From Candidatus Nitronauta litoralis (GTDB lineage Bacteria; Nitrospinota; Nitrospinia; Nitrospinales; Nitrospinaceae): a stretch of DNA of 64,000 bases. A program made the translations under genes and the position numbers. Position 1 is the stretch's first letter. Every line of letters begins with the position of its first letter. The stretch covers positions 124,001 through 188,000 of the forward strand of contig CP048685.1 in assembly GCA_015698285.1 (NCBI GenBank), written 5' to 3'. A model generated the notes under the pieces. It was not told the DNA's origin. It worked only from the letters and a program-made list of their open reading frames with translations, and ran no database searches. This document shows, one piece after another, positions 1-64,000 of the stretch.

Positions 1-7
1 TCGGTGG

Positions 8-1168
8 GTGGGTTGGGAAAAACTTGATGCCCCCATCAGTGAAGATAAGCCCGAAGGTGAGTCCCTCAGGTACGAGGGCACCTACGACAAAATACAGGAC
101 GCACGGAAACGGGACGATCCCAGACTCGAACAGGGTGTCTGGGAAACAGACCTGAAGCAAGCCGACTGGGACCTGGTCATCCAGCATTCAGTGGAGGCCC
201 TGGAAACACGCACCAAGGACCTCCAGATAGCAGCCTGGCTGCTCGAAGCCTGGACTTACCGTTACGGGTTTGAAGGAATCCGACACGGCCTGGAGGTGTT
301 GTTTCGTTTGTGCCAACATTTTTGGGATACGGTGTACCCCCAGATTGATGAAGAAGACTTTGACGCCAGGGTCCGCCCGTTTGAATGGATCAATTCCAAA
401 CTTACGATCCAATTAAAATTGATTCCCTTGTCTGCTCCAAAACTGAGCGAGCATGTACCGGTTACATTTGCAGACTATGAAATAGCAGCACGCAACGAGA
501 ATGAGGCAAGGAAAAATCAAAAAGCCCGGGAAAATCTCGAATCAGAGCTCAACTACAATCGTTTTTTTGCGAGTTGTGACCATACGCCGCCAGAATTCTA
601 CCGGGAACTGGCAACCCAGGTGCAAGGATCACGAGACCGGCTGAGGAACCTTGAAGGATACCTGGACGACAAATGCGGAAAGGAATCCCCCAGTCTGCTG
701 GAGTACAGGGAAGCTCTGCGGTCTATCAACCGGCTGCTGGAAGAGATCCTGAACCGGCAGGGAATTGAGGCTGAAGAAATTGACCCCCAGCCCGTTGGTC
801 AGCCGGCACAATCTATCGAGGAGGGAACCGAATCCGTGGATAACGAGGCCCTTGATGTAGAACAGAAAAACACTGGCTTGGAAAACCTGGGAAACAAGGA
901 TGAAACCACTCAGAGTAACGGTGTGTCTGGCCCCCCAGGGAAAATCAGGTCCAGAAGCGAAGCCTATCGTTTGCTCACTGAGGTTGCGGATTATCTCGAA
1001 CGTACCGAGCCACACAGCCCCACACCTCACCTCGTCCGGCGAGCGGTTTCATGGGGGGACATGACCCTCGATCAGTTATTGATAGAAATAGTGCGCGACG
1101 ATAACGATCTTCGATTCATTTACGACCTTCTGGGACTGGGAACAGGGCCAGAGGAAACAGACGATTAA
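8..1168 (+). CDS. tssA: T6SS protein TssA (ImpA N-terminal domain), 5' end at window edge
   Basis: This is a TssA-family protein, a cytoplasmic cap and assembly factor that helps prime and extend the type VI tail sheath. An ImpA_N domain covers roughly residues 5-130, with the family pattern WEKLDAPIS followed by GESLRYEGTYDKI and a Trp/Phe-rich helical core around the WDLVIQHSVEAL stretch. The middle (about 240-310) is Glu/Gln-rich and probably a flexible linker. The C-terminus is short and helical. The chosen start is GTG at 8, but the frame stays open to the window edge (CGG TGG precede it), so the true start may lie just outside. It is followed by tssB after a 94-base gap with a strong ribosome site, and the gene order fits a T6SS operon. 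The family call is firm; the exact TssA subclass is not resolved. Confidence 0.88.
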   Translation: MGWEKLDAPISEDKPEGESLRYEGTYDKIQDARKRDDPRLEQGVWETDLKQADWDLVIQHSVEALETRTKDLQIAAWLLEAWTYRYGFEGIRHGLEVLFRLCQHFWDTVYPQIDEEDFDARVRPFEWINSKLTIQLKLIPLSAPKLSEHVPVTFADYEIAARNENEARKNQKARENLESELNYNRFFASCDHTPPEFYRELATQVQGSRDRLRNLEGYLDDKCGKESPSLLEYREALRSINRLLEEILNRQGIEAEEIDPQPVGQPAQSIEEGTESVDNEALDVEQKNTGLENLGNKDETTQSNGVSGPPGKIRSRSEAYRLLTEVADYLERTEPHSPTPHLVRRAVSWGDMTLDQLLIEIVRDDNDLRFIYDLLGLGTGPEETDD

Positions 1169-1262
1169 TTTCAATGGGGATGGAATTTAGATTTTCAGTG
1201 TTTTTTTATAAGAGTTTTTACCTTTTTACTAACCAGATGGAAACCTCTAAAAAGGAGGGGAT

Positions 1263-1802
1263 ATGGCTGAAAGTATCCAGCATAAATTAGGCCGGGTTCG
1301 GCCACCCAGAGTCCAGATCACTTATGATGTGGAAACCCTGGGTGCGATCGAAATGAAAGAACTTCCGTTCGTTGTCGGAATCCTGGCGGACCTTTCGGGA
1401 AATCCCGAAGAACCGCTGCCGCTACTCAAGGAACGCAAGTTTGTCGAAATTGATCGGGATAACTTTAACGAGATCATGGCATCAATCGAGCCGCGTCTGA
1501 CCATGCGGGTCAAAAATACCATTCTGGATGACGATTCCCAACTCAATGTGGAATTGAAACTCCGTCACATGGATGACTTTGAACCAGTTGAAGTCGTCAA
1601 ACAGGTCCCTGCACTGCGCAAATTATATGAAGCACGCCAGAAGCTGAGCGACCTTCTCACCAAACTGGATGGTAATGATGAACTCGACCGTCTGTTGGGT
1701 GAAGTTGTCGAAAACACCGAAGGTCTGAACGAAATGAAAGCCGCCCGCCCTGCCGATGAAGAAGGCGAAGGAGCGGAAGGCGAGGAAGGAGGAGAAGGCT
1801 AA
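1263..1802 (+). CDS. tssB: T6SS contractile sheath small subunit TssB (VipA/ImpB)
   Basis: This is the small sheath subunit that co-polymerises with TssC into the contractile tube around Hcp. The N-terminal pattern SIQHKLGRVRPPRVQITYDV, the ELPFVVGILADLSG segment and the later LNVELKLRHMDDFEP segment are typical of the VipA family. The length of 179 residues is normal. A strong Shine-Dalgarno (AAAGGAGGGG) lies just before ATG 1263, which fixes the start. The C-terminal 25 residues are a Glu/Gly-rich acidic tail. The stop overlaps the tssC start by one base (TAATG), implying translational coupling and balanced sheath production. Confidence 0.96.
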   Translation: MAESIQHKLGRVRPPRVQITYDVETLGAIEMKELPFVVGILADLSGNPEEPLPLLKERKFVEIDRDNFNEIMASIEPRLTMRVKNTILDDDSQLNVELKLRHMDDFEPVEVVKQVPALRKLYEARQKLSDLLTKLDGNDELDRLLGEVVENTEGLNEMKAARPADEEGEGAEGEEGGEG

Positions 1803-3280
1803 TGGCTGAAGAAACCAGTGCAGAAGGCGGAGCCACAGCAGAAGAATTGAGCCTCGTCGACAATATCATTCAAAACGGCCGTATCGCCCGTGACGAATCC
1901 CAATTGGATTACGCCAAGGACCTCGTTGCCGAATTTGCAACACAAATTCTGGACGAGGGTATGACCGTCAACGCCGACACCGTGGCGATGATCAGTAACC
2001 GTATTGCCCAGATCGATGAGCTCATTACAAATCAGCTCAACGAAATCATGCACAACGAAGCTTTCCAGCAATTGGAAAGCTCCTGGCGCGGTATGAACTA
2101 TCTCGTTATGAACTCGGAAACAAGCACAACCCTGAAACTCCGGTTGATGAACGTTTCCAAAAAAGACCTTCTGAAAGACCTTGAAAAAGCGGTCGAGTTT
2201 GACCAGAGCGCGATGTTCAAAAAGGTCTACGAAGAAGAATACGGTACTTTTGGCGGGCACCCCTACAGCATGCTGGTCGGTGACTACGAATTCACCCGCC
2301 ATCCACAGGACATGGCATTGCTTGAAAAGATCTCGCAGGTGGCTGCAGCGGCACATTCTCCCTTTATTGCGGCTGCTCATCCACGCCTGTTTGATCTCGA
2401 CAGTTACACCGATCTGGGTGTTCCCCGGGATCTTGCAAAAATTTTCGAAAGTGCTGAGCTTATCAAATGGCGCTCGTTCCGTGAGTCAGAAGATTCCCGT
2501 TATGTGACTCTCACCCTGCCGCGCGCATTGATCCGCCTGCCCTATGGACCGGACACAGTCCCTGTAGAAGGTCTCGACTTCCGAGAAGATGTCGACGGTC
2601 GGGATCACAACAAATACGCATGGACCAACTCGGCCTGGGTATTAACCGAGCGGATCACAAACGCATTTTCATTACACGGCTGGGTCGCTGCAATTCGCGG
2701 TGTTGAAGGGGGCGGTAAGGTCGAAGGCCTGCCCACCCACACCTTCAAAACCGATGAGGGAGATATTGCGCTCAAGTGCCCTACTGAAATTTCCATTACT
2801 GACCGCCGGGAAAAGGAACTGAACGATCTGGGTTTCATCTCCTTGTGCCATTGTAAAGGCACGGATTATGCGGCCTTCTTTGGTGGAGCAACAACTAATA
2901 AACCCAAGGTCTACAATCTGGATGCGGCAAACGCCAACGCGCGCTTGTCAGCTCTGTTGCCTTATGTATTGAATGCCTCACGCTTTGCCCACTATCTCAA
3001 ATCGATCATGCGGGACAAAGTCGGTAGTTTTATGACGAAAGACAATGTTGCTTCTTACCTCAACAACTGGATAGCAAGCTACGTCCTGTTGAGTGATGAA
3101 GCAGGCCAGGAAACCAAAGCGAAGTACCCGCTCAGGGAAGCCCGCGTGGATGTAACGGAAATCCCCGGAAAACCTGGCTGCTACAACGCCGTTGTGTTCC
3201 TTCGCCCGCACTTCCAGTTGGAAGAATTAACGGCATCGATCCGTCTGGTGGCGGAACTGCCGCCTCCCGCTGGTGGCTAA
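1802..3280 (+). CDS. tssC: T6SS contractile sheath large subunit TssC (VipB/ImpC)
   Basis: This is the large sheath subunit, 492 residues, the normal length for VipB. Recognisable blocks include ESSWRGMNYLV near residue 95, the GDYEF motif near 160, FESAELIKWRSFRESED around 220, LPRALIRLPYG, and a C-terminal RPHFQLEELTASIRLVAELP that closes nearly all TssC proteins. With TssB it forms the cytoplasmic sheath that contracts to fire the Hcp tube and is then dismantled by ClpV. It starts on the ATG overlapping the tssB stop. A hairpin lies in the following gap before hcp. No truncation is visible. Confidence 0.97.
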   Translation: MAEETSAEGGATAEELSLVDNIIQNGRIARDESQLDYAKDLVAEFATQILDEGMTVNADTVAMISNRIAQIDELITNQLNEIMHNEAFQQLESSWRGMNYLVMNSETSTTLKLRLMNVSKKDLLKDLEKAVEFDQSAMFKKVYEEEYGTFGGHPYSMLVGDYEFTRHPQDMALLEKISQVAAAAHSPFIAAAHPRLFDLDSYTDLGVPRDLAKIFESAELIKWRSFRESEDSRYVTLTLPRALIRLPYGPDTVPVEGLDFREDVDGRDHNKYAWTNSAWVLTERITNAFSLHGWVAAIRGVEGGGKVEGLPTHTFKTDEGDIALKCPTEISITDRREKELNDLGFISLCHCKGTDYAAFFGGATTNKPKVYNLDAANANARLSALLPYVLNASRFAHYLKSIMRDKVGSFMTKDNVASYLNNWIASYVLLSDEAGQETKAKYPLREARVDVTEIPGKPGCYNAVVFLRPHFQLEELTASIRLVAELPPPAGG

Positions 3281-3293
3281 AAACTGATATACT

Positions 3294-3323
3294 ACCCGGG
3301 TTGCACTTTGTTGCAGCCCGGGT
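3294..3323 (+). promoter_or_regulatory. Hairpin between tssC and hcp
   Basis: ACCCGGGTTGC pairs with GCAGCCCGGGT across an 8-base loop, giving an 11-bp GC-rich stem with one G-U pair. It sits in the 101-base gap between tssC and hcp, the widest internal gap of the T6SS operon. The bases after it are T-rich but lack a clean U tract, so a full terminator is unlikely. A partial attenuator or an RNA-stabilising 5' structure for the highly used hcp message is more plausible. Confidence 0.5.
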
Positions 3324-3381
3324 TGGTTGTCATTCTAAATATGAGGCATCCAAATGACCTTTAATATGAAAGGAGTCATAC

Positions 3382-3885
3382 ATGGCTGGTGACATGTATA
3401 TGGAGATAGATGGGATCAAGGGAGAATCCACCGACAAGGATCACAAGGGCTGGTTTGAAATCCACTCTTACTCCTTTGCGGCCAATCAACCTGCAGCCGC
3501 CACCCGCAGTACGGCTGGTGGCGCAACGGTTGAACGGGTTTACCTGTCCGATTTCTCCGTAACCAAATCAATGGACATTGGAACCCCGGACATCGCATCG
3601 GCTTGTTGTACCGGCCGGGCACTCAAAAAAATCACAATCTCATGCTGGCGTTCGGATACAACCAGTGCCAAACCTACGCCGATTGAGTACATTAAATATG
3701 TTCTGTCCGACGCTATCATCACAAACTATTCTGTTTCTGGTGGCGCGGGTGATATTCCAAATGAGTCGATCTCGTTTAATTATGCAAAGATCACCTGGAA
3801 TTACCTGCCGCAGAAAGAAGGCGGCGGCGGTAAGGAAGGGAACAAAGAATCCGGTTGGGACCTGTTCAAGAATGAAGCGGTCTAA
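3382..3885 (+). CDS. hcp: T6SS tube protein Hcp (TssD)
   Basis: Hcp forms stacked hexameric rings that make the inner tube of the T6SS and is secreted when the sheath fires. The protein begins MAGDMYMEIDGIKGESTDKD, the classic Hcp opening, followed by the GWFEIHSYSF strand and the SVTKSMDIGTPDI block. Its 167 residues match the family, and no effector extension is fused. A gapped AAAGGAG lies before ATG 3382. A hairpin in the leader may boost its level relative to the sheath genes. The last 14 bases overlap the start of tssE. Confidence 0.97.
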   Translation: MAGDMYMEIDGIKGESTDKDHKGWFEIHSYSFAANQPAAATRSTAGGATVERVYLSDFSVTKSMDIGTPDIASACCTGRALKKITISCWRSDTTSAKPTPIEYIKYVLSDAIITNYSVSGGAGDIPNESISFNYAKITWNYLPQKEGGGGKEGNKESGWDLFKNEAV

Positions 3886-4372
3886 GGATCTTTGGCCACG
3901 TAAATCGAAACACGATCCCGCACGTGCGGGGCTTCTCGACCGTCTGGTCGACACAGACCTCAATTCGGACGAGGAGCCCCGTCCACAGCGGACCTACACA
4001 AAAGACGAATTATTTCTCTCCATCATTCGTGAACTGGACCGGGTACTCAACACCCGATGCATCGTTTCCAAATCCAACCTTAAAACACGCAACCGAAGTG
4101 TTATTGATTATGGGGTTGCCGACACCACAGGCATGAACCCAAATGCCGAGGACGATCACATCACCATCGCCCGAACCATAAAAGAAGCCATCATCCGTTA
4201 TGAACCCCGCCTTCAACAAGTCCAAGTCACGGTTGATGAAGCTGTCCCGAATGAACGATCAATCGTGGTCCGAATTGAAGGCATGGTCCAGTTGGATCAC
4301 ATCCGAGAACCCGTTTCGTTTCCCATCGCCATCCGAAACGACACCGGCAAAGTGACTGTGAATGCTGAATAG
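3872..4372 (+). CDS. tssE: T6SS baseplate protein TssE (gp25-like)
   Basis: TssE is the gp25-like wedge protein of the T6SS baseplate that nucleates sheath assembly. The ATG at 3872 inside the end of hcp gives a 166-residue protein beginning MKRSKDLWPRKSK and containing GLLDRLVD, the usual N-terminal motif. The gp25 core follows, with LNTRCIV, VIDYGV and TIARTIKEAIIRYEPRL. The frame is open much further upstream, but that part is antisense-like shadow within hcp and lacks family features. It overlaps tssF by 11 bases, suggesting coupled translation of the baseplate genes. Confidence 0.92.
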   Translation: MKRSKDLWPRKSKHDPARAGLLDRLVDTDLNSDEEPRPQRTYTKDELFLSIIRELDRVLNTRCIVSKSNLKTRNRSVIDYGVADTTGMNPNAEDDHITIARTIKEAIIRYEPRLQQVQVTVDEAVPNERSIVVRIEGMVQLDHIREPVSFPIAIRNDTGKVTVNAE

Positions 4373-6173
4373 CCAGGACGATCACCTACTTTATTTCCAA
4401 AGAGAACTGACCTACCTCCGAAAAATGGGGCAGGCCTTTGCCGAAAAATATCCAAAAGTCGCCGGCCGACTTGAGCTTGGCACCGAGCATAGCCAGGACC
4501 CCAATATCGAAAGGCTCATCGAAGCTTTCGCATTCCTGACAGCACGTATCCAGATTTCTATCGAGAACGAGTTTCCCGAAGTCAGTTCAGCTTTATTGAA
4601 TGTCCTGTATCCCCATTTCATGAACCCGGTGCCATCCATGAGCATCGCGCAATTTCAACCGGACCCGGAGCAGGGCCTTTTGACCAGCGGCCATCTCATC
4701 AAAAAACAAACTCCTTTGTTTTCAACCACAGGACAGGGTGAAATCTGCCGGTTCCGTACCTGCTACCCGGTCACCCTGTGGCCACTTGAAGTAAAAGAAG
4801 CGGTTTTCGAATCGACCGACAAATACGAGTTTCTTGATCAGGTTTCAGACATCGCTACCGTCCTGCGATTACGAATCTCCACCAATGGGGCCCCTCTGGA
4901 CAAGTTGAAACTGGACAACCTGGTTTTCTACCTCAACGACGAGTCTTCCACCTGTCATGAAATTTACGAATTACTCTTTTGCAATGTCCGGCAGGTCGGC
5001 TTACTGGCTGAAAATTCAAAAACACCGGTTTTTCTTCCTGAGGAAAGCATAACGCCCGTCGGGTTTGAACCGGATGAAGACATTCTTCCTTTTAATCGCC
5101 TGGCGCACCCTGGCTATCGCATGGTGCAGGAATATTTTACCTTCCCGGAAAACTATATGTTTTTCCGCGTGAAACATCTGAATCGAATCACATCAAAAAA
5201 AACCGTCGACCTGCTCATCCTGCTGGATCGCAAACCACGCGACCGTATGGTGATCACACCAAAAACATTTTGTCTTGGTTGCACGCCAATCATCAATTTG
5301 TTTACCAAAACATCAGAACCCATCCGCCTTGAAGGAAGAGAAACTGAATACCGCATTCAACCGGATCACAGGCGCGAGCGCATTACAGAAATCCACTCCA
5401 TTCTCAAAGTTTCAGGGTCCTCTGACCCCAAAGATGAAACACGCGACTATGCTCCTTTCTATTCATTCAATCATGAAATGACGAGCAAAGGCCAGGATGC
5501 GTTTTGGTACGCTGCACGCCAACCTACGGGGAGGAAAGATCTGCCTGGCACAGAAATGATTTTGAGATTCGTCGATCTCAAGTTCAATCCCCGGCAACCC
5601 CCATCTGAAATCATTTTCGCGCACACCCTGTGTACCAACAGGGATCTGGCGGAGCAGTTACCGGATAACGCAAAATTGCAAATTGAGGAGGCCGCGCCCT
5701 TACAATTCATCCGCTGCCTCAGGAAACCCACGCCGCAGTTGACCCCGGCCATGAGAGGGGAAACTCTGTGGAAACTCATTTCCCATTTATCCTTGAATCA
5801 CCTTTCCTTTTCAGATGGAGGCGCAGGCAGCCTCGCAGCCCTCAAGGAAATTCTCCGTTTGTACAGTTTTTCAAATCGGCAATCCTCCGAACAACAAGTT
5901 CAGGGATTGCGCGACATGCAATGCAGAAAAGTTGTTAGACGAGCGGGTCATGAAGCCTGGCGTGGATTTTGCCGGGGCACAGAAATCACGCTTACGTTCG
6001 ATGAGAAAGCCTACGTCGGCAACAGCGCGTTCTTAATGGCCTCAACTCTAAACAGGTTTTTTGCACTCTACGCATCTGTTAACTCCTTTACCCAACTGAT
6101 CATTAAAAGCGCCCAGCGCGACGGAACCTGGAAACGATGGCAACCTATGGTTGGCGAAAAGATCGTTCTTTAG
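4362..6173 (+). CDS. tssF: T6SS baseplate protein TssF (ImpG/VasA)
   Basis: TssF is a large T6SS baseplate wedge component that works with TssG and TssK. The 603-residue protein opens with YFQRELTYLRKMGQAFAEKYP, followed by VAGRLELG and the DPNIERLIEAFAFLTARI block, all diagnostic of VasA/ImpG. The C-terminus has the characteristic VVRRAGHEAWRGFCRGTEI segment, then a final domain ending in RDGTWKRWQPMVGEK. It overlaps tssE at its start and tssG by 37 bases at its end. Length and motifs are complete. Confidence 0.95.
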   Translation: MLNSQDDHLLYFQRELTYLRKMGQAFAEKYPKVAGRLELGTEHSQDPNIERLIEAFAFLTARIQISIENEFPEVSSALLNVLYPHFMNPVPSMSIAQFQPDPEQGLLTSGHLIKKQTPLFSTTGQGEICRFRTCYPVTLWPLEVKEAVFESTDKYEFLDQVSDIATVLRLRISTNGAPLDKLKLDNLVFYLNDESSTCHEIYELLFCNVRQVGLLAENSKTPVFLPEESITPVGFEPDEDILPFNRLAHPGYRMVQEYFTFPENYMFFRVKHLNRITSKKTVDLLILLDRKPRDRMVITPKTFCLGCTPIINLFTKTSEPIRLEGRETEYRIQPDHRRERITEIHSILKVSGSSDPKDETRDYAPFYSFNHEMTSKGQDAFWYAARQPTGRKDLPGTEMILRFVDLKFNPRQPPSEIIFAHTLCTNRDLAEQLPDNAKLQIEEAAPLQFIRCLRKPTPQLTPAMRGETLWKLISHLSLNHLSFSDGGAGSLAALKEILRLYSFSNRQSSEQQVQGLRDMQCRKVVRRAGHEAWRGFCRGTEITLTFDEKAYVGNSAFLMASTLNRFFALYASVNSFTQLIIKSAQRDGTWKRWQPMVGEKIVL

Positions 6174-7192
6174 AAGACTGGCTCTACGCAGAAGGACACG
6201 CCTTTGAGTTTTTCCAGGCGGTTCGTTTGCTGGAGTCCCTTCACCCCGAACGCATTCCTGCTGGAGAAGGCTCCGATCCCTCGAAGATCGTAGTAAAGTT
6301 CAGGGGGAAAACCGGACTCGACTTTCCACCCAACGAAGTTGAAGAGGTTATTCCGCCTGAGCAAGAGGGCGATGCCGTTGAAATGAAGGTGAACATCATG
6401 AGTCTTGCGGGAGCGCTCGGTCCCCTTCCCCACACCTACACTGAGGTGTTGCTGGAAAGACTGAAACATGATGACACGGCGCTTCGCGATTTCCTGGACA
6501 TTTTCAATCACCGGCTGATTTCACTCCTCTACCGTGTTCGCAAAACCATGCACCTGGGTTTTGACAACAAGGAACCGGGAAACAACGCCTTCCACAAATA
6601 TTTTCTTGCCTTAATGGGCCTGGGAACCGGGGGGTTGAAAAACCGGATGCAATCTCCGGACAAATCCTTGTTGTATTACACAGGGCTCTTGGCTCTCAAA
6701 CCCCGGTCTCTTGCAGGATTGGAAAATATCACTTCCCATTTTTTTAATATTCCGGTGAAAGGGAAGTCACTTACAGGAAGGTGGTATACTCTCGAAGAGG
6801 ATCAATTGACCTCCATTGGCATTTTCGGAAAGAACAGGAGCCTGGGTCAAAACATCGTTCTCGGTAGTAAGGTCTGGGACCAGGAACGCTCATTCCGACT
6901 GGTTGTCGGTCCGTTGACTTTTCGCCAGTTTGAAGACTTCCTTCCTATCAATCCCGGATTCCAGCACCTATGCGAAATAACCCGCTTCTACACTGGCGAT
7001 GAATTCGATTTTGACGTTCAATTAAAACTGAAATCGGCCGAAGTTCCTGCATCGCGTTTGAGCCACAGACAAGGTCCCCGTCTCGGCTGGACCTCCTGGC
7101 TCCGGACCCGCTTTTTCCGCAACGATGACGACCAGGTGGTCCTGTCCCCTAACAGAATCCCTTCAAAGGCCCAACCGAACCATGAAAACTGA
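6137..7192 (+). CDS. tssG: T6SS baseplate protein TssG (ImpH/VasB)
   Basis: TssG is the TssF partner in the T6SS baseplate wedge. The 351-residue protein shows the ImpH pattern: an N-terminal EDWLYAEGHAFEFFQAVRLL helix, VKFRGKTGLDFPPNEV, LAGALGPLPHTYTEVLLER and the DFLDIFNHRLISLLYR block, all typical of VasB. ATG 6137 lies inside tssF, giving a 37-base overlap. The C-terminus is basic and includes LGWTSWLRTR. The last bases overlap clpV by 11. Confidence 0.95.
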   Translation: MATYGWRKDRSLEDWLYAEGHAFEFFQAVRLLESLHPERIPAGEGSDPSKIVVKFRGKTGLDFPPNEVEEVIPPEQEGDAVEMKVNIMSLAGALGPLPHTYTEVLLERLKHDDTALRDFLDIFNHRLISLLYRVRKTMHLGFDNKEPGNNAFHKYFLALMGLGTGGLKNRMQSPDKSLLYYTGLLALKPRSLAGLENITSHFFNIPVKGKSLTGRWYTLEEDQLTSIGIFGKNRSLGQNIVLGSKVWDQERSFRLVVGPLTFRQFEDFLPINPGFQHLCEITRFYTGDEFDFDVQLKLKSAEVPASRLSHRQGPRLGWTSWLRTRFFRNDDDQVVLSPNRIPSKAQPNHEN

Positions 7193-9833
7193 CCTCAAGG
7201 AACTGATCGGCAAACTCAACGGCACCTGCCGGACCTGTCTTGAAACCGCAGCTGCGCTATGCGTTTCCCAAACCAATTATAACGTTGAGATGGAGCATTT
7301 CCTGGTCAGACTCCTCGAAACTCCGGACTCGGACCTCAATCGCATCCTGAAATATTATGACCTCGATGCTAGTGAAATAAACCGTGAACTCATGGCAGCT
7401 ATCGACCAGTTTGATCGCGGTAACAATCGCACCCCTGCTTTCTCTCTTCATCTTATGCAAATGTTTGAAGAAGGCTGGATCATGTCTTCCCTGGTATTCG
7501 GGGAACCCCAAATAAGATCCGGAGCTATCCTGCTCGGGTTGCTTAGTCACGAGGCCCTTCGTGGAGTACTCGTTGAATCATCGAAAACATTACTTGAGAT
7601 ACCTCGACATAAATTACGGCAGGATGTAAAAGAACTTTGCAAAGGAACTGTAGAAGATTCAGGACCAAAGGCGGCTACGCCAAGAGGAGACGCGGGAACA
7701 AAAGGTAATGGTTCAAACCCAACGACCCAGAGCAAAGCGGCCTCGGATCCAAAATCCAAAAATCCCGCTCTTGACCAATTCACAATCAATCTGACCGAGC
7801 GCGCACGGGAAGGCCAGATCGACCCCATCCAGGGGCGCGATTTTGAAATCCGGCAAGTCATCGACATCCTCACACGTCGTCGCCAGAATAACCCGATCCT
7901 CACCGGAGAGGCGGGCGTAGGGAAAACCGCCGTAGCCGAGGGTTTTGCCCTGCGTATCGCGGTGGGCGATGTCCCCCCATCTTTAAAACAAGTTGCTCTC
8001 CACAGTCTCGATCTCGGGTTGTTACAAGCGGGAGCAGGTGTTAAGGGAGAATTCGAGAATCGTCTCAAATCGGTTATCAACGAAGTCAAGGCGTCACCCA
8101 CCCCGATCATCCTGTTTATCGATGAGGCCCACACCCTTATTGGCGCAGGAGCTGGGGGGCAACAAGGGCAAAGTGACGCCGCAAACCTGCTTAAACCTGC
8201 CTTAGCTCGAGGTGAATTGCGGACTATTGCCGCCACCACGTGGTCAGAATACAAAAAATATTTCGAAAAAGACCCGGCACTCACCCGAAGATTTCAAGTA
8301 GTCAAGGTGGATGAGCCGTCACCTGATGTGGCCATCGATATGGTTCGCGGGATCGTCGAACATCTTGAGAAGCACCATGAGGTCGTTATCCTCGACGAAG
8401 CGGTTTCTGATGCCGTGATTTTATCTGACCGCTACATTACAGGCCGGCAACTTCCCGACAAGGCCATAAGTGTTCTGGATACTGCCTGTGCACGGGTTGG
8501 GTTGGGACAAAATGCTACACCTCCTAAAGTGGAAGATGCCCAACGACGCATCGAATTGTTACGCCTGGAAATTGAAATTCTAAAGCGTGAGGAAACAGCA
8601 GGACGTTCACACAAGGATCGTCTGGAAAACCTGCAGGAGCAGTTGAAATCCACACAATCAAACCTGGAACAGTTGGAGAAACGCTGGTACCAGGAGCAGG
8701 ACATGGTAAAAGAAATTCACGAGCTTCGCGAAGAAGAAAATGACTCCGCCCAAAAAATAATAGCACTTGAGAATAAACTGGAGGCCTTCCAGGGTGAAGA
8801 ACCCATGGTTCCTGTATTTGTGGATTCAAGGGTGGTTGCCTCTGTGATTTCAGGATGGACGGGAATACCTGTTGGTAAAATGCTCACAAACGAAATCCAG
8901 AATGTTTTGGATCTGAAAAACAATCTCCAGGAGCGTGTCATTGGACAAGACTCTGGTCTTGAAGCCATCTGCAGGCGCATTCGCACCTCTCGAGCAGATC
9001 TGGATGATCCGGAGAAGCCGGTCGGAGTTTTCCTTCTCGCAGGGCCAAGCGGTGTTGGAAAAACAGAAACGGCACTGGCCCTGGCCGATTTGCTTTTCGG
9101 TGGCGAACGGAATCTGGTCAAAATCAATATGTCCGAATACCAGGAATCGTACACCGTTTCCAATCTCAAGGGATCACCACCAGGTTACGTTGGTTTCGGT
9201 CAGGGTGGAGTGCTCACCGAAGCTGTACGTCGCGCACCCTATAGTGTGGTGCTGCTTGATGAGATTGAAAAAGCGCACAATGATGTGGTCGAGCTTTTTT
9301 ACCAGGTGTTCGATAAAGGAGAAATGGAAGACAGCGAAGGAGTGCAGGTTGATTTCAAAAACACCGTGATCCTGTTGACCTCGAATGCTGGAAGCGATGT
9401 GATTATGAGTCTTTGCCAGAACGGTGGCCCGTCACCTTCAGCCGGTGACCTTGAAAAAGCCCTCAGACCCGAACTGCTCAAAACCTTCAAACCTGCTTTT
9501 CTTGGACGTACGGTGATTGTTCCCTACTTTCCTCTCGGTGACGGAGAAATACGCGACATCACTCGCCTAAAGCTCGCCAAAATCCAGGGTCGTTTTGAGG
9601 ACAACCACCGTGCAAAACTAAATTTTGACGATTCTGTTATCGAGGCTGTAGTGGAACGATGCACTGAAGTCGAATCCGGCGCCCGCAATGTAGATCATAT
9701 TCTGACCCACACACTATTGCCCGATCTAGGGAAAACGATGTTGGAAAAAATGGCGGAAGGCACCAGTGTCGAGACAGTGCAGGTAACTTTGAACCCGGAT
9801 GGCAACTTTGCCTACGAGATAAGGAACACGTAA
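7182..9833 (+). CDS. clpV: T6SS sheath-recycling AAA+ ATPase ClpV (TssH)
   Basis: ClpV is the Hsp100-type unfoldase that disassembles contracted TssBC sheath. The protein has 883 residues from ATG 7182. An N-terminal Clp-N domain (about 1-150) precedes a Lys/Ser/Thr linker. AAA+ domain 1 has Walker A GEAGVGKT near residue 241 and FIDEAHTL as Walker B. A coiled middle domain spans about 445-540. AAA+ domain 2 has Walker A GPSGVGKT near residue 620 and VVLLDEIEKAH. Family length is normal. The frame extends 57 bases upstream to another ATG, but 7182 aligns with the conserved ClpV opening and overlaps the tssG stop by 11 bases. It abuts vgrG directly. Confidence 0.95.
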   Translation: MKTDLKELIGKLNGTCRTCLETAAALCVSQTNYNVEMEHFLVRLLETPDSDLNRILKYYDLDASEINRELMAAIDQFDRGNNRTPAFSLHLMQMFEEGWIMSSLVFGEPQIRSGAILLGLLSHEALRGVLVESSKTLLEIPRHKLRQDVKELCKGTVEDSGPKAATPRGDAGTKGNGSNPTTQSKAASDPKSKNPALDQFTINLTERAREGQIDPIQGRDFEIRQVIDILTRRRQNNPILTGEAGVGKTAVAEGFALRIAVGDVPPSLKQVALHSLDLGLLQAGAGVKGEFENRLKSVINEVKASPTPIILFIDEAHTLIGAGAGGQQGQSDAANLLKPALARGELRTIAATTWSEYKKYFEKDPALTRRFQVVKVDEPSPDVAIDMVRGIVEHLEKHHEVVILDEAVSDAVILSDRYITGRQLPDKAISVLDTACARVGLGQNATPPKVEDAQRRIELLRLEIEILKREETAGRSHKDRLENLQEQLKSTQSNLEQLEKRWYQEQDMVKEIHELREEENDSAQKIIALENKLEAFQGEEPMVPVFVDSRVVASVISGWTGIPVGKMLTNEIQNVLDLKNNLQERVIGQDSGLEAICRRIRTSRADLDDPEKPVGVFLLAGPSGVGKTETALALADLLFGGERNLVKINMSEYQESYTVSNLKGSPPGYVGFGQGGVLTEAVRRAPYSVVLLDEIEKAHNDVVELFYQVFDKGEMEDSEGVQVDFKNTVILLTSNAGSDVIMSLCQNGGPSPSAGDLEKALRPELLKTFKPAFLGRTVIVPYFPLGDGEIRDITRLKLAKIQGRFEDNHRAKLNFDDSVIEAVVERCTEVESGARNVDHILTHTLLPDLGKTMLEKMAEGTSVETVQVTLNPDGNFAYEIRNT

Positions 9834-11912
9834 ATGGCAAAATACGATGACGAAAACCTGAGCCTTAAACTCACCACTCCACTGGGGGCAGACAAGCTCC
9901 TGCTGAAAACATTCCATGGAGAGGGAAAAATTTCAGAACCCTATTTTTTCTACCTGGAAATGGTTTCGCAGGAATACGAACTGGATTTTGACAAGATAGT
10001 GGGCGAAGACATCACCATCACCATGGACTTGAGCACGGGTGAAAAAAAATATTTTCACGGCATCTGCACGCGCTTTATTCAGGGTGCGTACGATGGAACC
10101 GAGTGTAAGTACTTTGCAGAAATTCGTCCATGGCTCTGGCAATTACACCTGACACGTGACAGCCGGATATTCCAGGAAATGAAAATTCCAGACATTATCA
10201 CCAAAGTATTCGACGACCTGGGCTTCACTGATTACAAGGACAGCCTGACCGGTACTTACGAGGAAGTTGAATACTGCGTTCAATACCAGGAAACAGCGTA
10301 TAACTTTGTGCAACGCCTGATGGAAGACAATGGCATCTGTTATTACTTCGATCACGCCGAGGATAAACATACCCTGATTCTGTCTGATGATTCCACCGCC
10401 CACCCGGAATGCCCTGGAGTACCAACCGTCAGTATGAGCCCTCCGGATAGTTCCATGATCGAGGATGATACAGTCAGCCAGATCTCTTTGGAAAAATCCG
10501 TCGCGACAGGAAAATATGCGATGGACGACTTTGACTTTGAAACCCCTGCGACCGACCTGCTGGTATCCGATGTTGATGCATTAAAAGAGCATAAAACAAC
10601 AGACCTTAGAGTTTATGAATATCCGGGCGGTTTTACAAAATCGGCCAAGGGAGACAGTAAAGCAAAAATCAGGATGGAGTCATTGGAATACCCAGTGCGA
10701 CTTGTTAATGGACAGAGTAATTGCAGGGACTTTCGTTCGGGTTACAAATTCACCCTGGAAGAGCACGAGCGGGAAGACATCAACGACACCTATATGATCT
10801 ATAGTGTGAACTTCACAGCAACCCAGGACTCCTACCACAACTCCTTTGTCGCCTTCCCGGCAGACACACCATTTCGTCCTGCAACAGAAACACCAAAACC
10901 GCGAATTGTTGGGACTCAAACCGCATTGGTGGTCGGAAAAGCTGGAGAAGAAATCTACACAGACAAGTACGGTCGGGTTAAAGTCCAGTTTCATTGGGAT
11001 CAGGAAGGCACCTACAATGAAGACAGTTCCTGTTGGATACGGGTCACACAGGGATGGGCTGGAAAAAGCTGGGGAAATATTTTTATTCCCCGTATCGACA
11101 TGGAAGTGGTGGTGAGCTTCCTGAATGGTGATCCGGACCGGCCACTGATAACAGGCTGTGTTTACAATGCCGACCAGACGGTACCCTACGAATTGCCTGC
11201 CAATCAAACACAAAGCACAATCAAATCGGATTCTTCCAAAGATGCTGAAGGTTTCAATGAACTCCGGTTTGAAGACAAAGCAGACGAAGAGGAAATATTT
11301 GTTCACGCCCAAAAAGATATGAACATCGAAGTCCTGAATGATGAAACCCGCACCATCACAAAAAACCGCACCACTACAATTGAAGAAGAAAACGACACTC
11401 TCACCGTCTCGAAGGGAGACCGGACATTTGAAGTCACCGAGGGCAATGAAACCACCACCATTGGAGGGGACCGCGAAATCACGGTGTCTGGAGATGAAAC
11501 GCGAACTAACGAAGGTGATTACACAGTCAAGGTGGATGGTGATTACAAAATCACAGTAGAAGGCGACCTCACCATTGAGGTGACGGGCAAGATATCTATT
11601 TCCACTGATGACAATTATGAACTCGCTGTCAGTGGTGACTACAGTAATGAGGTTGATGGCGATGTTTCCACGACAGCAGGTGGAGACCTGTCAGAAGAAT
11701 CCGATGGTGACATTACAGTCACCGCAAGTGGAGATTTGAAAAACGAATCCGATGGTGACCTTACCAACTCGGCAGGTGGCGACGTAACAGTCGAATCGGA
11801 TGGCGATGTTTCTGTAACCGCTACCAATGAAGCAACGGTCAGTGGTATGAATGTCACAGCATCAGCAGATGTTGAAGCTGCCGTTTCCGGAAGTACCGTC
11901 TCACTGGGGTAA
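9834..11912 (+). CDS. vgrG: T6SS spike protein VgrG (TssI) with extended Gly-Asp repeat needle
   Basis: VgrG forms the trimeric spike on the Hcp tube. In this 692-residue protein the gp27-like part spans about 1-380, including VQYQETAYNFVQRLMEDNGI and YYFDH. The gp5 OB-fold follows, with YTDKYGRVKVQFHWD, SSCWIRVTQGWAGKSWG and PRIDMEVVVSFLNGDPDRP. From about residue 510 to 680 the chain is a run of roughly 8-residue units carrying Gly-Asp, as expected for a triple beta-helix needle. No catalytic effector domain is fused beyond it; the end is a short Ser/Ala/Val tail. Translation starts on the base after the clpV stop, so expression is tightly linked. Only four bases separate it from the next gene, which makes that gene a candidate VgrG-associated factor. 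Confidence 0.95.
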   Translation: MAKYDDENLSLKLTTPLGADKLLLKTFHGEGKISEPYFFYLEMVSQEYELDFDKIVGEDITITMDLSTGEKKYFHGICTRFIQGAYDGTECKYFAEIRPWLWQLHLTRDSRIFQEMKIPDIITKVFDDLGFTDYKDSLTGTYEEVEYCVQYQETAYNFVQRLMEDNGICYYFDHAEDKHTLILSDDSTAHPECPGVPTVSMSPPDSSMIEDDTVSQISLEKSVATGKYAMDDFDFETPATDLLVSDVDALKEHKTTDLRVYEYPGGFTKSAKGDSKAKIRMESLEYPVRLVNGQSNCRDFRSGYKFTLEEHEREDINDTYMIYSVNFTATQDSYHNSFVAFPADTPFRPATETPKPRIVGTQTALVVGKAGEEIYTDKYGRVKVQFHWDQEGTYNEDSSCWIRVTQGWAGKSWGNIFIPRIDMEVVVSFLNGDPDRPLITGCVYNADQTVPYELPANQTQSTIKSDSSKDAEGFNELRFEDKADEEEIFVHAQKDMNIEVLNDETRTITKNRTTTIEEENDTLTVSKGDRTFEVTEGNETTTIGGDREITVSGDETRTNEGDYTVKVDGDYKITVEGDLTIEVTGKISISTDDNYELAVSGDYSNEVDGDVSTTAGGDLSEESDGDITVTASGDLKNESDGDLTNSAGGDVTVESDGDVSVTATNEATVSGMNVTASADVEAAVSGSTVSLG

Positions 11913-11916
11913 TCGT

Positions 11917-12696
11917 ATGGCCCTGTCACAGGAAAAATCTACCGAAGGTCTGGACAAAACGCCACCAAAAGCATCTAAGGCTTCTGAAGGCAATGGGAAA
12001 CCCTCAACTCCCGCTGATAAAAAAGTTGAAGGCAAAGACGGAACGCTCCTTAAACGCTTTCCACTAAAAGAAAACAAAAAACATGGAGAAGCAAAAATCT
12101 ATGACAAGGAAGGGAAGCTCATCCGTAAAGAGCATTATGTAAATGGAGTTTTGGAGGGACCTGTCACACAATTCGATTTTAATGGCACAATCAGCAAACA
12201 GCTCACAATAAAGAATGGAAAGCTTGAAGGGGCTTTACTTAGATACAACAAGGGAGTTTTATCCAGCAGCACTCAATACCGTGCAGGAAAGCGACATGGT
12301 GAGCAACTCATTTATAGTGAGCAGGAAAAACTTCTCGTAAAAAGAAACTATGTTCAGGACAGGCTTCAGGGAGAGGTCATTGGCTATGATGGACAAGACA
12401 ATGAAATCTCAAAAGTAACCTATGTAAATGATTTGCGGCATGGTCCCAGCATTGGAAACTACCCTGGAGGTGGCATTCGAGAAAAAGCACATTTTCAGAA
12501 CGACCGGTTGGAAGGCGAACGCATTCGCTATCATGTAAACGGCAAACCCAGAGAGATTCAAAGTTTCAAAGAGGGAAAATCACTGGGCCCTCCTACATTT
12601 TATAAAGACAGCGGCGAACCTGAAGAGCCCCCCGGGACTCCTCCGAAAGAAAAAGGATGGCTGGAAAAAATCCTGGATTTCATTTTCGGAAACTAA
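11917..12696 (+). CDS. YwqK/MORN-like repeat protein downstream of vgrG
   Basis: This 259-residue protein has a Lys/Ser/Pro-rich N-terminus (about 1-45) and then a chain of YwqK/MORN-like units. Examples are KHGEAKIYDKEGKLIRKEHY, VNGVLEGPV, KNGKLEGALLRYN, AGKRHGEQLIYSEQ and ERIRYHVNGKPREIQSF, each about 22-24 residues. Such repeats form elongated beta-sheet surfaces; some are annotated as antitoxin components, others bind partners. There is no signal peptide. The C-terminus (GWLEKILDFIFGN) is hydrophobic. The start chosen is ATG 11917, four bases after vgrG, so the two are surely cotranscribed. By context it could be a VgrG adaptor, an effector or an immunity protein; the sequence does not decide. 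Confidence 0.75.
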   Translation: MALSQEKSTEGLDKTPPKASKASEGNGKPSTPADKKVEGKDGTLLKRFPLKENKKHGEAKIYDKEGKLIRKEHYVNGVLEGPVTQFDFNGTISKQLTIKNGKLEGALLRYNKGVLSSSTQYRAGKRHGEQLIYSEQEKLLVKRNYVQDRLQGEVIGYDGQDNEISKVTYVNDLRHGPSIGNYPGGGIREKAHFQNDRLEGERIRYHVNGKPREIQSFKEGKSLGPPTFYKDSGEPEEPPGTPPKEKGWLEKILDFIFGN

Positions 12697-12698
12697 CC

Positions 12699-12773
12699 AT
12701 GCGCATCGTTTTCACCTTTCCCTTCCTGATTTTAAATCTCCCTTTTGATCCCGGAAACAACTTCAATTTATGA
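12699..12773 (+). CDS. Possible 24-codon leader ORF upstream of SPOR gene
   Basis: A short frame from ATG 12699 encodes a hydrophobic 24-residue peptide (MRIVFTFPFLILNLPF and onward). It ends at the TGA that overlaps the ATG of the next gene as TTATGA. The overlap would allow translational coupling of the SPOR protein gene to the upstream message. There is no clear ribosome site and no family match, so it may be chance. Confidence 0.25.
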   Translation: MRIVFTFPFLILNLPFDPGNNFNL

Positions 12774-13690
12774 AACTCATTATTCGCCTTGTTGTTTTGA
12801 TTGTAGTTGCCCTTTTTCTATTCACGGGTGGGTTCTGGCTGGGCAATCAATGGAGGGGGAATTCGGTGGGAATCCCGGATGGCGATTTATTAGCCAAACT
12901 CCCCGGCAAAGACCAGGGCGCACCTAAACCAGAAGATTCCAATATCACAACACCCAATGAACAAAATACATTGGAAAGCTCTGAAAACAGAAAAAAAAAT
13001 TCCAACGAAAAATTGCTTTCTCCGAAAGAACCCAACAAGCCAAAAGAGTCAGCCGGGTTATCCCCTGAACCTCCTCCTCAAGCAAACGATGCAAATGCTG
13101 CAACCACAAAAACCAAAACCATTCCACCTGAGAAAACTATTCAACCCGCCCTCCAGAGTGAGACGGCTGCAGGTCCTGAGAAAAAAATTGACCCCGCTCC
13201 TGCTGAAGTTCAGCCTTCTCCTGAAAAGACAACGCCTCCACTTGCCTCAGCAAATGCAACCTCTCAGCCTAAACAAAAAGAAAATAAGGAATCACTTTCT
13301 CTGATTGTCACTCCCGAGGATCTGGGTAAAAGCCAAATCACTTACTCCGTACAAGTGGGGACCTATCTGGACAAAGATCTGGCTCGCATTCGTCTGGATC
13401 AACTTAAGGCCAAACAATACCCCGCATTTTTGGTCAGTGCCTGGGACCACCAAAAGCAACTTTGGTACACGGTGCGAGTGGGCCGATACACAGACATTAT
13501 GAAAGCTCAAATGGCTGCGAAAGAAATCACAATGAAGGAACGTATTCCCGCTACCGTTTATGGCCTGGGTTCGTTAAGATATGAGGATGCTCAGGAATCG
13601 ACCAAGACTTCACCTGAAAATATGGCACCTGCCGAAAAAAAATCTGCCACTCAAACCAGTCCACCTGCAAAGGAGGATTCAAGCTTATGA
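12770..13690 (+). CDS. SPOR-domain membrane protein
   Basis: The protein has 306 residues. One N-terminal membrane helix (about residues 2-25, LIIRLVVLIVVALFLFTGGF) precedes a long Pro/Lys/Glu/Thr-rich linker (about 45-175). A SPOR domain lies around 187-265, with YSVQVGTYLDKDLARIRLDQ and WYTVRVGRYTD. A polar tail follows. SPOR domains bind denuded glycan strands of peptidoglycan, usually at the septum, so this is a single-pass inner-membrane protein reaching into the periplasm. It lies in the same transcription direction as the T6SS operon and overlaps the next gene by four bases (ATGA). A role in anchoring or local remodelling of the wall for the secretion machine is possible but only inferred; a general cell-division role is equally possible. 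Confidence 0.8.
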   Translation: MKLIIRLVVLIVVALFLFTGGFWLGNQWRGNSVGIPDGDLLAKLPGKDQGAPKPEDSNITTPNEQNTLESSENRKKNSNEKLLSPKEPNKPKESAGLSPEPPPQANDANAATTKTKTIPPEKTIQPALQSETAAGPEKKIDPAPAEVQPSPEKTTPPLASANATSQPKQKENKESLSLIVTPEDLGKSQITYSVQVGTYLDKDLARIRLDQLKAKQYPAFLVSAWDHQKQLWYTVRVGRYTDIMKAQMAAKEITMKERIPATVYGLGSLRYEDAQESTKTSPENMAPAEKKSATQTSPPAKEDSSL

Positions 13691-14106
13691 ACCCGCAAGA
13701 GAACCTTGAAGTGTGGATAAGCACCGTTGGCTTGTTGCGCGCGAAGCTCAGTCAAACGATGAAAGGAATCAATGATCTCAGGCAGGAGTGTCGGAAACGG
13801 CAGTGCTTTGCCCCGAATGAGCTGAGTCCCTTGATGGCGGAGGCGCAGGAACTGTTCGTAGAAATGCTGAAAGCCGGTGAATTTCTGGGGACAACGCAGG
13901 AAAACCTGAATCGCAACCCGTCCGAGACCTTTGAAGATTATCTTGAAGACTGGGCGCTGACTCAAACCGAGGACCGGTTTAAAAGAGTAAAGGACTTTCT
14001 GATTGTATTATCAGAAACTCAAATCAGTGGACTGGAACTTGAAAAAGAAATCTGGGAAGAAGGAATTAAACTGATAGAAGAAGCGCTTATCAGGAAACCA
14101 GCTTAA
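13687..14106 (+). CDS. Unrecognised 139-residue helical protein, last gene of the T6SS-linked run
   Basis: This gene is not recognised. The protein is soluble and mostly helical by its pattern of Leu, Glu, Lys and Gln. It begins MNPQENLEVWISTVGLLRAK and contains LMAEAQELFVEMLKAGEF. It has no signal peptide, membrane segment or metal motif. It overlaps the SPOR gene by ATGA, so it is translationally coupled to it. It ends 12 bases before a convergent gene, which marks the end of the + strand transcription unit. It resembles a small accessory or chaperone-like protein only in general character. Confidence 0.6.
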   Translation: MNPQENLEVWISTVGLLRAKLSQTMKGINDLRQECRKRQCFAPNELSPLMAEAQELFVEMLKAGEFLGTTQENLNRNPSETFEDYLEDWALTQTEDRFKRVKDFLIVLSETQISGLELEKEIWEEGIKLIEEALIRKPA

Positions 14107-14117
14107 ATGTTCACCTG

Positions 14118-14888
14118 TCAGTTATAAATCACAAAACTTATTGCTCCACCCAGTTCACCCAGTTTTCCTCCTTCTTTTCTGGCTCCCGTAATATCCCGTT
14201 CATTTCGATTACCTCCATGACAGGGCAGGCATGTTTTATTGTAATACTCAGGAATGATTAATCTGAAGGCTGATCGACCGCGATGACGCGTCTCCTCAAC
14301 AAAGGGTTTTTCCTCGCTTGATCTTGTTTTTCCAAACTTGTTATCAATAATACTTGCCTCCCAGCGATCCGGCTGGTTTGAGCGGTTACGGATATATTTA
14401 TTTGGCGCAGTAAGCTTGATGAACGCTTTTTGCTTCATCAACCGATTAAACCGATCCGCCACTAGCCGGGCAAATACTGCCGGCAGGAACCCCTTATAGC
14501 CACGCCCTCTCTCGTTAATCAAAGGTTGCGCATTACTCATCACCTCATCAATCGCATTGAGCATGGCTTTTTGCCCAACCCCTTTTAGAGATGCTCCATC
14601 TGCCAACCGAAATTCCTTACCCGTATCTCTTTCGTAATGTTGTTTTGCCTCTTCAATCACTTTTTCCGGAGGCAGGTTTTTATCACCAATATCGGAATCA
14701 TTTATCTCTTGCTGGTATTCAGAGATGACAGCCCGGGCGGACCTAAACAACTGGGTAATTTCGAGCGCTATTTCCTTTTTTTCATTTAAGGACAAAGCCC
14801 ACGATTCTAATATCAACCCGGGACCTCCGAAAAAAAAGGCAGCCATTCCAGCGGTCAACAAAGTACTTCTCATTTTTCGACACAACAT
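14118..14888 (-). CDS. DUF3365 (Tll0287-like) c-type haem protein, secreted
   Basis: The protein has 256 residues. An N-terminal signal (LLTAGMAAFFFGGPGLILES) ends near Ala-Leu-Ser at about residue 33. The rest fits a DUF3365/Tll0287-like haem sensor domain: a helical region, the LVADRFNRLMKQKAFIKL block, NKYIRNRSNQPDRWEASII, and a C-terminal haem attachment motif CLPCHGG (CXXCH). It is therefore a periplasmic mono-haem protein, possibly a redox or ligand sensor. GGAGG precedes ATG 14888 at good spacing, so I keep this start rather than the later Met. It sits alone, convergent with the T6SS-linked genes. Confidence 0.75.
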   Translation of the reverse strand: MLCRKMRSTLLTAGMAAFFFGGPGLILESWALSLNEKKEIALEITQLFRSARAVISEYQQEINDSDIGDKNLPPEKVIEEAKQHYERDTGKEFRLADGASLKGVGQKAMLNAIDEVMSNAQPLINERGRGYKGFLPAVFARLVADRFNRLMKQKAFIKLTAPNKYIRNRSNQPDRWEASIIDNKFGKTRSSEEKPFVEETRHRGRSAFRLIIPEYYNKTCLPCHGGNRNERDITGARKEGGKLGELGGAISFVIYN

Positions 14889-15143
14889 ACGCGCCTCCTA
14901 TTGCAAATAGAAAACAGCGGCGGCTCCGTTTCATAAACTTATCAGTAAAACCAGTAGCTAAAAATAGAGCTTTTTGAAAATAGACAATCGAACAGGAGCC
15001 TGACTGAATTTAAAATTTCTAAAGGCCCGTAAGATCCTTTAGAAAAGCAGTCCTTCATTTAAAAAGTCTGTCTAATTAACGATTACAGTATAATTTATTT
15101 TGCTGAAAAACACGAAACACAATTCTTAAGCTTTCTTACAGTA

Positions 15144-16625
15144 TCAGGAGGAGGGCCTGGCCCTTTGCCGAGCCCATTCCCGGAGTTCTGCAATACGCTC
15201 CTGAGCTGTTACAGCAAGAGGAACTGTCTCCTTAATAGCCTGCAAAATATCCTCCGTCGCGAATTCCCTGTTTTCTGCAAAACCTGCATACATTGCAGAA
15301 ACAACAGCTTCCTGAATTTCAGCCCCACTAAACTGATCCGCAGTTTCAGCGAGTGACCTCAAGTTATAATTGTCAGGATTCCTTTTTTTTAATTTGATGT
15401 GAATTTTGAATATTTCCTCACGCTCTTCGTGTTTCGGTAAATCGACAAAAAAGATTTCATCGAAACGTCCCTTGCGCAATAATTCCGGTGGGAGCGCTTC
15501 TATATTATTGGCCGTTGCGATCACAAAAACCGGACGTGTTTTTTCCTGCATCCAGGTCAGGAAAGTTCCAAAAACACGAGCCGTCACCCCCGAATCCCCT
15601 TGCCCCGAACTTGAGGTTCCTGCAAACCCCTTCTCGATCTCATCTAACCATAGACAGGTCGGACTCATCGCTTCTGCCTGGGCCAGGGCCTGACGCATAT
15701 TATCCTCGGAGTTCCCTATATAGGAATCAAAAATTTTACCTACGTCCATCCTGAGCAACGGCAGGTTCCATTCCGTTGCGATGGCTTTCGCAGCCAGGCT
15801 TTTTCCACACCCCTGAACTCCAACCATCATCACACCCTTTGGCTCCGGCAAACCATATTGACGCGCCTTGTTGCTGAAGGCGCGGGAACGCTGTCTCAGC
15901 CATTCTTTCAACTTGCCTAGCCCCCCCACAACACCCATCTGAGTGGAGAGCCCAATAAAATCGAGGATGCCCGATTTTCTAATCAATTGTTTTTTCTCTT
16001 CTATGATGAGCGGCAGATCATCTTCAGTGAAGTTGCGGTTGTGTATGAGAGCTTTCGAATAAACATTCTCCGCTTCATTACGGGTCAGGCCGGTCGTTGC
16101 CTGGACTACTTTCTCCAATAGTTCGGAAGATAAGTCCACTTGCACTTTGTCTGATTTTCTGTAAGGCTCCAGCAAGTTACGCAACAAGGCGGCCAGTTCT
16201 CTTGTGTCAGGAAGAGGAAGATCAAATACCGTAATATCCTTCTCGAGCTCCGGGGGGATCTTCAGCACCGGTGAAATCAATATCACCGTTTTGTAACTGC
16301 GCTTGAGTTGATGAACCAGATCACGCAATCGTCGAACCACTTCGGGCTCTTCAAGAAATGAATGAAAATCCCGTAAAACATAAATGGCTTTTTTGCCCGA
16401 TTTGGCGATTGACTTTAAAGCCTCTTCCGGTTTCCGCTCATTGGCTTCCGACTGAGGGGCCGGTTGAAAACCTGTGGTCCGCGTCCAAAGCACAAGCTCC
16501 TTTCCAGTAGCCTGGCCAATTTCTTCAAGAAGAGTTTGCGCCCGTTCCTCTTCCCAGCTTAATAGATAAAGAAGTGGATAACGCGCCCGGATCGAAAGGT
16601 TGAGTTCGTGCTTTAGTTTGTCCAT
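15144..16625 (-). CDS. Ycf46-type AAA+ ATPase
   Basis: This 493-residue AAA+ protein resembles the Ycf46 family known from cyanobacteria and plastids. The N-terminal half (about 1-230) looks like a degenerate AAA module without a Walker A, with YVLRDFHSFLEEPEVVRRLRD and VILISPVL. The C-terminal half is an active classic AAA domain. It has Walker A GVQGCGKS near residue 270, Walker B CLWLDEIEK near 323, sensor 1 VIATANN, and the arginine-finger motif LRKGRFDEIFFVDLP near 386. No protease domain or membrane helix is present, which argues against FtsH. It starts 17 bases after the stop of the beta-propeller gene, so the two form an operon. In Synechocystis a Ycf46 protein affects inorganic-carbon responses; the role here is unknown. 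Confidence 0.85.
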   Translation of the reverse strand: MDKLKHELNLSIRARYPLLYLLSWEEERAQTLLEEIGQATGKELVLWTRTTGFQPAPQSEANERKPEEALKSIAKSGKKAIYVLRDFHSFLEEPEVVRRLRDLVHQLKRSYKTVILISPVLKIPPELEKDITVFDLPLPDTRELAALLRNLLEPYRKSDKVQVDLSSELLEKVVQATTGLTRNEAENVYSKALIHNRNFTEDDLPLIIEEKKQLIRKSGILDFIGLSTQMGVVGGLGKLKEWLRQRSRAFSNKARQYGLPEPKGVMMVGVQGCGKSLAAKAIATEWNLPLLRMDVGKIFDSYIGNSEDNMRQALAQAEAMSPTCLWLDEIEKGFAGTSSSGQGDSGVTARVFGTFLTWMQEKTRPVFVIATANNIEALPPELLRKGRFDEIFFVDLPKHEEREEIFKIHIKLKKRNPDNYNLRSLAETADQFSGAEIQEAVVSAMYAGFAENREFATEDILQAIKETVPLAVTAQERIAELREWARQRARPSS

Positions 16626-16642
16626 TACAACACCACCCGGAT

Positions 16643-18595
16643 TTAAAATTCCAAATATGAATTACGATCCACTTTGTTTTCCGCAATATCCAACAACCGC
16701 AGCACATGAAGGGTTTTTTCTGAAAGAACCGCTACCCGGTTGCCTTTGTGACCCACTGCCATTGACTGAATCCCACCCGGTAATTTCTGCTGCCAGATCC
16801 GCTCATTTTTCAATAAACGGTAACAACCGATAGACTGCCCTTCCGGGGACAACTCCAGTATCTCATCATGCTGGGAAGTCACGATTGAGCGATTGGAACG
16901 TAATTGGCTTTCTCCCAGTAAAACTCCATCGTCCTGAAAAATGACAACTCTCCCCTTTTCTGAAATAAAAGCAACCCCCCGCTCAAGGGGAACGATTCGT
17001 TTTACCGGTTGCTTTAAGTCATGCGTCCATCGAATGCTTCCGTTAAAATCGATACCATAGCAAACCCCTTCATCATCTCCGGCAAAAACAGAACTCAAGC
17101 TGACTCTCAGCCGCGACACCGGGGCGTTGAGAACAATTCTTCCAGCTTTCAAACTTTTTAAATGTAGCGTATACAGGGTTTTGCCCACTCCCTGAAATAC
17201 GGCCAGGTTTTTACCTGTATTGAGGCGAAGTTTGCTGACCTTCCGGTCCAGATTACGCCTCCAGATTCTTCGACCACCCCTATTGTACAGTGAAATCCCT
17301 CCCATTTTGTGAAACACCATGAACCTGCCACTGGCATGGTCAAGACCAAGGTCGGATATGCCCTCCTTATAAAAAGTAAGATGGTTTTCAAAATCTGATA
17401 ATGGGTGGGCACAATAAACCTCCTCCGGATTGGACAGCAGGATGGTTTCACCATCACCGGATATCCAGCCGTTATCTTTCCGAACCATAAAAGTTTTGTT
17501 CCAAATCTGGTTTCCCTGCGCGTTATAAACATAAAAATCTTTTTGAATGCCAAATAAAAAATAACGTCCATCATCGGAAACTTTAAGCACACCAGTCCAG
17601 TTTCCTTCAAAGTGAGGCACCTTTTTTTCCCAGATCTGCCGCGGCTTTACAACATCCTGTTTTTTTCTTAACTCTAGAAACTCATAACGTTCCCGCTTAC
17701 TGTCAGAAAATTCAAAACAGGTCATGCTCCCACTTTCCTCTAAAACCAATGCGCGGTCACCGTTTCGATCCAGTTTACAAAAGTAAACTTTTGAAGGAAG
17801 TTGTTTTTGCCAGACGATGGTAGCATTGCGGTCTACCAGATAAATTTTTCCAAGAGCATCTGACAGTAACATCCAGCGCCCGTTTCCACTTACAGAAACC
17901 TTCGATGCCATCGCATCAAGGTCTATATGCTGCAGCGTCCGTTTCTTGAGGTCATAAACATATACTCCTTTTTCGAAGCAAGAAACTGCGACCATTTCAC
18001 CACGGTCACTGGCTGCAATCTCTGATGGATTTTCTCGTGAAAGATCAATGGAAACAGGATGGTTAGCGCTCCAGATTTCCGCGCCATTTCCTTTATACAC
18101 CCCGAGGGTGACCTGATTATGAACAACGAAAAACATATCCTCATTCGTTATCGCACGCACCACTCTCCAGGGTTTGGGAACGTTCAGGGTGCGGATTTCC
18201 TGTCCCTGGAAATTTAACTTGCGAGGAGGGGAACGCCAGCCCCAGACCACAATGCCACTGGACTTCACTTCGAAAGAAGTCCAGTAATGCTTGAAATTCT
18301 GCTGATGGAGTTTGTTTCCCTTGAGATCCAGAAATACCAGCCGACTGTGTTCATCCAGTGTGATGATTCTTTTTTTGTAGTCAGCTACCCGAACGTGATG
18401 GATTGGGATGTCAATTGAAGTACGGCAAGCTTCATGTCCCTGATCGTCAATCAACTGGACAGCGCCATCGTCAAACCCAAGCGTTGTCCAGTGATGCACG
18501 GGAGAAAAATCAATACAGGTCAGAGGTCCATCCACCCAGCGGGTCCAAAGCTGAATACCAATTCGCGGTTCTTCAAATTGAAGGGAGCTACCCAA
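16643..18595 (-). CDS. Large beta-propeller (WD40/PQQ-like) repeat protein
   Basis: The protein has 650 residues and no signal peptide, so it is cytoplasmic. It is built throughout from repeats of about 40 residues with hydrophobic strand pairs ending in patterns such as VYVYDLKK, IYLVDRN, FYVYNAQGNQIWNK and ISLYNRGGRRIW, typical of WD40/PQQ-like blades. The count suggests two propellers. The start codon is TTG 18595, supported by AGGAGA nine bases upstream. It is the first gene of a two-gene unit with the Ycf46-like ATPase. Propellers usually act as interaction platforms, so it is a likely partner or scaffold for the ATPase. No enzymatic residues stand out. Confidence 0.75.
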   Translation of the reverse strand: MGSSLQFEEPRIGIQLWTRWVDGPLTCIDFSPVHHWTTLGFDDGAVQLIDDQGHEACRTSIDIPIHHVRVADYKKRIITLDEHSRLVFLDLKGNKLHQQNFKHYWTSFEVKSSGIVVWGWRSPPRKLNFQGQEIRTLNVPKPWRVVRAITNEDMFFVVHNQVTLGVYKGNGAEIWSANHPVSIDLSRENPSEIAASDRGEMVAVSCFEKGVYVYDLKKRTLQHIDLDAMASKVSVSGNGRWMLLSDALGKIYLVDRNATIVWQKQLPSKVYFCKLDRNGDRALVLEESGSMTCFEFSDSKRERYEFLELRKKQDVVKPRQIWEKKVPHFEGNWTGVLKVSDDGRYFLFGIQKDFYVYNAQGNQIWNKTFMVRKDNGWISGDGETILLSNPEEVYCAHPLSDFENHLTFYKEGISDLGLDHASGRFMVFHKMGGISLYNRGGRRIWRRNLDRKVSKLRLNTGKNLAVFQGVGKTLYTLHLKSLKAGRIVLNAPVSRLRVSLSSVFAGDDEGVCYGIDFNGSIRWTHDLKQPVKRIVPLERGVAFISEKGRVVIFQDDGVLLGESQLRSNRSIVTSQHDEILELSPEGQSIGCYRLLKNERIWQQKLPGGIQSMAVGHKGNRVAVLSEKTLHVLRLLDIAENKVDRNSYLEF

Positions 18596-18655
18596 GATTT
18601 TCTCCTAATTAAAGAAGGGCAAAATGATATCAAATTTATTCGGGATACTACAGAG

Positions 18656-20503
18656 TCAGCGTACTCCACTGGGCAAACGACCCGCGGCCATTGCAGGATG
18701 AGATGCTGAGTCGGTCAGATCACCTATGAATTCTAAAGCAAATCCGGTGTTGCCGCTTTCAAAAACCACTGCTCCCCAATAAGCCAGCATTGTAACATCG
18801 GGGAACCCGTCTCCAGGCACTACCGTATTGGGACTGGTTGCGATCGGATCAATACGAAGTCCCCCCGTACCAGTGGCAGTGTGCCCTGTAATGATTTGTG
18901 CATTTGGAAGATTGGCGCTGGTAAGGCTTGGGTGGTTGGAGGGAACAATGAATAGCCGCGAAGTGGTCCCCGCATTTACAGTAAACTCGGCTACAGGTCC
19001 AAAGATGCCTCCATCAGTAAGGAAGGCTTTTACCGAGACCCCGATCTCCGATGCCATTCCAGAAAGCGAGGGATGCGTCAGCCCTATAAAAGTATAGTTG
19101 CCGGAACCCGCTTGCCAATATGGCGTCATAACACTGGCAGCATTAGTAAAATCACCGGCAATGGGAAGAGCGTGTTCGCGAAATGCCGCGACTGTTGCAG
19201 CAGTCTGGTTCAGAGTCTTCCTGTTATCTGCTGCATTGGGGCCTCCTTCTACAATCCCCGTCGGGTTTCCGCCAAAATTCACATCCGGGTTGGACCAATA
19301 ATTAATTCGCGGGCAAGAGGAACAGCTTCCCGCCGTTGTCGCCATGATCGTCCTGAAATTATTAGTAGAATCTGCATAACCATGGTTAAAATCAAATGGG
19401 CCGTTACTCGAGTCCGCTTCCCGATGATGACGCGCTCCCATATTGTGACCAATCTCATGGCCAAACGTAAAATTGCCTGTGGCACAACTCCGTTTGGTTA
19501 CAGATACCGCGCTCGACGCAAAAGAACTGGTAACTGTGCTCATAAAAAATGCGATGCCGCACAAGTTACTATTGCCTTCTACCAGCATTACGACAAGATC
19601 CGCTCCATATTGTTCTCGCAGTGGCAATGCGTTGGGAACATTACCCGCCCTTAAATCATTTAATGCCCCGCTAAAAGAAAATCCGGATTCACTGTAAGGC
19701 ACTTCTTCCGTATGAACCACCCGTATCCTGTGATTGACCCCACTATTCGAAAAAGCTGTATTTGTTTCAGTTTCAGCAAGATCAATTAAAGTCTGCATGG
19801 TGGCAGCCGATCCCGCTCCCTGCCGAGCAGCGGAAGTGTAGACAACCAGCACATCCAGAAGCGATCCATCATCAGCCAGGTTATCCTGCATAGACTCAGG
19901 TCCCTGCACTGAAGGAACCTCAATGGGATCAGCACCCGGTGGAAATGCAGATGGGTCCAGATCGAAAATACCATGGACTCCCCCCTCCCCCGGACGAACC
20001 TGACAGAGAAACCCATCAGTCACGACGGTCCCCATAACCTGGTCATTATTCACAGCTAACATCACCGTACTGTGAGCCTGCCCTTTCAGCTTCCCTATCA
20101 ACGAATAACCACCGGAAACATGCGACTCCACCCTTTCAATATGGGCCGTGTAGCTTTCATTGGGAAATAAATTGAGGGTGAGATCTATTCCGGGAGAAAC
20201 AGGCAAACCATTTGGTAGCTTGAGTTGTGACAAGTCAACCTGTACCGCTCTTGAACGAATAACCGTTCCAGAAGAATCTGGGAAAACCGGCGTTCCGGAT
20301 GGTGGATCAGAGAATAATGGAGTGGCCTGGGAGTTTGAAAATCCACACAATAAAAAAATGAAAAAAACCATGACTATCAATATTGCATCAAAACCCATAT
20401 CAGGCATCAAAGCACTATCATGACACCGTTGTCGTCTTTGCCACTCTTCAGATTGGCAATACAACCCAGTAATTTTATTTACCGACTTTCTATTTTTAGG
20501 CAT
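18656..20503 (-). CDS. Secreted metzincin (reprolysin-like) metalloprotease
   Basis: The protein has 615 residues. Near residues 347-358 it has the zinc site HEIGHNMGARHH, the metzincin HExxHxxGxxH pattern. It is preceded by a domain with VLVVYTSAARQGAG and YGADLVVMLVEG and followed by the expected Met-turn region (IMATTAGS). The N-terminal part has a hydrophobic stretch (AILIVMVFFIFLLCGF) ending at SQA, a secretion signal. The annotated ATG leaves 36 residues before it, and ATG 20407 or 20398 would put it at the N-terminus, which looks more natural. The C-terminal 130 residues form an unrecognised domain (VSVKAFLTDGGIFGPVAEF). Function: extracellular or periplasmic proteolysis, target unknown. 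A small + strand gene diverges from it. Confidence 0.85.
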   Translation of the reverse strand: MPKNRKSVNKITGLYCQSEEWQRRQRCHDSALMPDMGFDAILIVMVFFIFLLCGFSNSQATPLFSDPPSGTPVFPDSSGTVIRSRAVQVDLSQLKLPNGLPVSPGIDLTLNLFPNESYTAHIERVESHVSGGYSLIGKLKGQAHSTVMLAVNNDQVMGTVVTDGFLCQVRPGEGGVHGIFDLDPSAFPPGADPIEVPSVQGPESMQDNLADDGSLLDVLVVYTSAARQGAGSAATMQTLIDLAETETNTAFSNSGVNHRIRVVHTEEVPYSESGFSFSGALNDLRAGNVPNALPLREQYGADLVVMLVEGNSNLCGIAFFMSTVTSSFASSAVSVTKRSCATGNFTFGHEIGHNMGARHHREADSSNGPFDFNHGYADSTNNFRTIMATTAGSCSSCPRINYWSNPDVNFGGNPTGIVEGGPNAADNRKTLNQTAATVAAFREHALPIAGDFTNAASVMTPYWQAGSGNYTFIGLTHPSLSGMASEIGVSVKAFLTDGGIFGPVAEFTVNAGTTSRLFIVPSNHPSLTSANLPNAQIITGHTATGTGGLRIDPIATSPNTVVPGDGFPDVTMLAYWGAVVFESGNTGFALEFIGDLTDSASHPAMAAGRLPSGVR

Positions 20504-20616
20504 ATGATGGTCGGGAACCTTTCAAATTGGAGAGTCTTCTCCAAGTTAAAAGCAGCGTATAAGCATGTCAAGCAACAGTTCATCATTAAACCAGGTGTAC
20601 CTCATAAGGAGTTTTC

Positions 20617-20847
20617 ATGTCCGACCCCCGTCATATCATTAAATTCACGGCTGCAACCGGATTTACCGTTGTTCTTGAGTATGGATCTGCTGAAGAAGCA
20701 GAGACTATTGAAAAAAAAATCAAGGAAGCCGGATTAAAAACCGAAAGACTGGAGACCTATCATTTCAATTTCAGTGAATCCGATCTATTCATGGATATGA
20801 GAAGTCCAGAATGCGTAGAACAATTTGATCTGGATGATTGGATATAG
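20617..20847 (+). CDS. Unrecognised 76-residue protein
   Basis: This is a small soluble acidic protein beginning MSDPRHIIKFTAATGFTVVL, with an apparent beta-alpha-beta pattern: two strands, a Glu/Lys-rich helix (SAEEAETIEKKIKEAG), a strand. The C-terminus is acidic (EQFDLDDWI). A good ribosome site (AAGGAG) precedes ATG 20617, which supports translation. It diverges from the metalloprotease gene and runs convergent with the CbiX-like gene. No family was recognised and no metal or catalytic motif is seen. Confidence 0.6.
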   Translation: MSDPRHIIKFTAATGFTVVLEYGSAEEAETIEKKIKEAGLKTERLETYHFNFSESDLFMDMRSPECVEQFDLDDWI

Positions 20848-20870
20848 ATCAATAAATTCTCTTCTCTATT

Positions 20871-21392
20871 TTATTCTGAGAAAAACTCTATCTGAGAAAC
20901 TTGATATTTTATCAGTTCTGCCACCTTTGAAAGATCAAAGGGCCAGGCATAACGAATCTGGGCATCGGGAAAACGTTTCTGCAATTTAGCCACCTCTTCC
21001 GGGATTTCGCCATCAGCATGAGACCCGCCCGGAGTCACCATGGTGGTCACTAAAGCGATCTGACTGAATCCTTCATTGGCAAGATCCGTCACCGCCATTT
21101 CAATGGATGGCGAGCAAAACTCATTGTAGGCCACTACCAACCGTTCATCTTCCAATAAGGATTCTAATTGGACCGCCAACGATTCAAGTCCCATACGGTA
21201 GGGATCATTTTCCGGAGTCCTTGGCCAATTACGAATTTTTTGGTCTGCCTCAATTTCCATTTGAGAGGGTTCACCGCCTTTTGCCCGACGCTCGCTTTCC
21301 ATCCGTTTCAATTCAGTTACCCAGCCTCTTGGAAGGTCTTTCGGCACCCCACCATGACCAATAAGAACAACAGCTCGTTTAGTTGATTTCAT
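20871..21392 (-). CDS. CbiX/SirB-like chelatase family protein
   Basis: The protein has 173 residues with two halves typical of single-domain CbiX-type chelatases. The N-terminal LIGHGGVPKD carries the first metal-binding His. The C-terminal half has TMVTPGGSHADGEIPEEV, where His and Glu residues form the second part of the site. The family inserts cobalt or iron into sirohydrochlorin for cobalamin or sirohaem. An insert of about 40 charged residues (KRMESERRAKGG to NWPRTPENDPYRMG) is also found in unassigned CbiX-like proteins, so the substrate is uncertain. No other tetrapyrrole gene is adjacent, though hemB lies about 15 kb away. It is probably a single-gene unit. Confidence 0.75.
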   Translation of the reverse strand: MKSTKRAVVLIGHGGVPKDLPRGWVTELKRMESERRAKGGEPSQMEIEADQKIRNWPRTPENDPYRMGLESLAVQLESLLEDERLVVAYNEFCSPSIEMAVTDLANEGFSQIALVTTMVTPGGSHADGEIPEEVAKLQKRFPDAQIRYAWPFDLSKVAELIKYQVSQIEFFSE

Positions 21393-21557
21393 TTTTTTCT
21401 CTTTGCTTTCTATCTTTGAGAGCCGTACAAGGTTTTACAACTTTCTACATTGAAAGCCGGTTTTCCAATGGTCGGAGTTTCTCACCCCTGAAAATTTTAC
21501 AGCGTGTTACAATAGATGTGAACGTTGCAGAACAAAACATTTATTGGGAGAAAAATC

Positions 21558-21947
21558 ATGGGCTATCTGGTTTGCGACGGAGCAACAATTTCCTGTGCTG
21601 GTTCTGTCGGGCAGAGTTCGTGCAGCCTGACTGTTTTGAACGCCATGATCACCTCAGACGACAACGCTCAGGCGACCATTATGGATTACGTTCCTTATAT
21701 GAACGTTGCCTCATTTGGTCAATGCAACCTGAGCTCCAACCCCATGGTGGCCGCGGCTACGGCCGCAGCATTGGGCGTTCATACACCTGTCACCTGTGTC
21801 CCCATGACCGTTTCACCATGGATCGTTGGAAGCCCGACCATTACGGTCAACAACCTTCCTGCCCTGACAGACGACTCCACCCTGATGTGCACCTGGGGCG
21901 GCAGCATCAGTGTAGACGATGCCGGTCAATCCGTTGTTGAGTACTAA
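21558..21947 (+). CDS. PAAR-like DUF4280 protein (candidate T6SS spike tip)
   Basis: The protein has 129 residues from ATG 21558, preceded by GGGAG. It matches the DUF4280/PAAR-like layout: YLVCDGATISCAGS at the start, then VLNAMITSDDN, IMDYVPYMNVASFGQCNLSS, the Ala-rich VAAATAAALGVHTPVTC, VSPWIVGSPTITVNNLPAL, and LMCTWGGSISV near the end. Four or more Cys and a Gly-rich end are conserved. Such proteins cap VgrG-type spikes of contractile injection systems. It lies about 9.6 kb from vgrG, as a lone gene between two opposite-strand genes. By family it could complete the needle built by the operon at the window start. Confidence 0.85.
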   Translation: MGYLVCDGATISCAGSVGQSSCSLTVLNAMITSDDNAQATIMDYVPYMNVASFGQCNLSSNPMVAAATAAALGVHTPVTCVPMTVSPWIVGSPTITVNNLPALTDDSTLMCTWGGSISVDDAGQSVVEY

Positions 21948-21974
21948 AAAAAACCCTTTCTTAGATTCATACAC

Positions 21975-22418
21975 CTAGGAAGAACAGTCAAAAGTTCCGT
22001 TGTCGTTCCAGGAAATTTTGATGTAATCCGGGAGTTTAGTATCACGATCAATATTGGCATCCTCGATCTGGTCGCAGGTAAGGTTCACCGCACCGGATAA
22101 ATCCGCACCATTGAGCCAGGTATCCAGCATTTCAGCTTCGCTAAAATTTGCACCCGTCAGGTTTGCTTCTGCAAGGACAGCGTTGGATAAATCCGCGCCG
22201 GACAAATCAGCTCCGGATAAATTAGCGCGGATCAAATAGGTAGTACTTAAATCCGCTTCCTTAAGTTTTGCATTATCCAGTTCGGCTTCCATTAGTTTCA
22301 AATTGCTTAGGTCTTCACCAGAGAGCTGTTGCTTTCGGCTTTCCAAATCCTTTCGGATTCCAATCCACTCAGCCAGCATTTTGTTGCCTTCTTCACTAAG
22401 GCTCCCATCGTTTTTCAC
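21975..22418 (-). CDS. Pentapeptide-repeat protein
   Basis: The protein has 147 residues when started at GTG 22418, where AAGGAAGG lies at good distance upstream. Longer ATG starts lie further upstream but would add an Arg-rich stretch with no conserved look. After a helical lead (KMLAEWIGIRKDLESRKQQL) there are about 16 pentapeptide units of the A(D/N)LXX type, such as LIRANLSGADLSGADLSNAV and LAEANLTGANFSEAEM. These form a right-handed quadrilateral beta helix. The C-terminus (CDQIEDANIDRDTKLPDYIK) is typical of many small pentapeptide proteins. The function is not predictable from the fold. It is convergent with the PAAR-like gene. Confidence 0.8.
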   Translation of the reverse strand: MKNDGSLSEEGNKMLAEWIGIRKDLESRKQQLSGEDLSNLKLMEAELDNAKLKEADLSTTYLIRANLSGADLSGADLSNAVLAEANLTGANFSEAEMLDTWLNGADLSGAVNLTCDQIEDANIDRDTKLPDYIKISWNDNGTFDCSS

Positions 22419-22795
22419 AATTGAATCCTTCCTTCTAGAAAAATAAAAATTTTTGATGTAGACTTCCCGTGAATTCAGGAGAGATGCACAACACTCCTTC
22501 ATTACCGATGTATTGTAGCATCCCCTCCTCCTCAGGAAAATTCTGTTCCTTCTGCTTTCTTTTCTCCAACGGTTTTCCAAACTGGATTTACGCCAGTCCT
22601 GCATTTGAGACAACCGGGAATTGTCAGGAGTTTTGGAGCCTCCAGAGTTTTCACCATGGACATGGCTGATCTTTTTGAAGCATTTCAGAAACCAGCTTAA
22701 AAATTTTTCTCTGGCAAAACTTCCTGGAAATTTTTCAGGTGTCGATTAGAGCCACTAAATATCCGCTACGCTCCACCAACCCTTCGGAGGATTTT
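22419..22795. other. Gene-poor stretch between pentapeptide and CHC2 genes
   Basis: This 377-base stretch has divergent genes on both sides and should hold their promoters. The right end has the ribosome site CGGAGG for the next gene. I see no hairpin with a U tract, no RNA gene and no family-like reading frame. Very short frames such as ATG 22653-22700 (14 codons) are not convincing. Confidence 0.5.
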
Positions 22796-23218
22796 ATGAT
22801 CTCACCCCACCTTGCGGAACAGGTGGCCAGCCTTTTGCCTTCCCTGAAAAACACAGGACAAAGATTTGTTTCTTTGGGACCCTGCCCTTTTCACTCAGGC
22901 AATCCGTCTTTTCTTGTAGTCGACTACAGCACAGACAGTGCATCCTGCATGACTTGCAACTATGGAGAAAGTATACAAACGCTTGTAGAAGATATAAAGG
23001 CTCTTCCCTCTGAAACAACAGCTCCCTCGGCAAAAGAAAGTTCTATTGAATTCGCTCCACCGGGCATCGGGACTCGATACGGCTACCTCCTCACCGAAGA
23101 AGTCAGCCAGTCCATTCACAAACACCTGTTCGCCAAAAAGATAAAAGAATTGAATGCTGCCGCCAAACAACTTGCCCAGTTGGTTGCACTCATGAAACTC
23201 TGGATTGACCCAGCTTAA
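22796..23218 (+). CDS. Stand-alone CHC2 zinc-finger protein (primase-type)
   Basis: The protein has 140 residues from ATG 22796, chosen because CGGAGG precedes it at correct spacing. Residues 30-54 carry CPFH, then PSFLVV and CMTC, the spacing of the CHC2 zinc ribbon found at the N-terminus of DnaG-type primases (Cys30, His33, Cys51, Cys54). No TOPRIM or polymerase domain follows; the rest is a linker and a helical tail (SIHKHLFAKKIKELNAAAKQ). It is therefore either a minimal DNA-binding protein or a remnant of a larger mobile-element primase. Its 3' end overlaps the opposite-strand gene by four bases. Confidence 0.7.
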   Translation: MISPHLAEQVASLLPSLKNTGQRFVSLGPCPFHSGNPSFLVVDYSTDSASCMTCNYGESIQTLVEDIKALPSETTAPSAKESSIEFAPPGIGTRYGYLLTEEVSQSIHKHLFAKKIKELNAAAKQLAQLVALMKLWIDPA

Positions 23219-24492
23219 CTTCCAGGTTTTAACCGACCTCGACTGAGCATCATTTGTGGTCCTTTTTTCCCAAACTCGATCCACACAGCATACAATCTTC
23301 CCCCGTTTCCTGGAAACAATTGCGGATAAGCGATTCCATTTTCACCTGCAGGTAATGCCTGCGGTTTTGTAGTCTTACCCTCCGCTGTTACTCGAGTCAC
23401 CCAGGGAATGGCAGCGCCCCAACCATCCTGTTTGTCCGGGTAGCGCCCTTGGAAAATAATCCACGCTTCCCCTCCAACTTCAGCCATATGTGGATGGTTT
23501 GGATCCAGCACCGGTCCATGAATGGACCTCGGTGAAGAAAATGTTTTTCCTCCATCATTGGAAGTGGTCATCAACAATCGTGCTTTATTTTCAGCGGCGG
23601 TGTACCAGGTTAGAATAAGCTTTCCCTTAATCCATTTCATAGCCGGGCCCGAATGGGCACACCCATTGATAACCCATCCTTTTTTGGTAACAGGAACCGG
23701 AGCTGACCAGGTTTTCCCTGAATCAGAAGAAGATGCTACTACGATCACACGCTCATCCCCCTTTAATATATGTCGCCAGGCCAAATAAAGCGTCCCGTTT
23801 GGATCAATTGCAAGAGCGGGTCGGCAACACGGACAGATATTCCCCGAAACCTTTATATTTTTCCCAAATGTAGCTCCTTGATCTATTGAGCGCGCCAGGT
23901 AAATTGATGAATGTCCCGGGGGTTCGGTAGCCTTGTCGCGTCCATCAAGCCAGGCAGCATAAATTTCACCCCGTGCGGAGGTTTCCATAGTAAAAAAAGA
24001 ATGGCTGCTGGGCCCCTTATCATCGTTTACCTGAACAGGAGGCAGGAAGCTTCTTCCAAAATTCATTGAACGGGAAAATTTCAGTTGACGTTCCCCTTCC
24101 CACAAAGCATAAATACCAATTCCCGGTCCCATACGAAGCTGGGGATTATTTTCTCCGTGGGCGCTCACTTCCCCTGGAACTTTGTTAATTATTTTTGCAT
24201 GCTCAAAACTGTGACCTTCATTATGGGAATTTTTATAATAAAGATTTGAACCCTTTTCGCCAGGCATGGCGTGGATCATGTTGATTGATTCTGATGCACG
24301 CACCCAAAGCTGCGCCCCCGAACCCGGCCCTAAAACCCGCGGAGTACTCTCCCAAACAAGATCACTTTCATGTACGGGTGAACTGGCAATCGAAGCAATT
24401 TTCGGAGGTTCAACTGTTGACGATGTAGATGAACAGGCGCCAGAAAATAAAAGGGCAAACACCAGAGGTCCTTTATAAAGTAAGTTTTTCAT
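23215..24492 (-). CDS. Sialidase-fold (BNR) lipoprotein
   Basis: The protein has 425 residues from ATG 24492, which is preceded by GGAGATAAA. A lipoprotein signal (LLYKGPLVFALLFSGAC) places Cys near residue 18. The body is a six-bladed sialidase-like propeller with repeated Asp-box-like elements (SIDQGATFGKNI, SSDSGKTWSAPV, SNDGGKTFSSPR). It lacks an obvious sialidase arginine triad that I can confirm, so enzymatic activity is not claimed. A striking NICPCCRPAL motif lies mid-protein and could bind a metal. It follows the TonB receptor gene on the same strand with a 134-base gap, so it may be an outer-membrane partner of that receptor. Confidence 0.7.
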   Translation of the reverse strand: MKNLLYKGPLVFALLFSGACSSTSSTVEPPKIASIASSPVHESDLVWESTPRVLGPGSGAQLWVRASESINMIHAMPGEKGSNLYYKNSHNEGHSFEHAKIINKVPGEVSAHGENNPQLRMGPGIGIYALWEGERQLKFSRSMNFGRSFLPPVQVNDDKGPSSHSFFTMETSARGEIYAAWLDGRDKATEPPGHSSIYLARSIDQGATFGKNIKVSGNICPCCRPALAIDPNGTLYLAWRHILKGDERVIVVASSSDSGKTWSAPVPVTKKGWVINGCAHSGPAMKWIKGKLILTWYTAAENKARLLMTTSNDGGKTFSSPRSIHGPVLDPNHPHMAEVGGEAWIIFQGRYPDKQDGWGAAIPWVTRVTAEGKTTKPQALPAGENGIAYPQLFPGNGGRLYAVWIEFGKKGPQMMLSRGRLKPGS

Positions 24493-24626
24493 TTTATCTC
24501 CAATGTATTTTTGTAAATTTTTTTCCTCACCAGGAATGAGGTCACGGTATCCAATCAGATACCGCAACACCATTTCCTTAGGAGAAGATCCCTGAAATTG
24601 CCGGGACACTTAAGCAGGTAAAGAAA

Positions 24627-26654
24627 TTAAAACTTGAGACTCACTCCCCCGGATACAGCCCGACCATCTGCGGGATTAAAAAACCTTCCTCCGGAAGAGT
24701 TAATTCCACTTCCATCGCTGTACAGTTCATCCGCAACATTGTCCACCCGGATGAAAGCACCGAAGTTTCCACGCTCTGCATTCAGGCGGAGAGCAAGCGT
24801 TGTGAAAGAAGAGTTCGTTACGGTATTGATGTCATCCAGAAAATACCCATCACTCCATCTGACTTCTGCTCCAGGCTTCAGCATAATGTCCCACGGGAGA
24901 AACAAATCGTACTCAAGCAGGCCGAATACGATATGTGGAGCCTGTCCGGGCATTTGATTTCCTGTAAAGGCGCCAGCAGTGAAATCAAAATCGCTGTATG
25001 CATAAGTGGTCTCAAAGTGAAGGTCCGGGAGAGGGTCAATCGCCAACCCCACTTCGACACCTTCATTTTCAGCCGTTCCAGCATTGGAAAAAGTGGTTCT
25101 AAAACCCACCGTTCTCGGCAGAAGAAAGTTTTCGAACTCCATATGGAACCAGGACACCTGAACCTGGCCCGGCATTCCCAAAACATCAAACCCCGCCCGA
25201 ACACCCACTTCATAGTTATCGACCAGCATGGGCATGAGGTTGATAAATCCACCGGTGAGACCACTGGTGAATTCCGATTCCGTTGGAGTTTCAAAAGCAG
25301 TGCTGTGATTGGCAAACAGGGTGATTTCCTCTGTCGGTTGATAATTCAAACCAACATGATACGTCACTTCTTCCACATCCCGAAATCCAGTCTGGTTCCC
25401 ATCTGCGGGGAAATCGTCTGTCAGATCAAACTCAACAAGACTCCAGCGCGCCCCTCCTGTGAGTTTTAAATTGGGGAGGATGGAAAACTGATCCTGGAAG
25501 TACACACCACTGTTATCAATAACCGTGTCTTCATCAACCGTTAAGGCACCCCGGTTTCCACCTGCATTTTGATAACGCTGGGTATCGGACGATTGGTACT
25601 GGATGTTGTACCCAAACACCATGTTATTGTCGTGGCCAAACAGAGGACGGTCATATGACAAACGGAAATCACCACCTGTGGCTATGCGATCGATCTCAAT
25701 AAACTGGAAAATAGGATGGTCCAATCTCCGCCAATCCCAGTAACCTGTGACGGACCCGGTGAGGTGATCGGTCAATTCCCGCCTGTATTTTACGCCATAA
25801 CGAAATCGGTCATCATACCTGGCGAAATCATTAGTAACGTTATTAGCCAGAGCTGATCTTGGATTGGCCAGCATCTGCGCACGTGTGATGCCTCCAGGAA
25901 TTTTGATATCCACTGCTGCAGCCGCCAACATCATTTGCAGGGAAGACTTATCGTCAAGCTCCCATTCCAGGTTACCGTTAAAGCGCTGCCCTTCTGTCTT
26001 TGAATGGGCACGATACCCATCCTTTTGTGTGTGGCTTGCGCCGAGGTGGTATCTAAAGTTTCCTTCAGTCCCATACGCTGAGGTGTAGGCTTTGAAAAAT
26101 CCAAAGGAGCCACCCATAATGCGATTATCAGAATGAAACCCCTCTTCACCTTTTTTAGTGATGAGATTGATAACACCACCAGATGTATTCCCTCCGTAAA
26201 TAATTGAAGCGGGCCCTCGGACGACCTCAACCCGCTCAACCGCAGCCAGGTCAATTACATCAAGCCGGGTCTGGCCATCGGGCTCAGTCAGTGGAATTCC
26301 ATCAATCATGATGAACGCGCCTCGAACGCCAAAGTTCGAACGAATACCAGAACCACGAACGGAAATAACCACGTCATCTGATCCAAAACGGTTCTTGACC
26401 ACCACACCGGGAATCCGGTTCATTATCTCGTGGAGTCCATTAGTGGTGGTCACATCAATCGCTTCAGTTCCCACTGAACCAACAGATTGGGAAATATCCT
26501 TTTCAAGCTGTTCTTCACGGTTGGCAGTGACAAATACTTCTTTTAACTGGATGGATTGTACTTTGGCAGCTTTGTCAGCCGCGAATCCTGCGGAAGCACA
26601 CAACACTGCAACCAGGGTGCAGATCACCCCACAAACAATATGTCTCGTTTTCAT
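24627..26654 (-). CDS. TonB-dependent outer-membrane receptor
   Basis: The protein has 675 residues. A signal peptide (VCGVICTLVAVLCASAGFA) precedes a TonB-box-like stretch (LKEVFVTANREEQ). The plug domain has IPGVVVKNRFGSDDVVISVR, IMIDGIPLTEPDGQ and VERVEVVRGPASIIYGGNTS. A 22-strand barrel ends in VSGGVSLKF with a terminal Phe. This is the standard plan for TonB-gated transport of metal chelates, vitamins or sugars. The substrate cannot be read from sequence. The neighbours, a His/Cys-rich secreted protein and a CPCC-containing lipoprotein, hint at a metal. No cobalamin riboswitch is visible upstream. Confidence 0.92.
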   Translation of the reverse strand: MKTRHIVCGVICTLVAVLCASAGFAADKAAKVQSIQLKEVFVTANREEQLEKDISQSVGSVGTEAIDVTTTNGLHEIMNRIPGVVVKNRFGSDDVVISVRGSGIRSNFGVRGAFIMIDGIPLTEPDGQTRLDVIDLAAVERVEVVRGPASIIYGGNTSGGVINLITKKGEEGFHSDNRIMGGSFGFFKAYTSAYGTEGNFRYHLGASHTQKDGYRAHSKTEGQRFNGNLEWELDDKSSLQMMLAAAAVDIKIPGGITRAQMLANPRSALANNVTNDFARYDDRFRYGVKYRRELTDHLTGSVTGYWDWRRLDHPIFQFIEIDRIATGGDFRLSYDRPLFGHDNNMVFGYNIQYQSSDTQRYQNAGGNRGALTVDEDTVIDNSGVYFQDQFSILPNLKLTGGARWSLVEFDLTDDFPADGNQTGFRDVEEVTYHVGLNYQPTEEITLFANHSTAFETPTESEFTSGLTGGFINLMPMLVDNYEVGVRAGFDVLGMPGQVQVSWFHMEFENFLLPRTVGFRTTFSNAGTAENEGVEVGLAIDPLPDLHFETTYAYSDFDFTAGAFTGNQMPGQAPHIVFGLLEYDLFLPWDIMLKPGAEVRWSDGYFLDDINTVTNSSFTTLALRLNAERGNFGAFIRVDNVADELYSDGSGINSSGGRFFNPADGRAVSGGVSLKF

Positions 26655-26780
26655 GAAATTTCCTCACTCGATACAAATGCATTTCTAATTCAAGAGGAGG
26701 AAAGAACGCACAAAACCGCGCATTGCGGAATTAGGCGTGCCCTTCCCGTTAACTTGGAGAACTAAATTTTAAAAAAAGAA

Positions 26781-27197
26781 TTAGAAATGCTGCGGAGGGG
26801 GAATGGCAGGATCGAATACTAATTTTCCCGGATGTTGATCACAAAAAACGACAAAATTGATCTGCCTGGGATTATCAAGCAATATCAATGACACTTCATC
26901 CCAGAAAAACGAAAAGGAGGAAAAATGGTTTACGGGCAAACCAGAAACCGGCCCCCCACAATTTGAAATCAAACGGCGTTCAACCGGAGCCTCCATCGGC
27001 ATCCCGTTGACATGGGGACAGGGTTTACCCTGATGAAGCGCATTGTGGACGCAATGCAGATGCCCCATTTTATGGGCTGGCCTTGAAAATGGATTCTTTT
27101 CCTTCTCCGGATGGTGATGATGAAGGGAGGCTAAGGCCGACTGCGAAGTCAACGAAAGCCCGAGTATCCATATTAATACGATAAAAAAAATACGCAT
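26781..27197 (-). CDS. Small secreted His/Cys-rich protein next to TonB receptor
   Basis: The protein has 138 residues from ATG 27197, giving a clean signal peptide (FFIVLIWILGLSLTSQSALA). The mature part begins with LHHHHPEKEKNPF and has HKMGHLHCVHNALHQGKPCPH, about ten His and several Cys in 45 residues. The remainder (FFWDEVSLILLDNPRQINFV) is ordinary. This pattern is typical of small periplasmic metal-handling proteins found beside metal-regulated TonB receptors. The metal (copper, zinc or other) is not known. It is transcribed toward the receptor gene and is probably the first gene of that unit. No family name is claimed. Confidence 0.6.
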   Translation of the reverse strand: MRIFFIVLIWILGLSLTSQSALASLHHHHPEKEKNPFSRPAHKMGHLHCVHNALHQGKPCPHVNGMPMEAPVERRLISNCGGPVSGLPVNHFSSFSFFWDEVSLILLDNPRQINFVVFCDQHPGKLVFDPAIPPPQHF

Positions 27198-27274
27198 GGG
27201 CGGATCATAATGCAACAGCCCTTTCATAATCAAGAGGTTTTTACCATCCACCACTCATATAAAAAGTTTTCCAA

Positions 27275-27318
27275 AAATAAAAAAAAGAGCCTGTACCCGG
27301 TGAGGGATACAGGCTCTT
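27275..27318 (-). terminator. Rho-independent terminator after porin gene
   Basis: Plus-strand bases AAGAGCCTGTA (27285-27295) and TACAGGCTCTT (27308-27318) form a perfect 11-bp stem around a 12-base loop. On the minus strand the stem is followed by a run of T (27275-27286 region read as CTCTTTTTTTATTTTT). It lies about 60 bases beyond the porin stop, which it must terminate, and upstream of the next minus-strand unit. Confidence 0.9.
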
Positions 27319-27380
27319 CTCAGGAGGAGGTGAAGCTTTAAAACCGGAAATAAAACTCCGGGTTTGTAATTACTGTTTCA

Positions 27381-28757
27381 TTAGAAGGAAATGTCCCACT
27401 GAAGCCTTACACGACCATCGTCATAAAAACGATTGGTAGAGGCATCCTGTAGATTCAGGTAGGACACATCCAAAGTGACCTTGTTGTTATGTCCTGCTAT
27501 GAAATAATTTAAAGCACCGGTGAATTCTTCACGCATGTTCTCGTTGAAGACACCTTGGGGCACGATGCTCCGGTCAGGCTCATTGACTACAGCGTAACGG
27601 AAAGCCACTTCCAGACCTTCCGGGACAGCCGAAATCAAGCCGTGTGGGAAATATCCGATCTGACCATAACCACCATCCATATAGTCCTTATTGACCATGA
27701 TGATGTTCGCAGTGTCACGGATATTCTTCCAATGGTATTCCTGCTGAAGAGAAAGCCCCTGCCATTTAAATGCAAACTCCTCTAAATACTGCTCAATTTC
27801 ATACGCTTCAGTCTGCTGCCCTGCAGTTCCCGGAGCAACATAGCGGGAGAGATTGCCACAGCCACTGGAGCTCCAGCGCGTACAAACACCCGTGTTGTGG
27901 GCGGTCGCGAAGGCCAGACTTCCGGCAGGTTTTTTATGAAACTTGACATCGGACTGGCGCCACTTAAGGTCGCGTCCCAGAAAGTTCCATTGAATACGGG
28001 CCATGTACATGTGATTATCATCCGGGTTGTTTACCCCTTTACCTTCGCCATTAAATACACCAGCGTAGTAGCGCAATTCAGCATGGGTGCCTTTAAACAA
28101 ACGACCCTGTGCCATGACACCTACCTGACGATCGATGGTGAATTGACGATTGACGATGGACCGCTCAACAAACTGCTGACGACCAGATGAATCCACACGC
28201 TCACGGTTGTAGTTAACCTTCCATTGACCTACGCGAATTCCCAGGAAATCCCAGGGCTGCACATCGATACGCCAGTCGATAACACGGGACCGGGTGTTGC
28301 GAGACTGGTTTCCGCCAAGGGTGTTGGTGGAAGGCTGCAGATCAACTTCAAAATAATATTTGAGCCAGGGCTTGTACCCATGTCCTCCGATTTTCATTCG
28401 AACCCGACGCAGTTCAAAATTACTGGTTCCCAGACGGGTGAAGTCTCCAGGAGACCTGGGATCGCTTGAATGAACTCCGGAATAACGCATTTGTGCCCGC
28501 CACTGCAGGTTGGTTTGAAACAGTTCGTTGCCAGTCTCCAAACGAAACCCCTTTTTCCCATAACTGGCTTTCACATCCTTTGTCGATTTAACTCCATGCG
28601 GCCCATAATTGACTTTTAAATCCGGTTCATGAAGGGCATTCAATTTTTCTTCCATCGCCTTCAAGCGTAATTCTCCTTGAGACATATCTGCTTGAACCGG
28701 AACAACAGCAACCAATGAACCCAGCAAAATACTCAAACATAACCAGGTTGTTCTCAT
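27381..28757 (-). CDS. Phosphate-selective porin O/P-type outer-membrane porin
   Basis: The protein has 458 residues from ATG 28757, preceded by GGAGGAAGG. A signal peptide (TWLCLSILLGSLVAVVPVQA) leads to a short coiled stretch (ELRLKAMEEKLNAL) and then a beta barrel. Strand blocks include LQWRAQMRYSGVHSSD, NFELRRVRMKIGGHGYKPWL and WLKYYFEVDLQPS, typical of the OprO/OprP (porin O/P) family. The ending VRLQWDISF has the terminal Phe required for barrel assembly. It likely forms a trimeric anion-type pore, though substrate selectivity is not readable here. A strong terminator follows it. A palindrome lies in its leader. Confidence 0.88.
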   Translation of the reverse strand: MRTTWLCLSILLGSLVAVVPVQADMSQGELRLKAMEEKLNALHEPDLKVNYGPHGVKSTKDVKASYGKKGFRLETGNELFQTNLQWRAQMRYSGVHSSDPRSPGDFTRLGTSNFELRRVRMKIGGHGYKPWLKYYFEVDLQPSTNTLGGNQSRNTRSRVIDWRIDVQPWDFLGIRVGQWKVNYNRERVDSSGRQQFVERSIVNRQFTIDRQVGVMAQGRLFKGTHAELRYYAGVFNGEGKGVNNPDDNHMYMARIQWNFLGRDLKWRQSDVKFHKKPAGSLAFATAHNTGVCTRWSSSGCGNLSRYVAPGTAGQQTEAYEIEQYLEEFAFKWQGLSLQQEYHWKNIRDTANIIMVNKDYMDGGYGQIGYFPHGLISAVPEGLEVAFRYAVVNEPDRSIVPQGVFNENMREEFTGALNYFIAGHNNKVTLDVSYLNLQDASTNRFYDDGRVRLQWDISF

Positions 28758-28851
28758 GTCAAAACCTTCCTCCTTTGAATTAATGACCTGATTCAATTTT
28801 CAGGCCAATCACTGGATAACTAAACACAAGCGGATGCTATAGAGATTTTGT

Positions 28852-28870
28852 TAGCCCTGTGTTAGGGCTA
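28852..28870. repeat. Perfect 7-5-7 palindrome upstream of porin gene
   Basis: TAGCCCT and AGGGCTA flank a 5-base spacer, 95 bases upstream of the porin start codon. There is no T tract on either strand. It may be an operator or an RNA hairpin in the porin leader. Sigma-like hexamers around it are too weak to name. Confidence 0.45.
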
Positions 28871-29022
28871 TATTTAATTTGATTGAGAGCGTGAAAGTAT
28901 CAGGGAATTACGATGGTTTACAGGTGAACAGGTCTTGGAAAAGCGGTTTTTCTGGATCCAGGAAAAGAAGCGATGTGTTGAGGGAGAGAGTTACAAGCTA
29001 ATGTCTGGACAAACCAAAAGAC

Positions 29023-29823
29023 TTAAAAATTTTGATTAAGAATTTCGTTTTTCTTTTTCTGATAATCCTGCTCATCAATCAGACCATTGTCGTACAGTTC
29101 TTTGAGGCTTTTCAACTTTTCCTTGATCTGCCCGGACTGATGAGTGGGAACATTGAGAATTTCAGTTTGTTTTTTTGAAGGAGTCCTTTTGGTCGATGCA
29201 GGCTTGCGGCTCCTTAACTTCTGTTTACGAGTGAATTTGGGCATCTTTATATCAACAATGATCCAGTTCTCTTTCGTGACCTTGATCAGCCCGGTTTTTT
29301 CTTTATAGATCGATTGGCCTGAAGTTCGCCTAACCAACCTCCAGGTAGGCTTGGTTGTCCCCAGAAAATGGTTTGAATAGTCCACCCCATTAACACGAAG
29401 GAAGCGCCAGTGTATTTTTCCTACTGATGAAAAAATCTCTCCTTCGGTCACACCTTTTTCCGCCTGGAATCCAAAATAGATATAGTCACCGTCTTCTACC
29501 CTGTTGAGAGCCGCCTTCAGCCCTGTTGCCAGTTTTTTCACATCGGCTATGGTGAAAACAGGTATGGGCCTTTGATCAGGCCTGGAAATATCCTGATAAA
29601 AAATTGAAAGCAGGTGATTGCGTACCTGTTCGGTCGTGACCTCTACTGGATGGTCAATCTGGAAATCTTCAAGGTCTTCATCCAATTCGTAAAGGCGGAG
29701 AAACGAAACCGTCATGCCCGGCTTGTTAAAGGTCCGGTCCGTTTCGAGCGACTTGCACCCTCCAATGGACAGGCATAAACCCAGAAACAGGACGATTCCC
29801 AATATTTGTTTTTTGTTTTTCAT
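29023..29823 (-). CDS. Lipoprotein with C-terminal SHOCT domain
   Basis: The protein has 266 residues from ATG 29823. A lipoprotein signal (ILGIVLFLGLCLSIGGC) places the lipid Cys at about residue 22. The middle of the protein is unrecognised; it is rich in charged strands (FRLYELDEDLEDFQ-like pattern) and includes DYIYFGFQAEKGVTEGEI. A basic hinge (RKQKLRSRKPASTKRTPSK) leads to a C-terminal SHOCT-type helix-turn-helix, KEKLKSLKELYDNGLIDEQD. SHOCT modules are short C-terminal interaction elements. It has its own gap on both sides, so it is probably a single-gene unit. Confidence 0.75.
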   Translation of the reverse strand: MKNKKQILGIVLFLGLCLSIGGCKSLETDRTFNKPGMTVSFLRLYELDEDLEDFQIDHPVEVTTEQVRNHLLSIFYQDISRPDQRPIPVFTIADVKKLATGLKAALNRVEDGDYIYFGFQAEKGVTEGEIFSSVGKIHWRFLRVNGVDYSNHFLGTTKPTWRLVRRTSGQSIYKEKTGLIKVTKENWIIVDIKMPKFTRKQKLRSRKPASTKRTPSKKQTEILNVPTHQSGQIKEKLKSLKELYDNGLIDEQDYQKKKNEILNQNF

Positions 29824-29957
29824 AGATGAGATTTTCTTGTGGGTCGACAAACAAGGAACCATATAACTTTCAAAGGATATTCGGTTTCAGGTTCGTTTTT
29901 CAACCCGATGGGACCAATCAAACGGTTTCCTAACAATTGCCAATAAAAAAACCAATA

Positions 29958-30938
29958 CTATAAAAGGCAAGTCTGGAAACCTGCTGAAAGCCTGTCTGCA
30001 TCCAGATGACGCCCGATAAATACAACGCGATTCATCGGCTCTTTGCCTTTCCAGCCCGAACCTGGTCTGCTTTCGTACATTTGATAAACACTTTGAAACA
30101 GTGCAGGACTATCGCTTTCAGGTAAATCCAATATTCCCTTGGCACGGTAAACGTCCATTCCCTCAACGATAAGCAGCATTTGTAGCCAGATCTGGAACCG
30201 GTTCTCGTCCAGCTTTCCGGGAATTTCCAGACTGACAGAAGTCACCGCCTGCCCATCCCCTTCTCCGCAGACAAGACGCTCACCATCAGGTTTGGCCAAG
30301 GACATGCTTTCTGTGAGTTCAAAACCACCCAGGTTGAGCAGTTGATCCAGAGGCACCTCGGCGTGATTCACTTTATGGATCGCAGCTTCCGGATTGATTG
30401 ATCGTATTTTTTGCTCAACTTCCTGGAGGGTTCGGGGTGGCACAAGACTTACCTTATTCAACACAAGAACACTGGAAAAAGCGATCTGCTCCCAAGCGAC
30501 TTCCATATCCTCCAATTGGGTTTGGATATGCAGGGCATCCACCAGAGTGACAACACCGTCCAGTTTCAACTCCTGCGGCATTTCTTCATCCACCAGAAAC
30601 GCCTGCGCAATGGGCCCGGGAGAAGCAAGTCCTGTGGCCTCAATTAATATGTAATCGAACCTGTCTTCTTTTTTTAAAAGACGGCCCAGGGTTTCCAATA
30701 GATCGGTTCGAACGGAACAGCAAATACAGCCGTTGCTCATTTCAAAAATATCATCGTCGACACCAATAATCAGTTCGTGATCAACCGGTATCTCACCAAA
30801 TTCATTTTCAACAACGGCAATGCGCTTGCCATGGTTCTGAGTCAATATATGATTGAGCAGAGTGGTTTTCCCCGCTCCGAGGCAACCTGCTAAAAGAGTA
30901 ACTGGTAACTCACCCGACTTGTATTGTCTGTTTCCCAT
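29958..30938 (-). CDS. CobW/COG0523-type metallochaperone GTPase
   Basis: The protein has 326 residues from ATG 30938; a TTG 48 bases upstream would overlap znuB and looks less likely. The P-loop is GCLGAGKTT and the family metal-binding motif is NGCICCSV (CxCC). A Glu-rich DYILIEATGLASPGP follows. These are the marks of the G3E/COG0523 family, which includes zinc metallochaperones. The guanine-specificity motif reads NKVS instead of NKxD, an unusual change. The C-terminal CobW_C domain starts near 210 and includes QIWLQMLLIVEGMDVYRAKG. Its position 14 bases after znuB on the same strand argues for a role in zinc handling. Confidence 0.88.
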   Translation of the reverse strand: MGNRQYKSGELPVTLLAGCLGAGKTTLLNHILTQNHGKRIAVVENEFGEIPVDHELIIGVDDDIFEMSNGCICCSVRTDLLETLGRLLKKEDRFDYILIEATGLASPGPIAQAFLVDEEMPQELKLDGVVTLVDALHIQTQLEDMEVAWEQIAFSSVLVLNKVSLVPPRTLQEVEQKIRSINPEAAIHKVNHAEVPLDQLLNLGGFELTESMSLAKPDGERLVCGEGDGQAVTSVSLEIPGKLDENRFQIWLQMLLIVEGMDVYRAKGILDLPESDSPALFQSVYQMYESRPGSGWKGKEPMNRVVFIGRHLDADRLSAGFQTCLL

Positions 30939-30952
30939 ATTGTTTGTTTTTT

Positions 30953-31783
30953 TTAACGCAGGGGTGTTCGCCGCATCAAGGCACAACCGGCGAGAGATAA
31001 GAAGTAAGTAATTCCGGCTATCACAACAATCATGGAACCGGTAGGGAGGTCATAGGTATAGGATGCGTACAAACCACTTGAAGTGAACACCATCCCACAG
31101 ATGACCGCAATCACCATCATTTTATTCATGGAGCGGACATAATGACCGGATATGGCTGCAGGCAGGGTCAGCAAGGCTATCACCAGAATTACGCCAACAA
31201 TCTTGATGAACAGGACCACGGTCAATCCCACCAGAATCAGGAACAAAAGGTAAAACCGTTCCACGTTGACTCCACGTAACCGCGCGAATTCTTCATCGAA
31301 AGATACCGCCACAAACTGTTTGTAAAACATCAGCACAACGACGATAACAAGAAGGTCCAACCCCATGATCAGCATCAGATCACTGTTGCCAATGACCAGT
31401 ATACTGCCAAACAGGAAATGCATGAGGTCCATATTGTAGCCGGGTGTTTTGGAAAGGAACAAAATACCCACGGCCATCCCAAGCGACCAGAGTGCACTGA
31501 TGACCGTGTCTTCGTATTCCTTGAGGCGCAGGCTGACAATACCCAGTAAAAGTGAAAACCCGACCGCAGCACCCAAAGCCCCTATGACTGGAGAGAACTC
31601 CAGAAAATAAGCGAACCCCACCCCGCCGATAATTGAATGCGCAATTCCCCCGGCGAGGTAGCTGATTCGCTTTACGACAACAAAGGTTCCGACGATGCCG
31701 CAGGCGATGCTGGACAGCAGCCCTCCAATCAGAGCATAACGCATAAACGCGTATTCAGAAAGCGCGTCAAAAAACTCCATCAA
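30953..31783 (-). CDS. znuB: Zinc-type ABC transporter permease ZnuB
   Basis: The protein has 276 residues and eight or nine membrane helices of the ABC-3 family. These include YALIGGLLSSIACGIVGTFV, YLAGGIAHSIIGGVGFAYFL, LMLIMGLDLLVIVVVLMFY and LLTLPAAISGHYVRSMNKM. The pattern fits ZnuB/MntB-type permeases that carry zinc or manganese across the inner membrane. Its start overlaps the znuC stop by four bases (ATGA). It forms the third gene of znuA-znuC-znuB. Zinc rather than manganese is inferred from the His-rich loop in the binding protein and from the CobW gene. Confidence 0.92.
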   Translation of the reverse strand: MMEFFDALSEYAFMRYALIGGLLSSIACGIVGTFVVVKRISYLAGGIAHSIIGGVGFAYFLEFSPVIGALGAAVGFSLLLGIVSLRLKEYEDTVISALWSLGMAVGILFLSKTPGYNMDLMHFLFGSILVIGNSDLMLIMGLDLLVIVVVLMFYKQFVAVSFDEEFARLRGVNVERFYLLFLILVGLTVVLFIKIVGVILVIALLTLPAAISGHYVRSMNKMMVIAVICGMVFTSSGLYASYTYDLPTGSMIVVIAGITYFLSLAGCALMRRTPLR

Positions 31784-32523
31784 TGGCCTTCATAGGGGGG
31801 ATGCTGATGCGCCACCAGATGAACCGGGTGTTCATACATGCCTTGCAGGATGTCGTTGGTGATTTCGGTGGTCTTGTGTACCTGCAGTGTGCGGTTGAGG
31901 CAGGCAACCCGGTGAATGTACTTAGAGATGAATCCGATGTCATGCGACACCACAAGGATCGTCACCCGCTCATTTAATTTTTGAAGAAGATCGAAAATAT
32001 CTTCTTCTTTTCTCATATCGATGTTGGCAGTGGGTTCATCGAGAATGAGAAGGTCCGGCTCACCGGCCAGAGCACGGGCAATCAGAACGCGCTGCAACTG
32101 GCCACCGGAAAGTGTTCCGATAGGCCGCTTGCGCAGGTTCTCAACTTCGACTTCGCGCATCGCCTGCATGGCGATGTCCTTGTCACGCTTGCGGAAAAAA
32201 CCAAAGGCGGAAGTCTTGCCCAGTCGACCCAGCAGCACCGTTTCTTCTACGCTGATCGGAAAATCGCGTGCGAACTGCGCGATCTGAGGCATGTAGCCTA
32301 TACGACCCCGTCCCTGCTCGGGAGATTTCCCAAACAGTTTTATGTCACCAATTTGCGGTTTCAGAACACCCAGAATCAGCTTGAGCAAAGTACTCTTGCC
32401 GCTACCATTGGGGCCGACAAGTCCCAGAAACTCTCCGGAAGGAACTGTGAGATTAACGCGCTCCAGAACAGGAGGTCCGTTATAACTGAAAGATACTTCT
32501 TGTATAACAATCGGGTCGGTCAT
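31780..32523 (-). CDS. znuC: Zinc-type ABC transporter ATP-binding protein ZnuC
   Basis: The protein has 247 residues with all ABC ATPase motifs: Walker A GPNGSGKSTLLK near residue 38, the signature LSGGQLQRVLIARAL near 139, Walker B DLLILDEPTANID, and the switch His in VVSHDIG. Its closest family is the ABC-3 metal importers. It overlaps both neighbours by four bases (ATGA), consistent with balanced synthesis in a three-gene operon. The C-terminus is His-rich (EHPVHLVAHQHPPYEGH), a possible extra metal-binding site. Confidence 0.94.
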   Translation of the reverse strand: MTDPIVIQEVSFSYNGPPVLERVNLTVPSGEFLGLVGPNGSGKSTLLKLILGVLKPQIGDIKLFGKSPEQGRGRIGYMPQIAQFARDFPISVEETVLLGRLGKTSAFGFFRKRDKDIAMQAMREVEVENLRKRPIGTLSGGQLQRVLIARALAGEPDLLILDEPTANIDMRKEEDIFDLLQKLNERVTILVVSHDIGFISKYIHRVACLNRTLQVHKTTEITNDILQGMYEHPVHLVAHQHPPYEGH

Positions 32524-33401
32524 TCCTGCATTGCCTCAACAAACGCCTGCGCCACCTGCCGCATATTGGTCGTGTAGTTTTCCGCGAGTGGGTCCACAGA
32601 GACCACCTTCGCACCCAAAGTACGCGCCACGGAGGCCACAATATCTTTTGAAAATTGTTTCTGAATAAAAATAACTTTCACATTGTGGTCGCGACCCAAT
32701 TGAACCACCTTGCTCAGGGCACGAGGCCCCGGCTCTCGGCCTTCCATCTCGATTGGAATTTCTTTAAGGCCATAACTATTTGCAAAATGATTCCAGGCGG
32801 GATGGTAAGTCAAAAACGCCCTGTCTTTCACCGGCTTTAGCATCACCTTGATTTCCTTATTCAGCCCGACCAGCTCTTTTATGAACTTGCGATGATTCCT
32901 TCTGAAATAAGAAGCTGACGACGGGTCTTCTTCCACCAGAGTCTTTAAAATTATATTCGCTGCGGATTTTACCCAGAGAGGATTGAGCCACCGATGCGGG
33001 TTTTCAGCATGCGAATGCTCACCCTCTTCCCGGCCTGTCCGCTTGGCAACACGGTGCTCTTGATAAAGGGGCACCAGCTTTAGGTCAGGGTGTGTACCCT
33101 GGATTTTTGGGATCCATTGATTCTCAAATGGAACACCCACCAGAAAAAACACGCGGGAGTCACCGAGATGCGCCACTTGCCGCGGAGATAGATCGAGCGT
33201 GTCTGGTTTCTGGCCTGGCCGCACCAGAGCTTCAACCGTCACCCGCTGACCACCGATCTTTTCAACAAAATATTTCTGCGGCAGGATGCTGACCGACACA
33301 CGAATCGGGTCACCCTTGGCAAACACCACCGAAACCGGGATAAAGACCCAGAATAAAACGATCAACGCGCTTATGGACTTGGTAAAATACGTGCTTTTCA
33401 T
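32520..33401 (-). CDS. znuA: Zinc-type ABC transporter periplasmic binding protein ZnuA
   Basis: The protein has 293 residues from ATG 33401, which gives a clean signal (SISALIVLFWVFIPVSVVFA). Conserved cluster-9 (ZnuA) elements include VSILPQKYFVEKIGG, then a short His/Glu loop (GEHSHAENPHRWLNP) whose His residues bind zinc. Further sites are YHPAWNHFANSYG and VIFIQKQFS. It binds metal in the periplasm and hands it to ZnuBC. The frame runs 63 codons further upstream but that part has no conserved look. Its stop overlaps znuC by ATGA. No clear Zur box was identified upstream. Confidence 0.92.
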   Translation of the reverse strand: MKSTYFTKSISALIVLFWVFIPVSVVFAKGDPIRVSVSILPQKYFVEKIGGQRVTVEALVRPGQKPDTLDLSPRQVAHLGDSRVFFLVGVPFENQWIPKIQGTHPDLKLVPLYQEHRVAKRTGREEGEHSHAENPHRWLNPLWVKSAANIILKTLVEEDPSSASYFRRNHRKFIKELVGLNKEIKVMLKPVKDRAFLTYHPAWNHFANSYGLKEIPIEMEGREPGPRALSKVVQLGRDHNVKVIFIQKQFSKDIVASVARTLGAKVVSVDPLAENYTTNMRQVAQAFVEAMQE

Positions 33402-33715
33402 ATTGCTCCAGAAATTCAAAACATGACTTCCCGTCAATACCCAACCGAGCCCAATAAAGCTGATAAACGAGAGTTGTATACGGTACCTGATTATATAAGA
33501 AAACCGGTCATTTTTGCAAAAGAACTGCAAAAGAGCGGCGCTAGAAAGATTTAAGTCGAATAAGCGACCTTTTTCACTTTGAATGCGCATCTTTCAAGCA
33601 TTGGCTTTAATTTGACAAATTTCGTTCTAAAAGGTCAGAAACTGGGACCACAATGTCATTCTGAGCAAAGCGAAGAACCTCGCCTTGGATTGGATTTGGA
33701 TTTAAGGGTTATGCA
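33402..33715. other. Divergent promoter region between znuA and the toxin-antitoxin pair
   Basis: This 314-base gap holds the upstream regions of znuA (left) and the antitoxin (right). It has a TTGACA at 33612-33617 but no convincing -10 at the right distance. The repeat-like sequence is listed separately. No RNA gene or conserved frame is seen, and the AT-rich part near 33480-33500 has no palindrome long enough to call a Zur site. Confidence 0.45.
33654..33682 (+). repeat. Fragment of a dispersed GTCATTCTGAGC-type repeat
   Basis: The sequence TGTCATTCTGAGCAAAGCGA followed by AGAACCTCG matches a palindromic intergenic repeat I know from many bacterial genomes, whose arms read GTCATTCTGAGC...GAAGCGAAGAATCT. 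Only one arm is present, just upstream of the antitoxin gene. A second copy is not visible in this window, so identity as a genomic repeat rests on recollection rather than on copies seen here. Confidence 0.5.
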
Positions 33716-33958
33716 ATGGAATGGATACTGGCGGATGCCAAAAACCGCTTCAGTGAATTAGTTAACAAAGCCATGACTGAAGGCCCACAACTTGTATCCC
33801 TAGAGGATGCCCGGGTCGTTGTGATTTCGGAAAATGAATACCAAAACCTGACGAGCCAAAAACCTAATTTCATCGAGTTCCTACTCGGTTGCGAGGTGGA
33901 CCTAAATGGAGTGGATATTGAACGCGAAAAATCTCCGTCTCGAAACATAGACCTATGA
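33716..33958 (+). CDS. Antitoxin of Phd/YefM family
   Basis: The protein has 80 residues. The N-terminal half has the Phd/YefM pattern: a short strand, WILADAKNRFSELVNKAM, GPQLVSLEDARVVVISENEY. This dimerises and binds DNA, while the C-terminal tail (LLGCEVDLNGVDIEREKSPS) wraps the toxin. Start at ATG 33716. Its stop overlaps the toxin start by four bases (ATGA), the usual arrangement in which the antitoxin is first and represses the operon. Confidence 0.9.
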   Translation: MEWILADAKNRFSELVNKAMTEGPQLVSLEDARVVVISENEYQNLTSQKPNFIEFLLGCEVDLNGVDIEREKSPSRNIDL

Positions 33959-34371
33959 AGGTCTTGCTCGATACCTGCGTTGTTTCAGAATTATGGCGCA
34001 AAGGTGGTTCTGAAACGGTACGCAATCACATTGCTGCACTAAAACCTAACGACACCTATTTATCAGTTTTAACAATTGGCGAAATCACCAAAGGAATTCA
34101 TCTGCTAAAAGAAAGTAAGAAAAAACGAGACCTGCAAAACAAGCTCACGTTACTTGAAACTGAATATTCGAATAATATTTTGAAGGTTGATTTCGAAACT
34201 ATGAAGATCTGGGGAGAGATTCTCGTCGCTTCGCAGAGGAAAGGCACATCGACACCCGTTAGTGACAGCCTCATTGCCGCAACCGCTTTGCAAAACGGCC
34301 TGCACATCATGACGCGCAGCATTTCAGGATTTGAAAATACAGGTACTTTGTTAATTAATCCTTGGGAATAA
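33955..34371 (+). CDS. PIN-domain toxin (VapC/FitB family)
   Basis: The protein has 138 residues. PIN-domain acidic residues are visible: Asp in LLDTCVVSELW near the N-terminus, Glu in IGEITKGI near residue 43, Asp in TPVSDSLIAATAL near 102. VapC/FitB toxins are Mg-dependent ribonucleases that cut tRNA or rRNA. Translation is coupled with the antitoxin through ATGA. The pair appears intact. It stands between znuA and an opposite-strand gene, with a repeat fragment just upstream, consistent with arrival by transfer. Confidence 0.9.
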   Translation: MKVLLDTCVVSELWRKGGSETVRNHIAALKPNDTYLSVLTIGEITKGIHLLKESKKKRDLQNKLTLLETEYSNNILKVDFETMKIWGEILVASQRKGTSTPVSDSLIAATALQNGLHIMTRSISGFENTGTLLINPWE

Positions 34372-34400
34372 CCTTATTTCAAAGCACATAAACAAAGAAT

Positions 34401-35078
34401 TCAAGCCTTTCCCGGTCCGTGCAGTTGACGCGTCAGGTCAGCCCCGAGGCGGTCGAGTTTGTCCTGGGAAATGCGGCTGTAAAAGCTGAAATAGTTTTCC
34501 GATCTGTTTTTCATCAGGCGTAAAATATTCACATAGCGCGAAAAACGCGTGGACAATTTTTCCAGCACATCCGACAATGCGGACCGACCTCCCTTCATTC
34601 CTTTAAGGTTGGTCGCGGCGGAAAAATAATAGCACTGCCCTTTATCGAAATAGGCGTCCCCTTGAGTCCTGGGTCCCGACCCAAGCAACCCAAGATAGAG
34701 CAGTAAAAAATCTGCATTGATTTTATACAACTGATAACGGCGTGTGGATTCCTGCTCACCCACCGCCTGCTGCCCGACATCTGAATCCAGACTGACCATA
34801 CATTCGTTGACGCGCGCAAGACAATTCGGATTTGCCAGTTCCGCCAATGTCAAAATAAGATACTGGTTAACATCTTCTTCATACTGCATGTCGTTTTCCC
34901 GAAGCTGTCGCCAGTGTTCTGAAAGCCATTCTTCACTCCGCGACTCTTCAAGGATAGGATCGTATCCTTCATTGGAAGGCACATCTTCAGACAAACGCGT
35001 GCCCATCAGATTTTGAAAGAAGAAAGATTCAGTGGTCTCGGTTTCTCTGGTATCCAAATGGGAAAATTGAACAGACAT
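34401..35078 (-). CDS. Unrecognised 225-residue protein
   Basis: This family is not recognised. ATG 35078 is preceded by GGAGG at good spacing; an earlier start adds only 18 residues. The protein is soluble and helical: an acidic N-terminal third, LILTLAELANPNCLARVNEC in the middle, NADFLLLYLGLLGSG, then a basic C-terminal third with LEKLSTRFSRYVNILRLMKN. No signal peptide or metal motif. It stands alone between convergent and co-directional genes. Confidence 0.6.
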   Translation of the reverse strand: MSVQFSHLDTRETETTESFFFQNLMGTRLSEDVPSNEGYDPILEESRSEEWLSEHWRQLRENDMQYEEDVNQYLILTLAELANPNCLARVNECMVSLDSDVGQQAVGEQESTRRYQLYKINADFLLLYLGLLGSGPRTQGDAYFDKGQCYYFSAATNLKGMKGGRSALSDVLEKLSTRFSRYVNILRLMKNRSENYFSFYSRISQDKLDRLGADLTRQLHGPGKA

Positions 35079-35229
35079 GGCGGCAACCTCCAGAAAGACT
35101 TGTTCCTTCAGGTTACCAGCAGGGCGCAACAATACAACCTGAATAGAGCCCTCAAGCGAAGTTTGTCAGCACTCTTGAAGGAGGATTGCCAGCAGACAAA
35201 TCCAAAAAGATAAACAGGGAATTTACAAG

Positions 35230-36144
35230 CTAACTGGAAGGAGAGGATTCAACTTTTTTCATGGTTTCTGGTTGTGCCTGCCAGGAAAAAAAAGTGAGCC
35301 CTGTCATCGTAGTCAGGACCAGGACGAGAAGGATCTGGTCGCCGACAATAACATCCGGGCGCTCCACAAAAAATCCCCAGGTAATACTGGATCCAATGAA
35401 AGCCAGGGGTCCTCCCCATTTTAAAAACCAGAGTCCGCCAGGCCGCCCAAAAAACCAGATCAGCACACCGATTCCTGGTAGCCCACACAGGACTAAAAAA
35501 AGAAGCTCACTGGTATTCACAAGGAATGGCTTTGGTCCTACTCGTTCAGGTGTGAGGGCAAAGATTAAATTGATATTTCTAAGATTCTCGCAGCTCGGGT
35601 GCACACGTTCGATTTTGTCTCCGCAATCCAACCGGTAATACTTCCGTGCATTGCGGTAATCATTCATGGAATGAAAACTCCTCGCCAGGTGAAAACAGGG
35701 ACCGATGTCACGTTTGTCTGCTGGCTGAAAGCTTTCTTTGCATAGAGGCTCAAGGTGCTTCACAGCCCGCTTGAATTCCTTGATCCTGTAATATTCTTTG
35801 CCAAGGTAAAAACAGACATCCGAACCTTCCTTTTCGCAACGGTCTTCCAGGAATTCTGCTTCCTTATTAAGGACCCGCATGGCACGTGACAACGCCAGTA
35901 GTGGAGTGCAGGCTCTGAGGTTTGTCGTCGGGTGGCCCTTGCAGGCCATCCGGTAATAAGCAAGAGCGGTGTCCTGATCTTTTTGCTTTTCTGCTTCTAT
36001 TCCAAGAGTAATACAGGAAAGGGTATGCCCCTGACTGCATTGCGTCCCGGCATCTCCGGGTTCATCTGCAAAAGAGAACGTGGCACTCAACGCCAGCACA
36101 AAAATCGTGAAAGACAAAACCATACAAGTTTGAATTACTCTCAC
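35230..36144 (-). CDS. Cys-rich Sel1/TPR-like protein with C-terminal membrane helices
   Basis: The protein has 304 residues. A signal peptide (LSFTIFVLALSATFSFA) is followed by about five helical-repeat units of about 35 residues carrying paired Cys. They resemble the Cys-rich Sel1-like (HcpA-type) repeats, for example CSQGHTLSCITLGIEAEKQ and CEKEGSDVCFYLGKEYYRI. Three hydrophobic helices come at the C-terminus (LLFLVLCGLPGIGVLIWFF, LAFIGSSITWGFFV, LLVLVLTTMTGLTFF). The Cys pairs suggest disulfides in an exported domain. Function unknown; likely an envelope protein. Confidence 0.65.
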   Translation of the reverse strand: MRVIQTCMVLSFTIFVLALSATFSFADEPGDAGTQCSQGHTLSCITLGIEAEKQKDQDTALAYYRMACKGHPTTNLRACTPLLALSRAMRVLNKEAEFLEDRCEKEGSDVCFYLGKEYYRIKEFKRAVKHLEPLCKESFQPADKRDIGPCFHLARSFHSMNDYRNARKYYRLDCGDKIERVHPSCENLRNINLIFALTPERVGPKPFLVNTSELLFLVLCGLPGIGVLIWFFGRPGGLWFLKWGGPLAFIGSSITWGFFVERPDVIVGDQILLVLVLTTMTGLTFFSWQAQPETMKKVESSPSS

Positions 36145-36289
36145 AATCCTCCCTCCGGAAAAATCAGCGTCACAAGACCAAATCCGCCCTGTAATTCATA
36201 GTTGATCAAAACCTTGCTTTTCAATAAGCCTCCTTTAACCTAAATGAATAAAACTATAAATCAAGAAAAACCAAAACCAGATTCCCCTT
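36145..36289. other. Short gap upstream of pseudogene
   Basis: This stretch is AT-rich. It should contain the promoter of the leftward Cys-rich protein gene (CCTCCCTCC near 36148 is its ribosome site on the minus strand). I see no terminator and no RNA gene. Confidence 0.35.
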
Positions 36290-36672
36290 TTGGCCCATTA
36301 TTCAAAAAGTCTTTCTCAATACAAATATTATTTTTCCGGGAAAATAAGTATCTCCTTACTTTTTATCTCAGTGTCCTGCACCGAGTTGGGAAAGGATTCT
36401 GCCCCCATCAAGGTGGGTTTACTTTTCTCTCGAACAGGAACCATGGCTTTCAGTGAGGAACCCGTCCTGGAAGCAACTTTAATAGCACTGGAAGAATCGG
36501 GCAATATCCTCTACACCGGATCCGTTCCGAACCAACAAATTATCTGAAGGGTCCTAATGCACAAAAACCCGACATGGAGAAGGCTCTTAAATCCGGATTT
36601 TCTGAATACCTTACAAAACCAGTTTCAAAAGAACACCTCGTCAATATTTGCCGGACTTATCTCAAAAAATAA
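36290..36672 (+). pseudogene. Collapsed relic of an amide/urea-binding hybrid sensor kinase
   Basis: Three pieces of one former gene lie end to end. The first, 36290 to about 36498, encodes a lipoprotein-like signal (ISLLFISVSC) and the opening of a periplasmic binding domain: IKVGLLFSRTGTMAFSEEP and ATLIALEE, as in UrtA/FmdD proteins. The second (to 36547) reads SGNILYTGSVPNQQII, a motif normally about 80 residues further in; the frame then stops. The third (36541-36672, another frame) is the last helix and strand of a response-regulator receiver, PNAQKPDMEKALKSGFSEYL then TKPVSKEHL, ending at TAA. The kinase core is gone. This is clearly non-functional. The order fits a fused binding domain-histidine kinase-receiver protein shrunk by at least two deletions. 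Confidence 0.8.
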
Positions 36673-36815
36673 CAAAGTGCGGGTAAATCAAAGGTAAAGT
36701 TTTTAGAACTACTTTTCCTGTTTTGTATTTACCGGAATATTTTGTAAACTCAGCTATCGGTGCAGGAAACAGTGCTCAACTTGTCCAGCCCATCACATCT
36801 CATCAGGATGCCACC

Positions 36816-37784
36816 ATGATCGATCGTCCCAGAAGAAACCGGGTCAGCCCGGGTATTCGTGAATTTGTAGCAGAAACCCGGCTGACGCCCCACAATCTGG
36901 TTTTACCGGCTTTTGTCCAGGAAGGAAGTAACATCCGCAATGAAGTCAGCTCCATGCCGGGAGTTTGCCGTCTCAGCCCGGATGAATTGATAAAAGAGTT
37001 GAAGGAGGCCCACAGCCTGGGTATCCGCGGGACCGCCCTATTCCCTGTAATAGAGGATTCCCTGAAAGATCCTTATGGAAAGGAGAGTTTGAATCCCGAT
37101 GGGCTGCTGCAACGAACCATCAGGCAAATCAAATCTGAAATTCCGGATATGGTGGTCATCACCGATGTTGCGCTGGATCCTTATTCAAGTGACGGCCACG
37201 ATGGCCTGGTGAAAGACGGGGAAATCCTGAACGACGAAACCCTGCCTCTCCTGGCCGGGATGGCAGTGGAACAGGCACGCGCGGGTGCCGATATCGTCGC
37301 CCCTTCTGACATGATGGATGGGCGCGTCCTGGCTATTCGGGAAGCTCTGGATGAAGAAAATTTTACCAAGGTGGGAATCTGCAGCTATTGTCTGAAATAC
37401 GCGTCCTATTTTTATGGACCGTTTCGAGACGCACTCGACTCGGCCCCACGTGGAGGCGATAAAAAAACCTACCAGATGGATGTACGCAATCACAGGGAAG
37501 GATTAAGGGAAATTCAACTGGACGAAGCCGAAGGCGCAGACTGGCTTCTGGTTAAACCGGGCCTGCCCTTCCTGGACATCATTCGCATGGCGCGGGAGAA
37601 CTCTGAGCTCCCCATCGCGGCTTATCATGTCAGCGGTGAATACGCTATGTTGAAAGCAGCAGCGGAAAAAGGCTGGCTCGATTATGACCAGTGCCTGCTG
37701 GAATCCTTGATGTGCATGCGCCGCGCAGGAGCTGACATCCTGTTCACCTACGGTGCAATCGATGCCGCCCGGTTAATGCAGTAA
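36816..37784 (+). CDS. hemB: Porphobilinogen synthase (delta-aminolevulinate dehydratase) HemB
   Basis: HemB joins two 5-aminolevulinate molecules into porphobilinogen for haem, sirohaem and cobalamin. The protein has 322 residues from ATG 36816, preceded by a weak AGGA; a longer frame adds 31 non-conserved residues. It shows RPRRNR at the start, the two active-site Lys contexts CLKYASYFYGPFRDA (about 192) and WLLVKPGLPFLD (about 245), and AYHVSGEYAMLKAA. At the site where zinc enzymes have three Cys, this protein has DVALDPYSSDGHDG (about residue 115), the Asp-rich type found in Mg-dependent, zinc-independent enzymes. It is convergent with the His-rich gene. Confidence 0.95.
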   Translation: MIDRPRRNRVSPGIREFVAETRLTPHNLVLPAFVQEGSNIRNEVSSMPGVCRLSPDELIKELKEAHSLGIRGTALFPVIEDSLKDPYGKESLNPDGLLQRTIRQIKSEIPDMVVITDVALDPYSSDGHDGLVKDGEILNDETLPLLAGMAVEQARAGADIVAPSDMMDGRVLAIREALDEENFTKVGICSYCLKYASYFYGPFRDALDSAPRGGDKKTYQMDVRNHREGLREIQLDEAEGADWLLVKPGLPFLDIIRMARENSELPIAAYHVSGEYAMLKAAAEKGWLDYDQCLLESLMCMRRAGADILFTYGAIDAARLMQ

Positions 37785-37805
37785 CCCCAAACAACCTGTA
37801 TTTTT

Positions 37806-38150
37806 TTAAGCAACCTGCACAGGTCCGTGGTTGTCACAATGTGATCCATGCGGATGGTGCAGGTGTCCGCCTACCAGGTAGTCTACATGGTCGCCATGCG
37901 GAACCGCTTCATGACCACAACCCTCACCATGCTGGTGATCGCTGTCATGATCGTCACAACGATGATCCGGTGTGCATTCGGCAGGGTTACTACTTCCTAC
38001 TTCCAGCCGATGCTCATCAACGTGCCCCTCATGGACATTGTGAAGGTGCCCATCGTGAAGATAATCGACATGGCCTTCATGACGGATACCGACATGACCG
38101 CAGTCGGCCCCATGCTGGTGATCGTGTCCTTTATGTTCTTCGCAACTCAT
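37806..38150 (-). CDS. His-rich metal-binding protein with two tandem modules
   Basis: The protein has 114 residues from ATG 38150, preceded by GAGGAGG; an alternative start adds five residues. About 26 residues are His. Two copies of one module of about 36 residues are clear: CGH, then HVDYLHDGHLHNVHEGHVDE in the first copy and HVDYLVGGHLHHPHGSHCDN in the second. They are separated by a Cys-containing linker (ECTPDHRCDDHDSD). There is no signal peptide, so it is a cytosolic metal-binding or storage protein. It lies directly after a SmtB-like repressor on the same strand, so it is probably a metal-induced buffer for zinc. Similar small proteins occur beside zinc exporters and regulators. Confidence 0.8.
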   Translation of the reverse strand: MSCEEHKGHDHQHGADCGHVGIRHEGHVDYLHDGHLHNVHEGHVDEHRLEVGSSNPAECTPDHRCDDHDSDHQHGEGCGHEAVPHGDHVDYLVGGHLHHPHGSHCDNHGPVQVA

Positions 38151-38223
38151 GGATAGCCTCCTCAAGTTTTGGAGTTAATGAGGTTTTGCTTAAAATCACT
38201 TCTCTGAAACGCTTCAGTCCGGT

Positions 38224-38613
38224 TTAACGATGGTCTTCATTGGCGTGTTCAATCACCGTCTGAATAAGGTTAAACACGTGCCCATCCGCCAGGCTATAAA
38301 AATAATGTTTACCTTCCCGGCGACGTTTGACCAGATTCTCCCGACGCAACAGCCGTAATCGTTGGGAGATCGTCGAAATTTCCTCTTCAAATTCCTGTGC
38401 CAGTTCCGTCACACAGCACTCTTCATGAGCGAGGCGCTCCAGCATCCTCAGGCGAGGAGTGTCTCCAATAGCGCGAAATATCTCCGCCGCCCGCTCCAAT
38501 ATCACGGAGTCGGTTAACTTTTCCCTCTTTTTCCCAGTGTGGCGACTGGAAGAACAGTCGTCCACCGGAACCTTTTTATTTCGTTTATTTTTAGCTTTGA
38601 TAGTAGTTTTCAT
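38224..38613 (-). CDS. ArsR/SmtB-family zinc-responsive repressor
   Basis: The protein has 129 residues with a winged helix-turn-helix: AIGDTPRLRMLERLAHEECC, VTELAQEFEEEISTISQRLR, LLRRENLVKRRREGKHYFYS. The C-terminal helix carries D-x-H with H and E at +13 and +16 (DGHVFNLIQTVIEHANE), exactly the alpha-5 zinc site spacing of SmtB. Two Cys are present in the alpha-3 region. It should repress its own operon, with the His-rich gene, until zinc (or cobalt/cadmium) binds. Start at ATG 38613; the operator-like repeats begin four bases upstream. A basic N-terminal extension (KAKNKRNKKVP) precedes the winged domain. Confidence 0.9.
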   Translation of the reverse strand: MKTTIKAKNKRNKKVPVDDCSSSRHTGKKREKLTDSVILERAAEIFRAIGDTPRLRMLERLAHEECCVTELAQEFEEEISTISQRLRLLRRENLVKRRREGKHYFYSLADGHVFNLIQTVIEHANEDHR

Positions 38614-38616
38614 TTC

Positions 38617-38642
38617 ATCAACTGTTCAATTGATACTATCAA
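38617..38642 (-). promoter_or_regulatory. Candidate ArsR/SmtB operator
   Basis: Just upstream of the repressor start codon, ATCAA and TTGAT are spaced by eight bases (38617-38634). Overlapping this, TTGATA and TATCAA form a perfect 6-1-6 palindrome at 38630-38642. A third copy of the arm (TTGATAGTA, 38597-38605) lies inside the first codons of the gene. ATCAA-Nx-TTGAT is the usual ArsR-family operator style. The position would block transcription of the repressor and the His-rich gene. Confidence 0.6.
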
Positions 38643-38723
38643 CAGCAAGCAGATGAAGCAACCCAAAAATATTATCTTTAGATTTCGGTGGGGGTTTTCA
38701 AGGCTTTTGAGAGTCTTTTAAAA

Positions 38724-39344
38724 TCAACGCTTTTGCAGGACGGCCAGCAACTCTTTATTTTCCCGGCGTTCGATAGAATGATCACATTTCTCGAGGCAAA
38801 CAATGTCAAATCCGTTGGAAAAGTTTTGACGCACATCCTCTTCAGTGGTGTTGTATGGAGGGCCATCTTCTTCTCCGGTATTATAAAACAGGCCTGCAAG
38901 CAACCCTCCGGGCTTCAAAACCTTTAAAGCCATCTCAACATATCGGGTGCGATCTCGCGGGTGAATCGCGCAAAAGAAAGTTTGCTCCAGCATCAGGTCG
39001 TAGCGCCCATGGTGAGAGGCATCGAGTTCAAAAAAGTCAGAATGCACAACTTCCGCATTGAGATTTGATTTCCCCAGGTTTTCTTGCAACAACTTTATCC
39101 CACCCTCGGTATACTCCACACCAGTGACATCAAAACCCTGTTGTGCAAAAAAAATCACTTCGTGCCCCTGGCCACATCCGGGGATGATCATCCGTCCTGT
39201 TTTGAGTGTCCCCTCTTCCCATAAACGTTTCAGAGGCGGGGAAACTTCACCCAGGTCCCACCGCAGATCATCCTGATCGTAATAACCTTGCCAATCCTCT
39301 CGTTCATAGCCATCTTTTGGCTCAGTATCGTCCTCACTTGTCAC
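38724..39344 (-). CDS. TPMT-family SAM-dependent methyltransferase
   Basis: The protein has 206 residues of the thiopurine/halide methyltransferase group. The opening EDWQGYYDQDDLRWDLGEVS is the family's Trp-rich lid. The SAM-binding motif is RMIIPGCGQGHEV, followed by FDVTGVEYTEGGIKLL and, later, YDLMLEQTFFCAIHPRDR and LKPGGLLAGLFYNTGEEDGP. Family members methylate thiols, selenium, tellurium or halide compounds, and often detoxify. The start overlaps the stop of the dehydrogenase gene by four bases. It is the last gene of a three-gene unit. Confidence 0.85.
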   Translation of the reverse strand: MTSEDDTEPKDGYEREDWQGYYDQDDLRWDLGEVSPPLKRLWEEGTLKTGRMIIPGCGQGHEVIFFAQQGFDVTGVEYTEGGIKLLQENLGKSNLNAEVVHSDFFELDASHHGRYDLMLEQTFFCAIHPRDRTRYVEMALKVLKPGGLLAGLFYNTGEEDGPPYNTTEEDVRQNFSNGFDIVCLEKCDHSIERRENKELLAVLQKR

Positions 39345-40285
39345 GCTTCACCCTTTCCAAAAAACTTTTGTAGATTTGCGATAGCGGACTGTGCCATCGC
39401 CTCTACCGCCTCCCTGGCATTGCCACCTATATGTGGGGTCACCATTAAATTGGGCAAAGAGATCAATTCAGAATCTTGGGGCGGTTCCTGTGAAAAAACA
39501 TCGAGGGCGGCACCACCCAGTTTTTTAATTAAAAGGGCGTCCTTCAAAGCCGATTCATCCACAATCTCACCTCGACTGGTATTGATCAGGTAAGAGGTCG
39601 GTTTCATTTTATTGATAGTGAGCTCATCAATCATGCTTCGCGTGCTGTCATCAAGCGGAACATGCAAGGTGAGTATATCCGATTCTGAAATCACCCGCTC
39701 CCACCCAACCTCTTCAGCCAAAAATTGTCTGCAAAAATCAGACATAGGCAGAATATCCCTTACCAAAACACGGCATCCGAAAGGTTTAAGTAAGCGCACC
39801 ACCTCCTGGCCAACGTTGCCGCATCCCACAATGCCTATTGTTTTTCCGCTTAGTTCGGTACCGCCATCCTTAAACCATTCACCCTGCTTGAGACAACTGC
39901 CAGTTACCCAGACGTTGTGACACAGGCTTAACATAAACGCGAGGGTTAGCTCGGCAACCGAACGGCGATTCACCCCTCCCTCCCAGCCCAGGGCAATACT
40001 CCGGGTCTCCAGGGCTGGCTCATCAATGTTGTCCAGACCAACTCCGTATTTGGATACAATTTTTAATGAGGGCAACTGATCCAGAACAGCGGCGGTGACC
40101 GGATCGCGACCAACCAGTAATGCATCCGCTTCCCCCGCAAAACGGACCAGTCCTTTTTCATCAAAATACTGGGAAGATTCGTTGAACACAGTTTCAGGAA
40201 AAAGCCGTGAGATATTATCTCGCAGATGAGGGATACGACAAATGGCTGGAGGAGTCACCGCAATTTTAGGCGACAGGGTCCTCAT
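39341..40285 (-). CDS. D-isomer-specific 2-hydroxyacid dehydrogenase
   Basis: The protein has 314 residues. The NAD-binding motif is GIVGCGNVGQEVVRLLKPFG near residue 150. Catalytic elements are NTSRGEIVDESAL (Arg) and TPHIGGNAREAVEAM (His), with GVGLDNIDEPALETRSIALG earlier. The motif set matches the phosphoglycerate/hydroxypyruvate dehydrogenase group, but it lacks ACT or other regulatory domains, so it is not a typical SerA. Probable role: NAD-dependent oxidation or reduction of a 2-hydroxy acid; the substrate is unknown. It starts six bases after the TraB-family gene. Confidence 0.88.
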   Translation of the reverse strand: MRTLSPKIAVTPPAICRIPHLRDNISRLFPETVFNESSQYFDEKGLVRFAGEADALLVGRDPVTAAVLDQLPSLKIVSKYGVGLDNIDEPALETRSIALGWEGGVNRRSVAELTLAFMLSLCHNVWVTGSCLKQGEWFKDGGTELSGKTIGIVGCGNVGQEVVRLLKPFGCRVLVRDILPMSDFCRQFLAEEVGWERVISESDILTLHVPLDDSTRSMIDELTINKMKPTSYLINTSRGEIVDESALKDALLIKKLGGAALDVFSQEPPQDSELISLPNLMVTPHIGGNAREAVEAMAQSAIANLQKFFGKGEA

Positions 40286-40291
40286 GGAGCC

Positions 40292-41488
40292 TCACCCAAA
40301 AATTTTTGAAGCGATTGAAATACCCGCGACCCAGGTACCAATGGCGGAACCCAGATTGGCCAGAAAGAAAATCAGAAAAACCCGGATGACTCCATTCTTC
40401 CACCAAAGGCTCCATTGAGCCACATCCTGCCTGATGGATTCAAAGTCACTGACCTTAGGTTTGCGGATCAGCGACTCGACGATCCCCACCACCATTCCGG
40501 CACCAATAGTCGGGTTGAGCGACGTGATGGGGGCTGCAACAAAAGCCGACAAGATCGTGAGGGGATGCGCCAGTGCAATGGCTGCACCTAGAGCACTCAT
40601 CCCGCCATTGACCACTACCCAGGTCACCACAAGATCCCACCCCATTTCGGGCGAACGGCTGTAACCGACAAAAAACATCGAGAGCACCACAATAGCAATG
40701 GCCCATCCAATGTAATATCCTGTTTTGCCAGGCGGTGGTTTTTGTTCGAGCGTTTCAATTTTTTCAGTAGAGGGAATCGCTTCAAAAGCCTTCATCATTC
40801 CAGGAAGATGCCCTGCCCCCACCATGGCAAGAATGCTCTTTGGGGCGTCCGGACCTTCGGTAAGAGCTGCCAGTTTTCCAACCATATAAATATCACGTTC
40901 ATCAATAAGAACGGTTTTGACTGAAGGCAGCACTTCACCAAATTCCTCCAGCATGGAATGCAGCATGTCACCTTCCTTGAGGCCTTCGATCTGGTCTTCG
41001 GTCACTTCTTCCCCAACAAAAATACTGGCAATGAGACTGGTGACCAGCTTCATTTTCTGCCAGAAGGTGACGCGATGATACATACGAGACAAGGTAGTCG
41101 AGATATCCCTGTCCACAACTTCAAGCTGCAAATTATTTTCCTGGGCAAGTTCAATCGCACGGGACATTTCACGGCCAGGTTCAATGCCTACCTTATCCGC
41201 CAGTCTTCTTTGATAGGCCGACATGGCAAGATTGATCAACAGGAGGTTGCCCCGTCCCTGTTTCAGCACCTGGTATATATCCAGGTTTTTCCACCAATCA
41301 TTGTTGGTCAGGTTTTTATATCGAGGAGGACAAAGCTCGACGGCAATACAATCGTATCCACCCTCGGCCACTTTTGCCTCAACCAGTTCGACACTTTTAT
41401 GGGAGACATGCGCCGTCCCTACCAGCGTGATCTGGGTACCGTTAACCTCGACCGTTTTTATTAGTGATTCATCAATATCTGTAGTCAT
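40292..41488 (-). CDS. TraB/PrgY-family membrane protein
   Basis: The protein has 398 residues from ATG 41488, with GAAGGGA upstream; an earlier start adds 17 residues. The cytosolic TraB domain shows LVGTAHVSHKSVELV, VAVELCPPRYKNL-like wording (IAVELCPPRYKNL) and ALTEGPDAPKSILAMVGAGH, as in PrgY/TraB proteins. These contain conserved Glu/His residues suggestive of a metal-dependent protease fold. Four or so C-terminal membrane helices follow (YYIGWAIAIVVLSMFFVGY onward). TraB proteins in enterococci shut down peptide pheromone; bacterial homologues are widespread and mostly of unknown role. It heads a unit with the dehydrogenase and methyltransferase genes. Confidence 0.85.
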   Translation of the reverse strand: MTTDIDESLIKTVEVNGTQITLVGTAHVSHKSVELVEAKVAEGGYDCIAVELCPPRYKNLTNNDWWKNLDIYQVLKQGRGNLLLINLAMSAYQRRLADKVGIEPGREMSRAIELAQENNLQLEVVDRDISTTLSRMYHRVTFWQKMKLVTSLIASIFVGEEVTEDQIEGLKEGDMLHSMLEEFGEVLPSVKTVLIDERDIYMVGKLAALTEGPDAPKSILAMVGAGHLPGMMKAFEAIPSTEKIETLEQKPPPGKTGYYIGWAIAIVVLSMFFVGYSRSPEMGWDLVVTWVVVNGGMSALGAAIALAHPLTILSAFVAAPITSLNPTIGAGMVVGIVESLIRKPKVSDFESIRQDVAQWSLWWKNGVIRVFLIFFLANLGSAIGTWVAGISIASKIFG

Positions 41489-41596
41489 TTTTCCCTTCGG
41501 GACCACCCGCCCCATGTGAGAGAATAAAACTCCTGGCACCAGCCGGACACTCTAGCATAAACACGTTATCCCTCACAACGCCAGACAAAGCACTCC

Positions 41597-43594
41597 ATGG
41601 ATCCTTTCAAAATAGTATCTGATTTCGAACCCGACGGTGATCAACCCGGCGCCATTCGTCAACTCACACAATGGCTGAAGGAGGGTTCCTCCAGGCAAAC
41701 GCTTCTCGGAGTAACCGGTTCAGGAAAGACATTCACGATCGCCAATGTGATTCAGGAACTGCAACGTCCAGCCATTGTCATCGCCCATAATAAAACCCTG
41801 GCCGCCCAACTCTACAACGAGTTTAAAACATTTTTCCCCGACAATTCCACCGGGTATTTTGTCAGTTATTACGATTATTACCAACCAGAAGCGTATCTGC
41901 CCACAACGGATACTTTCATTGAGAAAGACGCATCGATCAACGATGAGATCGACAAGATGCGCCACTCCGCTACACACGCCCTTTTTGAAAGGCGGGATGT
42001 TGTGATCGTTGCCAGCGTGTCCTGTATTTATGGCCTCGGTTCACCTGAAGCGTATCATGGCATGCTGCTGTTTCTTGAAAACGGCATGACCCTCGACCGG
42101 GACAAGGCCCTGCGAAAACTGGTCGAAATACAATACAAACGAAACGATTTTGATCTCTTGAGGGGAACATTCCGGGTACGCGGAGACACGGTGGAAATTC
42201 TACCGGTATACGAACGCAATGAGGCTATCAGAGTCGAGTTTTTTGGGGACGAGATTGAACGCCTGTCGGTTTTTGATCCCTTGACGGGAAGTTTCATGCG
42301 CGATCTCGATCGTATTGCAATTTATCCGGCCAGTCATTACACCACCCCCAAGGATAAACTTGAGGAAGCCATCGTTGCGATCCAGGAGGAATTGCGGGAA
42401 CGCATCCAGGAATTCAGACAACAGAATTTATTACTGGAAGCGCAACGGATAGAACAGAGAACCATGTTTGACCTGGAAATGATCCGGGAGATGGGTTACT
42501 GCTCAGGAATCGAAAATTATTCGCGACACCTGACCGGACGCAAACCCGGGACACCGCCACCCACCTTGCTGGATTATTTTCCAGACGATGCACTCATCAT
42601 TATCGATGAAAGCCATGTCACTCTGCCGCAGTTAAACGCCATGTATAAAGGCGATCGAGCGCGAAAAGAAACCCTGGTGAAATACGGCTTTCGCCTTCCC
42701 TCCGCATTTGACAACAGGCCTCTAAAATACGAAGAGTTTGAAAACCGAATGAACCATGTTATCTACGTTTCCGCCACCCCGGGGGAATATGAAATCGAAA
42801 CATCGGGAAAAAAGGTAGCTGAATTAATTGTAAGACCCACTGGCCTGGTTGATCCCCCTATAGATGTCCGTCCGGTCAAAGGTCAGGTCGACGACCTTTA
42901 CAATGAAATTCTGAAAGGCGCTGAACGAGACGAACGGACCCTCATCACAACCCTCACCAAACGCTTTGCTGAAGATCTTACTGAACACTACACGGAGATG
43001 GGTTTGAAGGTTAAATACCTGCACTCCGACATCGTCACCATTGAACGTGTGCAGATTATCCGGGAACTGCGCCTTGGAGAATTCGATGCCCTCATCGGAA
43101 TCAATCTGTTAAGAGAAGGTCTCGACATTCCCGAAGTCTCACTCATTGCTATATTAGATGCGGACAAGGAAGGTTTCCTCCGTTCGGCGACGTCGCTGAT
43201 TCAGACCTCGGGTCGTGCCGCTCGGAATGTGTCGGGGCGAGTCATCATGTATGCCGACAAGGTGACCACCGGAATGCAAAAAGCCATTGATGAAATGGAA
43301 CGCCGCAGGACAATTCAGGAAGAATACAACAAGAAACACGGAATCAAGCCCGCTTCGATAAAAAAATCGATACAGGAAATTCTGCCTATGATGGAACCAT
43401 CTGCTACTGTTCAGGTAGTTCAGGAAGAGGAGGAGGAATATGAATCCGGAGGAAACCTGATTGCCCTGGCAGATCGGCTCGAAAAACAGATGTATCAGGC
43501 CGCCAAGGATCTGGATTTTGAAAGAGCTGCTGAATTACGCGACAGGGTAAAAAAAATACGCGATCGTGAATTGGGTGTTGCCGGGGAGGGTTAA
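41597..43594 (+). CDS. uvrB: Excinuclease ABC subunit B, UvrB
   Basis: UvrB is the damage-verifying helicase of nucleotide excision repair, working with UvrA and UvrC. The 665-residue protein has Walker [17 protein letters not shown] near residue 37, the beta-hairpin signature [12 protein letters not shown] near 95, Walker [13 protein letters not shown], and late helicase motifs [20 protein letters not shown] and QTSGRAARN. The UVR domain comes at the C-terminus ([20 protein letters not shown]). Length is normal. The last four bases overlap the convergent PilZ gene. A SOS box was not identified upstream. Confidence 0.97.
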
Positions 43595-44241
43595 GCTCGT
43601 TTTAGGTTGCGGCGGTCGTTCAACCGGGTTTCTACAAACTCTCGAAGAACCCTGACCTGGTCGTCGTGCGGGTGAAGGAACTGAAGCCCGGACACAAACT
43701 GTTCACTGCCATTCTTTTTATTTACCCGGATGTTGCGAACCTCGGCGGGTAAATTGGCCAGGTTCCCAGTTTGCAATTGGAAGTTCAAAAAGACACGATC
43801 TCCTTTTTGCAACATATCCGAATGAATAATAAGCGCCCCCTTAATGCTGATATCCCGAATGGTCCCCTGCTTGGGCGAGACCGCATTTTCCTCTATGGAA
43901 AATGCGAGCGGAAAATGCGCCCTTTGACGCTGATGCCGGCGTAGATTATAGGTCTCAAAATTCCTGGGGAAATCCAGAATCATCAGGCTGACTGCCTGGT
44001 AGAAAGTGTGCAGAACCGCAGTCTTGAAGGAAACAAATGTCCCATCGATAGTGTAATTGATGGTCACCCCGGTTTGGGGCGCAAGACGTATCACCTCACC
44101 ATGGAAGTTCGGGATATCTGCGATGATATATTGATTGTCCATCCATCCACGAATGGACACACGATGTTGTTCTCCCCGGACAGATGATTGAACCCGGATA
44201 CCCAATCCAAGCGGAAGACCGTTTTTCGTGACTACCTTCAC
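43591..44241 (-). CDS. PilZ-domain protein with YcgR-like N-terminal domain
   Basis: The protein has 216 residues, starting at GTG 44241 (GGGAGG lies upstream). The N-terminal half resembles the YcgR/PilZN domain. The C-terminal half is a PilZ domain with the c-di-GMP motif [11 protein letters not shown] (RxxxR) and DISIKGALI (D-x-S-x-x-G), followed by [20 protein letters not shown]. It should bind c-di-GMP and affect motility, adhesion or wall synthesis. It is the last gene in line with mreBCD-mrdA, 111 bases after mrdA, so it may share that transcript. Confidence 0.88.
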
Positions 44242-44352
44242 TACGATTCATCCTCCCTATCAAACTATATAAAAACGGACTGCCCCCGAATCGGTTACAA
44301 TTGTCCGCAATTCACCCATCGTTTTCAAGGGCAAACCAAATAAGGATTATTT

Positions 44353-46257
44353 TTATTCCTGAATATTGTTTTGTACATTCTGATTGATTGCCATACTTGT
44401 CACATTTTGCTCTACAGTGGGACGGGGGTAATGCTTAAAGTATTCAGAGAAAAGTTCCTTGGCAATCGGTGCAGCAGCAGCTCCACCATGTCCACCATGT
44501 TCTACAATCACCGCTACCGCGACTTCCGGTTCCTCATAAGGTGCAAAAGCAAAAAACCAGGCATGATCTCTAAACTCATAAGGAATCTCCCCCTTCTCAC
44601 CTTCACTTTCGTAGGTTTTCATTCGGACAACCTGGGCGGTCCCGGTTTTTCCGGCAACCTGGATATTTTTCAATCGAGCCCGTCGCCCGGTTCCCCGAGG
44701 CTCATTCACTACTCCGAGAAGACCTTCTCGTATCTTTTCAAAATAATTTTTATTGGCATCTATCCTGTAAAGAATCTGCGGAAGGTTTTCCTTTAAAGTT
44801 CGACCTTGATTGTCTGTTACTTTTTGAATCAGGTAAGGACGAAGAACCATTCCTCCGTTTGCTACCGTTCCAATCAAACGGGCCTGCTGTATGGGGGTTG
44901 TCAGATTAAAACCTTGTCCAATAGAAACTGAAATGGTTTCTCCCGGTTGCCAGGGTTCCTTGCGTGCGTTTAACTTCCACTGGGAGGTTGGGACCAATCC
45001 CGGCTTTTCTCCTGTCAAAAATATTCCTGTCAGACTGCCTAAACCCATTTTTCGGGCGTATTTTGCAAGAGTATCAATTCCAAGCCGGTGCCCAACGGTA
45101 TAAAAATAAACATCGCATGACTGCACCAATGCATCATGCAGATCAACATGTCCGTGCCCTCCCCTTTTCCAGCAACGATAAAAACCACGCCCCAGCCTGA
45201 ACGAACCGGGACAATAAATTCTGGTTTCAGGGGTTACAATATTTTCTTCCAGGCCTGCCAAAGCGGTGACGACCTTAAAAGTCGAACCGGGAGGATATTG
45301 GCCATCGATCGCGCGGTTTTGCAGGGGATGGTTTTTATTTAAGGAAAGGCCGCGCCAGTCGGATCTCGAAATTCCAGAGGCGAACCTGTTAGGGTCAAAA
45401 GAAGGTTGGCTGACCATGGCCAGCACCTCTCCAGTCTGTACTTTCATGAGAACGACAGACCCGCGTTTGGGTTCTTCTTCCGTACCTGTCATGAGTGATT
45501 CTGCAAGCCGTTGCAATCGAATATCAAGAGTCAGTGTCAGGTTGTTGCCACTTTGCGGCGGAAGCATGCGTAGTGTTTCCAATTCGCGTCCTGCCACATC
45601 AACTTCAACCTCCTTATATCCTTTTTGCCCCCGCAACTGATCTTCGAACAATAACTCCATTCCCTTTTTGCCAATTAAATCTCCAGGCGAATAATCTTCC
45701 TTCCCCTTGCCTTCGAGCCCGCTCCGGGTCACCTCCCCAAGGTATCCCAGAACATGAGCAGCCAGGTCTTTATGAACGTAATCCCGAAGTGGTTCTACTT
45801 TCAGATGGACTCCAGGTAACAACCGGTTGTTTTCTTCCACGAAAGCAATTTGTTTCCAGGGAAGGTCTCTTTTAACAAGAATGTTTTGAAAAGGGGCTGC
45901 CCGCTCAATCTCTTTCATCAAAACATCTTTTTCAAGAGTCACCTGACTGGATAAATAGGTCAGGGTATTGTCCAGATCCTGGGTGTCTTCTGGCGTGATG
46001 TATAAATTAAAAGAAGGTCGGATTGAAACCAGAGTCTCACCATTCCGGTCCAATATCTTCCCACGGTAAGCTGGGAGGGAGACCATGCGGACCCGGTTGT
46101 TTTCCGACTGTCCTTTAAAAGCCTCTCCCTTCAATATTTGAAGAAACCAGACCCGTGTCCAGAGGATGATGAAACACAGCACAACCAGAATCACAAAAAT
46201 ACGGATTTTTTTGCGTACGCCTTCAGAAACATCAGCGCTGTAAAGATAATTGGCCAT
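44353..46257 (-). CDS. mrdA: Penicillin-binding protein 2 (MrdA)
   Basis: PBP2 is the transpeptidase of the elongasome that cross-links peptidoglycan during side-wall growth. The protein has 634 residues with one N-terminal membrane helix (IRIFVILVVLCFIILWTRVW). It has the PBP dimer domain (ILDRNGETLVSIRPSF) and a transpeptidase domain with SxxK (QYPPGSTFKVVTALAG), SxN (SCD in ALVQSCDVYFYTVG) and KTG (VAGKTGTAQV). The SxN third residue is Asp here, common for PBP2. It starts 13 bases after mreD. The usual partner rodA does not follow in the window. Confidence 0.95.
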   Translation of the reverse strand: MANYLYSADVSEGVRKKIRIFVILVVLCFIILWTRVWFLQILKGEAFKGQSENNRVRMVSLPAYRGKILDRNGETLVSIRPSFNLYITPEDTQDLDNTLTYLSSQVTLEKDVLMKEIERAAPFQNILVKRDLPWKQIAFVEENNRLLPGVHLKVEPLRDYVHKDLAAHVLGYLGEVTRSGLEGKGKEDYSPGDLIGKKGMELLFEDQLRGQKGYKEVEVDVAGRELETLRMLPPQSGNNLTLTLDIRLQRLAESLMTGTEEEPKRGSVVLMKVQTGEVLAMVSQPSFDPNRFASGISRSDWRGLSLNKNHPLQNRAIDGQYPPGSTFKVVTALAGLEENIVTPETRIYCPGSFRLGRGFYRCWKRGGHGHVDLHDALVQSCDVYFYTVGHRLGIDTLAKYARKMGLGSLTGIFLTGEKPGLVPTSQWKLNARKEPWQPGETISVSIGQGFNLTTPIQQARLIGTVANGGMVLRPYLIQKVTDNQGRTLKENLPQILYRIDANKNYFEKIREGLLGVVNEPRGTGRRARLKNIQVAGKTGTAQVVRMKTYESEGEKGEIPYEFRDHAWFFAFAPYEEPEVAVAVIVEHGGHGGAAAAPIAKELFSEYFKHYPRPTVEQNVTSMAINQNVQNNIQE

Positions 46258-46270
46258 CAGGTCGAATTCT

Positions 46271-46771
46271 TCATGAAGTTTGGAGTTTCTGGTTCCACCA
46301 CTGAAAACTTCTGTTAAAGAACAAAATCAGAAAAGGACCCACTATTGCGTTATATAAAACGTAAACAGGCATGTTACCAAGAAAGGTTTCCAGGGAAGGC
46401 GGATTACGAAACAACAGCAGGGTTGAACCGAAAAATATTAGAGAATCAAAAACGGAAGCAACCAATAAAAACACAAAAACCGGCACAGGTCCCTCCACCA
46501 TTATTTTTCCTTTTAATTGGCAGAAGGTGTGAGCAATGAGGCTTTTAGAAAGGGTATTGACTCCAAGCAACCCGCCGGAAAGGCAATCCTGAACAAAACC
46601 GAGAACACAACCTGCAGCAAAGCCACGACCGGGAGAAAATGTCACTGCACAAAATACAGTCGCGATCAGGGCAAAATCCGGGGTCACCCCTGAGATAGCA
46701 AATTTGTCCATGAGACTGGTCTGTATTGAAAACAAGAGGATTCCATATGCAAAAAGGATCAGACCCGGCAT
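46271..46771 (-). CDS. mreD: Rod-shape protein MreD
   Basis: The protein has 166 residues and five or so membrane helices. It shows SLMDKFAISGVTPDFALIAT and FSPGRGFAAGCVLGFVQDCL, an MreD hallmark, and SLIAHTFCQLKGKIM. MreD is the small inner-membrane component of the elongasome with MreC and PBP2. ATG 46771 follows GGAGAAAG. It stands 12 bases after mreC and 13 bases before mrdA. Confidence 0.9.
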   Translation of the reverse strand: MPGLILFAYGILLFSIQTSLMDKFAISGVTPDFALIATVFCAVTFSPGRGFAAGCVLGFVQDCLSGGLLGVNTLSKSLIAHTFCQLKGKIMVEGPVPVFVFLLVASVFDSLIFFGSTLLLFRNPPSLETFLGNMPVYVLYNAIVGPFLILFFNRSFQWWNQKLQTS

Positions 46772-46783
46772 CGACTTTCTCCG

Positions 46784-47599
46784 TCAGGGAAGCAGAACCA
46801 AAACCTCTTCCAGGCGGGAGAAATCCGCACCGGGAGCGATTTTAATTTCCTGAAACAATCCCTGTTTGCTTTTGGCCACACTCAACACACGCCCAACCAC
46901 AAGTCCTTTGGGAAAAACACCGCCCAGTCCTGAGGACAGGACCCAATCTCCTGCCTTAACATCGGCCGTGATGGGAACATATTTCATTTCGCAAGTATCC
47001 ACACCGAGACCCACAACAACCCCGGGGACACGGGACTCTCGAAAAAGGGAATCCACAGCGCTTCGCCTGTCTACGAGAAGCAAAACCTTGGAGGAATGCG
47101 GCCCGGCCTGAATCACATGCCCGACCACCCCGGAATTGGTGACTACAGCCAGGTTTTCGTAAACCCCGTCATCGGTTCCCTTGTTTATGAAAATTGTTTT
47201 CACCCATTGCGTCGCGTCTTTGCCGACCACAGTCGCTACAACAGATTCCCCAGAGTTTGCGGCCTGGTACTCAATTAATTGTCCTATTCGATTGAGCCGA
47301 CGAACCTCTTCTTTTAACAAATGGTTTTCGCGCTTAAGGGTGTTTATCTCGGAATGGAGTTGTTCGTTTTCTTTTGAGGCGTCTACGAGCGAAAAATAGT
47401 GGTCATAAACTTCTTCAATAGAACTGAGGGTACCGGTTATTACGGATTGGATGGGTGAGACAACTAAGAGGATAAAAGACTCAAAAAAATAGGCCCCATC
47501 TGGCCGCTTGCTGTCTGCGGTCATCAATGCAAATCCCACCAGGAAAATCAAAATCAGGACAATCGTATTTTTCCTGCTTTTGATTCCTCTTTTCCACAC
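46784..47599 (-). CDS. mreC: Rod-shape protein MreC
   Basis: The protein has 271 residues from GTG 47599. A membrane helix (IVLILIFLVGFALMTA) is followed by a coiled coil (ENEQLHSEINTLKRENHLLK) and a beta-rich periplasmic domain with VVGKDATQWVKTIFINKG and GVVGHVIQAGPHSSKVLLLVD. MreC links MreB to PBP2 in side-wall synthesis. Its start lies one base after the mreB stop, so the two are coupled. Confidence 0.94.
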   Translation of the reverse strand: MWKRGIKSRKNTIVLILIFLVGFALMTADSKRPDGAYFFESFILLVVSPIQSVITGTLSSIEEVYDHYFSLVDASKENEQLHSEINTLKRENHLLKEEVRRLNRIGQLIEYQAANSGESVVATVVGKDATQWVKTIFINKGTDDGVYENLAVVTNSGVVGHVIQAGPHSSKVLLLVDRRSAVDSLFRESRVPGVVVGLGVDTCEMKYVPITADVKAGDWVLSSGLGGVFPKGLVVGRVLSVAKSKQGLFQEIKIAPGADFSRLEEVLVLLP

Positions 47600-47600
47600 G

Positions 47601-48638
<1,038 letters not shown>

Positions 48639-48682
48639 TCAGCGGGGTTGGAATGCGGTAACTTCTTGTTTTTACTATACCT

Positions 48683-48718
48683 ATTATATATCAATCGAAC
48701 CCCTCAATTGCAAGTCAA
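48683..48718 (-). promoter_or_regulatory. Candidate mreB promoter
   Basis: On the minus strand TATAAT (48688-48683) lies 63 bases before the mreB start codon. TTGCAA (48713-48708) is 19 bases upstream of it and TTGACT (48718-48713) 24 bases. The -10 is perfect but the -35 spacing is long, so the strength is uncertain. Confidence 0.35.
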
Positions 48719-48834
48719 ATAATGAAACTCTTTTTCCGTCTATTGAGAGAGGAGAATCAGTTTAAATTATTCCAGGCACTGACATCACCGGGACACTTTA
48801 TCCACCCTCATTTACAACAAAAAGATTTCTAAAC

Positions 48835-48863
48835 TTGCTTACTTGCCTCAGTTTAGATAGTAT
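48835..48863 (+). promoter_or_regulatory. Candidate sigma-70-type promoter for the PpiD-like gene
   Basis: TTGCTT (48835-48840) and TAGTAT (48858-48863) are separated by exactly 17 bases, and the -10 ends 48 bases before the start codon. Sequence and spacing fit a housekeeping promoter. It diverges from the mreB promoter in the same 291-base gap. Confidence 0.45.
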
Positions 48864-48911
48864 TTTAGGTTGTGTTATTTCAGGAATTTCTAGACTATTG
48901 AGGGCGTATCC

Positions 48912-50846
48912 ATGCTGAGTTTTGTTCGAAAACACTCCCAGTCCTGGCTGATCAAGTTTATTCTATGGGCTGTAATTATCGCGTTTGGAGCTGGCACATT
49001 TTTTCTGGGGACTGGAGGCAGTACCGGATCTTCCGGCAGCGTAGTGGCCGTTGTCAATGGGAAGGAAATATTTTTAAAAGAATATGACCGGGCTTACAGG
49101 AATCTCATCGAAATCTACCGCCAGCAGTTTCGAGGACAATTTTCCGAACAATTGATTGAAAGACTCGACCTCAAAAATTCAGCATTGGACCAGTTAATTC
49201 TCGCACGAATTCTTGAAACGATCGCAGAAGAGCAGGAAATAAAGGTGAGCGACGATGAACTGTCTCATCGAATTAAAACCCTGCCTGTGTTTCAACAGGA
49301 CAATAAGTTTAATTCCAGAGCATATCAAAACTACCTTAATTTCAACAGGACCACGGCAAAACAATTTGAGCAGGATATACGGGACAATATTCAACGCGAA
49401 AAAGTCCAAAACCTGATAACCGAAAATACGCAGGTCTCTCACAATGAAGTGATGGAAATGTATCGCCGTGAAAACGAAAAGGTCAAATTTTCTTACATCA
49501 CCTTTCCCAAAGATCATTTTGAAGAACCTTCGGAACCCTCGGAGGAGGAAGTTAAAGCCTTTTTCAAAAAACAGGTCAAAGACTTCATGATTCCGGAACA
49601 GATCAACGTTCAGTATGTCCGCCTTACTCCCAAAATGCTTGAGGACAGCATCACCATCCGGGACGAGGATGTAGCGGATTTCTATGAGTCCAACAAGGGC
49701 AAGTTCCACGTCAAGAAAAACTACAAGGCTCGACATATTTTATACAGGACCAACCAATCAACAGAAACAGGTGATGAAGCAAAAAAGAAAAACAAAGAGG
49801 CTGAAGAAGAAGCAAAGAAAAAGGCCGAAAACCTTCTCAAGAAAATAAAGGAAGGCGCAGACTTTGCCGAGATGGCTAAGGAACACTCAGACGACAAGGC
49901 TTCAGGAACCAATGGCGGCGATTTGGGGCAATTCAGCAAGGGCACCATGGTTCCAGAGTTTGAAGCGGCTTTGGATAATATGAAAGCAGGCGAAGTCGGT
50001 GGTCCGGTGAAAACCACATTTGGTTATCACCTCATCAAGCTTGAAGAGGTTAACGAAGCACGAGTCAAACCACTTGATGAAGTAAAAGATCAAGTCATCA
50101 AAGACTTAAAACTTCGAAAAGGAAAACTAAGAATCCAGCGCGCATTAAAAAAGATGAGAGTGGCCGCTGAAGAAAAAAATGATCTGGCTGCTGCCGCTTC
50201 CGCAGCCGGCTATGAAGTCGGAACAACAGGATTGATTTCCAGGAAGAAACACACAGTCCCACAAATTGGCATCGTTCCAGATTTCTTTAATCTGGCATTC
50301 ACGCTTCGCGACAATGAGTTGAGCGAATTACTCAACACGCCGGAAGCTTCTTTCCTGCTTAAGGTAATTGAAAGGCAGGCGCCCAAAGAACCCAAGCTGG
50401 AAGATGTCAGGGAAGAGGTAGTCGAAAAGTTGATGGCAAAGAAGACCAAAGACGCCACAAAAGCCCGTTTCAAAGAACTTGCCGCTCAATTGAAAAAATC
50501 AAAAGATCTGGAAAAAGTGGCAAAGGAACTGGAATTAGAAGTTCAGGAAACACCGTTTTTCAGCTTGACGGATTCCATTCCCGGCATTGGCAATATTCAA
50601 CCAATCAAGGACAAAGCCTTCGCGACTAAAAAAGGGAACGCAACCAGTGGCGAAAGCAACTTTGCTTATTATCTGATACTGGTCAATGATTTTGAAAAGG
50701 CCGGATCGCCCGACGATAAAGATCTACGGGCCATTTATGACCGTTTGAAGACAGTGCGCGGTGATCAACTATTCAAGGATTGGCTCAAAAAAATCCGGGA
50801 AAAAGCTGACATAAAAATCAACAGGGAAATGATGGAAGTGGTTTAG
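48912..50846 (+). CDS. ppiD: PpiD/SurA-like membrane-anchored peptidyl-prolyl isomerase
   Basis: The protein has 644 residues. One N-terminal membrane helix (WLIKFILWAVIIAFGAGTFF) anchors a periplasmic SurA_N-type chaperone domain (about 40-260). A parvulin PPIase domain (about 270-390) has KARHILYRTNQ, FAEMAKEHSDD, GGDLGQFSKGTMVPEF and TTFGYHLIKLEEV. A long Lys/Glu-rich insertion (EAKKKNKEAEEEAKKKAE) lies in it. A helical C-terminal chaperone part follows. It probably helps exported and outer-membrane proteins fold at the inner membrane. The stop is only one base from the end of the convergent thiDN gene. Confidence 0.9.
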   Translation: MLSFVRKHSQSWLIKFILWAVIIAFGAGTFFLGTGGSTGSSGSVVAVVNGKEIFLKEYDRAYRNLIEIYRQQFRGQFSEQLIERLDLKNSALDQLILARILETIAEEQEIKVSDDELSHRIKTLPVFQQDNKFNSRAYQNYLNFNRTTAKQFEQDIRDNIQREKVQNLITENTQVSHNEVMEMYRRENEKVKFSYITFPKDHFEEPSEPSEEEVKAFFKKQVKDFMIPEQINVQYVRLTPKMLEDSITIRDEDVADFYESNKGKFHVKKNYKARHILYRTNQSTETGDEAKKKNKEAEEEAKKKAENLLKKIKEGADFAEMAKEHSDDKASGTNGGDLGQFSKGTMVPEFEAALDNMKAGEVGGPVKTTFGYHLIKLEEVNEARVKPLDEVKDQVIKDLKLRKGKLRIQRALKKMRVAAEEKNDLAAAASAAGYEVGTTGLISRKKHTVPQIGIVPDFFNLAFTLRDNELSELLNTPEASFLLKVIERQAPKEPKLEDVREEVVEKLMAKKTKDATKARFKELAAQLKKSKDLEKVAKELELEVQETPFFSLTDSIPGIGNIQPIKDKAFATKKGNATSGESNFAYYLILVNDFEKAGSPDDKDLRAIYDRLKTVRGDQLFKDWLKKIREKADIKINREMMEVV

Positions 50847-50847
50847 G

Positions 50848-52236
50848 CTATTTTTTACGCCAGGCTTCCTGCTCCTTTTTTGCTTTATTTTTCTGGATTG
50901 CACGGTGAATTTTTTTGATTTTCTCCACCAGCTCTTCCACATCTTTCGCGATCACCCTGATCATCTCTTCTTTTCCCTGCCCACCCAGATCAAAAATAAT
51001 ATCTGGTACATATCCCCTGTCCAGGATCGCCTGACGCGTTCCCCACTCCAGGGATGACCCTTCAAGCTGCTTAACATTTTTAGGTTCCTTCGCACGATCA
51101 AAGGAACCGATGGTCATCTTCAAACGCTTGCAGGCATCAAGGAAATACTGCTGAAACTTGATATTCATGACCGCTCGTTTTTCAGGGTCAAAACTCATAG
51201 CGGTCAAAACAATTTTGGCAACGTGCTGGGATGCACCAAACCTGGGAGCGTTGATCGTAGTAATGGTCGACCCATTTCGGATTATTCGCCCTGGAATACC
51301 GACCACTTCATTTGGCTCTTTAGCACCTTGCAGCCCGAAACCCAGGTTTGATTGTACCTCGGGGATCAACTCACCAATTTCCTGCCGCTTCAACTCTTCA
51401 ATGGCCCACTCCACCCTCTCCAGATGAGGTCCACGCTCCAATTGATGGAACATATCGCCCATGGGGTTCACTTGTCCTACTCCTTTTCCCGTTTGAACAC
51501 CCAGTTCAATCCCGCGAAAAGTAAATTCCTTTGCCCGTCCAACAGAATCTTCCATTGAAAACCCCAGCGCAAGGTTTGAGGCAATTGCAGAGGAAAGCAC
51601 ACATCCTGTTCCATGCAGGTTTTCATTTTCAGAACGGATCGACTCAAACCAGTGCGGAGTTTTACCCGTCATCAATAAGTCGTCTGCATCCTTTTTAGAA
51701 TGCCCACCTTTAATCAACACTGCTTTGGGACCTAATTTTAAAATAGCCCGCGCAGATTTCACACGATCTTGCCTGCTCCGAATTGGAACCCCGGACAACA
51801 CCTCTGCTTCTTTAAGGTTTGGAGTGACCAGGGAAGCAAGTGGAAATAATGATTGCACCATCACGGCCACTCCTTTTCGGGACAACAATTCTTTGCCATT
51901 GGTGGATTGAATCACAGGATCCACCACAAGATGCTTCAACTTTCTGCGTTTAAAAATTTTGGCAATCCGCTCAACAATAGCCTCGTTCCCAAGCATTCCC
52001 GTTTTAGTTGCAGCGGGTTTCTCATCAGCCAACAAGGAATCAATTTGGGCTGCAACCACCTCCGGGTCGATATCATGAGAAGCAGAAACTCCCTGGGTGT
52101 TTTGTACGGTCAAACTGGTAACCACCGATGTCCCAAACAATCCGTGGGCCGCAATGGTTTTCAAGTCAGCCTGCAATCCAGCTCCCCCGGAAGGATCGGA
52201 ACCGGCCACAGTCAATACAGTGGAAAGGGTTTTCAT
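50848..52236 (-). CDS. thiD: Bifunctional ThiD-ThiN: HMP kinase and thiamine-phosphate synthase
   Basis: The protein has 462 residues from ATG 52236 (an ATG seven codons earlier, at 52257, is also possible). The N-terminal part (about 1-265) is ThiD, with AGSDPSGGAGLQADLKTIAA, VLVDPV-like VVDPVIQSTNGKEL and NENLHGTGCVLSSAIAS. It phosphorylates hydroxymethylpyrimidine (HMP). The C-terminal 170 residues (from about HQLERGPHLERVEWAIEEL) fit ThiN, with NLGFGLQGAKEPNEVVGIPG and WGTRQAILDRGYVPDIIFDL. ThiN replaces ThiE as thiamine-phosphate synthase in several archaea and bacteria. No TPP riboswitch pattern is visible upstream. It follows glmS after 130 bases. Confidence 0.92.
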   Translation of the reverse strand: MKTLSTVLTVAGSDPSGGAGLQADLKTIAAHGLFGTSVVTSLTVQNTQGVSASHDIDPEVVAAQIDSLLADEKPAATKTGMLGNEAIVERIAKIFKRRKLKHLVVDPVIQSTNGKELLSRKGVAVMVQSLFPLASLVTPNLKEAEVLSGVPIRSRQDRVKSARAILKLGPKAVLIKGGHSKKDADDLLMTGKTPHWFESIRSENENLHGTGCVLSSAIASNLALGFSMEDSVGRAKEFTFRGIELGVQTGKGVGQVNPMGDMFHQLERGPHLERVEWAIEELKRQEIGELIPEVQSNLGFGLQGAKEPNEVVGIPGRIIRNGSTITTINAPRFGASQHVAKIVLTAMSFDPEKRAVMNIKFQQYFLDACKRLKMTIGSFDRAKEPKNVKQLEGSSLEWGTRQAILDRGYVPDIIFDLGGQGKEEMIRVIAKDVEELVEKIKKIHRAIQKNKAKKEQEAWRKK

Positions 52237-52366
52237 CGTTACAACCTGTCGATTCATTTTTAAGTTATTTTATTTTGATGGCCACAGACATGAAGTTCGC
52301 GAAAAAAAGACGCATTTTTTACTTCAAGATATTCCAGCCATTTGATTCAGCAATGAAGGGGTCACC

Positions 52367-54184
52367 CTACCCCACGGTGACGGATTTGGCAAGAGAACGC
52401 GGCTTATCGACATTACGTTTCAGGGAAGTGGCTGTGAAGTAGGCGAACAATTGGGCCAGAACAAGCTGTAACAAGGGAGCCACAAGAGGAGGAACCGCTG
52501 GCAAGATCAGCTCTTCACTGAACAGGTCTCGGTTTTTTCCACGTTCGTCAAAATGAATACCAAGCACAAAACCTGCCCGTGCCCGGATCTCTTCAACGCT
52601 CGACAAGGTCGACTCATATAATTCTTTATCTGCCGGTGGTGGCATAAAGATAACAGAGTAAATATCAGGATCAATCATCGCCAAGGTCCCATGCTTTAAA
52701 AAGCCACCCGGCATACCCTCTGCATGCACATAAGCCACCTCTTTCATCTTAAGAGCAGACTCCAATGCGACCGGATAATAAATCCCCCGCCCTAAATACA
52801 GCCAGTGACGAATATTTTTATAGCTGTGTGCAATACGATGGATGAAACCCGACCGTTCATTCAATACGTTGCCAATAATCTCCGGCAATTCTTTCAGAGC
52901 CCGAATGCCTTCGTTGTATTCTTTCTTTGTCATCTTGCGGGTTTTAAGCGCCAGGCGCATGGCAAGGTTGGTCAGGATTACCATCTGCGCCAGGGCAGCT
53001 TTCGTACTGATAACACAGATCTCGGGACCCGACCCCTGGAGAATGACACGATCCACCATGCGGGACAAAGTGGAACCGATCACATTGACGACCGCTGCCG
53101 TTTTCGCTCCTCTCGCCTTGGCATGCTTCAATGCGGTGATCGTATCGTAAGTCTCGCCAGATTGAGAAATCGCCAACACCAGGCTATTCCGGTCCACCGG
53201 CGACAAGGCGACAAACTCATCGGAACTGATCGACGGGAAAAAACGCCCTGCCAGTTGCGAGAAAATATATTTTGCGTAATTCGCGACGTAGAAAGTTGTT
53301 CCGACACCCACGAGATAGGTGTCGCGCTCTTTCATGTAATCCACCACATCGTCCAGCGCCTTTTCATCCACTTCCAACGCATTGAGGATAGTCTGGGGCT
53401 GCTCATAAATTTCCTTGAGCATGTAATGCGGGTATCCACCTTTTTTCGACGTCTCGCTGTCCCACTCAATTTTGGTAATGGGTTTCTGAATTTCTTCCCC
53501 GGTAATAAAGTTTTTCACCGTGTAACTGTCCCGGGTCAAAATGACATACTCATCATCCTCAATTATCACCGCGTTTTTTGTGTGTTCGATAAACGCGTTG
53601 AAATCTGAGCCGACATATTTCACTTCATCACCAATACCCAGCATAAGAGGAGATTCCCGCCGCGCGCAAAAAATCACATCAGGGTGATACTTTGTAATGA
53701 GCACCACAGCGTAGGTGCCTTCGAGCATATTGAGCATTTTCTTGAAGGCTTTTTCAACATTGCCGGTCTGCTTAAATAGTTTCTGCATGAGATGTGGCAC
53801 CACTTCGGTGTCTGTCTCAGAAGCAAACCTGATCCCTTCTTTTTGCAATTGAGAACGTAATGTGCGGTAGTTTGAAATGATCCCGTTATGGACCACGGCG
53901 AACGCCTTATCTGTTGAAACCATGGGATGGGTGTTGTCCCGGGTGACTTTTCCATGAGTCGCCCAACGGGTATGGGCAATTCCCAGATGACTTTTGTAGC
54001 GAAGCACATTGTCTTTCTGATAAACCTCTTCCACTCCACCCACGTTTTTCTTGACGATGAGCTTGGTCGAATTCATCAATGCGACACCACAGGAGTCGTA
54101 CCCCCGGTACTCGAGATTGCGAATACCCTCGAACAGATCCTGAGAAATATCTTTATGTCCTACTGCACCACTGATTCCACACAT
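52367..54184 (-). CDS. glmS: Glucosamine-fructose-6-phosphate aminotransferase GlmS
   Basis: GlmS makes glucosamine-6-phosphate from fructose-6-phosphate and glutamine, the first step to UDP-GlcNAc. The protein has 605 residues. The glutaminase domain has the Cys2 nucleophile (MCGISGAVG), EYRGYDSCGVAL and THPMVSTDKAFAVVHNG. Two SIS domains follow (LVLAISQSGETYDTITALKH and LKHGTLAMIDPD). The C-terminus PRSLAKSVTVG is the usual ending. No glmS ribozyme is seen in the 17-base space upstream, so control by riboswitch is excluded here. Confidence 0.97.
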   Translation of the reverse strand: MCGISGAVGHKDISQDLFEGIRNLEYRGYDSCGVALMNSTKLIVKKNVGGVEEVYQKDNVLRYKSHLGIAHTRWATHGKVTRDNTHPMVSTDKAFAVVHNGIISNYRTLRSQLQKEGIRFASETDTEVVPHLMQKLFKQTGNVEKAFKKMLNMLEGTYAVVLITKYHPDVIFCARRESPLMLGIGDEVKYVGSDFNAFIEHTKNAVIIEDDEYVILTRDSYTVKNFITGEEIQKPITKIEWDSETSKKGGYPHYMLKEIYEQPQTILNALEVDEKALDDVVDYMKERDTYLVGVGTTFYVANYAKYIFSQLAGRFFPSISSDEFVALSPVDRNSLVLAISQSGETYDTITALKHAKARGAKTAAVVNVIGSTLSRMVDRVILQGSGPEICVISTKAALAQMVILTNLAMRLALKTRKMTKKEYNEGIRALKELPEIIGNVLNERSGFIHRIAHSYKNIRHWLYLGRGIYYPVALESALKMKEVAYVHAEGMPGGFLKHGTLAMIDPDIYSVIFMPPPADKELYESTLSSVEEIRARAGFVLGIHFDERGKNRDLFSEELILPAVPPLVAPLLQLVLAQLFAYFTATSLKRNVDKPRSLAKSVTVG

Positions 54185-54201
54185 ACGTTCTTTTTTCCTG
54201 T

Positions 54202-55404
54202 TTAGCGACTCGTGACTGTATATCTGGCCGGCAAAGTTTTTCCAGGAGGAACTACGGTACCCGGTTGAATCACATTTCCCGCTCCAATCGCAGCTTCGTC
54301 TCCAATAAAGGCTCCTAATTTTGGCTTGCCTGTATCGACCCTGTTTTTTTTATGTCGGACTGATACCGGTTTCCAATCCAGGTTTCGATTGACTGTCACA
54401 CAACCTGCCCCGATATCCACATTCTCTCCAATAACACTGTCCCCAATAAAAGACAATCGACCGATGCTGGAGTGATCCTGCACCACACAATTTTTCAACT
54501 CTACTCCATAACCAACGGAACAATCATTTCCCACCGCGGTGTAACCACGCACCAGTGTATTGTTTCCAATAAAGCAATTCTTACCGATAGAACACGGGCC
54601 TTCCAGCACAGCACCCGCTTTGATTACAGCCCCTTCATTGATCCGAACCAGGCCGGACAAAGTCACATTCGATTCCAAAACAGCCGTCTTCGCAATCGTC
54701 GACTGTTCCCAGGAATCCATCAAAATACTATTTGCCGTCAGGATATCCCAGGGATTGACAATATCAAGCCATTCATCTTCCCACATGGATGCGCGGAGTC
54801 CCTGGTCGACCATCTCCCGCATGGCCTTTTCCATAGACCGCTTGTGTTTTCCCAATACATCAAAAAAGTTGGATGGCAATACATAAACCCCTGCCAGAAC
54901 ATAATTGCCAAGTTCATTTCCTTTTGGCTTTTCAACAATCCGGGTGATCCGCATGTTGGCATTGAGAAACACATTGCCAAACATTTCATTGGAGGGAGGA
55001 AGGCAGATAGATGCGACAGGTGATTTAAACGAATGAAACGACTGCTGAGTTTTGCTGAAAATATTTTCCGAAGTAATGATATCGCCGTAGACCAGGAGGA
55101 AATATTCACCGGGCATCATTTTATCGCGTACCTGCATTACCGCATCCCCAATGCTGGTATGACGCTTTTGCTCAACAAACTGGACACTCAATCCATCAAA
55201 CCGGTGCTCCCCGATTTGCTGGATCAACTTTTCTTTTTTATGGCCGACCACTACCAGAACATCGTTAATACCTGAGGCCTGCAGCATATCCAGAGTATGA
55301 TCAACCAGACAGCGACCGGCCACATTCAGCATGGGCTTGGGTCGCGTATCTGAAAATGGACTTAGGTTTGGCCCCTTTCCTGCGGCCAATATTACGGCTT
55401 TCAT
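54202..55404 (-). CDS. Archaeal-type bifunctional sugar-1-phosphate nucleotidylyltransferase/acetyltransferase
   Basis: The protein has 400 residues. The N-terminal NTP-transferase domain (about 1-230) has [20 protein letters not shown] and YGDI, and KPMLNVAGRCLVDH. The C-terminal half is a left-handed beta helix of hexapeptide units (VRINEGAVIKAGAVLEGPCS, SIGKNCFIGNNTLVRGYTA), then a tail with PKLGAFIGDEAAIGAGNVIQ. This arrangement resembles archaeal GlmU-type enzymes that make UDP-GlcNAc by both steps, but mannose/glucose-type substrates are possible. It sits between the GlmU-type uridyltransferase and glmS, so UDP-GlcNAc synthesis is the likeliest pathway. The genes are 17 and 35 bases apart. 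Confidence 0.85.
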   Translation of the reverse strand: MKAVILAAGKGPNLSPFSDTRPKPMLNVAGRCLVDHTLDMLQASGINDVLVVVGHKKEKLIQQIGEHRFDGLSVQFVEQKRHTSIGDAVMQVRDKMMPGEYFLLVYGDIITSENIFSKTQQSFHSFKSPVASICLPPSNEMFGNVFLNANMRITRIVEKPKGNELGNYVLAGVYVLPSNFFDVLGKHKRSMEKAMREMVDQGLRASMWEDEWLDIVNPWDILTANSILMDSWEQSTIAKTAVLESNVTLSGLVRINEGAVIKAGAVLEGPCSIGKNCFIGNNTLVRGYTAVGNDCSVGYGVELKNCVVQDHSSIGRLSFIGDSVIGENVDIGAGCVTVNRNLDWKPVSVRHKKNRVDTGKPKLGAFIGDEAAIGAGNVIQPGTVVPPGKTLPARYTVTSR

Positions 55405-55439
55405 TCGGTATCCCCGATTTCCGGTGGGTGAGTTGTTTC

Positions 55440-56183
55440 TTAGAAGTTTTCAGACAACAGCTGTTCGGCGCGGTTTAGATCGTCAATGGAGTTGATGCCC
55501 AAAATTTCATTGGCATCTTTTTTTGGTATCGCCTGAACCAAATGCCCGGACTTCAGAAGCATTTGGACAGTGTCCGTCAGGTAAAATTCTCCCTGGACAT
55601 TTTCAGGCTTGATATCAGTTAAAGCCTTGAAAAGTAAACCCTTTTGAAAACAATAAACCCCCGAATTATATTCGTCAACAGTTTTTTCCATTGCTGTGGC
55701 ATCACGGTGTTCCACAATTTTTAGTACGTTCCCTGCATCATCACGAATCACCCGGCCAAAATCTTTGTTCTCTTCTGCTTTCAGACTGAGAAACGTGCAG
55801 GCAGTCTGTTTTTCCCGATGAGCTTCCAGCAGGAATTTGAGTGTATCCGGTTTGATGAGCGGCATATCCCCACATAAAACCAGTACATCCCCTTCAAAAC
55901 CGGCCAGGGCTTTTTCACTTTGCATTACAGCATGCCCCGTCCCCAGTTGTTCCTCCTGCAAAACGTATTCAATATCCGGGCTGTTTATTTCCCGTTTGAC
56001 TTCCTCCGCCTGATACCCAACTACCAGAATAACCCGCATTGGCTCCAGACTCGACACTTGATTTAGCACATGCTCTAAAAGAGGTTTCCCATCAAGAAGA
56101 TGCAAAACCTTGGCTAAACCAGATTTCATCCGGGTTCCCTTGCCTGCCGCAAGAATGACAACTGCTAGGTTTTGGTCTCGCAT
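55440..56183 (-). CDS. glmU: GlmU-type uridylyltransferase, single domain
   Basis: The protein has 247 residues. It begins [20 protein letters not shown], contains [17 protein letters not shown] and [20 protein letters not shown], and NSGVYCFQ near residue 170. These match the pyrophosphorylase half of bacterial GlmU. The acetyltransferase half (about 210 residues) is missing and the frame ends cleanly at SENF, so this is a stand-alone GlcNAc-1-phosphate uridylyltransferase or a related enzyme. The next gene has its own nucleotidylyltransferase plus hexapeptide domain. Its start overlaps fis by 19 bases. Confidence 0.85.
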
Positions 56184-56431
56184 TTAATCCGGTAATCCTG
56201 AATTTTTTTTCGGAGGGTGTTGCGGTTGATGCCCAGAATGGTTGCGGCCTGTGTCTGATTCCCATTAGTAGCTTCCAGGACGATTTTAAGCAGGGGTTTT
56301 TCCACGCCTGTAAGGATTAATTCATGCAAGTGCCCGTTTTGTTGGCAATCCATCTTCTCAACATATTGCTTCACTGTTTTATGAAGCCACTTGTCGAGAA
56401 AATTATGGACTTCCTTGTGATCCTTTTTCAT
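56165..56431 (-). CDS. fis: Fis-family DNA-binding protein
   Basis: The protein has 88 residues. The C-terminal half has the Fis-type helix-turn-helix ([20 protein letters not shown] then [13 protein letters not shown]), the same as the NtrC-type HTH. The N-terminal half is a helical dimerisation region. Fis proteins bend DNA and affect many promoters. Here it is the first gene of the glmU-like/glmS/thiDN operon. It overlaps the next gene by 19 bases, which is unusual, since fis often follows dusB. Confidence 0.85.
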
Positions 56432-56708
56432 GACGGGTCGCGAGCTTGGGGAGGAACTGGAAACGGTCGCTCATGCTAACAAACTACTCCATGCGGGTCA
56501 ACCTGTACCGGGTGTCCTTTGAGGGCTTAAAAGCGGTTGATTCCCCTGTCACTCCTGGCCTATGATAAAGGTCAGCTTTTTCAATAAACACGGGGTGGAA
56601 TACGCTTGGGCAGGATGATTGGCATTATCCGTTCGCAGGCACCAAAATGCCGCAATAATATTTCACAACTTTGAATTTTCTCCAGAGAATCTGTTTCAAG
56701 GATAACTT

Positions 56709-58031
56709 ATGAAAGTCGCTTTTACCACGCTCGGTTGCCGTACCAACCAAAATGACACAGCAGAAATGCAAACTGTTCTGGAACAGGAAGGGTTCACTGT
56801 GATCAACCCGGATGAAAAGGCAGACATATACGTCATCAATTCCTGTACGGTTACGGCAAAAAGTGATGCCACCTCACGGCAGGCGATCAAGAAATCCCTG
56901 GCTATTAACGAAAATGCCATGGTCGTGTTCACTGGTTGTTATTCTCAAAACCAGCCGGAGGAAGTGGCAGCTCTTCCGGGACTCGACATTCTGCTCGGCA
57001 ACGCAAACAAGCTGGAAATCGGCCATGCCATTAAAAACCGCCTCAACGCCATGCGGCAAGAAGATGAGTTCGGGCTGCCTCTTGTTCATATGTCAGATAT
57101 TACCGAGCAATGGGATTTCAAGCCTATCCCAGTTGCAGAGTTCCAGGGACGCACCAAGGCATTTATCAAAGTCCAGACCGGGTGTGATGAAAAATGCTCC
57201 TTTTGCACAGTGGCCAGAGCACGTGGACGCTCCATCAGTGACAGCCGAACCAATATTCTGAATAACGTGAGCCACTCAATAAAAACCGGGTTTCGCGAAA
57301 TCACTCTTACCGGTATCAACCTGGGCACCTGGGGTGCCGATTTCGAACGGCAGGAGTCATTTTCTTCTCTGGTTGAAGAAATTCTCGACCTGCAAGGCGA
57401 TTTCCGCGTGCGATTGAGCTCCATCAATCCGATGGAAATAGAAGATTCATTAATCGACCTGATGGCTAAAAACGAAAGACTATGCCCGCATCTTCACATC
57501 CCCCTGCAAAGCGGAAGCGATTTTATTCTGGAACGGATGCGCCGCAACTATCGTTCCGCAGACTACAGGCGAGTGGTTGAGCTGGCCGCATCAAAAATTC
57601 CAGACCTTGGATTGGGTGCGGACATCATTGTCGGGTTCCCTGGAGAAACCGAACAACATTTCGAAGAAACTCTTCGTTTGGTGGAAGAACTGCCTTTCAC
57701 TTACCTGCACGTGTTTTCCTATTCACCACGGAAAGGAACCGAATCGTATCCCTTTAAAAATGATATACCCAAAACGGAAAAAAAACGCCGTAACAGATTG
57801 CTCTCTGAAATTGCACAAGAGCGGGCGATTGCCTTTCGCGAGCGGATGGTTGGGCATGAGGTATCGGTTTTGGTAGAAAGCAATCGACATCCAGAGACAG
57901 GAGAACTGCGAGGTCACACGGAACACTATATTCCCACCACCCTGAAAGGCCCGGACGACCTGATGAACCAGATTGTTCCAGTGACGCTCCAATCCGTAAC
58001 CGGACAGGAAGCTGCCGGATGTCTCGCCTGA
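56709..58031 (+). CDS. mtaB: tRNA (t6A37) methylthiotransferase MtaB
   Basis: MtaB is a radical-SAM enzyme that adds a methylthio group to t6A at tRNA position 37 (ms2t6A). The protein has 440 residues. The N-terminal UPF0004 domain shows TLGCRTNQNDTAEMQ and NSCTVTAKSDATSRQAIKK and VVFTGCYSQNQPEEVAALPG. The radical-SAM Cys motif is GCDEKCSFCTVARARGRS. GITGINLGTWG-like LTGINLGTWGADF and a C-terminal TRAM-like end follow. AGGATAA precedes ATG 56709. It overlaps the SAM hydrolase gene by 13 bases. Confidence 0.93.
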   Translation: MKVAFTTLGCRTNQNDTAEMQTVLEQEGFTVINPDEKADIYVINSCTVTAKSDATSRQAIKKSLAINENAMVVFTGCYSQNQPEEVAALPGLDILLGNANKLEIGHAIKNRLNAMRQEDEFGLPLVHMSDITEQWDFKPIPVAEFQGRTKAFIKVQTGCDEKCSFCTVARARGRSISDSRTNILNNVSHSIKTGFREITLTGINLGTWGADFERQESFSSLVEEILDLQGDFRVRLSSINPMEIEDSLIDLMAKNERLCPHLHIPLQSGSDFILERMRRNYRSADYRRVVELAASKIPDLGLGADIIVGFPGETEQHFEETLRLVEELPFTYLHVFSYSPRKGTESYPFKNDIPKTEKKRRNRLLSEIAQERAIAFRERMVGHEVSVLVESNRHPETGELRGHTEHYIPTTLKGPDDLMNQIVPVTLQSVTGQEAAGCLA

Positions 58032-58801
58032 TCACACTCACCACCGACTTTGGACTATCCGACCCCTTTGTGGGTATCATGAAAGGCGTGATCTTCGGCA
58101 TTGCTCCAAAAGCAACATTGATAGACTTGACCCATGATATTGAGCCACAGAATATTCAACAAGGAGCATTGGTGCTTTCGTCCGCAGCCCCTTACTTTCC
58201 CAGAAAAACCATCCATCTTGCGGTAGTCGATCCGGGTGTGGGAACTTCGCGTCATCCCATCGTAGTGGAAACGCCTGAAGCAATTTTTGTTGGACCCGAT
58301 AACGGTCTTCTTTCTCCAGCATTTTCTAACAATGCGACCACATACCAGCTGACACAATCCGAATATTTCCTGGAATCATTTTCCAATACATTTCACGGAC
58401 GCGATATCTTCGCACCAGTAGCCGCCCATATAGCAACTGGAGTATGGCCATCGAGAATGGGCAAAAAACTGGACGAACCCATCGTACTTGACCTTCCACG
58501 CCCGGAGCAAAACAAAACTTGTCTACGTGGTCAGGTCATTTATGCCGATCATTTTGGCAACCTCACTACAAATATTTCAGAAGATGACTTGAAACAGTGT
58601 CTCCCTAGCAAACCTCTCGTGTTGAAAGTCGGGAGAAGAACTTTGAAACAGATTTCTCGCTCTTACGCGGATTGCTCTAAAGGCAAAGCCGGTTTTCTTC
58701 TCAATAGCTGGAACGCTATTGAAATTTTTGTTCGCGACGGCAATGCACAACAACAGCTCAAAATAAAACCGGGGACCCAGGTCACACTGCAGTCTTCCTG
58801 A
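58019..58801 (+). CDS. SAM hydroxide adenosyltransferase (DUF62 family)
   Basis: The protein has 260 residues. Conserved motifs of the DUF62 family are LTTDFGLSDPFVGIMKGVI, DLTHDIEPQNIQQGAL, VVDPGVGTSRHPIVVE, FVGPDNGLLSPAF and FHGRDIFAPVAAHIATG, plus YADHFGNLTTNI. These enzymes cleave S-adenosylmethionine with water to adenosine and methionine. It overlaps mtaB by 13 bases; both enzymes consume SAM, so coupling is notable. It is followed by cydA after seven bases. Confidence 0.9.
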   Translation: MSRLITLTTDFGLSDPFVGIMKGVIFGIAPKATLIDLTHDIEPQNIQQGALVLSSAAPYFPRKTIHLAVVDPGVGTSRHPIVVETPEAIFVGPDNGLLSPAFSNNATTYQLTQSEYFLESFSNTFHGRDIFAPVAAHIATGVWPSRMGKKLDEPIVLDLPRPEQNKTCLRGQVIYADHFGNLTTNISEDDLKQCLPSKPLVLKVGRRTLKQISRSYADCSKGKAGFLLNSWNAIEIFVRDGNAQQQLKIKPGTQVTLQSS

Positions 58802-58808
58802 AAGAAAC

Positions 58809-60134
58809 ATGATAGATCTTCTTGCCGCCCGATCACAGATGGCCATCTCACTTGGCTTTCATATCATCTTTGCCTGCATCGGAATGGCCATGCCATTCTT
58901 CATGTCGATGGCCCATTGGCGCTGGCTCAAAACCCGCGACAAGCTTTATTTGAACCTCACCAAGGTCTGGATGCGCGGGGTCGCTATATTCTTCGCCATG
59001 GGTGCAGTTTCCGGAACAGTTCTCGCTTTCGAACTCGGCTTGCTATTTCCAGGCTTCATGGAAAAAGCTGGACCCGTCATCGGTCTTCCTTTTGCCTGGG
59101 AAGGCACCGCCTTTTTCCTTGAGGCCATTGCACTTGGGTTTTACCTCTATGGCTGGAACAAAATCAATCAATGGGTTCACTGGGCAGCAGGACTCGCTAT
59201 GGGAGTTTTTGGAATCGCCTCAGCTTTTTTTGTTATCTGTGCAAATGGATGGATGAACAGCCCCACCGGGTTCGATATCGTCGGCGACAAATGGACCAAC
59301 ATTGACCCCATCGCCGCCATGTTTAACCCGGCGGCTTTACAACAGGGCATCCATATGTCCATCGCAGCTTTTGCTGCCACAGGTTTCGGAGTCGCAGGCA
59401 TTCATGCTTTCCTCCTGTTTCGCGAAAGGCAGGACAGGCTTCACGCAGCAGCCATTAGAATCGCTCTGATTTTTGGAACAACGGCTGCTCTATTACAACC
59501 CATCAGTGGAGATCTCAGCGCGAAGATGGTCGCTGACACGCAACCGGAAAAATTCGCCGCGATGGAATCTCATTTTAAAACTGAAAAAGGCGCAGGATTA
59601 CTAATTGGCGGCATACCCCTTGAAGATGAACGGCGTGTCATTTTGGGCCTTCGCATTCCCGGCATGTTGAGCTTTCTTGCCCATGGCGATTTTGATTCCG
59701 AGGTGACAGGGTTGGACGCTTTTCCTGAAGAAGATTGGCCCCCGGTAATTGTCGTCCACGTTGCATTTCAGGTCATGGTAGGAATCGGCTTCCTTCTAGC
59801 AGGTCTTTCGCTGCTCTATTTATTCATTCGCTGGAAAAAACAACAACTGCTAGACCACCCCTGGTTTCTTTTGCTTTTGATTGTCTGCACCCCAATAGGG
59901 TTTATTGCAGTCGAGGCAGGGTGGGTCGTCACAGAAGTCGGGCGACAACCCTGGGTGGTGTATAAAATATTGCGAGTCGCGGATACGGTAACGCCAATGC
60001 CAGGGCTTTGGATTCCCCTGCTATTATTCACGGGAATGTATGTTGCTCTCACGGCTGTTGGGGCCTGGCTAATGGCACGACAGATCAAATCCGTTCGTGG
60101 TCTTGCTCCAGAAAGTGAAAAGGACGGTTTATGA
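58809..60134 (+). CDS. cydA: Cytochrome bd quinol oxidase subunit I (CydA), short Q-loop
   Basis: CydA is the haem-bearing subunit of the oxygen-reducing quinol oxidase. The protein has 441 residues with nine or so membrane helices. The conserved His (FHIIFACIGMAMPFF) near residue 18 is the haem b595 ligand. GRQPWVVYKILRVADTVTP near residue 380 is the GRQP motif of the family. The region between helices 6 and 7 (the Q-loop) is short, about 80-100 residues, as in the cyanide-insensitive (CIO) branch rather than E. coli CydA. It overlaps cydB by four bases. No cydX-like small gene follows. Confidence 0.94.
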   Translation: MIDLLAARSQMAISLGFHIIFACIGMAMPFFMSMAHWRWLKTRDKLYLNLTKVWMRGVAIFFAMGAVSGTVLAFELGLLFPGFMEKAGPVIGLPFAWEGTAFFLEAIALGFYLYGWNKINQWVHWAAGLAMGVFGIASAFFVICANGWMNSPTGFDIVGDKWTNIDPIAAMFNPAALQQGIHMSIAAFAATGFGVAGIHAFLLFRERQDRLHAAAIRIALIFGTTAALLQPISGDLSAKMVADTQPEKFAAMESHFKTEKGAGLLIGGIPLEDERRVILGLRIPGMLSFLAHGDFDSEVTGLDAFPEEDWPPVIVVHVAFQVMVGIGFLLAGLSLLYLFIRWKKQQLLDHPWFLLLLIVCTPIGFIAVEAGWVVTEVGRQPWVVYKILRVADTVTPMPGLWIPLLLFTGMYVALTAVGAWLMARQIKSVRGLAPESEKDGL

Positions 60135-61141
60135 TTGAGTTCATCGCCCTGTTCATGGGTATTTCCATCTGGCTTTATTGTTTACTCGGTGGCGCAGACT
60201 TTGGGGCAGGCATTCTGGAGTTGTTTACACCCAAAGCGATGCAAAAAGAACAACGCAAGGTCGTAAACAAAGCCCTCAGCTCGGTTTGGGAAGTCAACCA
60301 CATCTGGCTGATTCTGGCACTGGTGATTTGCTTCAACGCTTTCCCGAAAGTCTGGGCACAGATTGCCATCACCTTTCATATTCCCCTCACCATCATGCTG
60401 ATGGGTATTGTGTGTCGCGGTTGTGCATTTACTTTTAGACACTACGATGCCTACAAAGATGAGTCCCAGATTTATTACAACCGGTTTTTTACTTTGTCCA
60501 GCCTGCTCACTCCATTCAGTCTGGGCCTGGTAGCGGGCGGACTCATTCTGGGGAGGATCAACCCAGCAGCTACCAGCTTCAATACAGCCTATATCGCCCC
60601 CTGGTTTAATCTTTTTTCTTTCACTCTCGCCATCTTTCTTTGCATTCTGTTTACTTATTTAGCTTCCGTATATCTTGTGGGAGAAACAAGTGACCAGAAG
60701 TTAAAATCTTTTTTTATATTCCGAGCCAAACGATGGATGACCGCTTCCATAGTGGTGGGAGGCGCGGTTTTTATCACAGGCTGGTTTTCGCATTCCGACC
60801 TGTTCCAACGGTTCCTGACCAGCCCGGTCAGTCTGTTTTGTGTGGGCTTGACCACCTTACTGCTGATCCCTGGCTGGATCGCCTTAAACGAAAGGGCCAT
60901 CTGGATCCCCCGGGTCATTGCTTCAGGACAATTCACACTGATCGTTCTGGGATGGTATAATGTCGAGTATCCGTACCTCATCCCGCCGTCACCTCAATTC
61001 GGTTACCCGGGTTTGACCTTGTACGATGCAGCAGCCTCGGGGGCTGTACTCAATAGCCTGGCCCTCGCTCTAATTATTGGATCCCTTTTAATTTTTCCAT
61101 CAATATTTTATCTTTTTAAAGTTTTTAAGGTCCGAACCTGA
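60131..61141 (+). CDS. cydB: Cytochrome bd quinol oxidase subunit II (CydB)
   Basis: CydB is the structural partner of CydA, with eight or nine membrane helices. The protein has 336 residues, starting YCLLGGADFGAGILELF, and has SSVWEVNHIWLILALVICFN and VCRGCAFTFRHYDAYKDE. It ends FLYLFKVFKVRT-like (IFYLFKVFKVRT). Overlap with cydA (ATGA) keeps the two in balance. The pair oxidises quinol at low oxygen. Confidence 0.94.
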   Translation: MIEFIALFMGISIWLYCLLGGADFGAGILELFTPKAMQKEQRKVVNKALSSVWEVNHIWLILALVICFNAFPKVWAQIAITFHIPLTIMLMGIVCRGCAFTFRHYDAYKDESQIYYNRFFTLSSLLTPFSLGLVAGGLILGRINPAATSFNTAYIAPWFNLFSFTLAIFLCILFTYLASVYLVGETSDQKLKSFFIFRAKRWMTASIVVGGAVFITGWFSHSDLFQRFLTSPVSLFCVGLTTLLLIPGWIALNERAIWIPRVIASGQFTLIVLGWYNVEYPYLIPPSPQFGYPGLTLYDAAASGAVLNSLALALIIGSLLIFPSIFYLFKVFKVRT

Positions 61142-61248
61142 TTAGCAGCTAAAAGGCTTCCAGACATTTTTTTTGACACCAGGGTTTACAGGTACCTGCG
61201 CGTTAAAATACCCGGAAACATTTTCTTAATTTCAGGAGTCCCCTTCCA

Positions 61249-61707
61249 ATGGAAGGAATAAAAATCATCTGCCAGAATAAAAAAGCACGGCACGAATACC
61301 ATCTCGAAGACCGTTTTGAGGCTGGGCTTGTATTAGTGGGAACTGAGGTCAAGGCCCTCAGGGATGGACGCGCCAATCTGGTGGACAGCTTTGCCGAATT
61401 TGAGGGCGGGGAAGCTTATCTTTACAATTGTCATATCAACCATTACTCACCCGCTCACCAGTTCAATCACAATCCGACACGAAAGCGGAAACTGCTCATG
61501 CACAAGTCGGAGATTTCACGTTTAATTGGCAAAACCCGTGAACGGGGCACCAGTCTGATCCCTCTTAAACTTTACTTTTTACGAGGCCGTGTAAAAGTAG
61601 AGCTCGCTCTGGCGCACGGTAAAAAGCTACACGACAAGCGGGAAACTCTTAAACGTAAAGAAGCAGAAAGAGAGATGTCGCGTGCGATAAAATCGTTCAA
61701 CCGTTAG
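61249..61707 (+). CDS. smpB: SsrA-binding protein SmpB
   Basis: SmpB binds tmRNA and brings it to stalled ribosomes in trans-translation. The protein has 152 residues, with the opening IICQNKKARHEYHLEDRFEA, GLVLVGTEVKALRDGRANL, LYNCHINHYSPA and KRKLLMHKSEISRLIGK. The basic C-terminal tail ends KRKEAEREMSRAIKSFNR. CAGGAG precedes ATG 61249. Its stop overlaps the end of the convergent transporter gene. The ssrA gene was not found in the window. Confidence 0.96.
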   Translation: MEGIKIICQNKKARHEYHLEDRFEAGLVLVGTEVKALRDGRANLVDSFAEFEGGEAYLYNCHINHYSPAHQFNHNPTRKRKLLMHKSEISRLIGKTRERGTSLIPLKLYFLRGRVKVELALAHGKKLHDKRETLKRKEAEREMSRAIKSFNR

Positions 61708-62657
61708 GTTGTCGAGGGGGTTTCCTCTAATTTTGGTTGCTGATGAAAGCGGATGACCACAATAACACCCCCGATCGCAGTGACTGCACCAAGGTATCCC
61801 AACATAGAGATTGACTCAGGCCGAATCCATTCCGGAAACAACACGGGTGCCATCTGCATCAGGAACATGGTGATAAAGGGATTGAGGGCAACGATAACAC
61901 TGATCAGTGATAGGGGTATGTACTTGATTGCTTCGGTCAAGCAACCATATGCAAGCAGAGTATTGATCCCAAGAACAACCATCAAGACACCACCGGTATT
62001 AGAGACGCTGTTAAAATCATTCCAATCAACAAGTCCTACTAACACCAACGCCGCAGTACCATAAACCAAAAGATTGAGTTCTTGTGATGAATAGCGGTCC
62101 TGCAATTTTTTCTGCAAGGCCATGTAAACTGCCCAGGTTAACGCAGCCAGCGTGATAACCATATTCGCTTTAAAATAAAATTCGTTTCCACTGAGGCTTC
62201 CCGCCTGTTCATTGAAAAAAAAACTGAACCCGATCCCCGCCAGTATCAATCCTGTCACCTGAAGTCGATTGATAGTTTCATTAAAATAATAGACTCCAAT
62301 TAAAACCAGCATCACCGGCGCACTCTGAATCACAACGGCTGAATTGGATGGACTGCTCAGTCGAATCCCTTCCATAAACAAAAAATAGTTTGCTGCCAGA
62401 CATACCGCAGACAGCAATCCGATAACCGGAGGTTTCCTTAAAATAATCCAGGGCTTTACACTTCGCGCCCATAAAATCGCAAACAAGACAAGGAACGCAA
62501 AAGTGAATCGGAACCAGACGACCGTCCCCGATTTAAATTCATGAAGGGCGGCATCCATGAGTATCGGCAACATTCCCCACAAGGACGCAGTGACGCTGGC
62601 AAACCCTACTCCCTTGACAAATCGGGATCGGGGTGACATTTCACTCGTGCCTGACAC
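61704..62657 (-). CDS. EamA/DMT-family transporter
   Basis: The protein has 317 residues and ten membrane helices in two EamA repeats: GVGFASVTASLWGMLPILMD, TVVWFRFTFAFLVLFAILWA, LLSAVCLAANYFLFMEGIRL and, in the second half, MVITLAALTWAVYMALQKKL, plus GVLMVVLGINTLLAYGCLTE. Members export amino acids, amines or metabolites. The start is GTG 62657 or ATG 62639. It follows hisH by nine bases, so it is probably in the his operon and could export an amino-acid-like compound, but this is only inferred. Confidence 0.85.
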   Translation of the reverse strand: MSGTSEMSPRSRFVKGVGFASVTASLWGMLPILMDAALHEFKSGTVVWFRFTFAFLVLFAILWARSVKPWIILRKPPVIGLLSAVCLAANYFLFMEGIRLSSPSNSAVVIQSAPVMLVLIGVYYFNETINRLQVTGLILAGIGFSFFFNEQAGSLSGNEFYFKANMVITLAALTWAVYMALQKKLQDRYSSQELNLLVYGTAALVLVGLVDWNDFNSVSNTGGVLMVVLGINTLLAYGCLTEAIKYIPLSLISVIVALNPFITMFLMQMAPVLFPEWIRPESISMLGYLGAVTAIGGVIVVIRFHQQPKLEETPSTT

Positions 62658-62666
62658 TTGTGTATT

Positions 62667-63293
62667 CTAAATTAACTTAGAAAAGTTTTTAAGAATGGCC
62701 AGACCCAGCGTTTGACTTTTTTCAGGATGAAACTGAAAAGCAAAAAGGTTTTCGGTATGAATTCCCGAGACAAAATCAATCCCATATTGCGTTGTGGAAG
62801 CTATGATGTCTTTATTGTCCGGAACGACATGAAAAGAATGCACAAAATAGAAATAAGACTCAGGGGGGATTCCTTCAAGAAGCGGGCATGAGTTTTGAAA
62901 CCTTAACGTATTCCACCCCATATGAGGAACTTTCAGTGAAACTCCATTCTCTGATTTCTGCCCCTCATCAAACCGCACCACACGGCCAGGCAACATACCA
63001 AGGCCAGGAACATTGCCAAATTCTGAGCTTTGTTCAAATAAAAGCTGCAACCCCAGGCAGATCCCCAGAAAAGGCTTTCCGGATTCTATGAATTTGCGAA
63101 TTTGAGGGATAAGATCGAGTTCTTCAAGATTGTGCATACAATCCTTGAAGGCCCCGACTCCGGGCAAAACCATGGCATCGGCATTGAGAATTGTATCCGG
63201 GTTGCGCGTCACCTGGGCAGGGACGTCTACTGCTTCGAACGCCTTTTGAACTGACCGCAGATTGCCCATGCCATAATCAATAATGGCAATCAT
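62667..63293 (-). CDS. hisH: Imidazole glycerol phosphate synthase amidotransferase subunit HisH
   Basis: HisH provides ammonia from glutamine to HisF in histidine synthesis. The protein has 208 residues, with AIIDYGMGNLRSVQKAFEAV, the class I glutaminase Cys motif PFLGICLGLQLLFEQS, and FQFHPEKSQTLGLAILKNF, with the catalytic His and Glu. It starts directly after the hisB stop. HisF is not in the window. Confidence 0.95.
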   Translation of the reverse strand: MIAIIDYGMGNLRSVQKAFEAVDVPAQVTRNPDTILNADAMVLPGVGAFKDCMHNLEELDLIPQIRKFIESGKPFLGICLGLQLLFEQSSEFGNVPGLGMLPGRVVRFDEGQKSENGVSLKVPHMGWNTLRFQNSCPLLEGIPPESYFYFVHSFHVVPDNKDIIASTTQYGIDFVSGIHTENLFAFQFHPEKSQTLGLAILKNFSKLI

Positions 63294-63881
63294 TCAGAGC
63301 TTCCCTTTAGTGGACGGAATATCCTGGGAACGTGGGTCGAGGGAACAGGCCTGGTCGAGCGCACGGGCAAATGCCTTGAATGACGCCTCGACAATGTGAT
63401 GGAGATTGCTCCAGTAGGGGGAATTGATGTGGAGTGTCACACCACTGTTGGCTGAGAACGCCTGGAAAAATTCGGGGACCAGTTCAACATCAAATTGTCC
63501 GAGCTTTGACTTTGGCAGGTCAAGATTAAAGACAAAAAAGGCTCTTCCACTGATATCGACAATCACCTCGGCCAATGCTTCATTGAGCGGGATTTTAGCC
63601 TGGGAAAACCGGCGAATACCGCGTTTGTCACCCAACGCTTTCAGAAAAGCTTCTCCAAGCGTGATCCCGATATCTTCAACAGTGTGGTGGAAGTCAATAT
63701 GCGTGTCACCTTTGGCCCTCACAACCAGATCAAAATGGCCGTGCTTGGCGATTTGCGACAACATGTGATCTAAAAAGGGAATGGGAGTTTCAATATCCTG
63801 TTGACCCGTGCCGTCCAGGTTGATGGAAACTTCGATATCCGTTTCAGAAGTAGTGCGTTTTACTTGTGCCTGGCGTTCCAT
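63294..63881 (-). CDS. hisB: Imidazoleglycerol-phosphate dehydratase HisB
   Basis: HisB dehydrates imidazole glycerol phosphate. The protein has 195 residues, the monofunctional length, without the phosphatase domain of E. coli HisB. Metal-binding His motifs are [33 protein letters not shown] and [19 protein letters not shown]. It starts with [20 protein letters not shown]. It is adjacent to hisH without a gap. An unidentified gene lies upstream. Confidence 0.96.
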
Positions 63882-63892
63882 CAGATGATGAC

Positions 63893-64000
63893 TTATATTC
63901 CAATATTAGTTGGCTTTTTGACAGGGGCCGTTCCCGATTCGCTTTTGGCGTCGACCGAGATTCCATTTCCATTCCCTTGCCCATTCGAATCCTGAGTAGC
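63893..64000 (-). CDS. C-terminal 35 codons of an unidentified gene, cut by window edge
   Basis: The frame is open from the window edge to a TAA at 63895-63893, 12 bases before hisB. The visible end is Gly/Asn-rich ([16 protein letters not shown]) and then [12 protein letters not shown]. This could be the disordered tail of a protein in the his operon. It is too short to name. Confidence 0.45.

What the first reader, a model, noticed from the sequence alone, without database searches (positions are those of the whole stretch)
11917..14106. vgrG-linked tail module: YwqK-like repeats, SPOR protein, 139-residue protein
Three genes follow vgrG with four-base gaps or overlaps and the same direction, ending at a convergent gene. 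VgrG islands usually carry adaptors, effectors and immunity proteins. None of these looks like a known toxin, and a SPOR protein in such an island is unusual. The YwqK-like protein could carry or neutralise cargo, and the SPOR protein could target the peptidoglycan.
Basis: inference. Interest (0 to 1): 0.6.

Follow-up and report, generated by a model that had tools for sequence, protein, structure and literature searches.

The report
T6SS spike cassette with SPOR anchor
Behind the spike gene of a bacterial molecular harpoon (type VI secretion system) sit a known kind of spike-associated MORN-repeat protein, a membrane protein with a cell-wall-binding SPOR domain that recurs in the same kind of harpoon in distant phyla and may be its missing cell-wall anchor, and a small lineage-specific helical protein of unknown role.

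Summary
The genes are real and co-directional behind vgrG, but the YwqK–SPOR gap is 73 nt, not four. The locus is the downstream end of a complete T6SS cluster (tssJKLM/A–G, hcp, clpV, vgrG). The YwqK-like gene is a MORN protein that follows vgrG in three families of the window's order and in other phyla, where a DUF4280 (PAAR-like) gene usually comes next. This matches known vgrG–MORN–PAAR-like loci: tseF of P. aeruginosa H3 and P. phymatum T6SS-b (i4a). In the window the DUF4280 gene lies 7.6 kb further on (21558–21947). A single-pass SPOR protein recurs in this T6SS class in Acidobacteriota and Alphaproteobacteria, after DUF4280 or beside tssJ. TssL in 19 of 19 such T6SSs lacks a peptidoglycan-binding domain. 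Ten T6SSs with OmpA-tailed TssL, nearly all in the same genomes, have no SPOR gene in the 12–35 kb read around each. Best reading: the SPOR protein is a TagL-like wall anchor or positioning factor for short-TssL T6SSs. This is inferred, untested, and absent from some members. The 139-residue protein is a predicted four-helix bundle found only in seven genomes of the window's order, always beside the SPOR gene; in another family that pair lies away from the T6SS next to cheB.

The parts
9834..11912 (+). vgrG (TssI)
   Evidence: Pfam Phage_GPD 2.4e-92, TIGR03361 5.7e-193
11917..12696 (+). YwqK-like / MORN_2 repeat protein (259 aa): disordered N-terminus, MORN beta-sheet solenoid, short C-terminal helix; TseF-like by position and repeats
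   Evidence: PF07661 1.3e-15; AF2 pLDDT 86, Foldseek top hits MORN1 structures E 1.8e-7; after vgrG in three families of the order and in other phyla
12770..13690 (+). single-pass inner-membrane protein: N-terminal TM, ~205-residue linker and tail rich in P/A/S/T/E/K, SPOR domain (about residues 190-269), short tail
   Evidence: PF05036 1.2e-9; one hydrophobic segment only, linker composition; SPOR proteins of the same build in other T6SS clusters
13687..14106 (+). 139-residue protein (X139), predicted cytosolic four-helix bundle, order-restricted, always next to the SPOR gene
   Evidence: AF2 pLDDT 91; no Pfam, no NCBIfam, no significant PDB fold match; 7 genomes in the phylum; 0 confident hits in 50 other genomes with vgrG
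21558..21947 (+). DUF4280 PAAR-like spike-tip protein, displaced about 7.5 kb downstream of SPOR-X139; same place in both congeners
   Evidence: PF14107 1e-27 at G000:C1:145570-145929 and in G001, G002; ORF; NCBIfam IglG model 5.8e-6, below cut-off
8..9833 (+). T6SS core tssA, tssB, tssC, hcp, tssE, tssF, tssG, clpV directly upstream
   Evidence: Pfam; tssJ, K, L, M further upstream in L032

Best explanation
This is the downstream end of a complete T6SS cluster. The YwqK-like MORN protein is a spike-associated protein of the TseF kind: it most likely docks on VgrG and/or the PAAR-like DUF4280 tip and leaves the cell with them. The SPOR protein is an accessory of the T6SS membrane complex: held in the inner membrane by one helix, it reaches through a long flexible linker and binds denuded glycan strands. 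It thereby does in trans what the OmpA-type tail of TssL, or TagL, does elsewhere, tethering or positioning the TssJLM complex at glycan freshly exposed by amidases. The 139-residue helical protein is a lineage-specific cytosolic partner of the SPOR protein. Shown: gene order, domains, short TssL, recurrence across phyla, absence near OmpA-TssL systems. Inferred: binding, anchoring, secretion and partnership.
For: Complete T6SS. vgrG-YwqK in families f1, f3 and f4 of the order at 27-29% YwqK identity. Of 80 VgrG loci found by similarity alone, 66 had 3 kb downstream: YwqK and DUF4280 co-occur (10 both, 1 YwqK only, 2 DUF4280 only, 53 neither; Fisher 3e-9); SPOR within 5.5 kb in 4 of 13 cassette loci versus 0 of 53 (p = 0.001). 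SPOR lies after DUF4280 (L220, L222, L224, L226, L229, L230, L249) or between the cassette and tssJ (L227, L238, L241, L242, L244). Each of 17 SPOR proteins from 16 loci matches PF05036, some only weakly (E up to 0.1). TssL of 19 such T6SSs matches DotU and no other Pfam family; ten OmpA-tailed TssL systems, most of them in genomes with a cassette, have no SPOR gene in the regions read. 'T6SS lacking a PG-binding domain' is an acknowledged gap (PMC8253398); DotU-SPOR fusions are a precedent (PMC3326028). TseF: MORN protein next to vgrG3, secreted (PMC5379069).
Against: Several cassette clusters have short TssL and no SPOR gene (Burkholderiales L231-L235, L236, L243), so the SPOR protein is not obligatory. 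In family f4 of the order SPOR and X139 are unlinked from the T6SS and followed by cheB. Cluster regions for one search were partly chosen because SPOR had been seen, so only the counts are unselected on the SPOR side. SPOR proteins usually serve septation. No binding or anchoring data exist. Homology of the window protein to TseF itself was not tested by sequence.
Confidence: 0.5

Rival explanations
1. SPOR and X139 form an envelope or septation pair unrelated to secretion that happens to lie after the T6SS genes in this genus.
For: In family f4 SPOR-X139-X139' is followed by cheB, in G014 on a 389-kb contig without tssF. 73-nt spacer between YwqK and SPOR. G020 has X139 but no TssF hit (71% complete).
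Against: SPOR recurs beside the same T6SS cassette in other phyla. In the order X139 tracks TssF: 6 of 8 TssF genomes against 1 of 56 without, p = 2.5e-6, relatedness not corrected (counts).
Confidence: 0.25
2. The YwqK-like protein is an immunity protein or antitoxin, as annotation pipelines name it.
For: Called 'YwqK family antitoxin' in P. phymatum T6SS-b (PMC8356804) and in a Paracaedibacter-like endosymbiont (PMC8163844).
Against: No toxin gene between vgrG and it; VgrG shows no C-terminal toxin domain in Pfam. Its usual neighbour is the PAAR-like tip gene. Relatives are conserved at family level, unlike typical immunity genes. TseF is reported as secreted (PMC5379069).
Confidence: 0.12
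3. The MORN protein is a cytosolic chaperone or adaptor that loads the PAAR-like tip or cargo onto VgrG and is not itself secreted.
For: Position between vgrG and DUF4280 is that of adaptor genes; YwqK and DUF4280 co-occur; the published activity of TseF is called contentious in a review (PMC12133291).
Against: TseF reported as a secreted H3-T6SS substrate (PMC5379069).
Confidence: 0.3
4. The SPOR protein is itself cargo that aims the spike or an effector at the prey's septal peptidoglycan.
For: Gene follows the spike-tip gene in several clusters.
Against: Single N-terminal TM and long periplasmic linker, typical of an inner-membrane protein; in other clusters the gene sits next to tssJ instead.
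Confidence: 0.07

Closest known systems
P. aeruginosa H3-T6SS vgrG3-tseF (PA2374)-PA2375 (DUF4280)
   Same: vgrG followed by a MORN-repeat protein; PA2375 was tested as a DUF4280 protein (PMC5379069, PMC5014421)
   Different: Window protein is longer (259 vs 178 aa); DUF4280 gene displaced about 7.5 kb; SPOR and X139 follow. No iron-uptake evidence here. H3 genes were not fetched for comparison.
Paraburkholderia phymatum T6SS-b (SecReT6 family i4a)
   Same: vgrG-YwqK-PAAR-like order (PMC8356804)
   Different: There a hypothetical protein and transport genes follow, and no SPOR is mentioned; related Burkholderiales loci here show an 82-aa TM protein without SPOR (L105)
TagL / OmpA-tailed TssL / TagP / TagN / TagW peptidoglycan anchors of T6SS
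   Same: Proposed role: tie the TssJLM complex to peptidoglycan, as a separate accessory where TssL is short (PMC8253398, PMC10433429)
   Different: SPOR domain (denuded glycan) instead of the OmpA fold; one TM, not the three of TagL
DotU (TssL)-SPOR fusions
   Same: SPOR domain joined to a T6SS membrane component (14 proteins, PMC3326028)
   Different: Here SPOR is a separate protein
IglG / DUF4280 PAAR-like family
   Same: Window 21558-21947 matches PF14107
   Different: No N-terminal IglG-type extension

Membership tests
TseF-like vgrG-linked MORN protein | MORN/MORN_2 repeats | tested here: met
   PF07661 1.3e-15; fold match to MORN1 crystal structures
TseF-like vgrG-linked MORN protein | gene directly follows vgrG, with DUF4280 in the locus | tested here: met
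   4-nt gap; DUF4280 present but about 7.5 kb away
TseF-like vgrG-linked MORN protein | sequence homology to TseF itself | not tested
   TseF sequence not fetched
TseF-like vgrG-linked MORN protein | secreted by the T6SS; binds PQS vesicles, FptA, OprF | not testable with these tools
   needs experiment
T6SS peptidoglycan-anchoring accessory (TagL-like role) | inner-membrane protein with periplasmic peptidoglycan-binding domain | tested here: met
   one N-terminal TM, C-terminal SPOR; by sequence only
T6SS peptidoglycan-anchoring accessory (TagL-like role) | encoded in the T6SS cluster where TssL lacks such a domain | tested here: met
   TssL 19/19 DotU only; clusters
T6SS peptidoglycan-anchoring accessory (TagL-like role) | binds peptidoglycan and the TssJLM complex; needed for firing | not testable with these tools
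   needs experiment
TagL family proper | OmpA-type domain | tested here: not met
   Only SPOR found in Pfam for the window protein; not filed as TagL
SPOR-domain protein | SPOR fold motif | tested here: met
   PF05036 above cut-off in the window protein; 17/17 members match PF05036 at E <= 0.1, some below cut-off
YwqJ-YwqK type toxin-antitoxin | adjacent cognate toxin gene | tested here: not met
   neighbours are vgrG and SPOR; no toxin domain in Pfam
Known helical chaperones/adaptors (for the 139-residue protein) | family-model or significant fold match | tested here: not met
   no Pfam, no NCBIfam, best PDB E 0.14

The most novel reading that the evidence does not exclude
A widespread T6SS subclass, marked by vgrG-MORN-DUF4280 and short TssL, is tied to the cell wall by a stand-alone SPOR protein. 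Its firing sites would then be set by denuded, freshly amidase-cut glycan (for example at the septum), with X139 as a lineage-specific cytosolic link to the baseplate or membrane complex.
Probability: 0.3. Interest if true: 0.72.

Novelty: new variant of a known kind. Interest (0 to 1): 0.52.

Why it matters
How T6SSs whose TssL lacks a peptidoglycan-binding tail are held in the cell wall is an acknowledged gap (PMC8253398). A SPOR protein that recurs in such clusters in several phyla, and is missing near OmpA-TssL systems mostly of the same genomes, gives a concrete candidate and a simple test. SPOR domains recognise denuded glycan at division sites (general knowledge of the family), so it would also predict where these machines assemble. 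The broad vgrG-MORN-PAAR-like linkage suggests that TseF, whose iron role is called contentious (PMC12133291), may belong to a general spike component.

Tried and rejected
Promoter/terminator scan: no more matches than shuffles. 24-codon ORF in the YwqK-SPOR spacer: not conserved. X139 fold search: generic four-helix bundles, best E 0.14, so no function read from it. X139 in 50 other genomes with vgrG: one sub-threshold fragment with a stop (E 0.014), dismissed. Acidobacteriota DUF4280 sample gave few loci. PDB sequence search with the SPOR alignment: only a sporulation amidase SPOR domain, 1x60. The C-terminal amphipathic helix of YwqK proteins is common but not general, so not used as a family mark. 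PAAR (PF05488) in family f4 genomes is not on the T6SS contig. The cluster-level Fisher tests printed were set aside because clusters were partly chosen for SPOR.

Full report
OBSERVATION. The vgrG-YwqK gap is 4 nt and SPOR/X139 overlap by 4 nt, but YwqK-SPOR is 73 nt apart, so 'four-base gaps or overlaps' is only partly true. X139 is a real gene: conserved in both congeners (71 and 61% identity in the genome search), with changes against one of them concentrated at third codon positions (33/23/71).

SURROUNDINGS. Upstream lies a complete T6SS: tssA, B, C, hcp, E, F, G, clpV in the window and tssJ, K, L, M with a kinase, a PP2C phosphatase and a VWA protein just before it. Downstream, beyond the convergent block, is a DUF4280 gene at 21558-21947, the PAAR-like spike tip; it is found in both congeners too.

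CONSERVATION IN THE ORDER. Among 64 genomes of the order 8 have TssF. The two congeners keep all four genes in order. Family f3 (G013) and family f4 (G014, G016, G018) keep vgrG-YwqK (YwqK 27-29% identical where complete). In f4 the SPOR gene is elsewhere, in an operon SPOR-X139-X139'-cheB, and f4 has no DUF4280 but a PAAR on another contig. X139 occurs only in these 7 genomes of the 77 searched in the phylum, always beside a SPOR gene. Six of the seven have TssF; the seventh (G020) is 71% complete. X139 tracks TssF (Fisher 2.5e-6), but related genomes are counted separately, so this is suggestive only.

CONSERVATION ELSEWHERE. A scan of GTDB contigs with a VgrG alignment gave 80 loci from many phyla. 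Of 66 with at least 3 kb downstream, 10 have both YwqK and DUF4280, 1 YwqK only, 2 DUF4280 only and 53 neither (p = 3e-9). SPOR lies within 5.5 kb in 4 of the 13 cassette loci and in none of the other 53 (p = 0.001). DUF4280 searches added further examples. Reading the whole clusters shows two placements of the SPOR gene: directly after DUF4280, or between the cassette and tssJ. Its build is constant where the reading frame is complete: one TM, a long P/A-rich linker, a C-terminal SPOR domain. One ORF (L230) showed no TM segment, two showed a second weaker hydrophobic stretch in their stop-to-stop reading, and one (L238) is cut by its contig end. Each of 17 SPOR proteins, from 16 loci, matches PF05036, some only weakly. 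TssL of 19 T6SSs of this class is DotU only. Ten T6SSs with OmpA-tailed TssL, most of them in genomes that also carry a cassette, have no SPOR gene in the 12-35 kb read around each. Some clusters of the class have neither (Burkholderiales L231-L235; L236; L243). In one of those Burkholderiales an 82-residue TM protein with a similar N-terminus stands in the SPOR gene's place (L105), which may be a remnant. Caution: five of the cluster regions were chosen because SPOR had been seen there, so only the counts are unselected. Taking only genomes reached through the VgrG scan and checked on both sides, SPOR is present in 6 of 11 cassette clusters (G077, G082, G084, G085, G086, G088 against G090, G108, G111, G116, G124) and 0 of 10 OmpA-type clusters (hand calculation, one-sided 462/54264 = 0.009).

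WHAT THE PARTS ARE. The YwqK-like protein folds confidently as a MORN sheet with a disordered N-terminus and a C-terminal helix. A MORN protein next to vgrG is TseF of P. aeruginosa H3-T6SS, described as secreted and as co-localised with vgrG in diverse bacteria (PMC5379069); PA2375 is a DUF4280 protein (PMC5014421). P. phymatum T6SS-b (i4a) has vgrG-YwqK-PAAR-like (PMC8356804), and a Paracaedibacter-like endosymbiont has [ywqK-vgrG] (PMC8163844). So the vgrG-MORN linkage is known; 'antitoxin' is only a pipeline name. X139 models as a four-helix bundle (pLDDT 91) with no significant structural match.

MECHANISM. Shown: synteny, domains, TssL type. Inferred: the MORN protein rides on or loads the VgrG/DUF4280 spike. 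The SPOR protein, with its TM, linker and glycan-binding domain, supplies the wall contact that short TssL lacks, in the manner of TagL but with a different domain. The literature says that in some T6SSs the peptidoglycan-binding domain sits on separate accessories such as TagL and that systems lacking one may borrow outside proteins (PMC8253398); 14 DotU-SPOR fusions exist (PMC3326028). A literature search for SPOR domain, type VI secretion and VgrG together found only that paper and one unrelated genome report, so a stand-alone SPOR accessory appears undescribed in the library held here. X139 would be its cytosolic partner in this lineage.

VERDICT. An ordinary T6SS with a known spike cassette, plus a recurring SPOR protein that is a good and testable candidate for an unrecognised T6SS accessory. 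Novelty: new variant of a known kind.

Noticed in passing
window 18656-20503 (-): Secreted M12B/reprolysin-like metallopeptidase (Mep72-like below cut-off) between X139 and the DUF4280 gene; a homologue lies a few kb from the SPOR-X139 locus of G018 (L024 3671-5542), and might be T6SS-linked.
   Followed up: partly
L032 8040-10265 (window upstream, G000:C1): 741-aa right-handed beta-helix (NosD-like) protein inside the T6SS regulatory block, with matches in the T6SS clusters of G001 (L253) and a Pyrinomonadaceae genome (L220).
   Followed up: no
L022, L024, L026: SPOR - X139 - X139' - cheB (response-regulator methylesterase) operon with a DUF547 gene nearby in family f4; tandem X139 copies.
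   Followed up: partly
L105 9999-10247: 82-residue TM protein after DUF4280 in a Burkholderiales locus resembles the N-terminus of the SPOR proteins but has no SPOR domain; possible remnant.
   Followed up: no
L241 2949-4757: Two different SPOR-protein ORFs side by side upstream of tssJ in Azospirillum brasilense.
   Followed up: no
window 21975-22613 (-): Pentapeptide-repeat protein convergent to the PAAR-like DUF4280 gene.
   Followed up: no
L025 145-2350 (-): Three ORFs of 151-152 aa in a row and a 239-aa ORF after YwqK in G018, no convincing Pfam match.
   Followed up: no

What the first reader, a model, noticed from the sequence alone, without database searches (positions are those of the whole stretch)
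15144..18595. Operon of a Ycf46-type AAA+ ATPase and a double beta-propeller protein
A cytoplasmic propeller protein of 650 residues (TTG start with good ribosome site) is followed after 17 bases by a Ycf46-like ATPase with a degenerate plus an active AAA half. Pairing of a propeller scaffold with a AAA+ motor hints at a remodelling complex. I know no described system with exactly this pair, so it is the best candidate here for an undescribed machine.
Basis: partly seen in the sequence, partly recalled or inferred. Interest (0 to 1): 0.6.

Follow-up and report, generated by a model that had tools for sequence, protein, structure and literature searches.

The report
AAA+ motor with tailed propeller partner
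A protein-remodelling motor of the Ycf46 family, known mainly from cyanobacteria and algal chloroplasts and of unknown mechanism, is paired in several bacterial phyla with a propeller-shaped protein that always carries the same short tail, which points to an undescribed two-part machine.

Summary
A 650-residue cytoplasmic double beta-propeller gene is followed after 17 bases by a Ycf46-type AAA+ ATPase. The pair is adjacent, same order and strand, in 13 of the 13 Nitrospinota genomes that hold the close propeller (77 searched), in 7 of 8 genomes of a second phylum where the upstream gene is visible (the eighth has one gene between), and in 4 Planctomycetota genomes. Other neighbours change, and T6SS, which flanks it here, is dispensable.

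New here: 27 of 27 propellers carry [FYW][LI]E, followed in 26 by a hydrophobic residue, at or within three residues of the C-terminus. In 17 of 19 double propellers a second copy (degenerate in 3) sits in the inter-propeller linker. Both copies fall in segments AlphaFold2 leaves disordered, yet they are well conserved. None of 11,246 ORFs around 74 Ycf46 genes without such a neighbour ends this way.

I read the propeller as an adaptor that docks on Ycf46 through these tails. Docking is inferred: a read-through fusion model showed no interface. Clients and pathway are unknown.

The parts
16643..18595 (-). Double beta-propeller protein, 650 aa, first gene of the pair
   Evidence: ORF; PQQ_2; AlphaFold2; Foldseek; homologues
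18602..18606 (-). AGGAG ribosome-binding site of the propeller gene
   Evidence: read
17669..17689 (-). Internal copy of the tail motif, residues 303-309 RYEFLEL, in the disordered linker between the two propellers
   Evidence: alignment; pLDDT under 50 at residues 300-316; conservation; copies
16646..16666 (-). C-terminal copy of the motif, residues 644-650 RNSYLEF-COOH
   Evidence: alignments; pLDDT under 50 at residues 640-650; specificity
15144..16625 (-). Ycf46-type AAA+ ATPase, 493 aa: degenerate N-terminal half, active C-terminal half
   Evidence: ORF; Pfam; homologues; tree
15798..15821 (-). Walker A GVQGCGKS, ATPase residues 269-276
15714..15722 (-). Pore-loop-like YIG, ATPase residues 302-304
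   Evidence: position; role recalled from other AAA+ unfoldases
15633..15650 (-). Walker B WLDEIE, ATPase residues 326-331
15459..15482 (-). LLRKGRFD, arginine-finger region, ATPase residues 382-389
   Evidence: role recalled

Best explanation
The two genes encode a dedicated AAA+ motor and its adaptor. Shown: a conserved two-gene module in three phyla, in which the propeller evolves fast while a short motif, [FYW]-[LI]-E-[hydrophobic], stays fixed at its C-terminus and usually also in the linker between propellers, in segments predicted to be disordered. Inferred: Ycf46 forms a ring whose active AAA half threads or remodels client proteins. The propeller captures the client (or a partner complex) through its variable faces, and the one or two tail motifs tether it to the ring, probably at a surface common to all Ycf46 proteins. 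The client and pathway are unknown.
For: Adjacency, same order and strand: 13 of 13 Nitrospinota genomes with the close propeller (77 searched; 14 of 77 have both genes, 0 the propeller alone, 1 an ATPase alone; nominal Fisher p 2e-14, not corrected for kinship). Second phylum: of 9 of 24 genomes with Ycf46, the gene upstream is visible in 8; direct in 7, one radical-SAM gene between in 1. Planctomycetota: adjacent in 4. Only these two gene families recur across the flanks of 26 loci. Motif in 27 of 27 propellers: 24 strictly terminal and complete, 2 followed by one to three residues, 1 ending FLE without the last residue; internal copy in 17 of 19 doubles, three of these degenerate (FFDL twice, FVEF once); a second tail copy in 2 of 8 singles. 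Segments with pLDDT under 50 are 1-8, 300-316 and 640-650, and the last two hold the motifs. The C-terminal five residues rank 14th of 646 five-residue stretches in conservation. Motif-ended ORFs of 150 aa or more: 44 of 1682 across the loci then held, all propellers, duplicates included. Strict motif: 0 of 11,246 stop-ended ORFs of 40 aa or more around 74 Ycf46 genes without such a neighbour. In the own genome the propeller is the only convincing long protein ending so (42 places). Active-site and pore residues of a threading AAA+ are present.
Against: The fusion model did not dock the tail: residues 297-345 pLDDT under 50, pTM 0.54 (one subunit, 3 paired rows, so weak). No ATPase residue separates 22 partnered from 19 unpartnered Ycf46s beyond three conservative changes, so no partner-specific surface was found. 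Many Ycf46s lack such a propeller. In G079 and G003 the two genes are not adjacent (G003 is a draft with the ATPase at a contig edge), and G399's propeller has no Ycf46 on its 6.5-kb contig.
Confidence: 0.5

Rival explanations
1. The propeller is the substrate, not the adaptor: its tails are handles by which Ycf46 grips and unfolds or disassembles propeller assemblies.
For: A short disordered C-terminal peptide with an adjacent motor gene also fits a recognition tag; a YIG pore loop is present. The two-copy layout fits one handle per propeller in double forms.
Against: A co-operonic scaffold kept only to be unfolded is unusual; two tail copies on a single propeller in G095 and G097 look more like avidity for docking.
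Confidence: 0.2
2. The tail binds a third protein or the propeller itself, and the operon reflects co-regulation in one pathway rather than a direct complex.
For: No interface predicted; no partner-specific ATPase residues; a radical-SAM/SPASM gene lies between the two genes in G077.
Against: No third gene family is shared by the flanks in the 26 loci compared, and adjacency persists through large changes of neighbours.
Confidence: 0.2
3. It is an accessory of the type VI secretion system encoded next to it here (TssC, ClpV, VgrG, DUF4280).
For: T6SS genes lie at about 2-12 kb in the window; G010 and G011 have TssC on the same contig as the pair.
Against: TssC was not found in 7 genomes with the adjacent pair (G012, G015, G017-G021) nor in G003, and is present in 3 genomes without the pair (G009, G041, G067).
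Confidence: 0.03
4. It is a conflict or antiphage system of the MoxR-vWA-beta-propeller or IetAS kind.
For: AAA+ plus propeller architecture; IetA hits confined to the AAA domain.
Against: No vWA gene among the 10 window ORFs scanned; IetA score 76 against a cut-off of 510; the propeller has no PADLOC hit; in phylum 2 the pair sits beside housekeeping genes tmk, holB and PSP1.
Confidence: 0.05

Closest known systems
Ycf46 (Slr0374 of Synechocystis; plastid ycf46)
   Same: Full-length homology at about 45-49% identity to the cyanobacterial proteins, with the active AAA half conserved (name recalled)
   Different: No motif-tailed propeller beside it in the cyanobacterial loci. In Synechocystis it lies in a stress operon slr0373-slr0374-slr0376 and its loss lowers EcaB carbonic anhydrase activity, as cited in PMC7496141 (passages seen)
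MoxR-vWA beta-propeller ternary systems (eLife 2020, PMC7159879; passages seen)
   Same: A AAA+ ATPase linked with a beta-propeller in a bacterial operon
   Different: There the propeller is fused to a vWA protein and the motor is MoxR; here no vWA gene was found near and the motor is a classical-AAA Ycf46
Cdc48/p97 with WD40 cofactors such as Ufd3/PLAA (cofactors recalled)
   Same: Classical AAA domain, closest solved relatives by sequence; propeller partner joined by a short motif in the proposed model
   Different: No Cdc48 N-domain match, degenerate first AAA half; the motif does not look like the SHP, VIM or HbYX motifs I recall
BamB / PQQ propellers
   Same: Blade sequence resembles PQQ_2
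   Different: Cytoplasmic, tandem, tailed; BamB model score 37 against cut-off 285

Membership tests
Ycf46-type AAA+ ATPase | End-to-end homology, including the non-canonical N-terminal half, with cyanobacterial Ycf46 | tested here: met
   Cyanobacterial hits align from residue 1-7 to 484-493 at 45-49% identity; tree
Ycf46-type AAA+ ATPase | Intact Walker A, Walker B and arginine-finger motifs in the C-terminal half | tested here: met
MoxR-vWA-beta-propeller ternary system | vWA gene (fused to the propeller) in the operon | tested here: not met
   No VWA hit among the 10 window ORFs scanned at 9834-21947, the propeller included
MoxR-vWA-beta-propeller ternary system | MoxR-clade AAA+ | tested here: not met
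   ATPase matches PF00004 and AAA_lid_3; no MoxR-type model in the Pfam or NCBIfam tables
Type VI secretion accessory | Co-occurrence with T6SS core genes | tested here: not met
IetA antiphage ATPase | NCBIfam equivalog cut-off | tested here: not met
   76.2 bits against 510
BamB | NCBIfam equivalog cut-off | tested here: not met
   37.4 bits against 285.2
Cdc48 / proteasome-activating nucleotidase | NCBIfam subfamily cut-offs | tested here: not met
   112 against 803 and 109 against 500 bits
AAA+ motor with docked adaptor | Physical complex of motor and adaptor | tested here: inconclusive
   Read-through fusion model shows no docking, pTM 0.54

The most novel reading that the evidence does not exclude
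Ycf46 is a tag-reading remodelling motor: it recognises a C-terminal [FYL]-L-[ED]-[hydrophobic] tail that several unrelated partners carry. One partner is this propeller. Another may be TelA: the four TelA proteins over the family cut-off among 39 genomes (G078, G080, G081, G097) end FLDVK, YLEID, YLEID and LLEIE, and in two of them TelA lies in the cluster beside Ycf46, while none of 7 plasmid TelAs ends in the full motif (two Vibrio ones end FHVEL). This would give the Ycf46 family, plastid copies included, a general docking code.
Probability: 0.22. Interest if true: 0.8.

Novelty: new variant of a known kind. Interest (0 to 1): 0.6.

Why it matters
Ycf46 is conserved from cyanobacteria to red-algal plastids, yet its only physiological handle in the papers seen is a carbonic-anhydrase phenotype. 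A conserved genetic partner with an almost invariant short tail gives a direct, cheap test of how this motor is recruited, and a sequence tag with which to look for its clients.

Tried and rejected
T6SS accessory: rejected by distribution. Defence system: no support. Motif-tailed propeller in other Ycf46 genomes: searched the genomes of 46 of the 80 loci; 24 had propeller-like hits, and none of the ORFs checked in 30 fetched loci ends in the motif. Generic single propellers in 9 Planctomycetota genomes match the DG_23 propeller and all 9 genomes also have Ycf46, but they lack the motif, so they were not counted. Partner-specific ATPase residues: none useful. Interface by fusion model: negative. 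A first reading that G101 lacked the propeller was wrong: an antisense ORF hid it. The VIA-align look at the fusion model tested only the propeller part, so the N-terminal half of the ATPase was not compared.

Counts left out: L035-L037 duplicate Nitrospinota genomes already counted. G020's propeller is split over two contigs: it is counted in the 13 but left out of the 27 tail sequences; its end carries the motif. G002's 31% ATPase is kept as 'ATPase alone'. G202's propeller runs off its contig and was not counted. The four adjacent Planctomycetota ATPases were not in the tree. The own-genome pattern covers F or Y, not W, at its first position.

Full report
Observation. The window lies in a 3.92-Mb single-contig genome. 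Its relatives include genomes deposited as Nitrospinae, Nitrospinaceae or Nitrospina, so I take the phylum to be Nitrospinota; the species was not identified.

Anatomy. The propeller matches PQQ_2-type blades and is predicted as two propellers. By strand count I read about seven and eight blades, with pLDDT under 50 only at residues 1-8, 300-316 and 640-650. Foldseek finds tandem WD40 propellers, and the PDB sequence search finds designed and natural propellers. The ATPase has an active classical AAA half, closest among solved proteins to VCP-like ATPase and Cdc48, and an N-terminal half without a recognisable Walker A.

Conservation of the pair. In 77 Nitrospinota genomes (own included) 14 hold both genes, none the propeller alone, one a distant ATPase alone. 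In the 13 with a close propeller the genes are adjacent in the same order; in G003 they lie on separate contigs with the ATPase at a contig edge. A second phylum-rank group of 24 genomes, two of them deposited as Nitrospirae and Nitrospinota MAGs, has Ycf46 in 9. In the 8 where the gene upstream is visible it is a single propeller in 7, and a radical-SAM/SPASM gene preceded by the propeller in 1. In 294 Planctomycetota genomes 90 have Ycf46. Four of those with the closest copies have a propeller directly upstream (G178, G222, G277, G285), and two more have a tailed propeller not seen beside Ycf46 (G079, G399). G277 was found by inspecting neighbours, not by the propeller search. Comparing all neighbours in 26 loci, only these two families recur widely (23 and 20 loci; the next reaches 7). 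On the ATPase tree the Nitrospinota, second-phylum and DG_23 copies fall on one side of a branch (SH-aLRT 88) that also holds three copies without a tailed propeller found (L039, L040, L041).

The tail. The propellers are as little as 15-19% identical between groups, yet 27 of 27 end in the motif or within three residues of it. The single forms end, after a variable linker, in FDYLEI, FKFLEV, FDYLEL, FDFLEV, FDFIEV or FEFLEI; the double forms in SYLEF, SFLEL, AWLEF, QFLEI, FYLEI, LYLEI and similar; the exceptions are RFLEFP, YLEFGNG and SRFLE. The linker between the two propellers holds a second copy in 17 of 19 double forms, three of them degenerate. Two single forms carry a second copy, FEFLET, within the tail. 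High conservation inside segments predicted disordered is the usual signature of a binding motif. Background: 44 of 1682 ORFs of 150 aa or more ended in the loose motif and all 44 were propellers, duplicates of the same genes included; 0 of 11,246 ORFs of 40 aa or more in 74 Ycf46 loci without the partner end in the strict motif; in the own genome 42 places fit the DNA pattern and the only other ORF above 60 aa was a dubious 155-aa frame.

Mechanism. The simplest reading is motor plus adaptor, the tails docking on Ycf46. What is shown is the module and the motif; docking, threading and client capture are inferred. The AlphaFold2 test on a read-through fusion of the G078 pair did not place the tail on the ATPase. 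It used one subunit and three paired rows, so it is weak evidence, but it is against the reading. A comparison of 22 partnered and 19 unpartnered ATPases found no partner-specific site, which would fit either a docking surface common to all Ycf46 or no docking at all.

A further lead. In two loci deposited as Desulfobacterales and Proteobacteria (L040, L041), whose Ycf46 has no propeller beside it, the flank holds a conserved cluster with a VWA protein, NMT1-like and OmpA-type proteins and a TelA protein ending in YLEID. The four TelA proteins over the family cut-off in 39 genomes all have a related tail; a fifth, sub-threshold hit in G003 was not counted. None of 7 plasmid TelAs (of 14 records found) ends in the full motif, though two close Vibrio copies end FHVEL. 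The sample is small.

Known work. Papers seen: PMC7496141 passages on slr0374/Ycf46, PMC7159879 passages on MoxR-vWA systems, PMC5940233 passages on plastid ycf46. Searches for Ycf46 (32 papers, listing), slr0374 (5, listing), Ycf46 with propeller (1, listing only) and Ycf46 with AAA ATPase and carbon (0) gave no description of the pair. The library lacks most subscription journals, so this is not proof of absence.

Noticed in passing
window about 1997-11912 and 21525-21947: A type VI secretion cluster (TssC/VipB, ClpV-like ATPase, VgrG) and a DUF4280 PAAR-like gene flank the pair; TssC occurs in 9 of 77 Nitrospinota genomes.
   Followed up: partly
L040:9595-16972 and L041:262-7638: Two Ycf46 genes of Desulfobacterales/Proteobacteria MAGs lie beside a conserved six-gene cluster with NMT1-like, VWA, OmpA/phosphonate-binding and TelA proteins; TelA ends in YLEID in both.
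   Followed up: partly
L170:6491-7768 (G077): A radical SAM/SPASM gene sits between the propeller and Ycf46 genes in one genome of the second phylum.
   Followed up: no
L265, L267, L268, L273, L274, L277: Distant Planctomycetota Ycf46 homologues are longer (stop-to-stop frames of 658-699 residues) and share a basic C-terminal end such as ..RLARIKLG.
   Followed up: no
window:18656-20503: The gene upstream on the same strand is a metzincin-type metalloprotease related to Mep72 (131 bits, below the family cut-off).
   Followed up: no
window:11851-12696: An ORF of 281 aa with MORN-variant repeats follows VgrG, a possible T6SS effector or accessory.
   Followed up: no
L034 (G002): A distant Ycf46-like ATPase (31% identity) lies beside a vWA-like protein, which may be a different motor-partner arrangement.
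   Followed up: no
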